Part shown: positions 1 to 64,000 of the stretch, in pieces | Position numbering within the stretch: the first letter of the stretch is position 1 | Layout of the letters: each line of letters begins with the position of its first letter | NCBI GenBank assembly: GCA_030789695.1 | Contig: CM061133.1 | Span: 97,793,128-97,857,127, forward strand | From: Scilla litardierei | Taxonomy: Eukaryota > Streptophyta > Magnoliopsida > Asparagales > Asparagaceae | Direction of reading: 5' to 3' | Length of the DNA: 64,000 bases | The notes under the pieces: model-generated | The model's input: the letters and a program-made list of their open reading frames with translations, nothing else | The model's database searches: none | Told to the model about the DNA's origin: nothing | Translations under genes and position numbers: made by a program

Positions 1-277
1 AGTCACTTGCTGTAGTTGTGTACGTTCTTTTGTCACTACTTTAGCCCAGCTGTGGCTTATTGTTTAATTTGGTGTACGAACACTATGTATCTCTGGATGT
101 GGCTTTTCACCTCTTTAATTTAATGAAATGTTTTCTGATTGTTCTGATTCGCAAATGCAAGGACCTCTTCTGTGTTTTTATCACAGACGCTTATTGAACT
201 CGAGCTTCACCGCTCCAGTTCAAGCGGACCGCGTAACGCTCTCGCTTCCGGTGTCTTTTGGGAAGCGGGGCGTTACA
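1..277 (+). repeat. 3' end of the 5' LTR of a Tekay/Del-like Gypsy element (partial)
   Basis: Bases 1-277 match 6110-6386 with one visible difference (c/t in the last 30 bases). Both copies end in GGGCGTTACA, the inverse of TGTAACGCCC that starts the downstream LTR at 3192. This is therefore the end of the 5' LTR, with roughly 2.9 kb lying left of the window. The near identity suggests a recent insertion, although 277 bp is a small sample. Confidence 0.9.
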
Positions 278-3191
278 GGTTTTATTGGTGGCCCATGCAG
301 GTCTTGCAACTGTGAAATTCGGAACAACGAGAACACCTTTCATTAGCCAAAAACATCCAGAATAGTTCATACGCAAAATTACTCGAATGCCTCGTCTCAG
401 CACGATGGGAAACCCAATACTAGGATAGTTAGAAGAGTTAGACGCTCGTGCTCGTTAGTTAGACACCCTTGCCACGACTAAGTATTATCATCTTAAGGTC
501 ACCCTAGCGATTGATCATCCAACTCTGACCATACTGGATTCTTGAGTTTCGTTAGTCACTCGCTTAGATTCATCGAATCTAGGGCCCAACCGAACGTAGC
601 AATCGTTGCCGTGCCAGCCGAACCTGAGACACCTGCAATTGAGTAGACTTCTAGGCGTGAGATATTCCAAATCCATAAGATCCTGACCCTGATCCTCTTT
701 GAACCCTCACCTCGGTTTCCTTATCGCAGTCTAGTTCGTTGTGGAACCTTAGTGCTAAACCTCAGTCGATCCAATAATTATTTCCTTCTGATGTTACCAA
801 TTCCTAATCATTTCACTTCCATGTTAGTGATCGTAGAAAGCCATCGTAGCGTATTCGCGGAGTTACTTCTTAGTCGTACTTACGTTTCAAACTTCGGACC
901 TAATTCTTGTCCTCGATTCACCTAAGATCTTCGGGTCCGCCATCCTGCTGATCCGGGACCTTCTAAAAAGTATTTTCAATATTTTTATTGAATTCTACGC
1001 TAAGTTTAAAACCCTTTCGAAAACTCTTACTTAAGTTCTCTACAATTCAGTCGATTTAAACCCAATATTGATTATGAAACTCTTTTGAGGCGATCTTTAA
1101 CTACTATCTCATAACGATTTCGTCACATACATCTTTCGCTCTTCTATTTCACCTAACTACTCTATTTTTCCTCAGGCAATGAACTTTTAAAAATCTTATT
1201 CCTAAGTCGCTAGTTCCAATGTCACCTCCTTTAATGTATTTCGAAACGGTCATTGATACATACTTTAAAATATTTTCTTAAATTAAATAGGATTTCAAAA
1301 TCCTGTGTGTTAGTTTTATAATCATTGTCTTCAAATATTTTAAGGAAAGAAAATTTTCTGTTTTCTTTTACAAGCCTATTTTCATTTGCAAAACGAGCAC
1401 TACGACACTATGTCCATATTACTCTTCACGTATTATTTGACTGATCACATTTTACGTTTTAATTCCTACCGTATACTCACTATCCTACATAAATTATAAC
1501 GATGTTTTTTTTCCCTCTCATACCACTATCTTCGTAATTATTTAATTATTCTTGGATATTTTGTGCCACCCAACCAAACTACTCGCTTACCCATACCACC
1601 TTCGGAGCCGTCCATCACATCATTAATTCATTACATCTTTCAACTCTGAATTCAACACCATTGATTAATTTTCGCATTGGTGCTTGTGAGTGCTTATGTC
1701 AGCCTTAATGTAAGAATAGTGGGACCATTAGCAGTGATTGTAGTTTTGTTGTTGTGCATGAGTATAGATAGTGGGTGTGGGCCCGTGCGTGTGAATCTCT
1801 ATGTACCACTCAGGTCTACATGTGTTTTCCCTTAATATATTAGTATAGTGTGATGATCTATTATGTTGTGTGTGCATGTACGTACGGTAAATTGTGATAG
1901 GTATGTATTCAGACGATTATAGAGCAGTAAGTGTTATATTTATACTTAGGCGAGCGATTAGCTATATCACTATAGGAATACCTGAGCGTGATTGATTTAG
2001 TTTTGGCTAGTTACTAGGGTATATATATATTATGTGACCTACATGTTAGTATGTTTGACGTGTGCATGTGAATATATGTGTATGTGGTTAGTTATAGGTA
2101 TGTATATATATATGGTATAAATAAGCGTGCTTCATGTATGGTAGGATTATCGTATTACCCCTACGGGGTGATGTGTGAGCATGTGTGTACCAGTAGGTAT
2201 GCATATATGTATGTTTGTGACTACGAAATATGGATGTATGTAATAGTGTACTAGCCCTATGTAAATTACCATGGTTGTGAATACCGGTGTGTGTGTATAT
2301 GACTGTTCTATATAGATATGAGGTAGGCGTGTAGTTGTGTGAGCATGTATATGTGTGTAAAATGAACGTATGTATAAATATTTGAAAGTGCGTGATACAT
2401 GAGTAAGTGTATGCAAATGGATGTATATGGTTTCCTTATGATGTATGACTGGGATAGAGTGACCTTAGTGTCTAAGTCTGCTCACCCATACGTTGGCATA
2501 TTTAAGGGATTCCGAGGACGGATTTGATCCTAAGGTGTGTAGATTACTATGAACCTAGTACTAGGGGTAAAGTTTATATAAATCTGGGTATAGTATAAGG
2601 TATTACATGCATGTATATATGTGTAGTGTTATATATTATAATGCGTATATAATAGTATGCGGTATGTGAAAGTGATTGTACAATTGAAGTGTTAATTGAC
2701 TAAGAATGATTGTATTTCTTATTAGTGATATGTTTCTGTGACATGTAGTATTATATCATTAAAGATTGGGAGTGTATGAGATATATGGTAATATATTGTG
2801 TATTAATAATGATGTGAGTGTGCAAGGTGTTGGCATACTTACATCTAGTAAATTGATGTGGTTGTGTAGTAAGTATTATTATTCGTCGGGTATAATATTG
2901 GTTGCATTATATTGGTGGGTTGATGTTAAACATGTTGTATAAATACGTAATTGGTAACTGGTAACGTGTGTATGTGTATAGTTACTACTAGTAGCATTGG
3001 CGTTGATTAGTATTATCGGTGGTAATACTTTTGGTGTTGACATTAATATTAGAAATACTATTTGGGTATGGCATGAAGGTTATTTATCGTGTGTATACAT
3101 TATAAGAGAGATACGAGCGTTACCCTGATATTTTCCCCGTGTCTTAGCCGATAAGATTCCGAGGGCGGAATCGTTTTTAAGGTGGGTAGGA
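278..3191 (+). other. Non-coding internal region of the Tekay/Del-like element
   Basis: No gag, protease, RT or integrase reading frame is visible on either strand over 2.9 kb. Bases 1700-3100 are rich in TG and TA steps. No standard Met-tRNA primer site follows the LTR at 278. The 3' end carries a polypurine tract (3179-3191, AAGGTGGGTAGGA) directly before the LTR. It is preceded by 'ttccgagggcgga', which resembles the end-of-pol/PPT junction of Del/Tekay elements. A diverged second copy of that junction lies at about 2509-2550 (ttccgaggacgga ... aaggtgtgtaga). I interpret this as a large non-autonomous derivative. Confidence 0.75.
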
Positions 3192-3308
3192 TGTAACGCC
3201 CGGTTCTCACCATTACGCTATCCGTATTTTCTCCCGTGTATTTCTTCCCGTATCCGTGGTCCAACATTTCTGTCACCGTACCTGTATCCATTTTTTTGTC
3301 CTTCACGC

Positions 3309-3309
<1 letters not shown>

Positions 3310-3340
<31 letters not shown>

Positions 3341-3342
3341 TT
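3310..3342. repeat. ATT microsatellite
   Basis: About eleven uninterrupted ATT triplets within the U3 part of the LTR. Confidence 0.95.
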
Positions 3343-4037
3343 AGCAACTCTTCTTATAGTTAATTTAAACTTTCGAATTCAAATGAGAACTCCCCATATT
3401 AAATCCTAATAAAACTCATTAATTCAATGTTTGGTAACTTTCCTAGTTAGACGCAATTAAACCTGTTATTAACTGATTTTATTAGCCCTGATTACTCCCC
3501 TCTATACCAAGTTAATCTTATTATTTTTATATTTCAAACTCCTAGCCTAACCTAATATCAGCCACCCGATTTTGAACCCAACAAATTCCCAGGCCGCACA
3601 CACATGAGAGAGAGAGTGTGTGGGTGTGAGTCTTCTTTATAATTGATAATATCAGTTTTTAAATTCAAAACAACCCTAGCAACTCTACCTATAGCCTACT
3701 CACGTGATGTAGCAGCCCTCCTATAAACAAAATAATACACAGGGTAACTTTTGGTTCTCCAAGCAACAACCTATATGAAACAACCCTAAGCCTAACCCTA
3801 AGGTTAGTTCACGATTGGATCATTCACACCTCACAGCACACATACTTGTGTAGGGCTAAATCAATGTGCATGTATAGAAACCTAGGCCACCCTACTTCTA
3901 TCATAATAATAAAATAACACCTATGCTATAGCCTATAGCAACTGAGCCTTGCACTCACATGTGATGCTCCTTTCGAAATCCCCAGCATACAACCTACATT
4001 AAAACCCCAAGTGCAAACAACCCACAGAGTCACCCTA

Positions 4038-4047
4038 CTATATAAAG
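4038..4047 (+). promoter_or_regulatory. LTR TATA box of the Tekay/Del-like element
   Basis: CTATATAAAG lies about 850 bp into the LTR, which would place the start of R near 4070, just before the C-rich leader. This is a sequence match only; no transcription start can be seen. Confidence 0.6.
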
Positions 4048-4805
4048 ATTATAACCCTAGGATAAAACCCTAGAGACTAAAGAGCAGCCGCCCCAACTCG
4101 TGCCTTCTTCCCCTCGAGCCCCTCAACGCCGGCAGTCGCCTCCCAACCACGCAAACGCCGCAGCTAGCCCTCCAAATGCCGACCACCGATCGGACCTCTT
4201 CGTAAAGCCGCAGACTCCCCAGCCCCCACGCCTTGAATCGCTCGCGTGCGACTCTTCTCCTCCTCCTCCTCTGACGGAGCAACCCAGTTCTTCCCTCACC
4301 CTCGCAACACTCGTGAACCCGAGGCCCCCTCCGTGCGAGCTCCTCTCCCCGCGGCCCACTGACGCCTGAGCCCTCCTCGCTGCTGCCACGCTCAGATCCG
4401 GCCTGCCATCACTCCGACAGCCACCCACCGGCCAGATCTCCGAGCTCCGGCCTCCCCCGTGACCGAGCTCCTCTCGCGTGGCCTCTCCGGCGAGCCCAGC
4501 CGCTGACCGGAGCTGCTGCACTCTCACCGTGACCACCATCGCGGACCCGAGCTCCCCCAGCGTTTCGACACAGCCCCGGCACCCCATCTCCACCTCGCTA
4601 TCTCCAGCAACACCGCCACGGCCATCGACCCTGCTCTGTCGCTTGCTCCCCCAACCCACACACACGTAAGTACCTTCATGCGTGCATGAGTGAATAGTAG
4701 ACATGTAATACAATATTTACTTTAGCCTTAAGTTTAAATAATGTATACATTAGCTATGTTTTTAAGTGCTCTCTGACACTACAGTGGGACATAATGAATG
4801 AGTTA

Positions 4806-4806
<1 letters not shown>

Positions 4807-4864
<58 letters not shown>
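4807..4864. repeat. TA dinucleotide microsatellite
   Basis: Close to 29 consecutive TA dinucleotides inside the LTR, downstream of the putative splice donor. Confidence 0.97.
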
Positions 4865-4869
<5 letters not shown>

Positions 4870-6386
4870 CTATTATCATTTGTGTAGCTATAATATAGGT
4901 TACTGTCACATCTTGCGATTTATAAATAAACGTTAGCTGTAATGTGTGTAGCATGTCAGCTTTTACTTTATAACTTAGTACATGTATATCTATTGAATTT
5001 GTGTGAATAAGGTTAGATGGTATACATATTTAGGTTTATAATGGATTCCTTAAGCTTGATGTCGCGTATCCGTTGGCACAAATATATCACGCACCTTGTA
5101 CGTCAGCTCGGATACCCAACTCGCGTCACTACAGGTAAGTGTGCAATTAAATATGAATTTTTGAAGTTGATGAATAATTGCGTCTTTTTACTTTAATGTG
5201 TGTATCTTGCAAAACGTACTTATAATGCCGCATGAAAATGTCTTTATAATGTTCTAGACCGAAATGTGACACTTTGACATATTACCCGACGAGAATCAAA
5301 TTTTAAAACATTGGCGAAGTAAATCGTTTACTGTAAATTGTTCATTAAACCAACCTGTTTGACATCCCTTGTATTTATTGTAAATGTTGTGAAACAAGAA
5401 CATTAACAACATCTAAGTCATGTACATCTTACTTGAGAGTGGCATCGTGAAATCGTGCGCCTCAAAGGCGAACTCGTGATATCGTGATGTCGTGTGAGTC
5501 GACTAAGCCGGCTCGTGTTCCGGCAAAACTTTGGGGTGGGGTTAGGGTTGAGCGGCCACTGGGCGTATGAAAGGTACTCTCCTCAAGAGCACCACCCGAC
5601 GCGGTGGGTTAGTGTCAATCACGGTAAGCCCCCGTGAGAGGAACGACCTTCTCATCACGACCTAAAGGCGAGAACCCTAGATTAGATGAGAATTATTGAC
5701 ATGGACATTGCAACGCTAACTTGGACATCTTGAAATTGAAATGCTAACAAACTCAGTGAAATCTTAACTTTGATCTTGCAACTGTTTAGAACTGCATGTT
5801 AGGGATGTTGTTTCCGTTTCTATATATTTGTTAACGTTAAATTGTTGCAGTCACTTTTCTTAAAATATTGATGCTTCTAAAATTCATATATTTGTCATAC
5901 ACTTTGCCTTGGGATGCTAACTCTTCTTGCAGACCCCTAGCTGACATACATTCATGTTTGTGGATGTATGTCAGATTCAGCGCTTGAGTACCCGGAGGAC
6001 GCATACGAGACGCCAGACTTAGAGAGTCAGGAATTCGCACCTGACGCAGTGCCCCTTCCAGCTGAGGACTATAGGACCCCTCTACCACTAGTTTTCTTAG
6101 TTTACTTTCAGTCACTTGCTGTAGTTGTGTACGTTCTTTTGTCACTACTTTAGCCCAGCTGTGGCTTATTGTTTAATTTGGTGTACGAACACTATGTATC
6201 TCTGGATGTGGCTTTTCACCTCTTTAATTTAATGAAATGTTTTCTGATTGTTCTGATTCGCAAATGCAAGGACCTCTTCTGTGTTTTTATCACAGACGCT
6301 TATTGAACTCGAGCTTCACCGCTCCAGTTCAAGCGGACCGCGTAACGCTCTCGCTTCTGGTGTCTTTTGGGAAGCGGGGCGTTACA

Positions 6387-6608
6387 AGAGGCAAGATCTT
6401 TGGTCTTGGGCTTAGGCTTGTGCTTGGGTTGACCTCTAGGCTTGGCGGTCATCGTCCTCTTCTTCTTGAGAGGAGGTGTAGACGATGAAGGTTGGGTGGT
6501 CTTGGCTCGACGTTTCAGAGTGGTTGGATGCTCGGGATCCGAAGGGTTTTGATCTACGGTCATCGGCGAGGGGCTAGATGGAGTGATCGGGATACGTGTT
6601 CTTGCCAT
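6387..6608 (-). pseudogene. SIRE-type accessory ORF, N-terminal fragment
   Basis: The frame starts at an ATG at 6608-6606 with MARTRIPITPSSPSP and runs about 74 residues before the Tekay-like LTR terminates it at 6387. The fragment is rich in Ser/Pro/Lys, with a basic cluster (PPLKKKRTMTAKPRGQPKHK) that could act as a nuclear localisation signal. There is no signal peptide or membrane segment in this part. Its place after RNase H and before the 3' LTR is that of the additional (sometimes called env-like) ORF of SIRE elements. An in-frame ATG upstream at 6641 would add a short hydrophobic leader; I prefer 6608 because of its resemblance to other MART-type starts, but that choice is uncertain. 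Its function is unknown. Confidence 0.55.
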
Positions 6609-6944
6609 AGTCGAAGCAAGACACGGCACAAGGAAGATCAAAAGTAAGCCCTAGCCGAAAAAGAATTAAACCCTAGAAACCCTAGAAACCGAACTAACCC
6701 TAGCACTAGGAATGGAAAACTAACCCTAGAAGGAGAGGAAATCACCTATAAGGAGTGGCCGACGGTGGATATCGACGGAGATGGCCGGAAAACGGTCGGA
6801 GATCGATCGGAAGTCGAAGGGTCTTGAGGGAGGTCGGGGGGTTTCGAGCTGGAGATAGAAAAGACAACCGACTAAAATGAGAATTAACCGGTTAGATCGA
6901 GTATAAGTCGGTCGAAAACGCAAAAGACCAAACAGTCCCTGGCA

Positions 6945-7250
6945 CAACTAGTCGGTCACAGTTCAAGCACTGACCGACTAGATCACGATCTAGTCGGTCG
7001 GTCAATGAGCTTGAACCGACTAGTTGTAAACAGTGGTTGAATCCAAGTTTAACTGACAAGAATTAGTCGGTCTGCGTTCATTTACTGACCGACTAGATCT
7101 CAATCTAGTCGGTCGATCACTGAACATGAACCGACTAAAGAGTTAAAATGGAGAGGAAACTCAAAAAGCTTAAGTTAGTCGGTCTAAGTTCTTCTACTAA
7201 CTGACTAGATGAGCATCTAGTCAGTTGGTGGTTGAACTGAAACCGACTAA
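6945..7250 (-). repeat. Internal palindrome array of the SIRE-like element
   Basis: Three units of about 113-115 bp start near 6947, 7062 and 7173. Each is built of AGTCGGTC / GACCGACT inverted pairs, for example GACCGACTAGATC followed by GATCTAGTCGGTC. The units match those in the LTR of the same element (13735-14398) but lie between RNase H and the accessory ORF. No strong TATA box is visible between this array and the ORF start at 6608. Confidence 0.85.
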
Positions 7251-7493
7251 AAGAGTCCAAAAAGTGATAATCAAGTTCTCTCCTCAATACGCTTGGACGA
7301 TATATCGCAAAACTCTCAATAATTATCTAAACTACCCCATTAAACATCGAAATCTTAAATACGACATTCAAAACATGAATTCGAGCAAAAATTCAAAATA
7401 TCACATAAATTCCCGAAAAATCCAATAAGTCTAGCATGAACGAAATATTTCGAAATATAATAGCATGCAAGATTATTGAATGAAACATGAATC

Positions 7494-10400
7494 CTATATC
7501 TCGGATTCACCCATAATCCCCAATTCTCGACGCAACCGCACAAATGAGTCCTCCTTTAGGGGTTTCGTGAAAATATCGGCGATTTGCTTTTGGGTTTCAA
7601 CGTACACTAAAATGATGTCCTTTTTAGCAACATGATCATCTAAAAAGTGGTGTCGGACATCTATGTGTTTCGAACGGGAATGGTGTACCGGGTTCTTGGA
7701 AAGACATATTGCACTTTGGTTGTCAACCATGATAGGGCAAGTATCACAATTTATACCAAAGTCTTTAAGTGTGTGTCTCATCCAAAGAACTTGAGCACAC
7801 GCGGCACCGGCGGCAATATATTCCGCCTCGGTGGTTGAAAGTGATACGGAATTTTGCTTCTTGGAAAACCAAGAGACAAGAGAATTTCCTATAAAATGGC
7901 AAGTGCCACTAGTACTCTTCCTGTCGGATTTGCATCCCGCATAATCGGCATCACTATATGAGATTAACTCATACGTGCTAGATTTTGGATAAAGTAATCC
8001 AAAATCAAGTGTATAACTTAGATAACGGAAAATACGTTTTACCGCTACTAAGTGAGACTCCTTAGGTTGAGACTGATAACGAGCACATACGCATACGACA
8101 AACATAATATCGGGCCTACTTACGGTAAGATAAAAGCAAACTACCTATCATACCTCGATATAGACGAATGTCTACATCCTTACCGCCCGTATCCTTGTCA
8201 AGATGCGTAGTCGTGCTCATTGGAGTCTTTTTCCCGGAAGCACTCTCCATTCCAAATCGCTTTAGCAACTCCACCGTATACTTTGTTTGGTGGATGAAGA
8301 TTGCATCGTCCATTTGGCGAATTTGGTGACCTAAGAAATATTTGAGCTCACCCATGTGGCTCATCTCAAATTGTTCCTTCATAACATTAGAAAACTCTTC
8401 GCAAAGAGCAAAGTTAGTAGCACCGAAAATGATATCATCAACATAAATTTGAACTAAAATTATATCATTATTCGAATGCTTAACAAAAAGTGTAGAATCG
8501 GCTTCTCCCATTTTAAAATTCAAATCCAAAAGAAAATTCTTTAGGCGATCATACCAAGCTCGAGGAGCTTGTCTTAAGCCGTAAAGCGCTTTCTTTAGTT
8601 TAAAAACATGATTTGGAAATTTTTCATTTATGAAGCCCGGAGGTTGAGAAACGTAAACTTCCTCAACGACATCGCCGTTTAAAAATGCACTTTTAACATC
8701 CATTTGAAATAATTTAAAATCCTTATGGCATGCAAAAGACAATAATAATCTAATTGATTCTAATCTAGCTACCGGAGCGAAGGATTCTTCGAAATCAATA
8801 TCTTCCTCTTGTCGATAGCCTTGAGCAACTAACCGAGCTTTGTTCCGGACGACGACTTGGTTTTCGTCGGTTTTGTTCTTGAAGATCCACTTTGTCCCTA
8901 TGACGGTGTGGTTCTTCGATGGCAATGGAACAAGCTCCCAAACTTCATTCCTCTCGAATTGAATGAGCTCCTCCTCCATGGCTAAGATCCAAGCTCTATC
9001 TTCGCATGCTTCATTAACATTCTTTGGCTCTATCGAGGAGGCAAAGGCACAATGAGCGAAGTAGTTCACTTGCGATCTCGTCTTGACACTATCATAGATA
9101 TTGCCAATGACTTGCTCATGAGGATGGTCACGAACGGTATGAAGCCGTTTGGGAATACCTTGGTCACTAGGAACATTCTCAACAACTTCATTAGTTGGGT
9201 TAGTCTCAATAGAATCAATAGAATTATTAGACTTAGAATTATCAAACGAATCACATAAAACATCCATAGAATCATTATCATTTGAAATTCTAGTTGGAAC
9301 AAATCCTTCATTAAAAGAGACATGAAGCGACTCCTCGATCGTTGAGGTTCGTTTGTTGAATATCCGGTACGCTTTGCTACGTGAAGAATATCCAACAAAA
9401 ATCCCCTCATCGGATCTTGGATCGAATTTGTCCAAACTACCATACGTGTTCTTAATAAAACATTTCGAACCAAAAACACGAATATGTTTAACTTGAGGCA
9501 ACCTACCAAACAACAATTCATAACAAGTTTGTTTAGTGCCGGGCCTCAAAAGTATTCTATTAAACACATAGCAAGCGGTGTGTACCGCTTCCGCCCAAAA
9601 TTGATGGCCAAGTTGGCTATCATCAAGCATAGTGCGAGCACACTCCACTAGCATCCTATTCTTTCTCTTAACTACACCATTTTGAGGAGGTGCACGAGGG
9701 AAAGAGAAGGTGTGTGTAATACCAACTTCATCACAAAATGTCTCAAAAGACTCATTCTCAAATTCACCTCCATGATCACTACGAATAGTGACAATGGTGG
9801 TTCCTAAGAGATTTTGTACTTTCTTAACAAAAATTGTGAAGTTTTCAAAAGCTTCATTTTTATTACATAATGAAAATACCCATGTAAATCTCGAATAATC
9901 ATCTACGATGACAAGTCCATATCTTGCATTTCCTAAGGAAGCAACTCTAGTTGGCCCAAATAAGTCTAGATGTAATAGCTCTAGTGGCCGTTTAGTAGAA
10001 ATGCTTTTCTTAGGTTTAAATGAAGATTTAGGAAGCTTGCCACGTTGACAACAATCACAAAAACTTTTCTTTTCAAAAACAAGCTTAGGAAAACCTTTAA
10101 TGGAATTTAATTTTGAAAGCTTATAAAGTGTTCCAAAGTTCACATGTCCAAAGCGTCGATGCCATAAGTGTTGTTCACTTGTGTTGGCAACGAGACATTG
10201 TTCATAAGACTTAGGAAGATCCAAAATATAAATATCTTTATGATGAGTGCCGGAAAATAATACTTTATCATTATCTTTTCTTAAAATATGACACAATCCT
10301 TTCGCAAAGCTAACTTTGTAACCTTTGTCACAAAGTTGGCTTATTGAAATAAGATTATGATTTAAGCCATTAACAAGATAAACATCACTAATTAAGGGTT

Positions 10401-10602
10401 TAGATGGGTTACCCAGTTTACCAACACCTATAATGGTTCCGCTCTCGTTGCCTCCAAATACGACGCGGTTTCCATTTACGATGGGAACCACTCCGGAGAG
10501 CAAACTAGCGTCACCCGTCATGTGTTTTGAACACCCGCTATCGAGTATCCAATTTCCCTTGGAGCTAAATTTAAATTTGTTGCTCCTTTTCTTTTTCTTT
10601 TC
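7494..10602 (-). pseudogene. SIRE-like Copia pol (protease, integrase, RT, RNase H), disrupted
   Basis: The frame opens near 10602. It shows the protease motif [14 protein letters not shown] just upstream of the first Met (10521), then the GAG-pre-integrase zinc region (H-H-CDCC). The integrase core has HLDLFGP and [13 protein letters not shown] carries an intact YVDD (8434-8445), and RNase H has SYSDADYAGCKSDRKSTSG and STTEAEYIAA. Two defects are clear. The third integrase catalytic residue is lost: the usual NGVVERKNR reads NGVVKRKNR, codon at 9667-9669, a single GAG to AAG change. A one-base expansion of a T run (about 8131-8134) shifts the frame between RT and RNase H. Together about 1,030 codons remain, which is normal for SIRE pol. 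It would make the enzymes for reverse transcription and integration in virus-like particles; this copy cannot. Confidence 0.93.
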
Positions 10603-10664
10603 CTTGAGTACCTAAAGATAGAGAATTTCATATCATGGTACCCAAGGTCATTGGGTCCAAAAGA

Positions 10665-12901
10665 TTAGACCTTTGGAAGCCAAGTCCAATTGGACTTAGA
10701 CTTCCCCACATAATTTCTACTATGCACAACATCCGAAAAATAAGCATTCATATACATTTGTTTTTCGTCCATGCTTGTGTCCTTTGGGCTCCAAATTGTG
10801 AAAATCTTGGGAGCCCTCATCCTATTGGGTGCATGCATTCGACGTTGATTTCTACGTGATGCATGTTGTGGATAGGCATACGGGACATGATGGAATGGTG
10901 CACGACGAGAATTATTCATATGATGTTGTGGGTGAACATATGCATGTGTGGGAACACGTGCGTGAGGGTGTCTCACATGGTGTGCACGTGCCCGAGAATG
11001 TGTTGCATAAAAATCATCATATGTGTGAGCCGGTGGAGTAGGACGTGTGTTCCAACGTGGCATGGTATTGGTGTACATATAAGCATGCCCCTTCTTTGGA
11101 GGTCCACCCAAAGTGGGTTTCTTTCCGAAAGAGGGTGTGGACGAGGTGGAAGCACCATTGGTAGATGAACTACCAATAGAGTGTTTGCTACCACTCGTAG
11201 AGTCACCGGAAGTTGGCCTAACAAAGGTAGTGGCCGATTTGGATGGACATCCCATCGTATACCCCAAACCAATGTGGTGATTGGCCGGAAGTAAGTCACT
11301 TAGGATTTTATCCAAATGGTCCTTACCCTTATTGAATCTATTAATTCGGCCTAATGTGTTCTCATATTTCTCTTTGAGAGAACGCATAGAAGTATCAAAG
11401 TTGGATACTTGCGATGTGAGCACATAAACACGAGATTTAAGATTCTCATTCTCAATACTCAAAGTCGAGTTTTGAGAAGTTAAATCCGCTATCCTATGTT
11501 CTTCCGGATCATCAATGCTAACATGTTCAAGTTTAGATTTGAGATTAATAATCTCATTTCTTAACTCTTCAACAACGGTGTCGTTGTTGGTGATGATAGT
11601 CTTAGGCGAGGTTTGAATGCTAGCTAGGTCATCTTTTACCTTAGTATATCTATTTACTAATTTAGTGTATTTAGACCATAATTGAGAGTTAGCATTCCTA
11701 AGATCATCAATAGTTACCTCATCGTTGCCTTCGTCATCACTATCATCGGAAGAGGAGGGTCCTTGATCATGCTCCTCTCTTGCCATGACGCACATGTGTG
11801 CTTGCTCCACTTGCTCATCGTCCGACTCTCCTCTTGAGGAATCCTCGGAGTCGGTGAATGTTGCTCTGACAAGTCCCTTCTTGTTTCCTTTCTTGTACTT
11901 CTTGGACTTATCGAATTTAGGCGCCTTCCACTTCTCCTTTTGCTTGTTGAGAGGACACTCCGCTTTCATGTGTCCTGGCTTATTGCACTTGAAACACAAA
12001 GGAGAGGAAGAGGCGTTTGAAGAACCAAATTTAGCTTTGTTCTTATAGTTACCTTTTCGGAAGAAACGGTTGAACTTCTTGGCCATGAGAGCCATGGACT
12101 CCAAGTCCAACTCGTTTTCCGAGTCTTCATCATCGGTTGATGTGGATGTGGATGGAGCGGCCTTGAAAGCAATAGCCTTCTTCTTTGGCTCGTCTTGCTT
12201 TAGATAGGACTTCATCTTTTCCTGCAATTTGAGCTTGCTATCCTTGCGTACCTCGTATGACATTAAAGTACCCATTAGTTGAACTACGGTGTACTTATTC
12301 ATGTCATTACCTTCCTCGGTGGCGAAGGTACGCTTTTCCCAAGAAGAAGGAAGTCCTTCGATAAGCTTCGAACACTTCTCCTTTCCGAGAGCCTCTAACT
12401 CGTTTATGATGTCGACGAAGCGAGCATAATACTCCTTCATCTTCTCGCCCTGTTGCATATGAAACATTTCGTAATCTTTGTTTACAACTACGAGTTTAGA
12501 GTCTCTTACCCTACTCGTCCCTTCATGTAGAATGAGGAGGGAGTTCCAAATTTGATATGCACTCTTACATTGCATATCTTATTGAAGTCCTCTGGCTCCA
12601 ACGCGCATTGCAAGGCGTTCATTGCCTTGGCATTGCTTACCTCCGCGGCGACCTCCGCGGTTGTCCATTTCTTGAAGTCTTCTTCTTCGGGCTAGATGTA
12701 TTCCTTCATTGTGGTCCTCCATAGAGATGCACTCCGGAGGAAAGTTTCCATCCGGCATTTCCAGTACCTGTAGTTGGTACCGTTGAAGAATGGAGGCCTC
12801 GTAGAGGAATGTCCTTCCATCACCGAAGACGCTCCTTCACGGTTCCTGAAGGTGCCATAGTCGGAAGGTGGACGCACGGTCTTGTTGTCATTGGCATACA
12901 T
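10665..12901 (-). pseudogene. SIRE-like Copia gag, disrupted
   Basis: The frame starts at 12901 (MYANDNKTVRPPSDYGTF), 12 bp from the primer site. It contains the FFNGTNYRYWKCRME segment typical of Copia gag N-termini. An in-frame TAG at 12694-12692 follows, then a shift near 12575, after which the frame is open to 10665. The downstream part holds the capsid-like segment (SAYQIWNSLLILHEGTSRV...), the zinc knuckle CFKCNKPGHMKAEC, an acidic Ser/Asp stretch, a coiled-coil-like region (VVEELRNEIINLKSKLE) and a His/Arg-rich tail. It ends WTWLPKV before pol, which is in a different frame; gag and pol separated by a stop or shift is known for some SIRE elements. The protein would form the particle shell and bind RNA. 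Confidence 0.88.
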
Positions 12902-12912
12902 AGCTAAGTATC

Positions 12913-12926
12913 TGGCTCTGATACCA
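12913..12926 (-). other. Primer-binding site of the SIRE-like element (initiator Met tRNA)
   Basis: On the - strand this reads TGGTATCAGAGCCA, the complement of the 3' end of plant initiator Met tRNA, two bases after the LTR end. Confidence 0.92.
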
Positions 12927-13659
12927 AATGTAATGCCCTACAAGCTACTGCACAAGTACTAGAGGGGGGGTGAATAGTACTTTAAAAATAACAAGGAGTA
13001 TAATTCCTAATTACAATGCAAACAACTACCAAATCAATTTGCGGAAGCTTAAATTGAATGACAACACAAAATTAACAATGCTAACAAGAGATGTTACTGG
13101 GTTTGGATCCACCCAAGTCTCTCCGACTTGTTCCCGGTGATCCTACGTCCCAACCACCCGGATCCCCTCCGGATACTTGAGTTAGAAACCCTAACTCAAG
13201 ATTTCCACTATGAAATACTTGTGAAAATCCTCCACAAGTCAAATCATACAAAATTTAATATGTGACTCCCACAACCCGGGATCACAACCACACTCTCACA
13301 ACCGAGAGTGAAACTTACAAATCAAATATGAAATGAAATAAGAAAACTTCTTACCGAACAAAATACATATGCCTTGAGTATTGCTTACGAATTAGGGCAA
13401 GGATGATTTTGAGGAAGAAGTGGCACCAAACCCTAGCTCCAAGATTTAGATCAGTGATGGAGAGCTTTGGGGATGTTGGTGACCTAGAATCAAGCACTTG
13501 GCTTGGAAGGCTTCACACTCAATGAATCTCTCTTTGGAAGTAAGAGTGAGGAGAGATTATTTAATGGAATGAATGAGCTTTGAATGAGCTTGGAATGAAT
13601 TCTCTTGATCTCTAAACTTGCAATAATATCAGCCTTGGCAACAATGAATGCAGGCCATC

Positions 13660-13672
13660 AAGTATATATAGG
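13660..13672 (-). promoter_or_regulatory. LTR TATA box of the SIRE-like element
   Basis: On the - strand this reads CTATATATACT, 65-75 bp downstream of the last palindrome unit. Confidence 0.6.
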
Positions 13673-13734
13673 ATAGAGGAGAGAGAGAAAGAAATTCGAG
13701 TCATTAAATGCTCCAACGGCTCTTTTCTGAACCC

Positions 13735-14398
13735 AACTAGTCGGTCAAAGAACAACCACCGACCGACTAGTTCATCAACTAGTCGGTCGGTCAATTAACG
13801 TAAACCGACTAATGAGTAAACTGAGAAAAGATCAAAGTACAGACTAAGGAACTAGTCGGTCTAAGAAGAGTAGCTGACCGACTAGTTTCACAACTAGTCG
13901 GTCGGTTACTCAACGTGGACCGACTAACAGATAAAACTGAAGTCTGAGAAGAATTAGACTTAGTCGGTCCAAGAACAAATGTTGACCGAATAATTCACCA
14001 ACTAGTCGGTCACCAAATGAACATAGACCGACTAATAATAAACAGTAAGTATGGTGAAAAATTTGGCATGTACAGTAAACTAAACTAGTCGGTCTAAGAA
14101 GAAAAGTTGACCGACTAGTTCATCAACTAGTCGGTCGATCAAAGAACACAGACCGACTAATGATAAACAATAGCTTAGGTTCAAATGTGCATGTTCAGGG
14201 AAAGCTCAACTAGTCGGTCACAGAAACATCACTGACCGACTAGTTCACAAACTAGTCGGTCGGTGAGTCAACTTAGACCGACTAACTGTAAACAGTAAAG
14301 AGCTAAGAATTAACTGACTGAAACTAGTCGGTCCAAGAAGCTTGGCTGACCGACTAGATCACCATCTAGTCGGTCAGTTCTTCTTCTTGAACCAACTA
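13735..14398 (-). repeat. Palindrome array in the U3 of the SIRE-like LTR
   Basis: Six tandem units of 110-125 bp start near 13735, 13850, 13960, 14083, 14208 and 14322. Each holds paired inverted copies of the half-site ACTAGTCGGTC: GACCGACTAGT, a short spacer of about 5-8 nt, then ACTAGTCGGTC, followed by a further ACCGACTA. The intervening bases vary while the dyad is kept. In element orientation the array lies upstream of the TATA box, in the usual enhancer position. Confidence 0.9.
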
Positions 14399-14837
14399 AC
14401 ATGCACAAGAAGTCGCGAATCGAAGCGCGATGCTTCGGGAAGGATTGTATGGACTTCTACTAAGATCCTAGAGCTAAGATAGGAGCGTTATGAAGAATTA
14501 AAACGTAAGACCTACTCAAGGCTTAACATTCTACGAAAGAAGCTTAAAGACTATAAATTAAACTTGACGATACCGTCTTTAAAAGCTTCAATCGAATCTT
14601 CATGACTTCTAAATAGGTCCATAAGCTTCAACGAAGCTTTAGGCATACGATCACATGCTTTGAAAAGTCTTGAGACGTCGTAATTGATATTCATGTGAAT
14701 TTGGCGACGATCTCCATAACTGCGCTCACAAAGTGTTAGTTCATAATATATTTATGTTTGTTCATCATCCAAAACCAAATCCGGGGAGTCTAATATCCAA
14801 CAGCAAAAACACTCAGAATGGGCATTTTCAGTGTCTC

Positions 14838-15222
14838 ACTCGGCCGAGTGAAGGAGTCACTCGGCCGACCGACGAAACCCCGCTCGGCCGGTCAGATCGG
14901 ACACGCTCCAAGCGTGCACTCGGTCGAGCATCAGAAGCCCACTGGGCCGAGTGACGTATCCCGTCCGCCCGAGTGGCACTCAGACGACGCCCCTCAAAAA
15001 GAGCCAACTTACTGTTTTTCGTCAGTCTGAGCAGCAGAAGACCCACTCGGTCGAGTGGCAATTGCCGACCGCCCGAGTGAAGATAAGCCCATCGGCCGAG
15101 TGACGACAACTCACTCGGCCAAGTGACGCCCGAAATGAAGACCCCCAAGACCCCGGATTTACTGGAAATTCTCAGGGTCTTTCACTCGGCCGAGCGACTT
15201 TTGTCACTCGGCCGAGTGAGCC
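14838..15222 (+). repeat. CACTCGGCCGAGTG palindrome array in the U3 of element A
   Basis: About ten exact or near-exact copies of the 14-bp dyad (T)CACTCGGCCGAGTG(A) lie at irregular spacing, ending about 80 bp before the TATA-like sequence. Some copies have one degenerate arm (CTCGGTCGAG, CCGCCCGAGTG). The same array recurs in every LTR of B and C (43920-44310, 53850-54235, 55856-56240) and upstream of ORF2 in all three elements. Confidence 0.92.
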
Positions 15223-15515
15223 GAGCGCCTGTAGCGGAAAACACGATTTTAGAGCTACGCAGGTGTAGTTTGGTCACGAATTTTTGGTCAGTTTTGGGGG
15301 GTATTTAACCCCTGATTCTAACCTAGTTTAGGGAGATTTTTCCTTGCTTTTGGTAGCCTTTTTAGATTAGAATTTTTAGAGTTTTATTCTTGTGATTGGA
15401 GAGGAGAGAAAAGTTCTATTTGGTTGGATTCTTGGAAAGCTACATTGGTTTGTCTTCCTCTCCATTAAAAATCCTATTTTTATTGTTGTTTTGAATATTG
15501 CCATGAATTTCATTG

Positions 15516-15843
15516 CTATTTCTATTGATTATTCTTTTATTAGCAATATGATTTGTGAGTAGTCTTAACATCTTAGGGCGTGGGGACGAACCCTACGAGC
15601 CCAATTTCTGATTTGTGATGATTTGGTAGAACTATTGCTAGAATTGCTATTAGGGTTAGTTTGGGATCGATATATTACGCTATTTCTATTGATTATTCTT
15701 TTATTAGCAATATGATTTGTGAGTAGTCTTAACGTCTTAGGGCGTGGGGACGAACCCTACGAGCCCAATTTCCGATTTGTGATGATTTGGTAGAACTATT
15801 GCTAGAATTGCTATTAGGGTTAGTTTGGGATCGATATATTACG
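15516..15843 (+). repeat. 164-bp tandem duplication in the 5' LTR of element A
   Basis: Units 15516-15679 and 15680-15843 differ at only two visible positions (aacatct/aacgtct and tttctg/tttccg). The 3' LTR of A (about 27577-27740) and the LTRs of B and C have a single unit. The duplication therefore arose in this LTR after insertion, or during its last round of reverse transcription. Confidence 0.9.
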
Positions 15844-15862
15844 GATAGTTAGGTGTTCATAC

Positions 15863-16165
15863 CGATTGGGATTTGCAAGAGATTGGATCCCAATTCGATA
15901 GGAAACCCTAGAAATCCGAATTGGGTTGAAATTGAGTTTCCGTAGTATCGGTTTGCAAGATATTGGACTGATACTAGGGTTCTCGGTTGCAATTCTATAC
16001 CGATACCCGTTTGCAAGAGATTGGACGGGTAAGATCTATCCCAACCTAGGTCGCAGCCCGAGTTTGCACGAGAGTGGGCTCGGGATGCGATTGAACGATG
16101 ACGTTGATCCTAATGCTAGCTTGCCTAGGCTAGGGTTTGCAAGAGATTGGACCCGAACCTAGGTT
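15863..16165 (+). repeat. Five-hairpin array with constant loop (element A, 5' LTR)
   Basis: Five hairpins share the loop TTTGCAAGAGATTGGA but have different stems. H1: ATTGGGA/TCCCAAT (15865-15894). H2: TAGTATCGG/CTGATACTA (15943-15976). H3: TACCCG/CGGGTA (16004-16031). H4: CGCAGCCCGAG/CTCGGGATGCG (16052-16089). H5: GGG/CCC plus an outer CCTAGG/CCTAGG helix across a 3x3 internal loop (16124-16163). The loop changes slightly in H2 (one base) and H4 (TTTGCACGAGAGTGGG). The array lies downstream of the TATA-like box and so would be in the RNA leader. Confidence 0.9.
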
Positions 16166-16535
16166 CGCTATAGACCGGCAACAGCGCGAGAGCGTGAGCT
16201 AGGTTTTACATTCAGTTGCAACTAGTTCACCTGAAATACTACCCTAGCAATCGTGATACCGATGAATCACAATGACGAGATACGGTGAGTAGCGGGGATT
16301 CCCTATTCCCTAGGCATCTTTATTTTATTTTATATCTCTTTGCATTATTTGACGATTGTGACAACATTGCCGAAAGGCAAATTCATACTCTTCTGTCCCT
16401 ATAGCCAGGTTGTTCGGAGAAGGCACTGTCATACGTCCTCCCTGTGTTCGATACCCGCTCGTCGCTACACCGTGCGCTTGCGGTAAAACTACACAGTCGC
16501 TCTTTAGGGTGTACGCCCGGGCGCGATCAAGTTTT

Positions 16536-16554
16536 TGGCACCGCTGCCGGGGAG
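16536..16554 (+). other. Primer-binding site of element A (Asp-tRNA type)
   Basis: TGGCACCGCTGCCGGGGAG lies six bases after the LTR. The B element has TGGCGCCGTTGCCGGGGAG, the usual Athila-type site complementary to Asp tRNA; A differs at two positions. Confidence 0.85.
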
Positions 16555-16670
16555 GTGATTGTGTTTGATCCTATCACCCTAGATAGTTCTTTCTTTTTGT
16601 TTTATTTCTTTATTTTTATCTAACCCTTCCATTGTGCTAATCGCTTCTTTGAAACTTTGTTTTCCCATGC

Positions 16671-19430
16671 ATGTACACGAGATCCACAGCGGACCCCACC
16701 GATATATTGTTTGATCCTGAGATCGAGCGTACATTGCGGAGAATTAGAGCGGAGAGGAGACTCGATACGAAAGGGAGGTTTATGAACGTCCGGGAGACGC
16801 CTGAAGAGTTAGCGGCAAGAATGGCGAGGATTATTTCCATTCGAGATAGGCTCTGGCCTAAGACTTCCTCCACAACCTCGTCCATAGCCATACCGGAGTT
16901 GGCGGCCGCCAAGAATTTTGAGTTGAAGACTGGGCTTGTGGTTCTGATGCAGCAGGATCCATTTCATGGGAACGCCCATGAAAATCCCCACTACCACATC
17001 CATCTCTTCCTATCAAAGTGCGCCACCTTCCAGATGCCGGGCGTTACCCTAGATGCCATCAGACTGTGCCTCTTCCCCTTCACATTAAAGGATAAAGCTC
17101 TTTATTGGTTGAGGACGCAAGCTGAAGGAGTCTTTACCACATGGGACGAGTTGGCGAGCGCGTTTATTGACAAGTTCTATCCGCCCTCCAAGACGGTAAA
17201 GATTAGGAGTGCTCTCATGTCCTTCAAGAAAGTACCTCAAGAGACACTCTACGAGGCTTGGGAGCGCTTCAAAGACCTGCAGCATCAGTGCCCCAACCAT
17301 AGCATTGAAGATTGGGAGCTAGTCCATAGCTTCTACAATGGTCTCGAACCGGGGACCAAGCAGATTATTGATGCCGCGGCAAATGGGGCCATCCTATCAA
17401 AGACTCCCGACGAAGCTACGACCTTAATTGAGGAGATGGCCTCGAACAATCAACAATGGGGTGACGAGCGAGGACACTCTTCGTCCTCCTTGAAGCCATC
17501 TAGCATCTATGAGGCCAAGGCCGTAGCGGAGCTGACCAACAAGTTTGATTCTCTCCACAAGGTGGTGGAGAGACTGGAGAAATATATTACGGAGCCCCAA
17601 GGAACCCCTTCCACATCCACACCAACAAATCAAATGTGTGATTGGCAAGACCAATCTCAAGCTATGTATTTGGGAGGAGAACAAGGAGAGGGATCTTTGG
17701 AGCAAGTTCAATACGTCGCAGGGAACCAAGGATATTGGGCAAATCCGGCCACTAGAAACCATCCCGGTTTCTCCTATGCCAACAATGATGGAGCATTGAA
17801 CCCCCCGCAACAACCACCTTACCAAGCTCGACCACCACCATAACAACAACAACATTATCCACCGAGGGGGCCTCCGCAACAAAATTTCCCCCCAAAGCAA
17901 CAAGTGGGGCCCTATAGGCCGCCTGGATACAATCAAGGGTGGAGAAATCCAAACCCTCCACAAGCTCAACAACGTTCCGACTTTGAAGCTAGAGTGGAGG
18001 AGTTTATGGCCGAGCAGAAGAAGACTAATGCCTCCTTGAAGGCGAGCCAAGATTCCCTTGCAACCGTTGTAGGCCAAATCTCGGAGCAACTTGCGTTGCT
18101 CAATCGAAATAGTCAACAGTTGCCGGCTCAACCCGAGCAAAACCCACGGGGCACCACCGGGCATATCAACGCCGTGGTTGCAGTTACTACGAGAGGCGGG
18201 AAGGATACCACCCCCGTCATGATCCCAACCGAGGAGCCCGTGGTGGAGAGAGTAGAGCCAAGTGAGCCGGTCATTGAAGTTGAGAGGGAGAAAGAGTCGC
18301 AAGGGGAAGAAAAGTCCAGAGCGGAGAAACTGATTGAAGAGAGGCGTTTTATGCCACCGATCCCATTCCCTCAGAGGCTTGCTAGAGCAAAGATGGAGAA
18401 ACGGCTAGCGAAGTTTCTCGAGTATTTGAGGGGGGTAAGCCTCAATATCCCCTTCCTCGACGCTATCGTGGAAATCCCGACATACGCCAAGTTCCTAAAA
18501 GATTTGATTACGGGAAGAAAGAGGAAGGAGAAAATCATGCTCGCTGAGGAAGGGACTTGGTTCACCAAGAGAGAGAAGGAGCCCGCCAAATTCAAAGACC
18601 CGGGGAGTTTCCGAATTCCTTGCACCTTAGGCGGCGTCCCTCTACAAAAGGCGTTAGTGGACTTAGGGGCTAGTGTTAGCCTCATGCCTCTCTCTATGTT
18701 CCGAAGACTAAATACCGGCACAGAATTGAAGCCTACCGACATGCGGATACAACTAGCCGATGGTCGGATCACAAGGCCGGTAGGGATCGCAGAGGACATC
18801 CCGTTGCAAGTCCCGGGGGGCATATGTTTGCCATGCGACTTCGTGATCATGGATGTCAAGGAGGAGGGAGATACGTCGCTAATACTTGGACGCCCGTTCA
18901 CCGCCGGGGTCATTATCGACGTACGAGAAGGAACTCTAACATTGAACGTCGGCAACATCGAGGTGGAGCTTCATATACCCAAGGCAATGAAACACATGCC
19001 TTATCATGAGGAGCTGGACTATATGGACCTCCTTGACGAGGTTATTGAGGAGGCGATCCCCCGTTCCATTGGCACAATATTCAAAGAAGACGTCGAAGAA
19101 GGCCCGGATTTGGGCCAAGAAGAGATGATGAATGAACCCCCCGACCCCTCCATGGAAATTGATCAAGGCGACGCTGATGTCGCCCAAATACAAGAGCTCT
19201 GCAATCTCTCAAAGATGAAGTCTCCGAAGAAAGCCCCGCCGATATGGAAATCGGTGTCACCGGTGAAGCCGAAGCCCGGAGCAAGAACTAGCTTGGGGGA
19301 GCCACCCCCCAACACTACCCGAGACAAAGGAGCACTGAGGAAGTACGCGCCGCCACAACATCCAAATCCGAGCGCTCTTCCAAACAAATTCGACGGGTGC
19401 ATCTCATATGCACCCAATATCCCGCATTAA
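16671..19430 (+). pseudogene. Athila-like gag-protease, one nonsense mutation (element A)
   Basis: A single frame of about 920 codons runs from the ATG at 16671 (MYTRSTADPTDILFDPEIER) to a stop at 19430. It is interrupted once by TAA at 17841-17843, where copy C reads CAA. Retrotransposon-gag residues occur around 120-230 (FPFTLKDKALYWL, TTWDELASAFIDKFYPP, LYEAWERFKDLQHQCP). A Gln/Pro-rich linker follows (about 360-430), then the aspartic protease with catalytic ALVDLGASVSLMP and the flap-side LILGRPF...DVREGTLTL. Where related gags have a zinc knuckle, this one has only MCDWQDQSQAMY. The protease lacks two or three residues after LGRPF that B and C keep. The frame ends SYAPNIPH with no RT following. 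It would form particles and mature Gag for a partner element. Confidence 0.9.
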
Positions 19431-19762
19431 ATTGAAAATCAAAGGGGGTCGAGCTCACGACCTTAAACGAGCGCTTGTCGGGAGGCAACCCGACGGTTAT
19501 CGCTTTATTTTTACTTTTTCCTTTATTTTTGTTTTAGAAATTATTAGTGTTTTGAGTCGTTTTCCTGAAAAATTCGTGATAACAGGTCCTATTTTTCTTT
19601 GACATGAGAGTAGAAAGGGATATCTATCATTAGGAGGATGAACAAGGCGACAAAGAGCGCTCCAGGAATGCGCTCGATGCTTAGGAGGAGGATGAAATCG
19701 ACTGGAGGAAGAAAAACAGAGATTAGAGCCCAAACGAAGCCAAACAACAGAAAAACAGGGTT

Positions 19763-20104
19763 CACTCGGCCGAGTATACTAGTCACTCGGTCGAGTACAA
19801 AGTTCGTCCGCCCGAGCGGCACACGAACGAGGGAAGTCTGCTGTACCCAACTCTCTGTTTCTTTTCTTGATTTCAATATAATTGCCACTCGGCCGAGTAT
19901 ATAACTTCACTCGGCCGAGTGAAACTGATACACTCCTAGGGCGAGTATTACCGAGTAGCTTGAGCCACTCGGTCGAATGGACTTTTACCACTCGGCCGAG
20001 GGTGGCAAAGCCACTCGGCCGAGTCGTAAGCGGGGAGGAATTTTCAAAAAAATATTTCAGTTACGTCACTCGGCCGAGTGACATAGTCACTCGGCCGAGT
20101 CGTA
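19763..20104 (+). repeat. Palindrome array upstream of ORF2 (element A)
   Basis: About ten copies or degenerate copies of CACTCGGCCGAGTG lie within 340 bp of the region between the gag-PR stop and ORF2. It is the same motif as in the LTR U3. The last copy ends about 10 bp before a TATA-like sequence at 20111. Confidence 0.9.
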
Positions 20105-20110
20105 ATTTTC

Positions 20111-20120
20111 CCTATTTAAG
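20111..20120 (+). promoter_or_regulatory. Candidate internal promoter for ORF2 (element A)
   Basis: CCTATTTAAG directly follows the palindrome array and is followed by a GC-rich stretch (20120-20340) resembling a leader. Copies B (49121-49130) and C (61206-61217) have stronger TATA boxes at the same place. ORF2 begins about 550 bp downstream. Its function is inferred from position. Confidence 0.5.
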
Positions 20121-20666
20121 CGCTGCGGGCTCGGGCGCGGAATACAAAGCGTTATTTTCCAGCGCCCGAGCCCGCGCCCCTCTCTCTTTCCCGAGCGCTA
20201 CGACCGCCATACCCACTCGCCTGACCGCCTCGCCCCGCCGCCGCGCTCGGCCACCCACCGCCGGCCGAAGCTGCCGCGCCTCCGCCCGAGTCGCCACCGG
20301 CGACCTCCTTGCCGGCCGAGCTCCGGTACCCCTATTTTGCCTATTTCCTCCTCTTTCTTGTATTTTTTTGACGATCCGCGCACTAATCCAGCCCCAAATT
20401 CAAATTAACTTCATTATCTATCTATTATACCCCTAACCCCCCATACATTTTGAATATTACTCGCTGATATCTTCGTTTGATGTGCCGGGTATATTGGGGA
20501 GCTTAGGGCAGCCCAGGGGAGCTTCCGGGGAGCGATTTTGGCTTCGTGGAGGCGTCGTCTTCACACGCATCCACTTCTTTGCTCTCGCGGCGTGTCACGG
20601 TATACTCGTTCCATTTATTTTTGAACGCCGTATTTTTACTACTTTTGGTGAGCACCCGGGGCCCAC

Positions 20667-22866
20667 ATGCCGCCCCGGACACGGCCACGGTCGAGGAGAG
20701 CTTCCGCCAAGCGGAAGCGGCCGGATGAGCCCGGCCCCTCCCACGAGGTGGAGGACTCTCCTCCGCCTACACCACCACACCCCGTTCACCCCGCACAGCC
20801 TGCAGACCCCGCACACCCCGCACAGCCTACAGAGCCCACTCACCCCGCACAGCCACTCCATGTCGACCCATTACCACCACCGGCTCCACTTGTCGGGCCG
20901 CTGGGGATTACGTTCCGGGACGACGCACACCACGTCGTTTTTGAGCACATTTCCCAGCGCTCGATTGTACCCTCCAGGTTCGCACACCTTGCAGACCTAG
21001 GACACCTGGGGGTACTTGAGGGGATGCTCACGTTGTATGACAACGTGGGCTGGCGAGATTTTTTCCAAGTGTCGGCGGACACCTTTGTCCGTCCGACACT
21101 TGAGGTTCTTAGTTCTATTGCCCAGACCGACGAGGGATGCTCGTTTAGGTTTATGGACCGGGAGTGCCAGGTCACTCTTGGTATGATGAGAGCATTCTTT
21201 TCGTGGCCCGATGTCCCCGGGGCCGACCGTGGTTACGCCCCCACTCACATTCCCCCTCCTTCCTTCGATTCACACGCTTTCTGGGCCCGGATCACGGGTT
21301 TACCAGCTGCCTTTGACCCTAGTAGGGCCAAGGCCTCGGCCATCGTCCATCCCTGCCTCCGCATAGCTCAGCGCCTTATGGCGACTACCTTTTTGGTGAG
21401 GTATGAGCCTGGGACGATGTCCACGCCAGAGCTTTATATGCTCTATGTGATGACGCGTCCCAGAGTTCTAGCTAGGGAGAGTGACAATTTGGTCCCCACC
21501 GTCGTGATTGATATTGCGAGCTGGTTTTTGGACCACATCATCGTATCGGTGGGCGCTCGCTCACCGATATGTTGCGGCGGTCTGATCACCCTGCTCACCC
21601 TGATGACCGGCGAGGACCTACCTGCCGACTTGCGTCGTCCACCGGGCCCCACTTCACTGTCTATAGACGTCATGGCCCGGATGAAGATGCTTCGTCCGCA
21701 CGGCCAGCGACACTAGGTTTGGTTGCATGGTCCCTACGGTGCTGATTACATGATCCTTCCGAGCCCAGCTCAGACACAGATAGCACCAGCACAGGTGGAC
21801 TGGCTTCCGGCGATGGATCTCCTAATCCCAGCCGCCTACGTGCTCGAGGCCGAGGAGGCTGAGCAGGCTGGGCAGGCACACGCTGCACCCTTTGACCCCG
21901 TGGCCCCTCAGCAGCCTGATATTTCTGCTGCTCCCGACACCTCTGTCCACACTTCTGCCGGTGTCGGGAGTACACTCGCTGAGACCACCTCCACCACCAC
22001 CCCTGCCACCACCACTCCCACCACAGCTGGCCCTCTATCCGTTGAGCCCGCACCCCTCTCTCTTTCCCGAGCGCCCACCTACTTTTGTTGAGAGTGGAGA
22101 GCCTTCTTTCGCTACGGTCGTGGAGACCATGGCCAGTATGATCTCCGCTGGGATTTCACCTTTTGGACCCCACACTGCCTCCCCAGCGGTTGTCACTTCT
22201 GTCTCCACCGCAACCGTACTTTCTGAGAGTGTCGTGACGTCTGTCCCCACTTCTGTGTCACTGGCCTCTCTTGCCGCCTCGTCGCCACTTTTATACTCCA
22301 CTTCCGCTGTTGCTGCTTCCACCTCACACCAGCCTGCGCCCCTGCCTCGCACTGAGGCTAGGCCCCCACTTGTGAGCACAGCACCCTTCCTCCACATGCC
22401 TGCTGAGCCCATCCACTACACCACCCGAGTTCGCCAGCCCCATCATGCACAACACAGACATGTGCCTCCCTCTGCACCACCTCACCCCGACACTGTACTT
22501 CAGAGCATTCGTGCTCTCGAGGGGGCGGTGAGTGGCCTCAGAGGTGACCTCAGGACCATGTCTGCTACCGTCACCGCTATGGCCAGCCGCTTCGACCTAC
22601 TTCTGGGCATTCACTATTGCCTCACCCAGATTCTCGACCGGCTTCCTCGCGTACCCACACCCACCCAGCAGGTACCCACCCCCACTCCTGCACACACCCA
22701 GCCTGCTACCACACCCACACCCACCCAGCAGGTACCCACCTCCACTCCTGCACACACCCAGCCTGCTACCACACCCACTACCACACCCACCCAGCAGACT
22801 GTTCCCCAGCCACCACCACCACCACCTCCGCCTCAGGACGGAGACAGTGCAGCCCCACCCTCTTAG
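20667..22866 (+). pseudogene. Athila-like ORF2 (ATHILA ORF-1-like accessory protein), disrupted copy A
   Basis: It starts MPPRTRPRSRRASAKRKRPD, a basic nuclear-targeting-like N-terminus, followed by a Pro/His-rich linker. A conserved globular region of about 230 residues follows (PLGITFRDDAHHVVFEHISQ ... FMDRECQVTLGMMRAFFSWP ... ICCGGLITLL), then a low-complexity Ser/Thr/Pro region and a short helical segment (SIRALEGAVSGLRGDLRTM). TAG at 21714-21716 replaces a Trp codon kept in B and C, and a frame change occurs near 22060. A direct repeat of about 60 bp (about 22660-22780) duplicates the PTQQVPT...PATTPT segment. The globular part resembles the plant ATHILA ORF-1 family; that match is from memory. 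There is no evidence that it is an envelope glycoprotein. Confidence 0.78.
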
Positions 22867-24804
22867 GCACCCTTGATGCCATTTATCTTTTATGCTGTCA
22901 TGCTGCCCATCTCTGCTTGGTCCTGATGATTTTTACCCACCCCCTCCCCTCACTATTTTGGGTCCATTTTCTGATCATATCTTTCTATATCATTTTTGGG
23001 AGAGAGGGAGAGATTTTTGGTATCACACTCTTATATCTGATTCACTCTTATATCTGCATGCATCATGTCCGCATCATATTTTCGTTTTGTTATTTTTATT
23101 TCTTTTTCATCCTGCATGCATCCTCACCTACCCCTCACATTACACGTCTCTCGGTGTGCCACACTTCGCATATTGAGGACACTGTGCACTTTAGCTTGGG
23201 GGAGTGAGTTCTCACGTTCTTTTCGATTTACCACCTTTATTTTTAGTTTTTTCACGCCATTTTCCGCATTTGCACTCATTTTCATCACTTTTTCTTTTTT
23301 ACCATGCATCACGTTTTCCTTATTTTCTTTGTGTGCTGCATTGTATTTAGTTTTATTTTCCCTCTTTATCTTTATTTCTTTTCATCTCATGCTAGAGATG
23401 ATTTTTCTGTGATGATGATGACGTGGAGTTAGCTTTCTCTATATGCATGCTATATTTGTCATGTCTTAGCTTTTATTTCTGATATCATATGCTGTGATCT
23501 ACCTCGCATTTAGAGATAGTAACCCACACTTTCTCCGCATGAAAATGGATGAAATTTTATTATTAGCTGAGTCTGAATATTCATATGTATGCTATCGCAG
23601 AAAATACACCAAGATTCACGCATTGAATGCTTATATCTGGAGTACCGTTTTCTTTTCCTATATCACTTCTATTTGCATGATTTGTACACTTCACTTCAGG
23701 ATGATTAAATGATGTTAGCTATGATAAATCTGGATTAGTATTGCTTTTTTGTGATCGAAACTGAGTGGATTAGATTACCCTGCTGAAGTTGTCGTGCACG
23801 TCTTATAGAGTGAACTCAGAGACATATTTATTTCTTTCTCCACATATCTTAAACATTAATTCTCTATTTTAAAATCATTGGTGAATCTCCCCTTAGCGAT
23901 TCTAGTATTTGGCATTTCCCCCGTTATTAAAATCCTAGCTCCAAATTTCCCCAAACTAAAAAGAAAAAGAAAAATTCTTGTATATCCTTCTTTCTCTTAG
24001 ATTTGGGATCATTGTGTATATATGCTATTAAAAAAACAAAAAAAGAGAGAAAAAGAAAAGAAAAAAAAAGAAAAGAGAAAAGAATCTCAATAAACGATCC
24101 CATCTCATATACTCTCTCTTTCTTCCCTCTTTTTGTTTTTATTTTTATTTTCTTTTGCATTTGGAGCTTCAAAAGAAATGAGGAATGTAAATACACTTTT
24201 GTATATGCCACCCCGCTTATAGATAAGCATGGGGGAGAGAATCCAATGATGTGTGAGAGAGTGACTACTTGACGGTGCACGACAACCTAGGCTAAGTAAT
24301 ATTCTGTACTCGGTGAGATTGTTTTAGCTTCACGAAATCCAGAAATCTACGCCTAGCATTCATTTCATGAAATCCACGCTTTTCTATTCTTTCTATTCTA
24401 TTGCGTGATATTCTTATACTCCTCATAGAAAGCATTCAATTGAAAAGTGTGTGATCTGCGATATTGTATACCGCTTTAAATGATTCAGACGATGTTAATC
24501 TTAGAATTATTCCGTTTTTCATGCTATATCAATATTCTTGGGTTTTCTATCTCTATTTGCACCATTATACTATGATATCGAAATAAAAGTCTTTGACAAG
24601 TATTTTACATTCGGTGCATGCTATATGAGTAAGCAAAACCCATGTCCTGAGAAAAATGATCTAGCAGCTTCCCTCTTCGCCTTCTTCGCTTTCTTCTTCG
24701 TTTTTTGTTTTCCGTTTTTCCGTCGTTTTCATTTTCTGAATCCACCAGGTTCGCCTTTTACTTATCTTCCTCGAGGACGAGTAAGAGGTAAGCTTGGGGG
24801 ATTT
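22867..24804 (+). other. 3' non-coding region of element A with three polypurine tracts
   Basis: No coding frame is supported. Three AGCTTGGGGGA-like purine tracts occur: 23193-23204 (preceded by attgaggacactgtgc), 24225-24238 (AAGCATGGGGGAGA) and 24790-24802, which abuts the 3' LTR and is preceded by ctcgaggacgag. The last is the functional PPT by position. A purine-rich A/G stretch lies at 24028-24082. Confidence 0.75.
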
Positions 24805-25162
24805 TGATCACTCCGTATTTTACACCTTTTTTCCGCATGTTTGCATGCCATTTAGATTGCTCAAATCATGTTTTTCACGATTTATCGACAATATTACGAT
24901 ACTTTTCACGATTTGTTGTTTTTGTCGTATTTCAGGAGATTTGGAGCGATTTGGAGTGATTCCAAGATACACCTACTCCGGAGTGTCACCGACGACTTCC
25001 CCGAGGGGTATTTTGCTATTGGAGAGGAGCGGAAGAAGAAAGAACGTCGTAGGAGCGACGAGGAGGCAAAAACACACAGAATGGGCATTTTCAGTGTCTC
25101 ACTCGGCCGAGTGAAGGAGTCACTCGGCCGACTGACGAGACCCCGCTCGGCCGGCCAGATCG
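24805..25162 (+). repeat. 3' LTR of element A, segment 1
   Basis: It starts TGATCACTCCGTATTTTAC just after the PPT and runs to GATCG, where an LTR fragment interrupts it. It contains the first palindromes (from about 25098). Confidence 0.88.
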
Positions 25163-26930
25163 TGTTGGATCTGGATCGTAGCATAGATGGGGGGTGAATA
25201 GGCTAATAAAAAATATTCGTGCAACCCACGAACAATCCCACACAGTTATAGGCACAGACAGTGCAATAAAAAAGCAATCACATAATACGCATAGATATAC
25301 CCTGGTTCGGTCGTCCCCACGACCTACTCCAGCCCCCGAAAGCAACTACTAGATAGATATGTAATCAAGTACAGCTACAATGAGTCAAGATCCCAAATCT
25401 ACTCTCACCTAGCTCGTACGCACACCACGTGCTCTACACTATCAATCTAGTCAGATGCTCTCCCTCCGTGACGACTCCCAAGTCGTCAGGTCCCCAAAAG
25501 TAACACAAAAGGTAATGTTTCCCCTACGAGGATCTAACACAACAACTACAAAAAATAATAATAAATAGTGTTTAGGAATCTCAGTTTGTGTAGCGGCGAT
25601 GTCCTCGTCTGTCAGTACGGGTCAGATCTCGTCTGACGTAGATGTAGTCTCTGATGTCCCCTCAATAGTTCGACTCCCCTCTCGATGAGACGTGCGCCCT
25701 TCGCCAAAGATTGAAACTTGCGACACCTCACCCAATTAATTTTCTCCCAACAAATCTTGTGTGCATGTGCCCAGGCTCTCTGAAATATTTCGGGTGCCAC
25801 TCAAAAATTGTATGAAACTTTCGGCTGCCCTTTTTGTGCACTACTCTTGATTGAAAGCACAGACAAAATTCCTTAGCTCTTGATAACCCTAGTCACAGGA
25901 AACAGGATGGCCGGCCTCTTGGGTTTATTGATTTGAGAACAAAAAAAATCTTTGCTGCTCTTTGAGATGTGCCTGCACAATCAAAAGACAGAAAATGTAA
26001 CCCTTTTTTTGTTAACTAAGAAAGAGGCTTACCTTGGGATTTTGTATAGGCCTGGGAATTTTTAATGAAAGCTCCTCTGAGATTTTTCAAAGCATCTAAA
26101 AGAAACAAGATTGAGAGTTCCTGATTTTAATCCATGTGTGTGTGCCCTGGGAAGATATTTTTCAAAACAAAAACAACTGGCCTTTGAAGAACCAAGTGCT
26201 CCTGTGAAATATCAACGGCCTGCAATCAAAAAACCCTCAAAAACAAACTGTTTTGAAAATCCCATGAATAAAAAAATTCGGCTGCCTTAATAACTTGAAG
26301 TCAAAGTGCTCCTGGGAAAAACAATGAAACAAAAACACAATTCGGCTCCTTTTATTTGCAACTTGTGGAGAAAAAACCTCTATGAAGAGTTCGGCTGTGT
26401 ATATTGGATGCGCCTCCAATAATTCGGCTCTATGTCACCTTTTTTTTGTTTGGCTCTTGGGAATTCTGGGTGATGTATTGATGTTTGATGACCGACTCCC
26501 CTCTACTTTTCATTTACATCATGCATCCTAGTTTTAGGTTGACGAGGCGGCGCCTGCAAAATAAAAATACACCAAAGCACAAAAATTTCTCTTTAAGGAT
26601 TAAAACAAAAACTCCAGGAGATGGCCTCTGTGAAGAATTAGAGAGGAGGTGCGGCTCTTATTTTTTGATTTTCGGCTCCCCTGTGAAATTCGGATGCCCT
26701 ATATCATAAAAAATGTGAAGGGTGCGGCTTCACAAGAGGAGTCAAATTTTCGGCCGCCACTAAAAATTCGACAGGCACCCTTGATTTTTCAAAGGGGTTA
26801 GGTCTTTTTATTTTTGAAGGAGATGCATATTAAAAATTGGCCGGCTTGGAGATATCAAAAGCACCCCACAAAAAAATGAGCAGCTCTTCTAAATGGGCTT
26901 TTGGGTTAGTGCTCTTTAAAAAAAATTGAA
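25163..26930 (-). mobile_element. SIRE-type LTR fragment inserted in the 3' LTR of element A
   Basis: On the + strand it starts TGTTGGATCTGG...GGGGGGTGAATAG, the same organisation as the reversed 3' end of the SIRE LTR at 12929; I infer a - strand LTR of a related family. Bases 25800-26760 contain about ten degenerate TTCGGCT(C/G)C motifs. No coding frame is seen. The insert is flanked by 25131-25162 and 26931-26962, a 32-bp direct repeat of the host LTR with one mismatch, instead of a 5-bp duplication. The right end has no clear CA terminus unless the repeat itself is counted. Confidence 0.6.
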
Positions 26931-28120
26931 ACCGACGAGACCCCGCTCGGCCGGCCAGATCGGACACGCTCCAAGCGTGCACTCGGCCGAGCATCAGAAG
27001 CCCACTCGGCCGAGTGACGTATCCCGTCCGCCCGAGTGGCACTCAGACGACGCCCCTCAAAAAGAGCCAACTTACTGTTTTTCGTCAGTCTGAGCAGCAG
27101 AAGACCCACTCGGCCGAGTGGCAATTGCCGACCGCCCGAGTGAAGATAAGCCCATCGGCCGAGTGACGACAACTCACTCGGCCGAGTGACGCCCGAAGTG
27201 AAGACCCCCAAGACCCCGGACTTACTGGAAATTCTCAAGGTCTTTCACTCGGCCGAGCGACTTTTTTCACTTGGCTGAGTGAGCCGAGCGCCTGTAGCGG
27301 AAAACACGATTTTGGAGCTACGCAGGGGCAGTTTGGTCACGAATTTTTGGGCAGTTTTGGGGGGTATTTAACCCCTGATTCTAACCTAGTTTAGGGAGCT
27401 TTTTCCTTGCTTTTGGCAGCCTTTTTAGATTAGACTTTTTAGAGTTTTATTCTTGTGATTGGAGAGGAGAGAAAAGTTCTATTTGGTTGGATTCTTGGAA
27501 AGCTACATTGGTTTGTCTTCCTCTCCATTAAAAATCCTATTTTTATTGTTGTTTTGAATATTGCCATGAATTTCATTGCTATTTCTATTGATTATTCTTT
27601 TATTAGCAATATGATTTGTGAGTAGTCTTAACGTCTTAGGGCGTGGGGACGAACCCTACGAGCCCAATTTCCGATTTGTGATGATTTGGTAGAACTATTG
27701 CTAGAATTGCTATTAGGGTTAGTTTGGGATCGATATATTACGGATAGTTAGGTGTTCATACCGATTGGGATTTGCAAGAGATTGGATCCCAATTCGATAG
27801 GAAACCCTAGAAATCCGAATTGGGTTGAAATTGAGTTTCCGTAGTATCGGTTTGCAAGAGATTGGACCGATACTAGGGTTCTCGGTTGCAATTCTATACC
27901 GATACTCGTTTGCAAGAGATTGGACGGGTAGGAACTATCCCAACCTAGGTCGCAGCCCGAGTTTGCACGAGAGTGGGCTCGGGATGCGATTGAACGATGA
28001 CGTTGATACTAATGCTAGCTTGCCTAGGCTAGGGTTTGCAAGAGATTGACCCGAACCTAGGTTCGCTATAGACCGACAACAGCGCGAGAGCGTGAGCTAG
28101 GTTTTACATTCAGTTGCAAC
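26931..28120 (+). repeat. 3' LTR of element A, segment 2
   Basis: It resumes the host LTR with the 32-bp repeat and carries the rest of the palindrome array (to about 27290), GTATTTAACCCC and a single copy of the 164-bp unit. The five-hairpin array lies at about 27763-28066. It ends in the target duplication GCAAC (28116-28120) of Copia1. Here H2 has the perfect stem TAGTATCGG/CCGATACTA, while in H5 one loop base is lost. Confidence 0.88.
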
Positions 28121-28727
28121 TGAAGGATCCTGCCAAAACAGAGTTAGGATCGATAACATGAAGTTTAGACTTACGCTTGCGTACGCGGCACGGTAGTCTA
28201 CGAACTTCGCCTTCGGATTCGCCACGACGGATCGAGTCTACTCACGAACGGAGTAAGGCTACTAATCCCACAATCTAAATCTCTATTTTAGATTAAGAAC
28301 TTGGATGGAGGGAGAGGAAATATTTCTGCAGAGCTTCGCTATGAAGAAGATGCATGCATGAATTTCATGCAAAATGTGTAAGGAAAATGGCTACCCTTGG
28401 GTCTTATTTATAGCCCCCAAGGTAGTTATTTTAGGGTAAGTTGTTCCTTTGGAACAACTTAATTAAGGTGTACCATGATACATGGCACATTATAAGCTTA
28501 AGTTGTACCATATGCATGGTACAACATAAGCTTAAGATATTCCCCCTTTATTAGCCATATGTCGCATGCACTTATGCATATATAATGCGACTTTCCCGCT
28601 CATACAGAGATCCTCTCCGCAAGGGAACAGATTCCCTTTGCACATGACTTCGTGTGCGCGACGTTCGAGGTCCGTATTCCCTCGTACATCCCCCACAAGG
28701 GTGTACAAACGTCTTCCATATCCAACA
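28121..28727 (-). repeat. 3' LTR of Copia1
   Basis: On the - strand it starts TGTTGGATATGG at 28727 and ends GGCAGGATCCTTCA. The TATA box CTATAAATA is at 28413-28405. Upstream of it (28438-28525) are the palindromes AAGTTGTTCC-ttt-GGAACAACTT and GTTGTACCAT-atgc-ATGGTACAAC. Confidence 0.94.
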
Positions 28728-29814
28728 TCTCCCACTCACACTTGCGGGGATTGTAAGAGAACGTCTTTCCCTTAGTTCTTTCATCTATCATACCGAGAAA
28801 TAGACCGTGCGACCGTCATGCGCGTAGAGTCTGTTGTTGTGCACTTGTTAGAGATACACAACGACCTCGAAGGTGCAAAGTTGAGTAGTTCAACGCATGC
28901 TTTACCCTAGATTATTTCTTCACATTTTCTTGTACTTTATATTCAACAATTGAATCCCATCTGGATTACAATTGGCTGGCCAGCTTTGAATCATTAAAGT
29001 CCAAATGCGAATATGAAATCAATCTTCCTCTTCTTGCGAACCTTTTGATCTTGACTTGATTCGCTTTTCTAACGTGCCCCGCCGAGCCGAATTACCATAG
29101 CCCATTAGTAACACGCTAAGATAGCGATCATCTCGTCAAATCTAAAGGAACCAATTGGAGTCCTTGAGGGTAAGAGTTAAGACCCATATGGCCTTTGAGT
29201 CTCACATAATAGCAAACACTATTGCTACTAACTCAGTGGTCGAAATGCATACGTGGTATGAACACGTATTACAACATCACTCCTTTCCCAGGGAGAGTAT
29301 GTCTTAATGATGTTGTACGGATGAAAGATCAGACACCATAGTGCCTATCTTTTGAGTCCCCTTACTACTCAGGAAATATTCCCGGACTCTCATCCTGCAT
29401 AAGACAGATAGGATTATAAAATCCAATGAGATCTTTTTATCCTTGTGATACAGATCTCAGATCTTTTGTAAGCATCCATATGATGCAGATCTTTCATTCG
29501 ACTATCTTGTTAAAGTCATGACTCTAAATCATTCGTCTAATGATTTTGACTTTAAACTAGTCTCATCTCTATCTTATCCATCTGATAAGATAAGGCGGTT
29601 GCTCATGTGAGAGAGCCAACCTTAATCTGTCCGACATACACACAATTCAGCTGAGATTTCAAAAATGTACACAAACATTTCTTAAGAAATTCATATGCAA
29701 TGTTGGAAAAAGAACTTATTCTTTTATTAATTTTGATCATTTCTTAGACATGGGAATATATATTTGGTACAACTCAGCCCATACGCAATCCTTGAGATGA
29801 TAAGTGTTTATAAA

Positions 29815-32478
29815 ACACATTTCTGGGGATCGCTTTCGTAAGCTGATCCTCTATCGTCTCATGCGTAGATATGTACCTTATGTCTACCTTCTTGGTTTTA
29901 TCATAGTCTTTTGCAAATCTGCAGTTCCTTTAAGATACTGCATTATCCTCTTAACCGCTTTCCAGTGTTCTTGCCCTGGGTTGGATTGGTAACAGCTTAC
30001 CATTTCCAACGGCAAAACAGATGTCCGGTCTCGTACACACCATAGTGTACATAAGACTATCAACTGCACTGGAATATGGAACTTTTTCCATAATTTCCTT
30101 TTCCTTTTGGTTCTTTGGACACGATTCCAGATATAAGTTATCGCATATGCTTATATGAATATCAATGGACTTGCAGTCCTGCATATTAAATCGTTCTAGG
30201 ACCTTCTTTATATAAGTCTCCTGTGAAAGAGAAAGAAGTTTCTTCGAACGATTCCTTGAAATCTTAATTCCAAGGATATATGCGGCTTTTCCTATGCCTT
30301 TCATCTCAAATACTGATGAAAGCCAAGCCTTGATACTCATTACAAAGCCCTTGTCATTTCTGGCTATTAAAATGTTATCTACATATAGATACATGATAAT
30401 ATACTTGCTTTTAATCCTCTTGATATATACTCAGTTATCTTCATCAAGCATGGAAAAAATCCATTTGATAAGACAACTTCTTGAAATCGTATATACCATT
30501 GCCTCGAGGATTATTTAAGACCATATATGGACTTACGAAGTTTACAAACCTTATGTTTGTTTCCTTCTTTTACAAACCCTGTTGGTTGTTCCATATAGAT
30601 CTCCTCGTCCAATTCTCCATTGAGAAAGGCAGTCTTTACATCCATCTGATGTAATTCGAGGTATAAGCAAGCTACCATTGCGAATCAAGGTAAAACGCAC
30701 AACAGGTGAGAAGTTTTCTTTGTAGTCTATCCCTTCCTGTTGCGTAAAACCTTTCGCGACAAGGCGAGCTTTATATCTATCTATAGAGCCATCAGCCTTA
30801 TGCTTGATCTCGAGAACCCATTTGTTCCCAATTGCTCTATGTCCTCTGGGTGAGTTAACTAAGTCCCAGACTTGGTTAACTTTTATGGATTTCAATTCCT
30901 TCTTCATCGCTTCCATCCATTTGTCTTTTGCAGGGCATGATGTGGCATATTTGAGATTCTTCAAGTCCTTATTGACTCGAATTTAGATCAATTCTAATAT
31001 CACTCCCACTTGAAATGTTGTTAGAATTGCTCCCACTTGGATCATTATTCCCGTATGGAATAGGATAATCGTCATTCGTATAATCCATTGGTGAAGGTTG
31101 AAAAGTATTTTCGTTTTCACCAAGAATTCTCCCACTCGAATGAGGTAATCCTTCTTGATCACAAATCTCAAATAGAGATAAGTCCTGACTTATCTCGCCC
31201 TGTCTTGGAAACTCGTTTTCCAAGAAAGTGACATCCCTCGACTCAAACTCAATTAGCACACCATTGTCTTCCTGACTAACAAAAACATAACCTTTGGAGT
31301 TTAATGCGTATCGTTTAAAGATACATTTCCTTCCCCATGGCCCAAGTTTGCCATACTTATGGGAGGAAATATGTGCGTTGAATGCACAAACTCAAGGTAA
31401 AATGTTTAAGTTAGGAGACCTTTGGTTCCACAACTCATAAGGAGTGGAGCTAACTGATTTCGAGGGTACGCGGTTTAAAATGAAAACGGTTGTCAATAAT
31501 GCATCACCCCAGAAGGTGATTGGCAAGTTAGCTTGCGCCATCATTGAACAGACCATTTTTCATTAAAGTCCTATACCTCCTTTCTGCAACACCAATTTGT
31601 TGAGGAGTATAAGGCATAGTTACTTGATGTACTATGCCTTTTTCATCACAAAGTTCCTTTAAACTTGTTGATTGATATTCACCGCCCCTATCGGTTCGCA
31701 TGACCTTAATCTTGCGATCTAATTGATTCTCCACTAAACTCATATAGTTTTTAAAGCAGGTTTAGTGCTTTCACTTTTGTGGGATATCAAATAGATATTA
31801 CCGAATCGGGTGAAATAATCAATTAAAAGTGATGAAATAGGACTTCCCGCGTCTTGTCTTGACATTCATCGGACCATATATGTCCGAATGGATAAGCGGT
31901 AATGGAACCTTGGCCCTTGTGCCGGTTCCAAACGGCTTGCGACAAGATTTCCTTTCAAGGCAATGTTCGCAGGTCGACATTTCAACCTTTGAAACATTGG
32001 ATAGAAGGCCACGTTTGGCAAGTCTATCCATACGCGTTGGTCCAATATGACCAAGCCTTGATTGCCAACAAATTATATTAGACTCATTAGTCAAAGAATT
32101 TGTCATAAGGAAATGAGAAATCATACATTGTACTTATTACAATGAATCCTTTAAATACATAACCCAGAACCAATAAAGGAATTATTACAAAAATAGGTCC
32201 ATATTACAAACATGAAGGAACCAACCATTAACCAAGACCCAATAAATTTACCACAATTTTAATATTCCTTTGAATATATGGAATGAAGAGAACATCATGA
32301 AGTAGGATAGTGCGGCCGTTGTCCAAGACAAGCTTGCGAGTCCTAACGCCTTTCACTTCAACACGTGTGTTGTTTCCTACATTGATCCACTTCATTCCTT
32401 GAGTATCCGGTGATACTCCACGAAGGACCGTCTGTCCTTTGCTATGTGGTCGGTGGCACCTGAATCAATTATCCCAAA
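29815..32478 (-). pseudogene. Copia1 pol remnants
   Basis: Separate frames give the GAG-pre-integrase/integrase N-terminus (31819-32124), the integrase core (31528-31743; TPQQIGVAERRYRTL), the integrase-RT linker (30969-31259), the RT start (30551-30964; [20 protein letters not shown]) and the RT palm (29951-30394). The RT active site reads YVDN instead of YVDD (30374-30385). The protease is shifted just before DSGATD by an extra base near 32470. After the GTAD segment the sequence jumps straight to the AKDYDKTKK segment, which lies about 350 bp further on in Copia2. The RNase H catalytic region is therefore gone (junction near 29922). It cannot make a working polymerase. Confidence 0.9.
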
Positions 32479-33391
32479 ATGGATTAGATTCCACAAGAAA
32501 TAGTGAACTAGAAACACATATGTAACTAGTATTACAAGTTACCTCATCACTTCCACTCGTACACGAACGAGCATAGTGACCGAGCTTGTTGCACTTGAAG
32601 CACTTGATTCTTTTCAAGTCTTTCTTCTTGTGCCATTTCTTGTGTCCACCCTTATGTTTGGGTTCCTTGGTAGACTCAGGTTGCTTATTACGTTCATTAG
32701 AAGACTTCGAACGATCTTTACGTTTCTTTCCCCCGTGTGAGGAACTAGCAACCATGTGCACTTCTGCACCTGGCTTGGCAGCCGCAAGCCGCTCTTCCTC
32801 TAATTCGAGGTGCTTGGAAACATCGTTGAAGGTCTTGATGCTCTCATTATGAGTGAGATGCATCTTCATCTGATCCCACCCATTTGGTAGGGAACGTATG
32901 ACTGCTTGGATTTGTTGCTCATCTGTGAGCACATGACCTGCGTCCTTTAACTCCGAGATAAGGTTCGCCATATGTCGCAGATGTTTCCCTATGGAATGAT
33001 CTGGACGTTTCTTATATGTATCGAACTTTATAGTTAAGGCGCGAAGTTTGGACACCGATGTGCCACCGAACTTCTCCTCTAGCTTGGACCATATGTCCAT
33101 AGCTAGGTCATGTTCTCGGAAGATGCACATTATGTCATCAGCCATACTGCTTAATAACGTAATGCGCGCTATCTTATTCTTCCGAGACCAAGCATCAAAA
33201 GCTTCCTTGTCTCTTCGGTGTTGGGCCGTAGTGCCCAACTCGGGTTCAATCATTACGTTCTTTAGAGTTTCGAGCACTTCTTGCTCCTCTAAAACGTATT
33301 GTATCTTAATGGACCAAAGTTTGTAATTATCGCCGTTGAGTTTTTCACCTTTGTTTAACTCAGCGACGATATTCTTTGAAGCGGAAGACAT
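32465..33391 (-). pseudogene. Copia1 gag
   Basis: The likely start is MSSASKNIVAELNKGEKLNG at 33391; an upstream in-frame ATG at 33523 adds residues unlike any gag and is not preferred. The capsid-like region runs through YKLWSIKIQYVLEEQEVL, AQHRRDKEAFDAWSRKNK and KHLRHMANLISELKDAGH. A Lys-rich stretch and the zinc knuckle CFKCNKLGHYARSC follow near residue 280. The frame is open for about 309 codons and shifts out at ESNPFWDN, where Copia2 continues into the protease. Gag itself looks the least damaged part and could still form particles; that is inference. Confidence 0.85.
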
Positions 33392-33540
33392 TTTACTTTT
33401 AAAATGCTGCAAAAGACACAAAACCGAAGGTTCGATCAAAAACATTGCATAAAAAATTCTTAAAATATAACTCCCACTTGAAATGATAATAGAATATCCC
33501 ATTTGGATAGTTCTAAAATTCAAATCCCACTTGGAATTAT

Positions 33541-33850
33541 ATTATATTTGATAAGTTACTTTCGAAAAATATTGAAGGTGTTGTTCTAGAATCGAAAAGG
33601 TCTCTATGATTCCAATCACCATCTAGAACAACTTTCAATATTCCCCCATCACTTATCAAACTATAGTACTCTTATAGTACTAGCAGCGGAAAATAAGTAT
33701 TTGATAAGTTACTTTCGAAAAATATTGAAGATGTTACTCTAGAATCGGAAAGGTCACTATGTTTCCAATCACCATCTAGAGTAACTTTCAATATTTCTCC
33801 CTCACTTTATCAAATGTTAGTACTCTTATAGTACTTAGCAGCGGAAAAGC
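33541..33850 (-). repeat. Tandem pair of long hairpins in the Copia1 leader
   Basis: Two units of about 150-165 bp (33541-33701 and 33702-33850) each fold on themselves. The outer arms are TTTGATAAGT/ACTTATCAAA, the middle arms AATATTGAA/TTCAATATT, and the inner arms TTGTTCTAGA/TCTAGAACAA in unit 1 but TTACTCTAGA/TCTAGAGTAA in unit 2. Two base pairs thus changed on both sides. Confidence 0.85.
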
Positions 33851-33889
33851 GTTTTTGAAAACGTATTTTTCAAAACGAATATAAAATAC

Positions 33890-34130
33890 ATTGGCTAATC
33901 TCCGTAGAGTAGAGCACAACGTCATAAGTTCATTGGCTAATCTCCGTAGAGTAGAGCACAATGACATGGCTAATCTCGCATGAAGTAGAGCATTACGGCT
34001 AATCTTCAAGGAGTAGAGCACAATTTCATAAGTACATTGGCTAATCTCCGAAGAGTAGAGCACAATGACTTGGCTAATCTCGCATGAAGTAGAGCACTAT
34101 GGCTAATCTTCAAGGAGTAGAGCCCAAGTT
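33890..34130 (-). repeat. GGCTAATCT...AGTAGAGCAC repeat cluster in the Copia1 leader
   Basis: About seven units of 30-45 bp share GGCTAATCT and AGTAGAGCAC, with alternating middles (ccgtag, cgcatgaa, tcaagg). No coding frame is supported. Confidence 0.85.
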
Positions 34131-34339
34131 AAAAACTTCATTCAAACGTTAGTCCCGTATGAACTAGTCGGCACTGTGGTTAGCCCCGTATGGGCTAATC
34201 GACACATTCGAGTTTGACCAATGCCTTTTGTCACCCCGTATGGGTCATTTGGCAAGTTTGCAATCGACCCAGACCATCTGTCGGATTGGTCGACCAAAAA
34301 CACAAAATTGGTCGACCAATATTCGAACTGCAACTTCTC

Positions 34340-34890
34340 CCGGCCAGGGCCTCTGCCCTGGCCGGGGCTTGGCTAATGGCCGGCCAGGGCCTCTGCCTTG
34401 GCCGGCCAGGGGGCCTGGCCCCCTCGGCCAGGGCCGGCCAGGCCCTGGCCTCTGCCAGGGCCTGCCGGCCAGGCCCTGGCCACTGCCAGGGCCTGCCGGC
34501 CAGGCCACTAGCCGGGGCCAGGGCTCCTGCCCTGGCCTCGGCCAGGCGCTGGCCTGAGGCCAGGGCGCCGGCCCTGGCCTCTGCCAGGGCCGGCAGGCCG
34601 CTGGCCGGGGCCAGGGCTCCTGCCCTGGCCTCGGCCAGGCCCTGGCCTGAGGCCAGGGCACCGGCCCTGGCCTCTGCCAGGGCCGGCAGGCCGGCCAGGG
34701 CCGGCCGGCCAGGGCCGGCAGGCCCTTGGCCAAGGCCGGCCACTGCCGGCCCGGCCTTGGCCGGCCACTGCCGGCCTGGCCATGGCCGGTCATGGCTTGG
34801 CCATGGCCGGTCATGGCTTGGCCATGGCCGGCCATGGTCAAGGCCTTTCGGCGTTGGCCGGCCATGGCCCCTTTGGCCATGACCGGCCAC
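34340..34890. repeat. GGCC-palindrome array in the Copia1 leader
   Basis: About 550 bp are made of overlapping palindromes such as GGCCGGCC, CCTGGCCGGCCAGG, GGCCATGGCC and CCAGGGCC...GGCCCTGG. The array is extremely GC-rich within an AT-rich element. It opens long low-complexity frames on both strands that are not genes. Confidence 0.9.
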
Positions 34891-35357
34891 CCCCTTTGAA
34901 TGGGGTTGCCGCACTTTCTTCTCCCCCTTGATGGGGTGGTCGCCAGTGGTTATTGGCCGTAGCCAACCCCCTCCGCATGAGGAGAGGGGGTGCATGGCCT
35001 TCATGGCCCATTTGGCCATGGTGCACATGCACCAAATTTTCCTCTTACCCGATGGAAATAACTTCCATCATCTTCCTCGATGAAGCACCCGTTCGTCGAA
35101 GAAATTAGTTATCTCTTAATGGCCGTGTGCCAAAAATGAATAACGTACTACGTGAACGGTCGGTTCTTCCCGTCACGGAGAGTTCCTACCATATCCATAA
35201 TGATAGGAGACCCTAACGTGAAAAGAACAACCGCTGCGTTCTCTCCGTCACGAAGCGTTCCTACTATATCCGTAATAGTAGGAGACCCATTCGTGAAAAA
35301 GACAACGACTCGTTCGTAGTTTCGACGGGGCGGTGGATTGACCGGGGCGAACCCATA

Positions 35358-35371
35358 TGGCTCTGATACCA
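35358..35371 (-). other. Primer-binding site of Copia1 (initiator Met tRNA)
   Basis: On the - strand this reads TGGTATCAGAGCCA, one base from the 5' LTR end at 35373. Confidence 0.92.
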
Positions 35372-35372
35372 A

Positions 35373-35979
35373 TGAAGGATCCTGCCAAAACAGAGTTAGG
35401 ATCGATAACATGAAGTTTAGACTTACGCTTGCGTACGCGGCACGGTAGTCTACGAACTTCGCCTTCGGATTCGCCACGACGGATCGAGTCTACTCACGAA
35501 CGGAGTAAGGCTACTAATCCCACAATCTAAATCTTTATTTTAGATTAAGAACTTGGATGGAGGGAGAGGAAATATTTCTGCAGAGCTTCGCTATGAAGAA
35601 GATGCATGCATGAATTTCATGCAAAATGTGTAAGGAAAATGGCTACCCTTGGGTCTTATTTATAGCCCCCAAGGTAGTTATTTTAGGGTAAGTTGTTCCT
35701 TTGGAACAACTTAATTAAGGTGTACCATGATACATGGCACATTATAAGCTTAAGTTGTACCATATGCATGGTACAACATAAGCTTAAGATATTCCCCCTT
35801 TATTAGCCATATGTCGCATGCACTTATGCATATATAATGCGACTTTCCCGCTCATACAGAGATCCTCTCCGCAAGGGAACAGATTCCCTTTGCACATGAC
35901 TTCGTGTGCGCGACGTTCGAGGTCCGTATTCCCTCGTACATCCCCCACAAGGGTGTACAAACGTCTTCCATATCCAACA
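35373..35979 (-). repeat. 5' LTR of Copia1
   Basis: Same 607-bp length as 28121-28727 with one visible difference. The TATA box CTATAAATA is at about 35665-35657, with the same upstream palindromes (about 35690-35777). Confidence 0.94.
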
Positions 35980-36291
35980 GCAACTAGTTCACCTGAAATA
36001 CTACCCTAGCAATCGTGATACCGATGAATCACAATGACGAGATACGGTGAGTAGCGGGGATTCCCTATTCCCTAGGCGTCTTTATTTGATTTTATATCTC
36101 TTTGCATTATTTGACGATTGTGACAACATCGCCGAAAGGCAAATTCCTACTCTTCTGTCCCTATAGCCAGGTTGTTCGGAGAAGGCACTGTCATACGTCC
36201 TCCCTGTGTTCGATACCCGCTCGCCGCTACACCGTGCGCTTGCGGTAAAACTACACGGTCGCTCTTTAGGGTGTACGCCCGGGCGCGATCA
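35980..36291 (+). repeat. 3' LTR of element A, segment 3 (U5 end)
   Basis: It resumes after Copia1 with the duplicated GCAAC and matches 16222-16529 of the 5' LTR, ending GGGCGCGATCA. Confidence 0.9.
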
Positions 36292-37396
36292 GCTATGCAT
36301 AACCTTGTCCCTTATTTGATAACACAAGACAACCCTTTAGGTTAGCCATTAAGAAATCATTAAAATTTATTAATTGAATTTTAATGACATGCTATGTTTT
36401 AATAAAACATTAACAACCCTTCAAGACCTAATTCCTGATTAGGGTAGTCCTTTTAATGATTTCTTAATTCTAATTCTTATAATTAATTCTCATTAAAGGA
36501 CTTTGCTTTTAGCGTTGTTAATAAAATTTATTAAAATCCTAATAACGATTAGGATAGCACGTGAACCTTATAGTTGATAAGGACTTAATAAAAGTTATTA
36601 AACAAATCCTAAAATTTTGAATTTAAGGATGCAACTAGTTGAAAGGATTAATTAGTTGTTAATAAAAGTTGTTTAGTCTATGGCACGCATATAAAAATGA
36701 CAAGCTTCATTCAATGGACCATGATCCAGTCAATGTGCTTGGCTAAGAGTTCTGGATCACCCTTTAAGGGATAGTGATCCTGGCTTAGTCAATTCTCTGG
36801 CTGTGTTCCGTTGGACCGCAATGTCGCGAATCATGATTGTATGACACCCTGGACTATATCCAAGTCAAATACGTTAATGATCTTTTTCAAGATTAGCCGT
36901 TGCCCTCCTTGTTTTAGGGGTTGGCAACTATAGGACCCCTGTTATAGTTGTTGAGCTACACTCAAGCTGTAATATGGCAACCTTATAGAAACCAACTCCT
37001 TAAATTCATAAGATGTAGTCTAAGACCTGACCCAAACCGACGTGTCGTGAATACACCGAGCGAATGAGCAAGTCAGGCTAGACACGAAAACAAGGGTCCG
37101 ACCAGACTAGACATTGTGATTTGGATGAGCACACTCATGATCACAAATGGCTAGGGGCAAAAACCGATTAAGAGAGTCATACTCGATATGATCGATGAAG
37201 AGTCATCTTCCGATTACAGAGTCCTACAACTTGCTGAGCTACACTCAAGGTTGTTAGACTCAAGGTGATTGGACTCTTACCCATTAATTTTAATTCGATT
37301 AAATTGTTCGTTATTAAGCTTTGAAACGATCGTAAAAATAGTGGGAGGATATAGATAGATAAAAGCCATTCTACCTATATTTAATATTGAACGTAT
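36292..37396. other. Unassigned AT-rich spacer
   Basis: No gene, LTR terminus or element coding domain is recognised. It begins with GCTAT, the expected target duplication of element A. The phrase TTG(C/T)TGAGCTACACTCAAG occurs twice (about 36950 and 37233). It could be the original target DNA or an old, unrecognised LTR. Confidence 0.5.
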
Positions 37397-37926
37397 TGTA
37401 GGATCCTGTCAAAACAGCGACGTTAGGATCGAATAATAACGTAGAGACTTACGCTTGCGTACGCGGCACCGTAATCTTTGAACTTCACCCTCGGATTTGC
37501 CACAACGGTCGGTACTTCGTCACGGAGGATCGAAGCAGCGTTTCACCGCCTAAATCTCTATTTAGAAGAGGATTTTAATGGAAGGGAGAAGAAGAACATA
37601 AGTTGCCTTATGCAAACTTATGACATGTTTAGATTAGTGTAAATGCCTTACCCTTGAGTCCTATTTATAGGCTTTAGGGGTAGCTATTGTGGGAAATAAC
37701 TAAATATAAGCTTATTAGCCTATATTAGCACATTTACTTATCCTCTTCTTCATTCACTTATCAAGTGCCTTTATGCACTTATAAAGTGACTTTTTCCACT
37801 TATCGAGTGGTCCTTTTCACACGAGAAAAGGTTCCCTTCGTGCACGCTTTCGTGCACGCGACATCTGAGGTCCGTATTCCCTCATACATCTCCTCATGGG
37901 TGTATTCATGTCGTCCATATCCAACA
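37397..37926 (-). repeat. 3' LTR of Copia2 (530 bp)
   Basis: On the - strand it starts TGTTGGATATGG at 37926 and ends GACAGGATCCTACA at 37397. It is clearly related to the Copia1 LTR at both ends and in the middle. The TATA box CTATAAATAGG is near 37672-37662. Upstream are three copies of the palindrome CACTTATNNAGTG (37755-37767, 37776-37788, 37797-37809). The other LTR is outside the window. Confidence 0.85.
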
Positions 37927-38974
37927 TCTCCCACTCACACATGAGGGGATTATAAGGAAACATCTTTTCCTTTAACTCTTCTGTTTATCATACCGAGAAA
38001 TAGGTCGTGTGACCGTCATGCGCATAGAGTCCGCTGTTGTGCACTTGTCAGAGATACACAACACCCCTCGAGGTGCAAAGTTGAGTAAATCAATGCATGC
38101 TTTACCCTAGATTATTTCTTCACATTTCTTATACTTTATATTCAACAATTGAATCCCATCTGGATTACAATTGGCTGGCCAGCTTTGAATCTCCAAAGTC
38201 CAAATGTGAATATGAAATTAATCTTCCTCTTCTTGCGATCCTTTCGATCTTGACTTGACTTGCTTTTCTAACATGCCCCGCCGGACCGAATTGACCATAG
38301 TCCATAAGCAACATGCTAAGATAGCAATCACCCAGTCAAATCTAAAGGAACCAATTAGAGTCCATAAGGGTAATGAGTTAAGACCCATGTGGTCTTTGGG
38401 TCTCACATAATAGTAAACACAATTACTATTCTAACCCAATGGTCAAAATGTATACGTAGTATGAATACGTATTACAACATCACTCCTTTCCCAGAGAGCG
38501 TATGTCTTAATGATATTGTAAGGATGATGATCAGACACCACAATGTCTGATTTTGAGTCCCTTTTACTACTCAAACAATCTTCTGGACCCACATCCCGCA
38601 TAAGACAGATAGGATTTAAGAATCCTATTAGATCTTTTGTAAGCATCCATATGATGCAGATCTTTCATACGACCATTTTGTTTAAGTCATGACTCTAAAT
38701 CATCCGTCTGACGATTTTGACTTTAAACAGGTCTCATCTTTATTTTATCTGTCTGATATAATAAAGGCGGTTGCTCATGTGAGAGAGTCAACCTCAATCT
38801 GTCCGACATACTAGAAAATATAGCTGAGATTTTAAAATGTACACAAACATTTTCTAGAAACTTATATGCAATGTTGAAAAAGAACTTATTCTTTTATTAA
38901 ATTTGATCCTTTACAGACATGGGAATTTATATTTGTACAACTCAGCTCTTACGCAACCCTTGAGATGATAAGTG
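37927..38974. other. 3' non-coding region of Copia2
   Basis: It is similar throughout to the equivalent part of Copia1 (28728-29814), including the PPT (AGTGGGAGA on the - strand) beside the LTR. No coding frame is supported. Confidence 0.8.
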
Positions 38975-41900
38975 TTAGTAAAACACATCTCTGGGGATCG
39001 CCTTCGTAAGCGGATCCGCTATCATCTCATGCGTAGATATGTACCTTATGTCTACCTTCTTGGTCTTATCATAGTCTTTTGCAAATTTGTAGTTGATATC
39101 TATGTGTTTGGTCTTACAATGGAATTTTGGATCTTTGACATAGGCTATAGATGCTTGACTGTCACTGTGTATTGGTACAGCACCTGAGTCACTTGCATCA
39201 ATTAGCCTGTCTAAGAACTTCCTAAGCCAAACAGCCTCTTGGACTGCCATGCTAAATGCTACAAACTTGGCTTCCATAAGTGAAAGTGCGATGCAAGATT
39301 GTTTCTTGCTACTCCAGGATATTGCACCAGATCCGAGTAGAAAAACATATCCTGAGGTCGATCTTCGCTCATCGAGATCACCCGCCCAATCAGCATCAGT
39401 GTAGCCTTCGAGCCTCAAGGCATCTCCTTGATAGCATAAAGCATAGTCCGCAGTTCCTTTGAGATACCACAATATCCTCTTAACTGCTTTCCAGTGTACT
39501 TGCCCTGGATTGGATTGGTAACAACTTACCATTCCAACGGCAAAACAGATGTCTGGTCTGGTACACATCATAGCGTACATAAGACTACAAACTGCACTGG
39601 AATATGGAACTTTTTCCATAATTTCCTTTTCCTTTTGGTTCTTTGGACACGATTTCAGACATAAATTATCGCATTTTCTTATAGGAGTATCAATGGACCT
39701 GCAGTCCTGCATATTAAAACGTTCTAGAACCTTCTTTATATAAGTCTCTTGTGAAAGAGAAAGAAGGTTCTTCGAACGATTCCTTGAAATCTTAACTCTA
39801 AGAATATATGCGGCTTCTCCCATGTCTTTCATCTCAAAAACTGATGAAAGCCAAGCCTTGATATCCATCACAAAGCCCTTATCATTTCCGGCTATTAAAA
39901 TGGCATTTACGTATAGAGACATAATAACATACTTGCTTTTAATCCTCTTGATATATACACAGTTATCTTCATCAAGCATGGTAAAACCATTTGATAAGAC
40001 AACTTCTTGAAATCATATATACCATTGCCTCGAGGATTGTTTAAGACCATATATGGACTTACGAAGTTTACAAACCTTATGTTCGTTTCCTTCTTTTACG
40101 AACCCTGTTGGTTGTTCCATATAGATCTCCTCGTCCAATTCTCCATTGAGAAAGGCAGTCTTTACATCCATCTGATGTAATTCGAGGTCTAAGCAAGCTA
40201 CCATAGCCAGAATCAGGCGAATCGAGGTAAAACGAACAACAGGTGAGAAGGTCTCTTCGTAGTCTATCCCTTCCTGTTGCGTAAAACCTTTCGCGACAAG
40301 GCGAGCTTTATATCTGTCTATAGAGCCATCAGCCTTATGCTTGATCTTGAGAACCCATTTGTTCCCAATAGCTCTACGTCCTCTGGGTAAGTCAACTAAG
40401 TCCTAGACTTGGTTAACTTTCATGGATTCCAACTCCTCCTTCATCGCTTTCATTCATTTGTCTTTTGCAGGGCATGATACGGCCTGTTTGAAAGTAGCAG
40501 GCTTGTTATCATCTTGTAGTAAAGTCATAAAGGTTTGCGGAAATTCATCCTCAAATCTTAGAGGAGCCAACCGTGTACGACTACTACGTCGTATTTGAGA
40601 TTCTTCAAGTCCTTGTTGACTCGAAATTAGATCAATTCTAATATCACTCCCACTTGGAATGTCGTTAGAAATGCTCCCACTTGGATCATTATTCCCGTAT
40701 GGAATAGGATTCGCGTCATTCGTATCATCCATTGGTGAAGGTTGAAACGTATTTTCGTCTTCACCAAGAATTCTCCCACTCGAATGAGGTAATCCTTCTT
40801 GATCATTAATCTCAAATAGAGATAAGTCCTGACTTATCTCGCCCTGTCTTGGAAACTCATTTTCCAAGAAAGTGACATCCCTCGACTCAAATTCAATTAG
40901 ACCTCCATTGTCTTCCTGACCAATGAAAACATAACCTTTGGAGTTTTCTGCGTTTTGTATAAAGATACATTTCCTTCCCCGTGGCCCGAGTTTTTCATAC
41001 TTATGGGAGGAAATATGTGCGTAGGATGCACATCCCCAAGATTTTAAAATGTTTAAGTCAGGAGACCTTTGGTTCCACAACTCATAAGGAGTGGAGCTAA
41101 CTGATTTCGAGGGTATGCGGTTTAATATGAAAGCGGCCGTTAATAATGCATCACCCCAAAAGGTGATTGGTAAGTTAGCTTGCGCCATCATTGAACGGAC
41201 CATTTCCATTAAAGTCCTATTTCTCCTTTCTGCAACACCATTTTGTTGAGGAGTATAAGGCATGGTCACCTGATGAACTATGCCCTTTTCATCACAAAGT
41301 TCCTTAAAACTTGCGGATTGATATTCACCGCCTCTATCGGTTCGCAAGACCTTAATCTTGTGATCTAATTGATTTTCCACCAAACTCATATAGTTTTTAA
41401 AGCAGGTTAATGCTTCACTTTTGTGGGATATCAAATAGATATGACCGAATCGGGTGAAGTCATCAAAAAAATTGATGAAATAGGACTTCCCGCGTCTTGT
41501 CTTGACATTCATCGGACCACATATGTCCGAATGGATAAGCTGTAATGGAACCTCGGCCCTTGTGCCGGTTCCAAACGGCTTGCGACAAGATTTCCCTACA
41601 AGGCAATGTTCGCAGGTTGACATATCGACCTTTGAAACATTGGATAGAAGGCCACGTTTGGCAAGTCTATCCGTACGCGTTGGTCCAATGTGACCAAGCC
41701 TTCCATGCCAACAAATTATATCTGACTCATAAGTCGGAGAATTTGTAACAAGGAAATTTTCATTACAAAATGAAGAGTCATACATTGTATTTAATACAAT
41801 AAATCCTTTAAATACATACCCAGAACCAATAAGAGTATTATTACAAAAAAAGTCCACTTTACAATTTTGAAAGAACCAGCTATAACCAAAACCCATTAAC

Positions 41901-42781
41901 ACGACCACAGATATAATATTCCTTCGAATATCTGGAGCGAAGAGGACATCATGTAGTAAGATAGTGCGGCCGTTGTCCAAGACTAGCTTGCAAGTCCCAA
42001 TGCCTTTCACTTCAACACGTGTGTTGTTTCCTACATAAATCCACTTTGTTCCTTGGGGTATCCGGTGATACTCCACGAAGGACCGTCTGTCCATTGCTAT
42101 GGTCGGTGGCACCTGAATCAATTATCCAAAATGGATTAGATTCCACAAGAAATATTGAACTAGAAACACATATGTAACTATTATTACAAGTTACCTTGTC
42201 ACCTTCATCCGTACAAGAACGGGCATAGTGACCTAACTTGTTGCACTTGAAGCACTTGATCCTCTTCAAGCCTTTTTTCTTGTGCCATTTCTTGTCCCCA
42301 CCCTTATGTTTGGATTTCTTGGTAGACTCAGGTTACTTATTACGTTCATTAGTAAACTTCGAATGATCTTTCCGTTTCTTTCCCCCGTGTGAGGAACTAG
42401 CAATCATGTGCACTTCTGCACTTGGCTTGGCGGCCGCAAGCCGCTCTTCCTCTAACTCGAGGTGCTTAGAAACATCGCTGAAGTTCTTGATGCTCTCATT
42501 ATGAGTGAGATGCATCATCATTTGGTCCCACCCATTTGGTAGGGAACGTATGACTGCTTGGATTTGTTGCTCGTCAGTGAGCACATGACCTGCATCCTTT
42601 AACTCTGAGATGAGATTCGCCATATGTCGCAGATGTTTCCCCATGGAATGATCTGGACGTTTTTGTATGAATCAAATCTTATAGTTAAAGAACGAAGTTT
42701 GGACACCGAGGTGCCACCAAACTTCTCCTCAAGCTTGGACCATATGTCCATGGCTAGGTCATGCTCTCGGAAGATGCGCAT
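38975..42781 (-). pseudogene. Copia2 gag-pol, disrupted and cut by Athila-like element B
   Basis: Pieces on the - strand: gag (42790-42333), zinc knuckle CFKCNKLGHYARSC and protease WIIDSGATDH (42269-42012), integrase (within 42121-40454; intact PQQNGVAERRNR), early RT (40204-40013; [19 protein letters not shown]), and RT palm plus RNase H (39979-38975; TDADWAGDLDERRSTSGYV, ending ADPLTKAIPRDVFY). Frames change near 42300, 42100 and 40010, and an in-frame stop lies near 40405. The RT active site reads YVNA (39902-39913) instead of YVDD, so both catalytic aspartates of that motif are lost. RNase H is nearly complete, unlike in Copia1. The first part of gag continues at 54530-54713 beyond element B. 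Confidence 0.9.
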
Positions 42782-44600
42782 TGATCGCACCCCGGATACA
42801 CACCCGGAGCGACGGTTGTAGTTTTACCGCAAGTGCACGGTGTAGCAGCGAGCGGGTTATCGAACAAAGGGAGGACGAATGACCGTGCTTGTTCCAATCA
42901 ACCTGGCTATTTAAGAAGAGAGAAATTTGCCTTTGGCGATCCTGTCACAATCGTCAGACAAAGTACGGAAATATCAAATCAAATAAAGAACGTCTAGGGA
43001 ATGGGGAATCCCCGCTACTCACCGTATTTTGTAAATGTGGTTCGTCGGTATCAAAATTGCTAGAATAAGATTTTGGATGAACTAGTTGCAACTGAATGTA
43101 GAACCAAGCTCACGCTCTCGCGCTGTTGCCGGTCTATAGCTATCCTAGGTTTGGGTCCAATCTCTTGCAAACCCTAGCCTAGGGAAGCTAGCATTAGGAT
43201 CAACATCATCGTTCAATCGCGCACCGAGCCCAATCTCTTGCAAACTCGGACCGCGACCTAGGTTGGGATAGTTCCTACCCGTCCAATCTCTTGCAAACGG
43301 GTATCGGCATGGAATTGCGACCGGAAACCCTAGTATCGGTCCAATCTCTTGCAAACCGATACTTCGGAAATTCGATTCCAACCCAATTCGGATTTCTAGG
43401 GTTTCCTATCGAATTGGGATCCAATCTCTTGCAAATCCCAATCGGTATGAACTCCTAGCTATCCGTAGTAAATCGATCCCAAACTAATCCCTAACAACGA
43501 TTCTAGCAAAATTTCTACCAATTCATCACAAATATGAATTTGGGCTTGTAGGGTTCATCCCCACGCCCCAAGACGTGGAGACTACTCGCAATTCATAGCA
43601 CAAACACAAGAATAATCAATGAAATAAACAATATAATTCATCACAATATTGAGATAAGCAATAAAAATAGAATTTTTAGAGAAGAGAGAGGCAAACCAAT
43701 GGAGTTCTTCAATTAATCCAACAAAAATCCACTTTTGTCTCCTCTCCAATCACAAGAATAAAGCTAAAAAGTAAACCTAAAAAGCTGCAAAAAATCTCAG
43801 AGAAAGCTCTCTAAAACTAGGGTAAAAACAGGGGTTAAATACCCCCCAAAATCGTCCAAAAACTGTGACCAAAGTACCCCTGCGCAGCCTGAAATCCGCA
43901 ATTTTCGCTATAGGCAGCGCGTCGCACTCGGCCGAGTGACAAAGTCGCTCGGCCGAGTGAGAAACCCTGTAATTTTCCAGTAAGTCTTGATCTTCAGGGG
44001 TCTTCACTTCGGGGGCGGCTCGGCCGAGTGAGTTGTTGTCACTCGGCCGATGGCTTCTTGGTACTCGGGCGGTCGGGATTATCCACTCGGCCGAGTGGGT
44101 CTTCTGAAGCTCAGGCAGCCGAAAAACAATAAGTTGGCGATTTTTGAATGGCTTCGTCTGGGCGCCACTCGGGCGGACGGGATCTCGTCACTCGGTCGAT
44201 GTGGTCTCCGTCGCTCGGCCGAGTGCACATATAAATCGTGTCTGATCTGGTCGGCCGAGCGGTGTCTCGCTGGTCGGCCGAGTGACTCCTTCACTCGGCC
44301 GAGTGGGACACTAAAAATGCCCAAACAGTTTATTTTGGCCTCCTCGTCGCTCCTGTGACGTTCTTTCTTCGTCCGCTCCTCTCCAACAGCAAAATACCCC
44401 TCGGGGAGGTCGTCGGTGACCCTCCGGAGTAAGCGCATCTCGAGATCACTCCAAATCGCTCCAAATCACCTGAAATGCGACAAAAACAACAAATCGTGAA
44501 AAGCATCGCAATATCGTCAATATATCGTGAAAAACATGATTTGGGCGATCTAAATGGCATGCAAACATGCGGGAAAAAAGTGTAAAATAAGGAGTGATCA
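42782..44600 (-). repeat. 3' LTR of element B (1,819 bp)
   Basis: On the - strand it starts TGATCACTCCTTATTTTAC at 44600 and ends GGGTGCGATCA at 42782. It holds the palindrome array (43920-44310), GGGGTATTTAACCCC (about 43845-43831) and all five hairpins (43145-43440). Confidence 0.93.
43145..43440 (-). repeat. Five-hairpin array with constant loop (element B, 3' LTR)
   Basis: All five loops read TTTGCAAGAGATTGG(A/G) on the - strand. The stems are ATTGGGA/TCCCAAT, AGTATCGG/CCGATACT, TACCCG/CGGGTA, CCGAG/CTCGG with an outer CGCG/CGCG helix, and GGG/CCC with an outer CCTAGG helix. The outer helix of the fourth differs from that of element A (CGCA/TGCG) but still pairs. Confidence 0.9.
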
Positions 44601-46505
44601 AAATCCCCCAAGCTTACCTCTTACTCGTCCTCGAGGAAGATAAGTAAAAGGCGAACCCGGTGGATTCGGAAAACGAAAACGGCGAAAAAATTGAAAAATG
44701 AAAAACGAAATAAAAATAAAGAAAGAAGCGAAGAGGTAAGCTGCTAGATCATTTCCTCAGGACGTGGGTTCCACTTACTCATATAGTATGCTCCGAATGA
44801 AAAATACATGTCAAAGATTTTTATTTTGATATCACAGTATAATAGTGCAAATAGAAATAGAAAACCCACGAACAACGATATAATCATGAAAAACGGAATA
44901 ATTTTAGAATTAACATCGTCTGAATCATTTAAAGCGGTATACAAATCACAGATCACACACTTTTCAATTGAATGCTTTCTATGAGGAGTATAAGAGTATC
45001 ACACAATAGAATAGAGAGAATGGAAAAGTATGGATTTCATGAAATGAGTGCTAGGCTTAGATTTCTGGATTCGTAAAGCTAGAAACAATCTCACCGAGTA
45101 TAGAATATTACTTAGCCTAGGTTGTCGTGCAACGTCAAGTAGTCACTCTCTCACACATCAATGGATTCCCTCCCCCAAGCTTATCTATAAGCATGGTGGC
45201 ATAAAAAATATTCACATCCCCATTTTTATAAAGCTCCAAAAGCAATGAAAATAAACATGAAAAGAGAGGAGAAAGAAAGAAAGTGAGATGGGATCTTTTA
45301 TTGAGGATATTTCCTCTTTTTTTTCTCTTTTTTTTGATGTAGCATATATACATAACGATCCCAACTCAAAGAGAGATAATGATATACAAGAATATTTTCT
45401 CTTTTTTTTTGAATTCGGGAAATTTGGAGCTAGGAATTAATAGCGGGGGAAATGCCATATAATAGAATCGCTAAGGGGAGATTCAACAATGATTTTAAAA
45501 GTAGAGAAATGATGTTCAAGATTTGTGGAGAAAGAAGTAAACATATCTCTCGGTTCACTCTATAAGACATGCACGACAACTTCAGCAGGGTAATCTAATC
45601 TACTCAGTTTCGATCACAAAAAAGCTAACTAATCCAGATTTATCATAGCTAACATCATTCAATCATCCTGAAGTGAAATGTACAATTCATGCATATAGAA
45701 GTGATATAGGAAAAGAAATCAGTACTCCAGATATAGGCATTCAATGCGTGAATCTTGGTGTGTTTTCTGTGATAGCATACATATGAATATTCAGACTCAG
45801 CTAATAATAAAGTTTCATCCATTTTCATGTGGAAAAAGTGTGGGTTACTATCTCTAGATGCAAGGCAAGTCATAGCATATAATATCAGAAATAAAGTCTA
45901 AGACATGACAAATATAGCATGCATATAGAGTAAGCTAACTCCACGTCATCATCATCATAGAAAAGTCATCCCTAGCATGAGATGAAAAAGAAAGAAATAA
46001 AGATAAAGGGAAAATAGAACTATTTAAGAAAAATAAGAAAAACGTGATGCATGGTAAAATAAAAGAAAAAATGATGAAAATAAGTGCAAAAGCGGAAAAT
46101 GGCGTGAAAAACTAAAAATAAAGGTGGCAAATCAAAAAAGAACGTGAGAACTCACTCCCCCAAGCTAAATGGCACAGTGTCCTCAATGTGCAGAGTGTGG
46201 CACACCAAGAGACAAGTAATGAGAGGGGAAAGTGAGGGTGCATGCATGATGGAAGGTGAAAAGAAAAAGGAAAAATAAAGAAACGAAAAATATGATGCGG
46301 ACATGATGCATGCAGTTATAGGAGTGATACAGATATATAGGTGTGGCACCAAAAACTCTCCCTCTCTCCCAAAAAAGATATATAAAGATACGATCAGAAT
46401 GAGAATCCCAAAATAAGTGATGGGAGGGGGGTGGTCAAAAATGCTACAGGACCCAGCAGAAACGGGCAGCACAACGGCAAAAATAATCGACGGCATCAAG
46501 GGTGC
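44601..46505. other. 3' non-coding region of element B with three polypurine tracts
   Basis: On the - strand, AGCTTGGGGGA-like tracts lie at 46167-46151, 45184-45167 and 44617-44601, matching the three in A. No coding frame is supported. Confidence 0.75.
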
Positions 46506-48575
46506 CTAAGAAGGTGGTGCTGCGCCGTCTCCGTCCTGAGGCGGAAGTGGTGGTGGCTGGACAGGCTGCTGAGCGGGTGTGGGTGTGGAAGTGGTAGCAG
46601 GCTGAGTGTGTGTGGAAGTGTGGGTGGGAACCTGCTGGGTGGGTACAGGTACGCGGGGGAGACGCTCCAGGACCTGGGTAAGACAGTAGTGAATCTGCGG
46701 GAGCAGGTCGAAGCGGCCAGCCATCGCGGAGACGGTGGAGGACAGGGTCCGAAGGTCACCTCTGAGGCCACTCACCGCCCCCTCGAGAGCACGAATGCTC
46801 TGAAGTACAGTGTCAGGGGGAGGTGGTGCAGAGGGACGCACCGGTCGGGGCTGTGCAGGTCGGGGCTGGCGTACTCTGGTGGCGTAGGTGACGGGCTCAG
46901 CAGGCAAGGGAACAAAAGGGGCTGCGCTCGCAAGTGGGGGCCTGGCCTCAGTGCGAGGCTGGGCGGGACGGTGAGTAGTGGAGGCAGCAGCAGCGAAAGA
47001 AGAATACAAAAGTGGCAGCGAGGCGGCCGGAGAGGTCGGTGGCACAGAAGTGTGGACAGACGCCACGACACTCTCGGAAAATACAGCTGCAGTGGAGACA
47101 GAGGGCTCTCCACACTCAACTACAGTCGGAGGGCGCTCGGGTGGGGCAGAAGAAACGGGCTCAGCAGACAGAGGGCCAATGGTGGTGGTGACAGGCATGG
47201 AAGTAGTGGAAGTGGGCTCAGCTAAGGGACTCCCGACACCGACAGAGGTGTGGACAGAGGTGTCAGGAGCATCGGAAACATTGGGGATAGGCTGAGGGGC
47301 CACAGGGTCAACAGGGGCAGCAGGCTCGGCAGGGGCAACAGGGTCTGCGGGGGCAGCGTGGGCAGCATGGGCCTGCTCGGCCTCCTCGGCCTTGAGCACG
47401 TAAGCAGCGGGGATGAGAACATCCATCGCAGGGAGCCAGTCCACATGGGCTGGTGCAATCTAATTCCGAGCTGGGTTCGGAAGAATCATGTAGTCGGCAC
47501 CGTAAGGGCCGTGCAACCAGACCCAGTGTCGCTCACCGTGCGGACGAAGCATCTTCATCCGGGCCATAACATCAATCGACAGAGAAGTGGGGCCCGGTGC
47601 TCGTCGCAGGTCGTCAGGGAAATCCTCGCCGGTCATAAGGGCAAGCAAGGTGATCAGGCCGCCGCAGCATATCGGTGAGCGAGCACCCACCGATACAATG
47701 ATGCGGTCCAAAAACCAAGCCGCGACATCAATCACGACGACGGGGACAAGCTCATCGCCATCCCTAGATAGAGCTCTGGGCCGTGTCATCGCGTAGAGCA
47801 TGTAGAGCTCTGGCGTGGACATCGTGCCCGGCTCATATCTGGCAAAAAAGGTCGTCGCCATAAGGCGCTGAGCTATACATAGGCAGGGATGGACAATGGC
47901 CGAGGCCTTGGCCCTACTAGGGTCAAAGGCAGCGTGGAGACCCGTAATCCGGGCCCAGAAGGCATCGGCATCGAAGGAAGGCGGGGGGATATGGGTGGGT
48001 GCGTAACCTCGATCGGCCCCGGGGACATCGGGCCACGAGAAAAATGCTCTCATCATACCGAGAGTGACCTGGCACTCCCGGTCCATGAACCGAAACGAGC
48101 ATCCCTCGTCGGTCCGGGCGATCGAACTAAGTACCTTAAGTGTCAGACGGATAAACGTGTCCACTGACACCTGAAAGAAATCTCGCCAGCCCACGTTGTC
48201 GTACAACATGAGCATCCCCTCTAGTACCCCCAGGCGTCCTAGGTCGGCAAGGTGTGCAAACCTGGAGGGTACGATCGAGCGCTGGGAAATACGCTCGAAA
48301 GCGACGCGGTGTGCGTCGTTCCAGAACGTGATCCCCAGCGGCCCGATAAGTGGAGCCGGAGGTGGTGGCTGTGGAGCGGCAGGTAGCGGCTGTGCGGGGT
48401 GTGCGGGGTGTGCGGGCTCTGCAGGCTGTGCGGGGCCTGCAGGCCGTGCTGGGTGGACGGTGTGTGTGGGAGAAGGCGGAGGAGAGTCCTCCAACTCGTG
48501 GGAGGGGCCGGCATCATCCGACCGCTTCCGCTTGGCGGAAGCTCTCTTCGACCGCGACCGTGTCCGGGGCGGCAT
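46506..48575 (-). pseudogene. Athila-like ORF2, copy B, one nonsense mutation
   Basis: The frame starts MPPRTRSRSKRASAKRKRSD at 48575. TAG at 47462-47460 interrupts it where copy C reads CAG (Gln), and it stays in the same frame to 46506. Relative to C, about 30 residues are missing in frame after ECGEP (the segment with ETMASMISAG). The globular region and the helical segment SIRALEGAVSGLRGDLRTL are kept. Domain interpretation is as for copy C. The single stop could be read through, but a simple loss is more likely. Confidence 0.8.
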
Positions 48576-49120
48576 ATCGGCCCCGAGCGCGCGCCGAAAA
48601 ACGTGAAAAGTGCGGCGTGTGCAAAATAAAGGAAAGAGTATACCCCGACACGCCGCCAGTGCTAAGCAATGGAAGCGTGCGAAGACAGCGCCTCCGCGAA
48701 GCCCGAATCAGTCCCTAGAAGCTCCCCTGGGCTCCCCTAAGCTCCCAAAAACAACCTGCGCATGAAATGGAGATATCAGCGGGTAATATTCAAAATGTAA
48801 GGAGCATTAGGGGTATAATAGATAGATATAGAAATTAATTTGAGTTTGGGATTTGTTTAGCGCATGGATCCTCGAAAAATACACAAAAAGAGGAGAAAAA
48901 GGCGAAATAGGCGATACCGGAGGTGGCCGGAGTGGTGGCCTCCGGCGGCGACTCGGACGAGGCGCGGCGGGGCTCGGCCGGCGGTGGCTGGCCGAGCGGC
49001 GGCGCGGCAGTCGGTGGTCGGGCGAGTGGGTGCGCGAGCGAGGGGAACGGGCGAGGGAGCTGAACAGTCGGGGGCGGTTGCGATTTTTTTCGTTTCGAAG
49101 AACGTGCCCCCCCTCGGCCC

Positions 49121-49130
49121 CTTATATAGT
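49121..49130 (-). promoter_or_regulatory. Candidate internal promoter of ORF2 (element B)
   Basis: On the - strand ACTATATAAG follows the palindrome array (49480-49141) by about 10 bp and precedes the ORF2 start by 545 bp. A GC-rich leader follows it. Confidence 0.6.
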
Positions 49131-49138
49131 AAAAGTTA

Positions 49139-49480
49139 CGACTCGGCCGAGTGACTAGGTCACTCTGCCGAGTGAGATCAATGGAAAATTCCTCCCCGCT
49201 TACGCTTCGGCCGAGTGGCCTTGCCAGCCTCGGCCGAGTGGAGTAAGTCCATTCGACTGAGTGGCTCAAGCTACTCGGCAAGACTCGCCCTAGGAGCGTA
49301 TCCGTTTTACTCGGTCGAGTGAATATATATACTCGGCCGAGTAGCAGTTATACTGAAATCAGGAAATTAAACAGAGAGTTTGGTACAGCATACTTCCCTC
49401 GTTCGTGAGCGGCTCGGCCGGACGAACTTGTGTACTCGGCCGAGTGACTAGTATACTCGGCCGAGTGAGCTTTGTGTTCT
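49139..49480 (-). repeat. Palindrome array upstream of ORF2 (element B)
   Basis: About ten exact or degenerate copies of ACTCGGCCGAGTG occur, the same motif as in the U3 of the LTR. Confidence 0.9.
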
Positions 49481-49795
49481 GCTGTTTGTCTTTGTTTGGG
49501 CTCTAAACTCCGTCTTTCTTCCTCCAGTCGATTTCATCTTCCTCCTAAGCATCGAGCGCCTTCCTGGGATGCTCCTTATCACCTCGTTCATCCTCCTCAT
49601 GATGGATTTACCTATCTCCTCTCCTGTCAAGAAAAATAGGACCCGTTATCACAAAAATTTTGGGCGAACGACTCAAAACACTAAAAATTTCAAAAACAAA
49701 AATAAAGAAAAAGTAAAAATAAAGCAATAACCGTCGGGTTACCTCCCGACAAGCGCTCATTTAAGGTCGTGAGCTCGACCCCCTATGATTTTCAA

Positions 49796-52560
49796 TTAAT
49801 GCGGGATGTTTGGTGCATATGAGATGCACCCATCAAACTTTCCGGGGAGAACGCTTGGGTTCGGAAGTTGCGGCGGCGTGTTCTCCCTCGGTGGTCTCCC
49901 GTCTCGAATAGTGTTGGGGGGAGGCTCCCCCAAGCTAGCGTTTGCTCCGGTTAACGGCTTCGCCGGTGACGCCGATTTCCGTATCGGCGGAGCTTTCTTC
50001 GGAGACTTCAATTTCGAGAGCTTGCAGAGCTCTCGAATCCTTGCGACATCAGCGTCGCCTTCATCATTCTCAGCGGAGAGGTCGGGGGAATCATCTATCT
50101 TCTCGTCTCGGCCTAAATCCGGGCCTTCATCGAAATCCTCATCGAAAAGAGCGCCAATTGAGTGGGGGATCGCCTCCTCAATTACATCATCAAGGAGGTC
50201 CATGTAGTCAAGCTCCTCGTGGTAAGGCATGTGTTTCATAGCCTTAGGAATGTGAAGCTCCACCTCGATGTTGCCGACGTTTAAAGTTAGGGTACCTTCT
50301 CGCACGTCGACAATCACACCGGCGATGGCGAGGAACGGGCATCCAAGTATTAATGACGTATCTCCCTCCTCCTTAACGTCCATGATCACGAAGTCACATG
50401 GCAAGCATATTCCCCCCGGGACTTGTAGTGGGATGTCTTCGGCGATCCCTACCGGCCTCGTTATCCGCCCATCGGCCAATTGTATCCGCATGTCGGTAGG
50501 TTTCAACTTCGTCCCGGTGTTTAGCCTTAAGAACATAGAGAGAGGCATCAGGCTCACACTAGCCCCCAAATCTACCAACGCCTTTTGAAGAGGGACGCCG
50601 CCCAAGGTGCAAGGAATCCGAAAACTCCCCGGGTCTTTAAATGTGGCCGGCTCCTTCTCTCTCTTGGTGAACCAAGAGCCATCCTCGGCTAGCATAATCT
50701 TCTCCTTCCTCTTTCTCCCCGAAATCAAATCCTTTAAGAATTTAGCATATGTGGGGATCTCCACGATGGCGTCGAGGAAGGGAATGTTGATGCTAACTCC
50801 TCTCAGATACTCGAGGAACTTTGCTAGCCTTTTCTCCATTTTCGCTCTAGCAAGCCTTTGGGGGAATGGGACCGGTGGCATGAAGCGCCTTTCCTCATTG
50901 CTCCGCTCTTGATTTCTCCTTTTCTAGTGGCGCTTTCTCCTTCTCAACCTCAACTATCGGCTCAATTGGCTCCAAGCTTTCCTCCACGGGCTCCTGGGTA
51001 GGAATCATAGCGGGGGTGGTATCCTTACCGCCTCTAGTAGTAACGGAAACTACGGCATTGATGTGGCCGGTGTTGCCCCGTGGGTTTGGCTCGGGTTGCA
51101 CCGGCAATTGTTGAGTATTCCGATTGAGCAACGCCAATTGCTCCGAGACTTGAGCCACAACGGTTGTAAGGGAGTCTTGCCCCGCCTTCAAGGTAGCATT
51201 GACCTTCTTTTGCTCGACCATAAACGCCTCCACTCTAGCTTCGAAGTCGGATTGTTGTTGAGCTTGTGGAGGGTTTTGATTTTGATTCCTCCACCCTTGA
51301 TTGTATCCGGGCGGCCTATATGGTGGAACTTGTTGCTTCGGTTGAAAATTTTGTTGTGGAGGCCCCCTCGGCGGATAGTGTTGTTGTTGGGGTGGTGGTT
51401 GTGGTCGAGCTTGTTGAGGTGGTGGTTGTGGCGGGTTCAAAGCTCCTTCATTGTTGGCGTAAGAGAATCCGGGATGATTTCTTGTGGCCGGATTGGCCCA
51501 ATACCCTTGGTTCCCCGCAACATATTGTACTTGCTCCAAGGATCCTTCTCCTTGCTCTCCTCCCACATACATGGCTTGAGATTGGTCTTGCCAATCACAC
51601 ATTTGGTTCGTTGTTGCGGAGGTGGAGGGGTTTCCTTGGGGCTCCGTGATAAACTTCTCCAGTCTCTCCACCACCTTGTGGAGAGAATCAAACTTGCTTG
51701 TAAGCTCTGCTACGGCCTTCGCTTCGTAGATACTAGTTGGCTTCAAGGTGGACGTAGAGTGTCCTCGCTCATCGCCCCATTGTTGATTGTTTGAGGCCAT
51801 CTCCTCAATTAGGGCCGTAGCTTCTTCGGGAGTCTTAGATAAGATAGCACCATTCGCCGCGGCATCAATAATTTGTTTGGTCCCCGGTTGGAGACCGTTG
51901 TAGAAGCTATGAACTAGCTCCCAATCTTCAATGCTATGGTGCGGGCATTGATGCTGCAGATCCTTAAAACGCTCCCAAGCCTCATAGAGCGTCTCTTGGG
52001 GCCCTTGCTTGAAGGACATGAGAGCGCTCTGGATCTTCACCGTCTTGGAGGGCGGATAGAACATGTCAATGAATGCACTCGCCAACTCGTCCCAAGTGGT
52101 GAAGACCCCCTCTGCCTGCGTCCTCAGCCAATAGAGTGCCTTGTCTTTTAGCGTGAAGGGGAAGAGACGCAGTCTGATGGCATCGATGGAGACCCCCGGC
52201 ATCTGAAATGTGGCGCACTTCGACAAGAATAATTGGATGTGGTAGTGAGGATTTTCATGGGCATTCCCATGGAATGGATCCTGCTGCATCAGAACCACTA
52301 GTCCAGTCTTTAGCTCGAAGTTCTTGTCAGCCGCCAACTCCGGCATGGCAATGGATGAGGTCGTAGAAGAGGTCTTAGGCCGAAGCCTATCTCGAATAGA
52401 AATTATCCTTGCCATCCTTGCCGCTAATTGGTCCGCAGTTTTCGGGTTGGTCATAAACCTCCCTTCCCGATCTTGTCTCCTTTCCGCTCTAAGTCTCCGC
52501 GCGGTACGTTCGATCTTGGGATCAAATAATATAGCTTCAGGGTCCGCCGTAGATCTCGTG
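49796..52560 (-). pseudogene. Athila-like gag-protease, copy B
   Basis: The frame reads CTRSTADPEAILFDPKIERT from about 52560, but the two ATGs that begin copy A are both mutated here. The first Met in frame is at 52454 (MTNPKTADQL). Gag is open to 50895, where a 5-bp deletion relative to copy C (in the AEQLIEERR segment) creates TGA. The protease part restarts at 50881 and runs to 49796, with ALVDLGASVSLMP and LILGCPFLAIAGVIVDVREG. Loss of the start codon plus the shift make this copy non-functional. The zinc-knuckle position again reads MCDWQDQSQAMY. Confidence 0.9.
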
Positions 52561-52688
52561 TACAGGCACAGGGAAAACAGAGTTTCAAAGAAATGATTAG
52601 TACCGTGGAAGGGTTAGGTAAAAATAAAGAAATAAAATAATAATAATAAAAAAGAAATAGCTAGGGTGGTAAGATCAAACGCAGTCGC

Positions 52689-52707
52689 CTCCCCGGCAAC
52701 GGCGCCA
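52689..52707 (-). other. Primer-binding site of element B (Asp-tRNA type)
   Basis: On the - strand TGGCGCCGTTGCCGGGGAG lies six bases from the 5' LTR end (52714). Confidence 0.9.
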
Positions 52708-52713
52708 AAAACT

Positions 52714-54524
52714 TGATCGCACCCCGGATACACACCTGGAGCGAGGGTTGTAGTTTTACCGCAAGTGCACGGTGTAGCAGCGAGCGGGTTATCGAACACA
52801 GGGAGGACAAATGACCGTGCTTGTTCCAATCAACCTGGCTATTTAAGAAGAGAGAAATTTGCCTTTGGCGATCCTGTCACAATCGTCAAACAAAGTACGG
52901 AAATATCAAATCAAATAAAGAACATCTAGGGAATGGGGAATCCCCGCTACTCACCGTATTTCGTAAATGTGGTTCGTCGGTATCAAAATTGCTAGAATAA
53001 GATTTTGGATGAACTAGTTGCAACTGAATGTAGAACCAAGCTCACGCTCTCGCGCTGTTGCCGGTCTATAGCTATCCTAGGTTTGGGTCCAATCTCTTGG
53101 AAACCCTAGCCTAGGGAAGCTAGCATTAGGATCAACATCATCGTTCAATCGCGCACCGAGCCCAATCTCTCGGACCGCGACCTAGGTTGGGATAGTTCCT
53201 ACCCGTCCAATCTCTTGCAAACGGGTATCGGCACGGAATTGCGACCGGAAACCCTAGTATCGGTCCAATCTCTTGCAAACCGATACTTCGGAAATTCGAT
53301 TCCAACCCAATTCGGATTTCTAGGGTTTCCTATCGAATTGGGATCCAATCTCTTGCAAATCCCAATCGGTATGAACTCCTAGCTATCCGTAGTAAATCGA
53401 TCCCAAACTAATCCCTAACAACGATTCTAGCAAAATTGCTATCAATTCATCACAAATATGAATTTGGGCTTGTAGGGTTCATCCCCACGCCCCAAGACGT
53501 GGAGACTACTCGCAATTCATAGCACAAACACAAGAATAATCAATGAAATAAACAATAGAATTCATCACAATATTGAGATAAGCAATAAAAATAGAATTTT
53601 TAGAGAAGAGAGAGGCAAACCAATGGAGTTCTTCAATTAATCCAACAAAAATCCACTTTTTGTCTCCTCTCCAATCACAAGAATAAAGCTAAAAAGTAAA
53701 CCTAAAAAGCTGCAAAAAATCTCAGAGAAAGCTCTCTAAACCTAGGGTAAAAACAGGGGTTAAATACCCCCCAAAATCGTCCAAAAACTGTGACCAAAAT
53801 ACCCCTGCGCAGCCTGAAATCCGCAATTTTCGCTACAGGCAGCGCGTCGCACTCGGCCGAGTGACAAAAGTCGCTCGGCCGAGTGAGAAACCCTGTAATT
53901 TTACAGTAAGTCTTGATCTTCAGGGGTCTTCACTTCGGGGGCGGCTCGGCCGAGTGAGTTGTCGTCACTCGGCCGATGGCTTCTTGGTACTCGGGCGGTC
54001 GGGATTATCCACTCGGCCGAGTGGGTCTTCTGAAGCTCAGGCAGCCGAAAAACAGTAAGTTGGCGATTTTTGAATGGCTTCGTCTGGGCACAACTCGGGC
54101 GGACGGGATCTCGTCACTCGGCCGATGTGGTCTCCGTCGCTCGGCCGAGTCACATTAAATCGTGTCTGATCTGGTCGGCCGAGCGGTGTCTCGCTGGTCG
54201 GCCGAGTGACGCCTTCACTCGGCCGAGTGGGACACTAAAAATGCCCAAACAGTTTGTTTTGGCCTCCTCATCGCTCCTGTGACGTTCTTTCTTCGTCCGC
54301 TCCTCTCCAACAGCAAAATACCCCTCGGGGTGGTCGTCGGTGACCCTCCGGAGTAAGCGCATCTCGAGATCACTCCAAATCGCTCCAAATCACCTGAAAT
54401 GCGACAAAAACAACAAATCATGAAAAGCATCGCAATATCGTCGATATATCATGAAAAACATGATTTAGGCGATCTAAATGGCATGCAAACATGCGGGAAA
54501 AAAGTGTAAAATAAGGAGTGATCA
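52714..54524 (-). repeat. 5' LTR of element B (1,811 bp)
   Basis: It is nearly identical to 42782-44600. It has an 8-bp deletion at about 53166-53170 that removes part of the loop and one arm of the fourth hairpin, leaving four intact hairpins. Confidence 0.93.
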
Positions 54525-54529
54525 CGCAT

Positions 54530-54713
54530 TATGTCATCGGCCATACTGGACAATAACGTAATGCGAGCTATCTTGTTCTTCCGAGACCAAGCATCAAAAA
54601 CTTCCTTGTCTCGTCTGTGTTGGGCCGTAGTGCCCAACTCAGGTTCAATCATTACGTTCTTTAGAGTTTCGAGCACTTCTTGCTCCTCTAGAACGTATTG
54701 TATCTTGATGGAC
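54530..54713 (-). pseudogene. Copia2 gag, central fragment between elements B and C
   Basis: It encodes LETLKNVMIEPELGTTAQHR and AWSRKNKIARITLLSSMADD, matching Copia1 gag residues about 35-95. It continues the frame interrupted at 42781 once one CGCAT copy is discounted, and is cut at 54713 by element C (left duplication TGGAC, 54709-54713). Confidence 0.9.
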
Positions 54714-56531
54714 TGATCGACCCCGGGCGTACACCCGGAAGAACGGTTGTAGTTTTACCGCAAGTGCACGGTGTAGCAGCGAGCGGGATATCGAACACAG
54801 GGAGGACGAATGACCGTGCTTGTTCCAATCACCCTGGCTATTCAAGAAGAAAGATTTGCCTTTGGCGATCCTGTCACAATCGTCAGACAAAGTGCGGAGA
54901 TATCGAATCAAATAAAGAACGCCTAGGGAATGGGGAATCCCCGCTACTCACCGTATCTCATAAATGTGGTTCGTCGGTTCCAAAATTGCTAGATTGAGAT
55001 TTTGGATGAACTAGTTGCAACTGAATGTAGAACCAAGCTCACGCTCTCGTGCTGTTGCCGGTCTATAGCTATCCTAGGTTTGGGTCCAATCTCTTGCAAA
55101 CCCTAGCCTAGGAAAGCTAGCATTAGGGTCAACATCATCGTCCAATCGCGCACCGAGCCCAATCTCTTGCAAACTCGGCTCGCGATCTAGATTGGGATAG
55201 TTCCTACCCGTCCAATCTCTTGCAAACGGGTATTGGCACGGAATTGCAACCGAAAACCCTAGTATCGGTCCAATCTCTTGCAAACCGATACTACGGAAAT
55301 TCGATTCCAACCCAATTCGGATTTCTAGGGTTTCCTATCGAATCAGGATCCAATCTCTTGCAAATCCCGATCGGTATGAACTCCTAGCTAACCGTACTAA
55401 ATTGATCCCAATCTAATCCCTAGATATCGATTCTAGCAAAATTTCTACTAATTCATCACAAATATGAAGTTGGGCTTGTAGGGTTCATCCCCACGCCCCA
55501 AGACGTGGCGACTACTCACAATTCATAGCAAGATCACAAAAATAATCAATGAAATAAGCAATAGAATTCATCACAATATTGAGATATGCAATAAAAATAG
55601 AATTTTTAGAGAAGAGAAACACAAACCAATGGAGTTCTTCAATTAATCCAACAAAAAATCAAACTTTTTCTCCTCTCCAATCTCAAGAATAAAACTAAAA
55701 AGCTAATCTAAAAAGCTGCAAAAAATCTAAGGAGAAGCTCTCTAAAACTATGGTAAAAACAGGGGTTAAATAGCCCCCAAAATCGTCCAAAAACTGTGAC
55801 CAAAATACCCCTGCGCAGCCTGTTTTCCGCAATTTTCGCTACAGGCAGCGCGTCGCACTCGGCCGAGTGACAAAAGTCGCTCGGCCGAGTGAGAAACCCT
55901 GTAATTTTCCAGTAAGTCGGGGCCTTCAGGGGTCTCTACTTCGGGGGCGGCTCGGCCGAGTGAGTTGTCGTCACTCGGCCGATGGCTTCATGGTACTCGG
56001 GCGGTCGGGATTATCCACTCGGCCGAGTGGGTCTTCTGAAGCTCAGGCAGCCGAAAAACAGAAACTTGGAGATTTTTGAAGGGCTTTGTCTGGGCGCCAC
56101 TCGGGCGGACGTGATGTCTTCACTCGGCCAATGTGGTCTCCGTCGCTCGGCCGAGTGCACAGGTAAATCGTGTCTGATCTGGTCGGCCGAGCGGTGTCTC
56201 GCTGGTCGGCCGAGTGGGTCCTCCACTCGGCCGAGTGGGACACTAAACATGCCCAATCTGCTTATTTTGGCCTCCTCGTCGCTCCTGCGACGTCCGTTCT
56301 TCTTCCGCTCCTCTCCAACAGCAAAGTACCCCTCGGGGAGGTCGTCGGTGACCCTCTGGAGTAAGCGCATCTCGAGATCACTCCAAATCGCGCCAAATCA
56401 CCTGAAATGCGACAAAAACAACAAATCGTGAAAAGCATCGCAATATCGTCGATATATCGTGAAAAACATGATTTGGGCGATCTAAATGGATGCAAACATG
56501 CGGGAAAAAGGTGTAAAATAAGGAGTGATCA
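54714..56531 (-). repeat. 3' LTR of element C (1,818 bp)
   Basis: On the - strand it starts TGATCACTCCTTATTTTAC and ends GGGGTCGATCA. It carries the palindrome array (55856-56240), GGGGCTATTTAACCCC and all five hairpins (55073-55374). In H1 the stem is ATCAGGA/TCCCGAT, one pair changed on both sides relative to B (T-A to C-G) and one changed on one side only. Confidence 0.92.
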
Positions 56532-58464
56532 AAATCCCCCAAGCTTGCCTCTTACTCGTCCTCGAGGAAGATAAGTAAAAGGCGAACCCGGTGGAATTGG
56601 AAAACGAAAATGGCGAAAAAATGAAAAATGAAAAACGGAGAGGAATGAAAACGAAATAAAATAAAGTAGAAAGAAAGAAGCGAAGAGGTAAGCTACTAGA
56701 TCATTTTCTCAGGACGGGGGTTTCACTTACTCATATAGCAAGCACCGAATGAAAAACTCTTGTCAAAAGATTTTATTTTGATATCATTGTATAATAATGC
56801 AAATAGAAATGGAAAACCCACGAACAACGATATAATCATGAAAAACGGAATAATTCTAAAATTAACATCGTCTGAATCATTTAAAGCGGTATACAAATCA
56901 CAGATCACACACTTTTCAATTGAATGCTTTCTATCAGGAGTATAAGAGTATCACACAATAGAATAGAGAGAATAGAAAAGTATGGATTTCATGAAATGAA
57001 CGCTAGGCTTAGATTTCTGGATTTCGTAAAGCTAGAAATAATCTCACCGAGTATAGAATATTACTTAGCCTAGGTTGTCGTGCAACGTCAAGTAGTCACT
57101 CTCTCACACATCAATGGATCCCCTCCCCCAAGCTTATCTATAAGCGTGGTGGCATAAAAAATATTCACATCCCATTTTTATATAGCTCCAAATGTAATAA
57201 GAAGAAAGAAGAAAGAAAGAAAGAGAGATGGGATCTTTCATTGAGGATTTTTCCTCTTTTCTCTTTTTTTTTTCATATAGCATATATACACAACGATCCC
57301 AACTCAAAGAGAGATAATGATATACAAGAATGTTCTTCTCTCTTTTATTATTTTTTTTAGAGAATAAGAGATTTGGAGCTAGGAATTAGTAGCGGGGGAA
57401 ATGCCATAAAATAGAATCGCTAAGGGGAGATTCACCAATGATTTTAAAAGTAGAGAAATGATGTTCAAGATTTGTGGAGAAAGAAATAGATATAACTCTC
57501 GGTTCACTCTATAAGACATGCACGACAACTTCAGCAGGGTAATCTAATCTACTCAATTTCGATCACAAAAAAGCTAACTAATCCAGATTTTTCATAGCTA
57601 ACATCATTCAATCATCCTGAAGTGAAGTGTACAATTCATGCATATAGAAGTGATATAGGAAAAAGAAATCAGTACTCAAGATATAAGCATTCAATGCGTG
57701 AATCTTGGTGTGTTTTCTGTGATAGCATACATATGAATATTCAGACTCAGCTAATAATAGAACTTCATCCATTTTCATGTGGCAAAAGTGTGGGTTACTA
57801 TCTCTAGATGCAAGGCAAGTCATAGCATATGATATCAGAAATAAAGTCTAAGACATGACAAATATAGCATGCATATAGAGTAAGCTAAATCCAACGTCAT
57901 CATCATCACAGAAAAGTCATCTCTAGCATGAGATGAAAAAGAAATAAAGATAAAGGGAAAAAAAGAACTATTTATAATGCGGCACACAGAAAAAATAAGA
58001 AAAATGTGATGCATGGCAAAATAAAAGAAAAATGATAAAAAATAAGTGCAAGAGCGAAGAATGGTGTGAAAAACTAAAAATAAAGGTGGCAAATCGAAAA
58101 AGAACGTGAGAACTCACTCCCCCAAGCTAAATGGCACAGTGTCCTCAATGTGCAAAGTGTGGCACACTGAGAGACAAGAAATGTGAGGGGAAGGTGAGGA
58201 TGCATGCATGATGAAAAGAAAAATAAAAAGAAAGATAAAGACATGAAAATATGATGCGGTCATGATGCATGCACAGATAGGAGTGATATAGATATATAAG
58301 AGTGTCACCAAAAACGCTCACTCTCTCCCAGAAAAGATATATAAATATATGGTCGACATGAGAATCCCAAAATAAGTGAGGGGAGGGGGGTGGGCAAAAG
58401 TGCAACAGGACCCAGCAGAAACGGGCAGCACAACGGCAGGAATAATCGATGGCATCAAGGGTGC

Positions 58465-60663
58465 CTAGGAAGGTGGTGCTGCACCGTCTCCGTCCTGAGG
58501 CGGAAGTGGTGGTGGTGGCTGGACAGGCCGCTGAGCGGGAGTGGGTGTGGAAGTGGTATCAGGTCGAGTGTGTGTGGAAGTGTGGGCGGGAACCTGCTGG
58601 GTGGGTGGGGGTACGCGCGGGAGACGCTCCAGAACCTGGGTGAGACAGTAGTGAATCTGCAGTAGCAGCTCGAAGCGGCCAGCCATCGCAGAGACGGTGG
58701 AGGACAGGGTCCTAAGGTCGCCTCTGAGGCCACTCACCGCCCCCTCTAGAGCACGAATGCTCTGAAGTACAGTGTCAGGGGGAGGTGGTGCAGAGGTACG
58801 CACCGGGCGGGGCTGTGCAGGGCGTGTCTGGCGTACTCGGGTCACGTATGTGACGGGCTCAGCGGGGAAGGGTACGAAAGGTGCGGCACTCGCAAATGTG
58901 GGCCTGGCCTCAGTGTGAGGCCGGGGCACCGGCTGGTGAGAAGTGGAGGCAGCAGTAGCGAAAGAAGAGTGCAAAAGTGGCAGCGAGGCGGCCAGAGAGG
59001 TCGGTGGCACAGAAGTGTGGACAGACGCCACGACACTCTCGGAATATACAGTAGGGGTGGAGACAGAGGTGACTACCGCTGGGGTGGAAGTGTGTGGACC
59101 AAAAGGCGCAACCCCAGCGGAGATCATGCTAGCCATGGTCTCCACGACCGCGGCAAACAAGGGCTCTCCACTCTCAACAAAGGTCGGTGGGCGCTCGGGG
59201 AGTGCGGAGCAAAGAGGCTCGACGGACAGAGGGCCAGTGGTGGTGGTGGGAGTGGTGGCGACAGCCTCGGAAGTGGTGGAGGTGGTGGAAGTGGGCTCAG
59301 CTGAGGTGCTCTCGACACCGACAGAGGTGTCAGGAGCAGCGGAAACGTCAGGTATGGGCTGAGGGGCCACAGGGTCAACAGGCTCGACGGCAGGCTCGGC
59401 AGGGGCAACAGGGTCTACAGGGGCAGCGTGGGCCTGCTCGGCCTCCTCGGCCTCGAGCACGTAAGCAGCGGGGATGAGAACATCCATCGCATGGATCCAG
59501 TCTGCCTGGGCTGGTGCAATCTGAGTCCGAGCTGGGCTCGGAAGAATCATGTAATCGGCCCCGTAAGGGCCGTGCAACCAGACCCAGTGACGCTCACCGT
59601 GCGGACGAAGCATCTTCATCCGGGCCATAACATCTATCGACAGAGAAGTGGGGCCCGGGACGCGTCGCAAGTCGTCAGGGAAGTCCTCGCCGGTCATAAG
59701 GGCAAGCAAGGTGATAAGGCCGCCGCAGCATATCGGTGAGCGAGCGCCCACCGATACGATGATGCGGTCCAAAAACCAAGCCGCGACATCAATCACGACG
59801 GCGGGGACCAGCTCATCGCCATCCCTAGATAGAGCTCTGGGACGTGTCATCGCGTAGAGCATATAGAGCTCTGGCGTAGACATCGTGCCCGGCTCATATC
59901 TGGCCAAAAAGGTCGTCGCCATAAGGCGCTGAGCAATGCGGAGGCATGGATGGACAATGGCCGAGGCCTTGGCCCTACTAGGGTCAAAGGCAGCGTGAAG
60001 ACCCGTAATCCGGGCCCAGAAGGCTCCGGCGTCGAAGGAAGGTGGGGGGATATGGGTGGGGCCGTAACCGCGATCGGCTCCGGGGACAGCGGGCCACGAG
60101 AAAAACGCTCTCATCATATCGAGAGTGACCTGGCACTCTCGATCCATGAACCGAAACGAGCATCCCTCGTCGGTCCGGGCGATCGAACTCAGAACCTCAA
60201 GTGTCGGACGGGTGAACGTGTCCGCCGATACCTGGAAGAAATCTCGCCAGCCCACGTTGTCGTACAACGTGAGCATCCCCTCTAGTACCCCCAGGTGTCC
60301 TAGGTCAGCGAGGTGTGCAAACCTGGAGGGTACGATCGAGCGCTGGGAGATACGGTCGAAGACGACGCGGTGTGCATCGTCTCGGAATGTAATCCCAAGC
60401 GGCCCGACCAGTGGAGCCGGTGGTGGTGGCTGTGGAGCGGCAGGGAGAGGCTGTACGGGCTGTGCGGGCGCTGCAGGCTGTACGGGCTGTGCGGGCGCTG
60501 CAGGCTGTGCGGGGTGTGCGGGGCCTGCAGGCTGTGTGGGATGGACGGGGTGTGTGGGAGACGGTGGAGGAGATTCCTCCAACTCGTGGGAGGGGCCTGC
60601 ATCATCCAACCGCTTCCGCTTAGCGGAAGCTCTCTTCGACCGCGGCCGTGTCCGGGGCGGCAT
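58465..60663 (-). CDS. Athila-like ORF2, intact 732-residue accessory protein (element C)
   Basis: It starts MPPRTRPRSKRASAKRKRLD at 60663, with a basic nuclear-localisation-like segment at residues 1-20. A Pro/Ala linker (about 25-75) contains a duplicated AAPAQPVQP unit. The globular region (about 80-310) includes PLGITFRDDAHRVVFDRISQ, FMDRECQVTLDMMRAFFSWP, IVHPCLRIAQRLMATTFLAR and VGARSPICCGGLITLLALMT. A Ser/Thr/Pro-rich region (about 400-610) follows, then a helical, possibly coiled-coil segment SIRALEGAVSGLRGDLRTLS...ILHYCLTQVLERL-like (about 640-690) and a Pro-rich tail ending DGDGAAPPS. It resembles the plant ATHILA ORF-1 family (from memory). There is no signal peptide or transmembrane segment, so an envelope role is unlikely; a nuclear or nucleic-acid-related role is a guess. 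It has its own TATA box upstream. Confidence 0.82.
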   Translation of the reverse strand: MPPRTRPRSKRASAKRKRLDDAGPSHELEESPPPSPTHPVHPTQPAGPAHPAQPAAPAQPVQPAAPAQPVQPLPAAPQPPPPAPLVGPLGITFRDDAHRVVFDRISQRSIVPSRFAHLADLGHLGVLEGMLTLYDNVGWRDFFQVSADTFTRPTLEVLSSIARTDEGCSFRFMDRECQVTLDMMRAFFSWPAVPGADRGYGPTHIPPPSFDAGAFWARITGLHAAFDPSRAKASAIVHPCLRIAQRLMATTFLARYEPGTMSTPELYMLYAMTRPRALSRDGDELVPAVVIDVAAWFLDRIIVSVGARSPICCGGLITLLALMTGEDFPDDLRRVPGPTSLSIDVMARMKMLRPHGERHWVWLHGPYGADYMILPSPARTQIAPAQADWIHAMDVLIPAAYVLEAEEAEQAHAAPVDPVAPAEPAVEPVDPVAPQPIPDVSAAPDTSVGVESTSAEPTSTTSTTSEAVATTPTTTTGPLSVEPLCSALPERPPTFVESGEPLFAAVVETMASMISAGVAPFGPHTSTPAVVTSVSTPTVYSESVVASVHTSVPPTSLAASLPLLHSSFATAASTSHQPVPRPHTEARPTFASAAPFVPFPAEPVTYVTRVRQTRPAQPRPVRTSAPPPPDTVLQSIRALEGAVSGLRGDLRTLSSTVSAMAGRFELLLQIHYCLTQVLERLPRVPPPTQQVPAHTSTHTRPDTTSTPTPAQRPVQPPPPLPPQDGDGAAPPS

Positions 60664-61205
60664 ATCGGCCCCGAGCGCGCCGAAAAACGTGAAAAGTGTG
60701 GCGTGTGCAAAATAATGGAAAGAGTGTACCCCGACACCCCGCGAGTGCTAAGCAATGGAAGCGTGCGAAGTCAGCGCCTCCACGAAGCTCAAATCAGTCC
60801 CGAGAAGCTCCCCTGGGCTCCCCTAAGCTCCCAAAAACAACCTGCGCGTGAAATGGAGATATCAGCGGGTAATAATCAAAACGTACGGAGCATTAGGGGT
60901 ATCATAGATAGATATAGGAATTGATTTGGGTTTGGGGGTCGTTTAACACATGGATCCTCAAAAAATACTCAAAAAGAGGAGAAAAAGGCAATAAAGGCGA
61001 TACCGGAGGTGGTAGGGGTGGCGGCCGCCGGCGGCGACTCGGGCGAGGCGCCGGAGGTGCTCGGCCGGCGGTGGCGGGCCGAGCGGCGGCGCGAGCGGGC
61101 TGGTCGAGCGAGTGGGTCTCGAGCGAGGGTTATCGGGCGAGGGGAGCTGAAGGGTCGGGCTGTTTGGGGGTTTTCACGTTTCGAAAAATGTGCCCCCCCT
61201 CGCCC

Positions 61206-61217
61206 CTTATATAATAA
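61206..61217 (-). promoter_or_regulatory. Candidate internal promoter of ORF2 (element C)
   Basis: On the - strand TTATTATATAAG lies about 10 bp after the palindrome array and 540 bp before ORF2, followed by a GC-rich leader as in A and B. Confidence 0.6.
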
Positions 61218-61224
61218 AAGTTAC

Positions 61225-61555
61225 GACTCGGCCGAGTGACTGGGCCACTCGGCCGAGCGAGATCAATGAAAATTTCTCCTCGCTTACGCTTCGGCCGAGT
61301 GGCTTTGCCAGACTCGGCCGAGTGGAGTAAGTCCATTCAGCCGAGTGGCTCAAGCTACTCGGCAAGACTCGCCCTAGGAGGGTATCCGTTTTACTCGGCC
61401 GAGTGGGAATATATACTCGGCCGAGTAGCAGTTATATTGAAATCAGGAAAATAAACAGAGAGTTGGGTACAGCAGACTTCCCTCGTTCGTGAGCGGCTCG
61501 GCCGGACGAACTTCTGTACTCGGCCGAGTGACTAGTATGCTCGGCCGAGTGAGCC
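61225..61555 (-). repeat. Palindrome array upstream of ORF2 (element C)
   Basis: About ten exact or degenerate ACTCGGCCGAGTG copies lie between the gag-PR stop and the ORF2 TATA box. Confidence 0.9.
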
Positions 61556-61879
61556 TTGTGTTCTGCTGTTTGTCTTTGTTTGGGCTCTAAACTCCGTCTT
61601 TCTTCCTCCAGTCGATTCCATCTTCCTCCTAAGCGTCGAGCGCCTTCTTGGGGCGCTCCTCGGCGTCGCGTTCATCCTCCTCATGATGGATCTACCTATC
61701 TCCTCTCCTGTCAAGAAAAATAGGACCCGTTATCACAAAATTTTTGGGCGAACGACTCAAAACACTAAAAATTTCTAAAACGAAAATAAAGAAAAAGTGA
61801 AAATAAAGCAAAAACCGTCGGGTTGCCTCCTGACAATTGCTCGTTTAAGGTCGTGAGCTCGACCCCCTATAATTTTCAA

Positions 61880-64000
61880 TCAATGCGGGATGTTTGGTGC
61901 ATGTGAGATGCACCCGTCAAACTTTCCGGGGAGCGCGCTTGGATTTGGACGTGGCGGCGTGTTCTCCCTCGGTGGTCTCCCATCTCGAATAGTGTTGGGG
62001 GGAGGCTCCCCCAAGCTAGCATTTGCTCCGGTCAACGGCTTCACCGGTGATGCCGATTTCCGTACCGGCGGAGCTTTCTTTGGAGACTTTAATTTCGAGA
62101 GCTTAGAGAGCTCTCGAATCCTTGCGACATCAGCGTCGCCTTCATCATCTTCAGCGGAGAGGTCGGGGGAATCATCTTTCTTCTCATTTTGGCCTAAATC
62201 CGGGCCTTCCTCGAAATATTCGTCAAAAAGAGCGCCAATCGAGTGGGGGATCGCCTCCTCAATCACCTCATCAAGGAGGTCCATGTAATCAAGCTCCTCG
62301 TGGTAAGGCATGTGCTTCATAGCCTTAGGAATGTGAAGCTCCACCTCGATGTTGCCGACGTTTAAAGTTAGGGTACCTTCGCGCACGTCGACGATGACTC
62401 CGGCGGTGGCGAGGAATGGGCATCCAAGTATCAACGAAGTATCTCCCTCCTCCTTAACGTCCATGATCACGAAGTCACATGGCAAGCATATTCCCCTCGG
62501 GACTTGTAGCGGGATGTCTTCGGCGATCCTCACCGGCCTTGTTATCCGTCCATCGGCTAATTGAATGCGCATGTCGGTGGGTTTCAACTTTGTCCCGGTG
62601 TTTAGCCTTAAGAACATGGAGAGAGGCATGAGGCTCACACTAGCCCCTAGATCAACCAACGCCTTTTGAAGAGGAACGCCGCCCAAGGTGCAAGGAATTC
62701 GAAAACTCCCCGGATCTTTAAATTTTGCCGGCTCCTTCTCTCTCTTGGTGAACCAAGAGCCCTCCTCGGCTAGCATGATCTTCTCCTTCCTCTTTCTCCC
62801 CGAAATCAAGTCCTTTAAGAATTTAGCATATGTGGGGATTTCCACGATGGCGTCGAGGAAGGGAATGTTGAGGCTAACTCCACTAAGATACTCGAGAAAC
62901 TTCGCTAGCCTTTTCTCCATTTTTGCTCTAGCGAGCCTTTGGGGAAATGGGACCGGTGGCATGAAGCGCCTTTCCTCAATCAATTGTTCCGCTCTAGATT
63001 TCTCCTTTTCTTTTGGCTCTTTCTCCTTATCATCTTCAACTACCGGCTCAATTGGATCCAAGCTTTCCTCCACGGGCTCCTCGGTAGGAATCATAGCGGG
63101 GGAGGTATCCTTCCCGCCTCTAGTAGTAACGGCGACTACGGCATTGATGTGGCCGGTGTTGCTCCGTGGGTTTTGCTCGGGTTGCGTCGGCAATCGTTGA
63201 GTGTTCCGATTGAGCAACGCCAATTGCTCCGATATTTGAGCCACAACGGTATTAAGGGAGTCTTGCCCCGCCTTCAAGGTAGCATTGACCTTATTTTGCT
63301 CGACCATAAACGCCTCCACTCTAGCTTCGAAGTCGGATCGTTGTTGAGCTTGTGGAGGGTTTTGATTTTGATTCCTCCACCCTTGGTTGTATCCGGGCGG
63401 CCTATATGGTGGAACTTGTTGCTTCGGTTGGAAATTTTGTTGTGGAGGCCCCCTCGGTGGATAGTTTTGTTGTTGGGGTGGTGGTGATCGGGCTTGTTGA
63501 GGTGGTGCTTGGGGCGGGTTGAAAGCTCCTTCATTGTTGGCGTAGGAGAATCCGGGATGATTTCTTGCGGCCGGATTGGCCCAATATCCTTGGTTCCCCG
63601 CAACATATTGTACTTGCTCCAAGGATCCTTCTCCTTGCTCTCCTCCCGAGTACATGGCTTGAGATTGGTCTTGACAATCACACATTTGGTTCGTTGGAGC
63701 GGAGGTAGAAGGGGCTCCTTGGGGCTCCGTGATAAACTTCTCCAATCTCTCCACTACCTTGTGGAGAGAATCAAACTTGCTCGTAAGCTCCGCTACGGCC
63801 GTCGCCTCGTAGATGCTAGTTGGCTTTAAGGAGGACGTAGAGTGTCCTTGCTCATCGCCCCATTGTTGATTATTTGAGGCCATCTCCTCAATTAGGGCCG
63901 TAGCTTCCTCGGGAGTCTTTGACAAGATAGCACCATTCGCCGCGGCATCAATAATTTGTTTGGTCCCCGGTTGGAGACCATTGTAGAAGCTATGCACTAG
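61880..64000 (-). CDS. Athila-like gag-protease, C-terminal 705 residues (element C)
   Basis: An open frame enters from beyond the window edge, starting within Gag at HSFYNGLQPGTKQIIDAAAN, and runs to a stop at 61880 (ending ISHAPNIPH). It keeps the Gln/Pro-rich linker uninterrupted (PPPQQQNYPPRG, where copy A has a stop) and the AEQLIEERR segment (where B has a 5-bp deletion). The aspartic protease has ALVDLGASVSLMP, LADGRITRPV and LILGCPFLATAGVIVDVREG. No zinc knuckle is seen (MCDCQDQSQAMY; two Cys but not CCHC spacing). No RT follows. Gag would build particles and the protease would mature them, serving the element only with polymerase supplied in trans. Confidence 0.9.
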   Translation of the reverse strand, partial: LVHSFYNGLQPGTKQIIDAAANGAILSKTPEEATALIEEMASNNQQWGDEQGHSTSSLKPTSIYEATAVAELTSKFDSLHKVVERLEKFITEPQGAPSTSAPTNQMCDCQDQSQAMYSGGEQGEGSLEQVQYVAGNQGYWANPAARNHPGFSYANNEGAFNPPQAPPQQARSPPPQQQNYPPRGPPQQNFQPKQQVPPYRPPGYNQGWRNQNQNPPQAQQRSDFEARVEAFMVEQNKVNATLKAGQDSLNTVVAQISEQLALLNRNTQRLPTQPEQNPRSNTGHINAVVAVTTRGGKDTSPAMIPTEEPVEESLDPIEPVVEDDKEKEPKEKEKSRAEQLIEERRFMPPVPFPQRLARAKMEKRLAKFLEYLSGVSLNIPFLDAIVEIPTYAKFLKDLISGRKRKEKIMLAEEGSWFTKREKEPAKFKDPGSFRIPCTLGGVPLQKALVDLGASVSLMPLSMFLRLNTGTKLKPTDMRIQLADGRITRPVRIAEDIPLQVPRGICLPCDFVIMDVKEEGDTSLILGCPFLATAGVIVDVREGTLTLNVGNIEVELHIPKAMKHMPYHEELDYMDLLDEVIEEAIPHSIGALFDEYFEEGPDLGQNEKKDDSPDLSAEDDEGDADVARIRELSKLSKLKSPKKAPPVRKSASPVKPLTGANASLGEPPPNTIRDGRPPRENTPPRPNPSALPGKFDGCISHAPNIPH

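Follow-up and report, generated by a model that had tools for sequence, protein, structure and literature searches.

The five-hairpin structure at 15863..16165 of the 64-kb stretch of DNA analysed here (the window) is almost certainly real and maintained. Its units share a nearly invariant tip, and each stands on a stem of its own. Inspection of the sequence placed the array where the first-pass annotation had located it. According to that annotation, the 16-mer TTTGCAAGAGATTGGA occurs five times, each time between arms that are complementary to each other and different from the remaining four pairs. In the 5' LTR of element A, the exact 16-mer was found three times (15872, 16010 and 16136), and the other two occurrences are inexact, with one mismatch in the H2 unit (15952) and three in the H4 unit (16063). 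The complementarity of the arms was confirmed: the contiguous pairs beside the unit number 8, 9, 6, 6 and 3 in H1 to H5, compared to 0-3 for every non-matching combination of arms. Runs of at least 6 contiguous pairs occur at 0.5% of window positions, with the arrays counted in. Because the inner run of H5 is only 3 bp long, this hairpin rests on its outer CCTAGG helix.

The array is present in all five LTRs of the window, as previously stated, except that the B 5' LTR (52713-54524, minus strand) has no H4 after an 8-bp deletion. This copy has a substitution in the H5 bulge (53088), and one base is missing from the H5 at 28035 in the A 3' LTR. Two compensatory changes reported earlier hold true, namely the outer helix of H4, which is TCGCA/TGCGA in A versus TCGCG/CGCGA in B and C, and one H1 pair, which is T-A versus C-G in the third element (C). 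At up to three mismatches, the 16-mer has 25 matches in the window versus 0.85 expected; 24 are inside arrays and one is outside (13579). The structural version of the motif gave 21 matches, on both window strands and all inside arrays. A search of the 64 kb against 4227 Rfam families yielded no match at the gathering cut-off.

Table 1. Positions of the hairpins, arrays, elements and associated features in the window.
Feature	Position	Strand	Remarks
H1, A 5' LTR	15864..15895	+	16-nt unit 15872-15887, 8-pair arms; outer arm pairs weaker in group 2
H2, A 5' LTR	15943..15976	+	unit 15952-15967; tetraloop GAUA, versus GAGA in A 3' LTR
H3, A 5' LTR	16004..16031	+	unit 16010-16025; stem of 6 pairs
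H4, A 5' LTR	16051..16090	+	unit 16063-16078; CAC/GUG tip; outer stem in two parts
H5, A 5' LTR	16124..16163	+	unit 16136-16151; GGG/CCC and outer CCTAGG helix
Array, A 3' LTR	27763..28062	+	units 27771, 27851, 27909, 27962, 28035
Array, B 3' LTR	43144..43443	-	units 43156-43435
Array, B 5' LTR	53076..53367	-	H4 gone through 8-bp deletion
Array, C 3' LTR	55073..55372	-	units 55085-55364
Element A	5' LTR 14803-16529; 3' LTR spread over 24805-36291	+	3' LTR split by insertions
Element B	LTRs 42781-44600 and 52713-54524	-	
Element C	3' LTR 54714-56531	-	runs off window
TATA box TATTTAA	15303..15309	+	conserved in five window LTRs
Primer-binding-site region (presumed)	16533..16553	+	just after A 5' LTR; sampling anchor in genome
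gag ORF of A	16671..17843	+	PF03732; no zinc knuckle found
ATHILA ORF-1 family ORF of A	20667..21716	+	PF03078

The hairpins and their tip

For four of the five hairpins of A, RNAfold predicts an outer stem followed by a U-A pair, a U.G pair, a UG bulge on the 5' side, the paired segments CAA/UUG and a tetraloop; H4 of A is predicted in a slid register. An open loop of 16 nt was ruled out, as the 16-mer is mostly stem with a tetraloop in these folds. The earlier view of the 16-mer as a single-stranded and fully constant loop fails on both counts: CAA is predicted to be paired with UUG, and the tip varies between CAA/UUG and CAC/GUG. The tetraloop is GAGA, i.e., of the GNRA type, with the exception of GAUA in H2 of the A 5' LTR. 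The CAC/GUG version replaces CAA/UUG in H4 of A, where the pair is kept and the TTGCAA palindrome is broken. It should be noted that the two versions differ in their predicted registers: for CAA/UUG units the tetraloop register is better by 2.0 kcal/mol, whereas for CAC/GUG units the slid register with a six-base loop is better by 1.1 kcal/mol. The covariation of the tip involves unit positions 7 and 12, which are paired in the tetraloop register and unpaired in the slid one. Units with TTGCAC (the C-G tip) make up 73 of 419 and are found in both H4 and H5.

Across these 419 units the UG bulge is kept in 413 and the GAGA loop in 400, and a single change was counted on internal branches for the first four positions of the unit and the four of the loop combined. 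Local folds contain the full predicted hairpin in 272 of the 419 units (13 of 83 for the H4 units). Whole arrays were more stable than dinucleotide shuffles in 11 of 11 cases tested (z between -3.5 and -6.75). When the A array is folded as a whole, its best structure has another pairing in place of H1; the outer stem of H1 has a probability of 0.88 in the B 3' LTR and 0.99 in C, and is weak in some other arrays. In the first of the two groups of array-bearing elements described below (group 1), the next spacer offers an alternative partner to the 3' arm of H1, e.g., 15888-15901 with 15912-15935 in A (9 bp, -14.5 kcal/mol). Such a switch between H1 and the spacer was rejected as a conserved feature: the group 1 mean is -12.5 kcal/mol, and in group 2 the value for its own combinations is -7.0 kcal/mol versus -7.4 for cross-group combinations. 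Directly after H5, at 16175-16200, there is a CGC-GAGA-GCG hairpin without the UUUG bulge, which is among the best-conserved stretches between the groups.

Covariation of the stems in genomic copies

The exact 16-mer is present in 139,488 copies (70,207 + 69,281) in the 3.68-Gb assembly, versus 0 copies of the reversed control. At five per array, and if all of them are in arrays, this number corresponds to about 28,000 arrays or more; thus, the mobile element that carries the array likely has tens of thousands of copies. Genomic loci were sampled using the region just after the A 5' LTR (Table 1), which we take to be the primer-binding site (PBS), as an anchor, and the hairpin was not used. 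There are 22,766 PBS places in the genome, of which 100 were taken; 91 of these are covered by 90 loci, and one locus (L123), cut at the PBS, was dropped, leaving 89 usable loci, all within the initial 11.6 Mb of a single contig. The array was found in 58 of the 89 PBS-anchored LTRs (57 with five units and one with four), and 31 LTRs have no unit at up to three mismatches. Two loci, L093 and L094, share one array, so that the 58 loci represent 57 distinct arrays. All 58 array LTRs form one LTR cluster, and the 31 array-less LTRs belong to 11 other clusters; two of the latter loci partly share sequence of the array family (317 bp aligned in L122 and 376 bp in L150). Sets of hairpins with the same loop and different stems were not found in the 31 array-less LTRs, and the structural motif is absent from them, too. 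Because these 31 LTRs of other families share the PBS and do not have the array, the array is not a packaging signal of Athila elements in general. Outside the plant genome, the exact 16-mer was found in 29 viral contigs with one match each and none with two, which by our own estimate, made without a control, are chance matches; the Gag query matched no viral contig, and the array query matched no phage record.

For the analysis of covariation, 101 arrays were collected, 16 of which are identical to another one, so that 85 distinct arrays were tabulated. Longer flanks were available for 66 of the 85, and 64 taxa were included in a tree built from the LTR sequence outside the array (the B 5' LTR and L113, with units missing, were left out). 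The 81 arrays with all five units were used in the test of pairs that are variable on both sides. It should be noted that the rows are not all independent because the set includes LTRs that are paired in the same element.

The proposal that pairing itself is maintained was borne out by the 68 pairs defined from A, both in the covariation on the tree and in the column-pair test. These pairs are standard in 4160 of 4352 cells (95.6%), compared to 14-50% when the arms are slid by 1-3 bases. Double Watson-Crick replacements were detected in 14 cases (8 on internal and 6 on terminal branches), versus 0-2 in the slid registers. When columns were treated independently, the 13 double replacements compared to a simulated mean of 3.0 and a maximum of 8 (400 simulations). 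Among pairs with both sides variable, at least 90% standard pairing was found in 8 of 11 structure pairs versus 308 of 3,896 background pairs (p 2e-7, 81 arrays). For example, the third pair of H2 is C-G in 46 and T-A in 39 of the 85 arrays, the third pair of H3 is C-G in 46, T-A in 35 and T.G in 4, and the fourth pair of H3 is C-G in 45, T-A in 36 and T.G in 1, with 3 mismatches. The inner pair of H4 is C-G in 58, A-T in 21 and T.G in 3 of 83 arrays, with one mismatch, and the inner pair of H5 is A-T in 65, C-G in 15 and T.G in 1 of 81 arrays. Some of the pairs derived from A fail in many copies, namely the seventh (56 of 85) and eighth (65 of 85) pairs of H1, the fifth (66), sixth (43) and ninth (65) pairs of H2 in the same 85 arrays, and the eighth position of H4 (55 of 83 arrays).

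We also performed a blind G-test of all pairs against a null from 60 tree-based simulations, in which none of the 46,360 pairs reached E <= 0.05. The two highest-ranked pairs both belong to the structure: the H4 inner pair (E 0.37) came first and the H5 inner pair (E 0.73) second. The blind test is low in power because most changes separate two big clades. The proposed pairs covary around a nearly invariant bulge and tetraloop. Taken together, there is strong evidence for the proposed structure, and the blind test has little power for discovery.

The type of non-canonical pairs is informative regarding the molecule that folds. Cells of the outer stems contain G.U in 226 cases versus A.C in 62. 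In a core that was picked after inspection of the table, the numbers are 190 and 28, compared to 408 and 293 in the slid control. On internal branches, changes from Watson-Crick to G.U outnumber those from Watson-Crick to A.C (21 versus 7, p 0.013); on terminal branches the numbers are 53 and 41 (p 0.26). The ratio of pairing-keeping to pairing-breaking changes is 29/16 on internal versus 59/74 on terminal branches (p 0.025), and G.U against all mismatches shows no difference between internal and terminal branches (p 0.13). Since a DNA dyad would not prefer G.T over A.C, the excess of G.U points, with moderate strength, to folded sense RNA rather than a DNA dyad.

One module in two element types

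The array is carried by two types of element whose bodies are unrelated. One contains gag, protease and ATHILA ORFs; in the other, which is shorter, neither gag nor pol was recognised. Group 1 comprises the window elements and 30 of the 58 sampled loci (one array counted twice); the two arrays of one element are about 10 kb apart. Its window copies have gag, protease and an ATHILA ORF; PF03732 was detected in A and B, and PF03078 in A, B and C. As judged by these Pfam matches to the gag domain and the ATHILA ORF, the array-bearing family is Athila-like. No reverse transcriptase or integrase family was detected by Pfam in the scanned ORFs of the three window elements, of which C is cut by the window edge; because a Gypsy-type reverse transcriptase and integrase are missing from these ORFs, the family would be a pol-less member of Athila at best. 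The internal regions (16530-25161, 44600-52713 and 56531-64000) look non-autonomous although the family is hugely amplified. The earlier statement that Gag has no zinc knuckle was corroborated by Pfam and by a pattern search, which found no CCHC in either Gag ORF (A or B); the C ORF and the ORFs that follow gag in A and B yielded no CCHC either. The most basic 30-residue window of the Gag has a net charge of only +5. For the Gag homologues, no zinc knuckle was among the Pfam domains of 120 of 674, and one homologue carries a CCHC name.

Group 2 includes 28 of the 58 sampled loci. Some of its elements have 5.7-5.9 kb between arrays, and the LTR pairs of these are 96.9-99.0% identical over the part compared. 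Two internal regions of this group (L166 and L167) match the window only at the LTR edges and the PBS in blastn comparisons, and their six ORFs have no Pfam family, with no gag or pol recognised. These two bodies contain a long acidic ORF (442 residues in L167), for which a protein search found no homologue and blastp found no match to group-1 proteins. In comparisons between the two groups, identity is 82.5% in the hairpins (0.4% gaps) and 75.5% in the spacers, compared to 56.8% (6.6% gaps) in the remainder of the final 1.1 kb of the LTR. When two group-2 LTR stretches were compared directly with the A LTR, the matches were mainly in the array module and in the PBS-bearing end of the LTR. The unit spacing is (80, 58, 53, 73) in 24 of 30 group-1 arrays and (80, 57-58, 53, 72) in 22 of 27 group-2 arrays among those listed; in group 2, the array lies at varying distances from the PBS. 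Inside pieces of four more array elements, with 10 of 17 element-strand ORFs scanned, yielded no polymerase family, and one weak ATHILA match was below the cut-off.

Predicted leader position and candidate role

Because the array lies downstream of the TATA box, it is predicted to be inside the RNA leader; the placement in the leader made in the first-pass annotation is thus probably correct, as judged from the position of the TATA box. A TATA-like box is present 340-450 nt upstream of H1 in 29 of 30 group-1 and 27 of 28 group-2 LTRs. The predicted leader of A is 1.3 kb long and has 11 upstream ATGs, and the array ends about 0.5 kb before gag.

We give even weight to the proposal, built on sequence analysis, that the array is a multivalent packaging signal in the predicted leader that Gag would bind. 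The array would be part of the genomic RNA, given the TATA box, and the outer stems would be interchangeable supports for one knob (the UG bulge, 3 bp and the GAGA loop) that is presented five times at set distances. Gag of the gag-carrying type would assemble on these knobs, and the type in which gag was not recognised would keep the array to be packaged in trans. A structured signal beside the PBS end, kept by a type with no recognised Gag, fits packaging in trans, and packaging gains indirect support because the module is kept by a type with no recognised gag or pol. Since no reverse transcriptase or integrase domain was detected in the sampled array-bearing elements, the polymerase would need to come from another element. 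Several observations point against packaging: the absence of a zinc knuckle from Gag and its modest charge, the empty blind test, the slid register of the CAC/GUG units, the local folds in which the full hairpin is missing (above all for H4), the H1 that does not form in A and the array-less LTRs that share the PBS. Moreover, no pol-bearing partner with the array was found among the elements sampled. If Gag binds the array, it would have to do so in another way because it has no zinc knuckle.

Alternatively, a host RNA-binding protein on the array might export or stabilise the unspliced RNA, with Gag not involved. Some retroviruses have a constitutive transport element for unspliced RNA. The repeated hairpin with its asymmetric bulge, the pairing maintained in sense RNA, the retention of the array by both element types and the Gag that has no zinc knuckle would all fit a host protein; however, no specific sign of export was seen, and only one LTR family among those sampled uses the array, and we consider this explanation unlikely. 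The array might instead steer gag translation from the long leader as an internal entry or shunting structure. The length of the predicted A leader and its upstream ATGs speak for such a function, which is nevertheless distinctly improbable given the 0.5 kb between the array and gag and the equal retention of the array in the second type, in which gag was not recognised. Dimerisation by kissing loops at the self-complementary TTGCAA, which had been suggested in the first-pass annotation, draws on the presence of this hexamer in most units, and is not supported by the folds, in which CAA is paired with UUG. The C-G tip (TTGCAC...GTG) argues against it because this tip breaks the palindrome and keeps the pair, and it is found in H4 and H5 (73 of 419 units); dimerisation of this kind appears extremely unlikely.

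Two further alternatives concern DNA. The units might be palindromes for a transcription or chromatin factor, in which case RNA pairing would be a by-product. LTRs often hold palindromic regulatory repeats (PMC10760457), and in the array LTRs themselves CTCGGCCGA palindromes recur upstream of the TATA box. The prevalence of G.U over A.C (226 versus 62 cells; 21 versus 7 changes on internal branches) and the location of the array downstream of the TATA box oppose this explanation and make it very unlikely. Arms could be kept complementary without selection by hairpin-templated correction, i.e., strand switching in imperfect palindromes. Matched double changes are possible at once by this process, and 6 of the 14 double replacements are on terminal branches. 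Under such correction G.U pairs would vanish, yet they persist in large clades (H1), and the conserved bulge, tetraloop and spacing are left unexplained; we regard it as highly improbable.

The packaging proposal can be compared to several known systems. One is the set of packaging and dimerisation signals in the leader of barley BARE1 and BARE2. BARE2 is unable to make Gag, yet it is reported to be packaged and to have kept the packaging signals (PMC3735527). The likeness is in a plant LTR element with no Gag of its own that keeps the signals of its partner, whereas in our case no Gag was recognised; BARE1 and BARE2 are Copia and not Gypsy elements, and no hairpin array is described in the part of that paper available. 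In human parechovirus and hepatitis B virus, dispersed packaging signals consist of a short motif on varied stem-loops, several per RNA (PMC5431903, PMC7612645). The same motif on varied stem-loops is found in the array, and the RGAG motif (PMC7612645) happens to fit the A-GAG of the tip; however, the viral signals are spread across the genome and are bound by coat or core protein in tests, whereas the hairpins of the array lie within 300 nt, and in the window the motif is in LTRs only and is not spread over the whole element. The SL3/Psi hairpin of HIV-1 is a leader hairpin whose tetraloop is purine-rich and whose lower stem, with U:G, is weak, and zinc knuckles are the usual, although not universal, reader of retroviral packaging hairpins (PMC7599994). 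The array hairpins resemble SL3 in their predicted leader position, purine-rich tetraloop and weak U:G lower stem, and differ in that SL3 is not five copies of one tip and is read by zinc knuckles, which are absent from the Gag of the array family.

Among plant elements, the nearest case that we found is that of maize Sirevirus LTRs, which contain repeated palindromes with the constant stem CACCGGACNNNGTCCGGTG; for maize Ty3 elements that study reports no obvious structural peak (PMC10760457). Repeated palindromic structures in plant LTRs are common to Sireviruses and the array family, but the stem is constant in the former, whereas in the array the stems differ and the tip is constant. Soybean Diaspora belongs to the same broad Athila lineage, as judged by the ATHILA ORF and Gag family of the array elements; its Gag has a CCHC zinc finger, unlike the Gag of the array family, and no leader hairpins came up for the terms searched in the available text (PMC1142308).

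It is a tentative possibility that the array acts as an RNA passport, in which five GNRA-tipped hairpins on interchangeable stems with nearly fixed spacing would be read by a Gag that has no knuckle and would allow co-packaging of tens of thousands of copies with unrelated bodies. To our knowledge, little is known about the choice of RNA for packaging by plant Gypsy elements and about how their non-autonomous relatives ride along. If true, the passport would be without precedent as a repeated-hairpin packaging signal among plant Gypsy elements. Our literature search, which left most subscription papers outside, found no Athila packaging signals, no conserved covarying hairpins in plant retrotransposon LTRs and nothing on point regarding hairpins in the Athila LTR or leader. 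A compact, repeated and covarying hairpin on two unrelated bodies is a concrete candidate for a cis signal, for which short RNAs and Gag suffice as a test system, and the genome offers thousands of natural array variants for reading selection.

The LTRs have several other features. Upstream of the TATA box, the CTCGGCCGA palindromes (14820-15240 and the corresponding stretch in the remaining LTRs) differ from the leader hairpins in having a constant core. Between the TATA box and the array, the A 5' LTR contains a tandem duplication (15504-15855, about 176 bp) that is absent from the A 3' LTR. Downstream of the array, the splice-donor-like GGTGAGTA (16284-16292) is present in 19 of 30 group-1 LTRs and 1 of 28 group-2 LTRs. 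The A 3' LTR is interrupted by a young Copia-type element (28121-35979) that has LTRs at 28121-28727 and 35373-35979 with 99.8% identity and a gag with a zinc knuckle. A direct repeat of 277 bp (1-277 and 6110-6386, 99.6% identity) possibly represents LTRs or repeats of another element.
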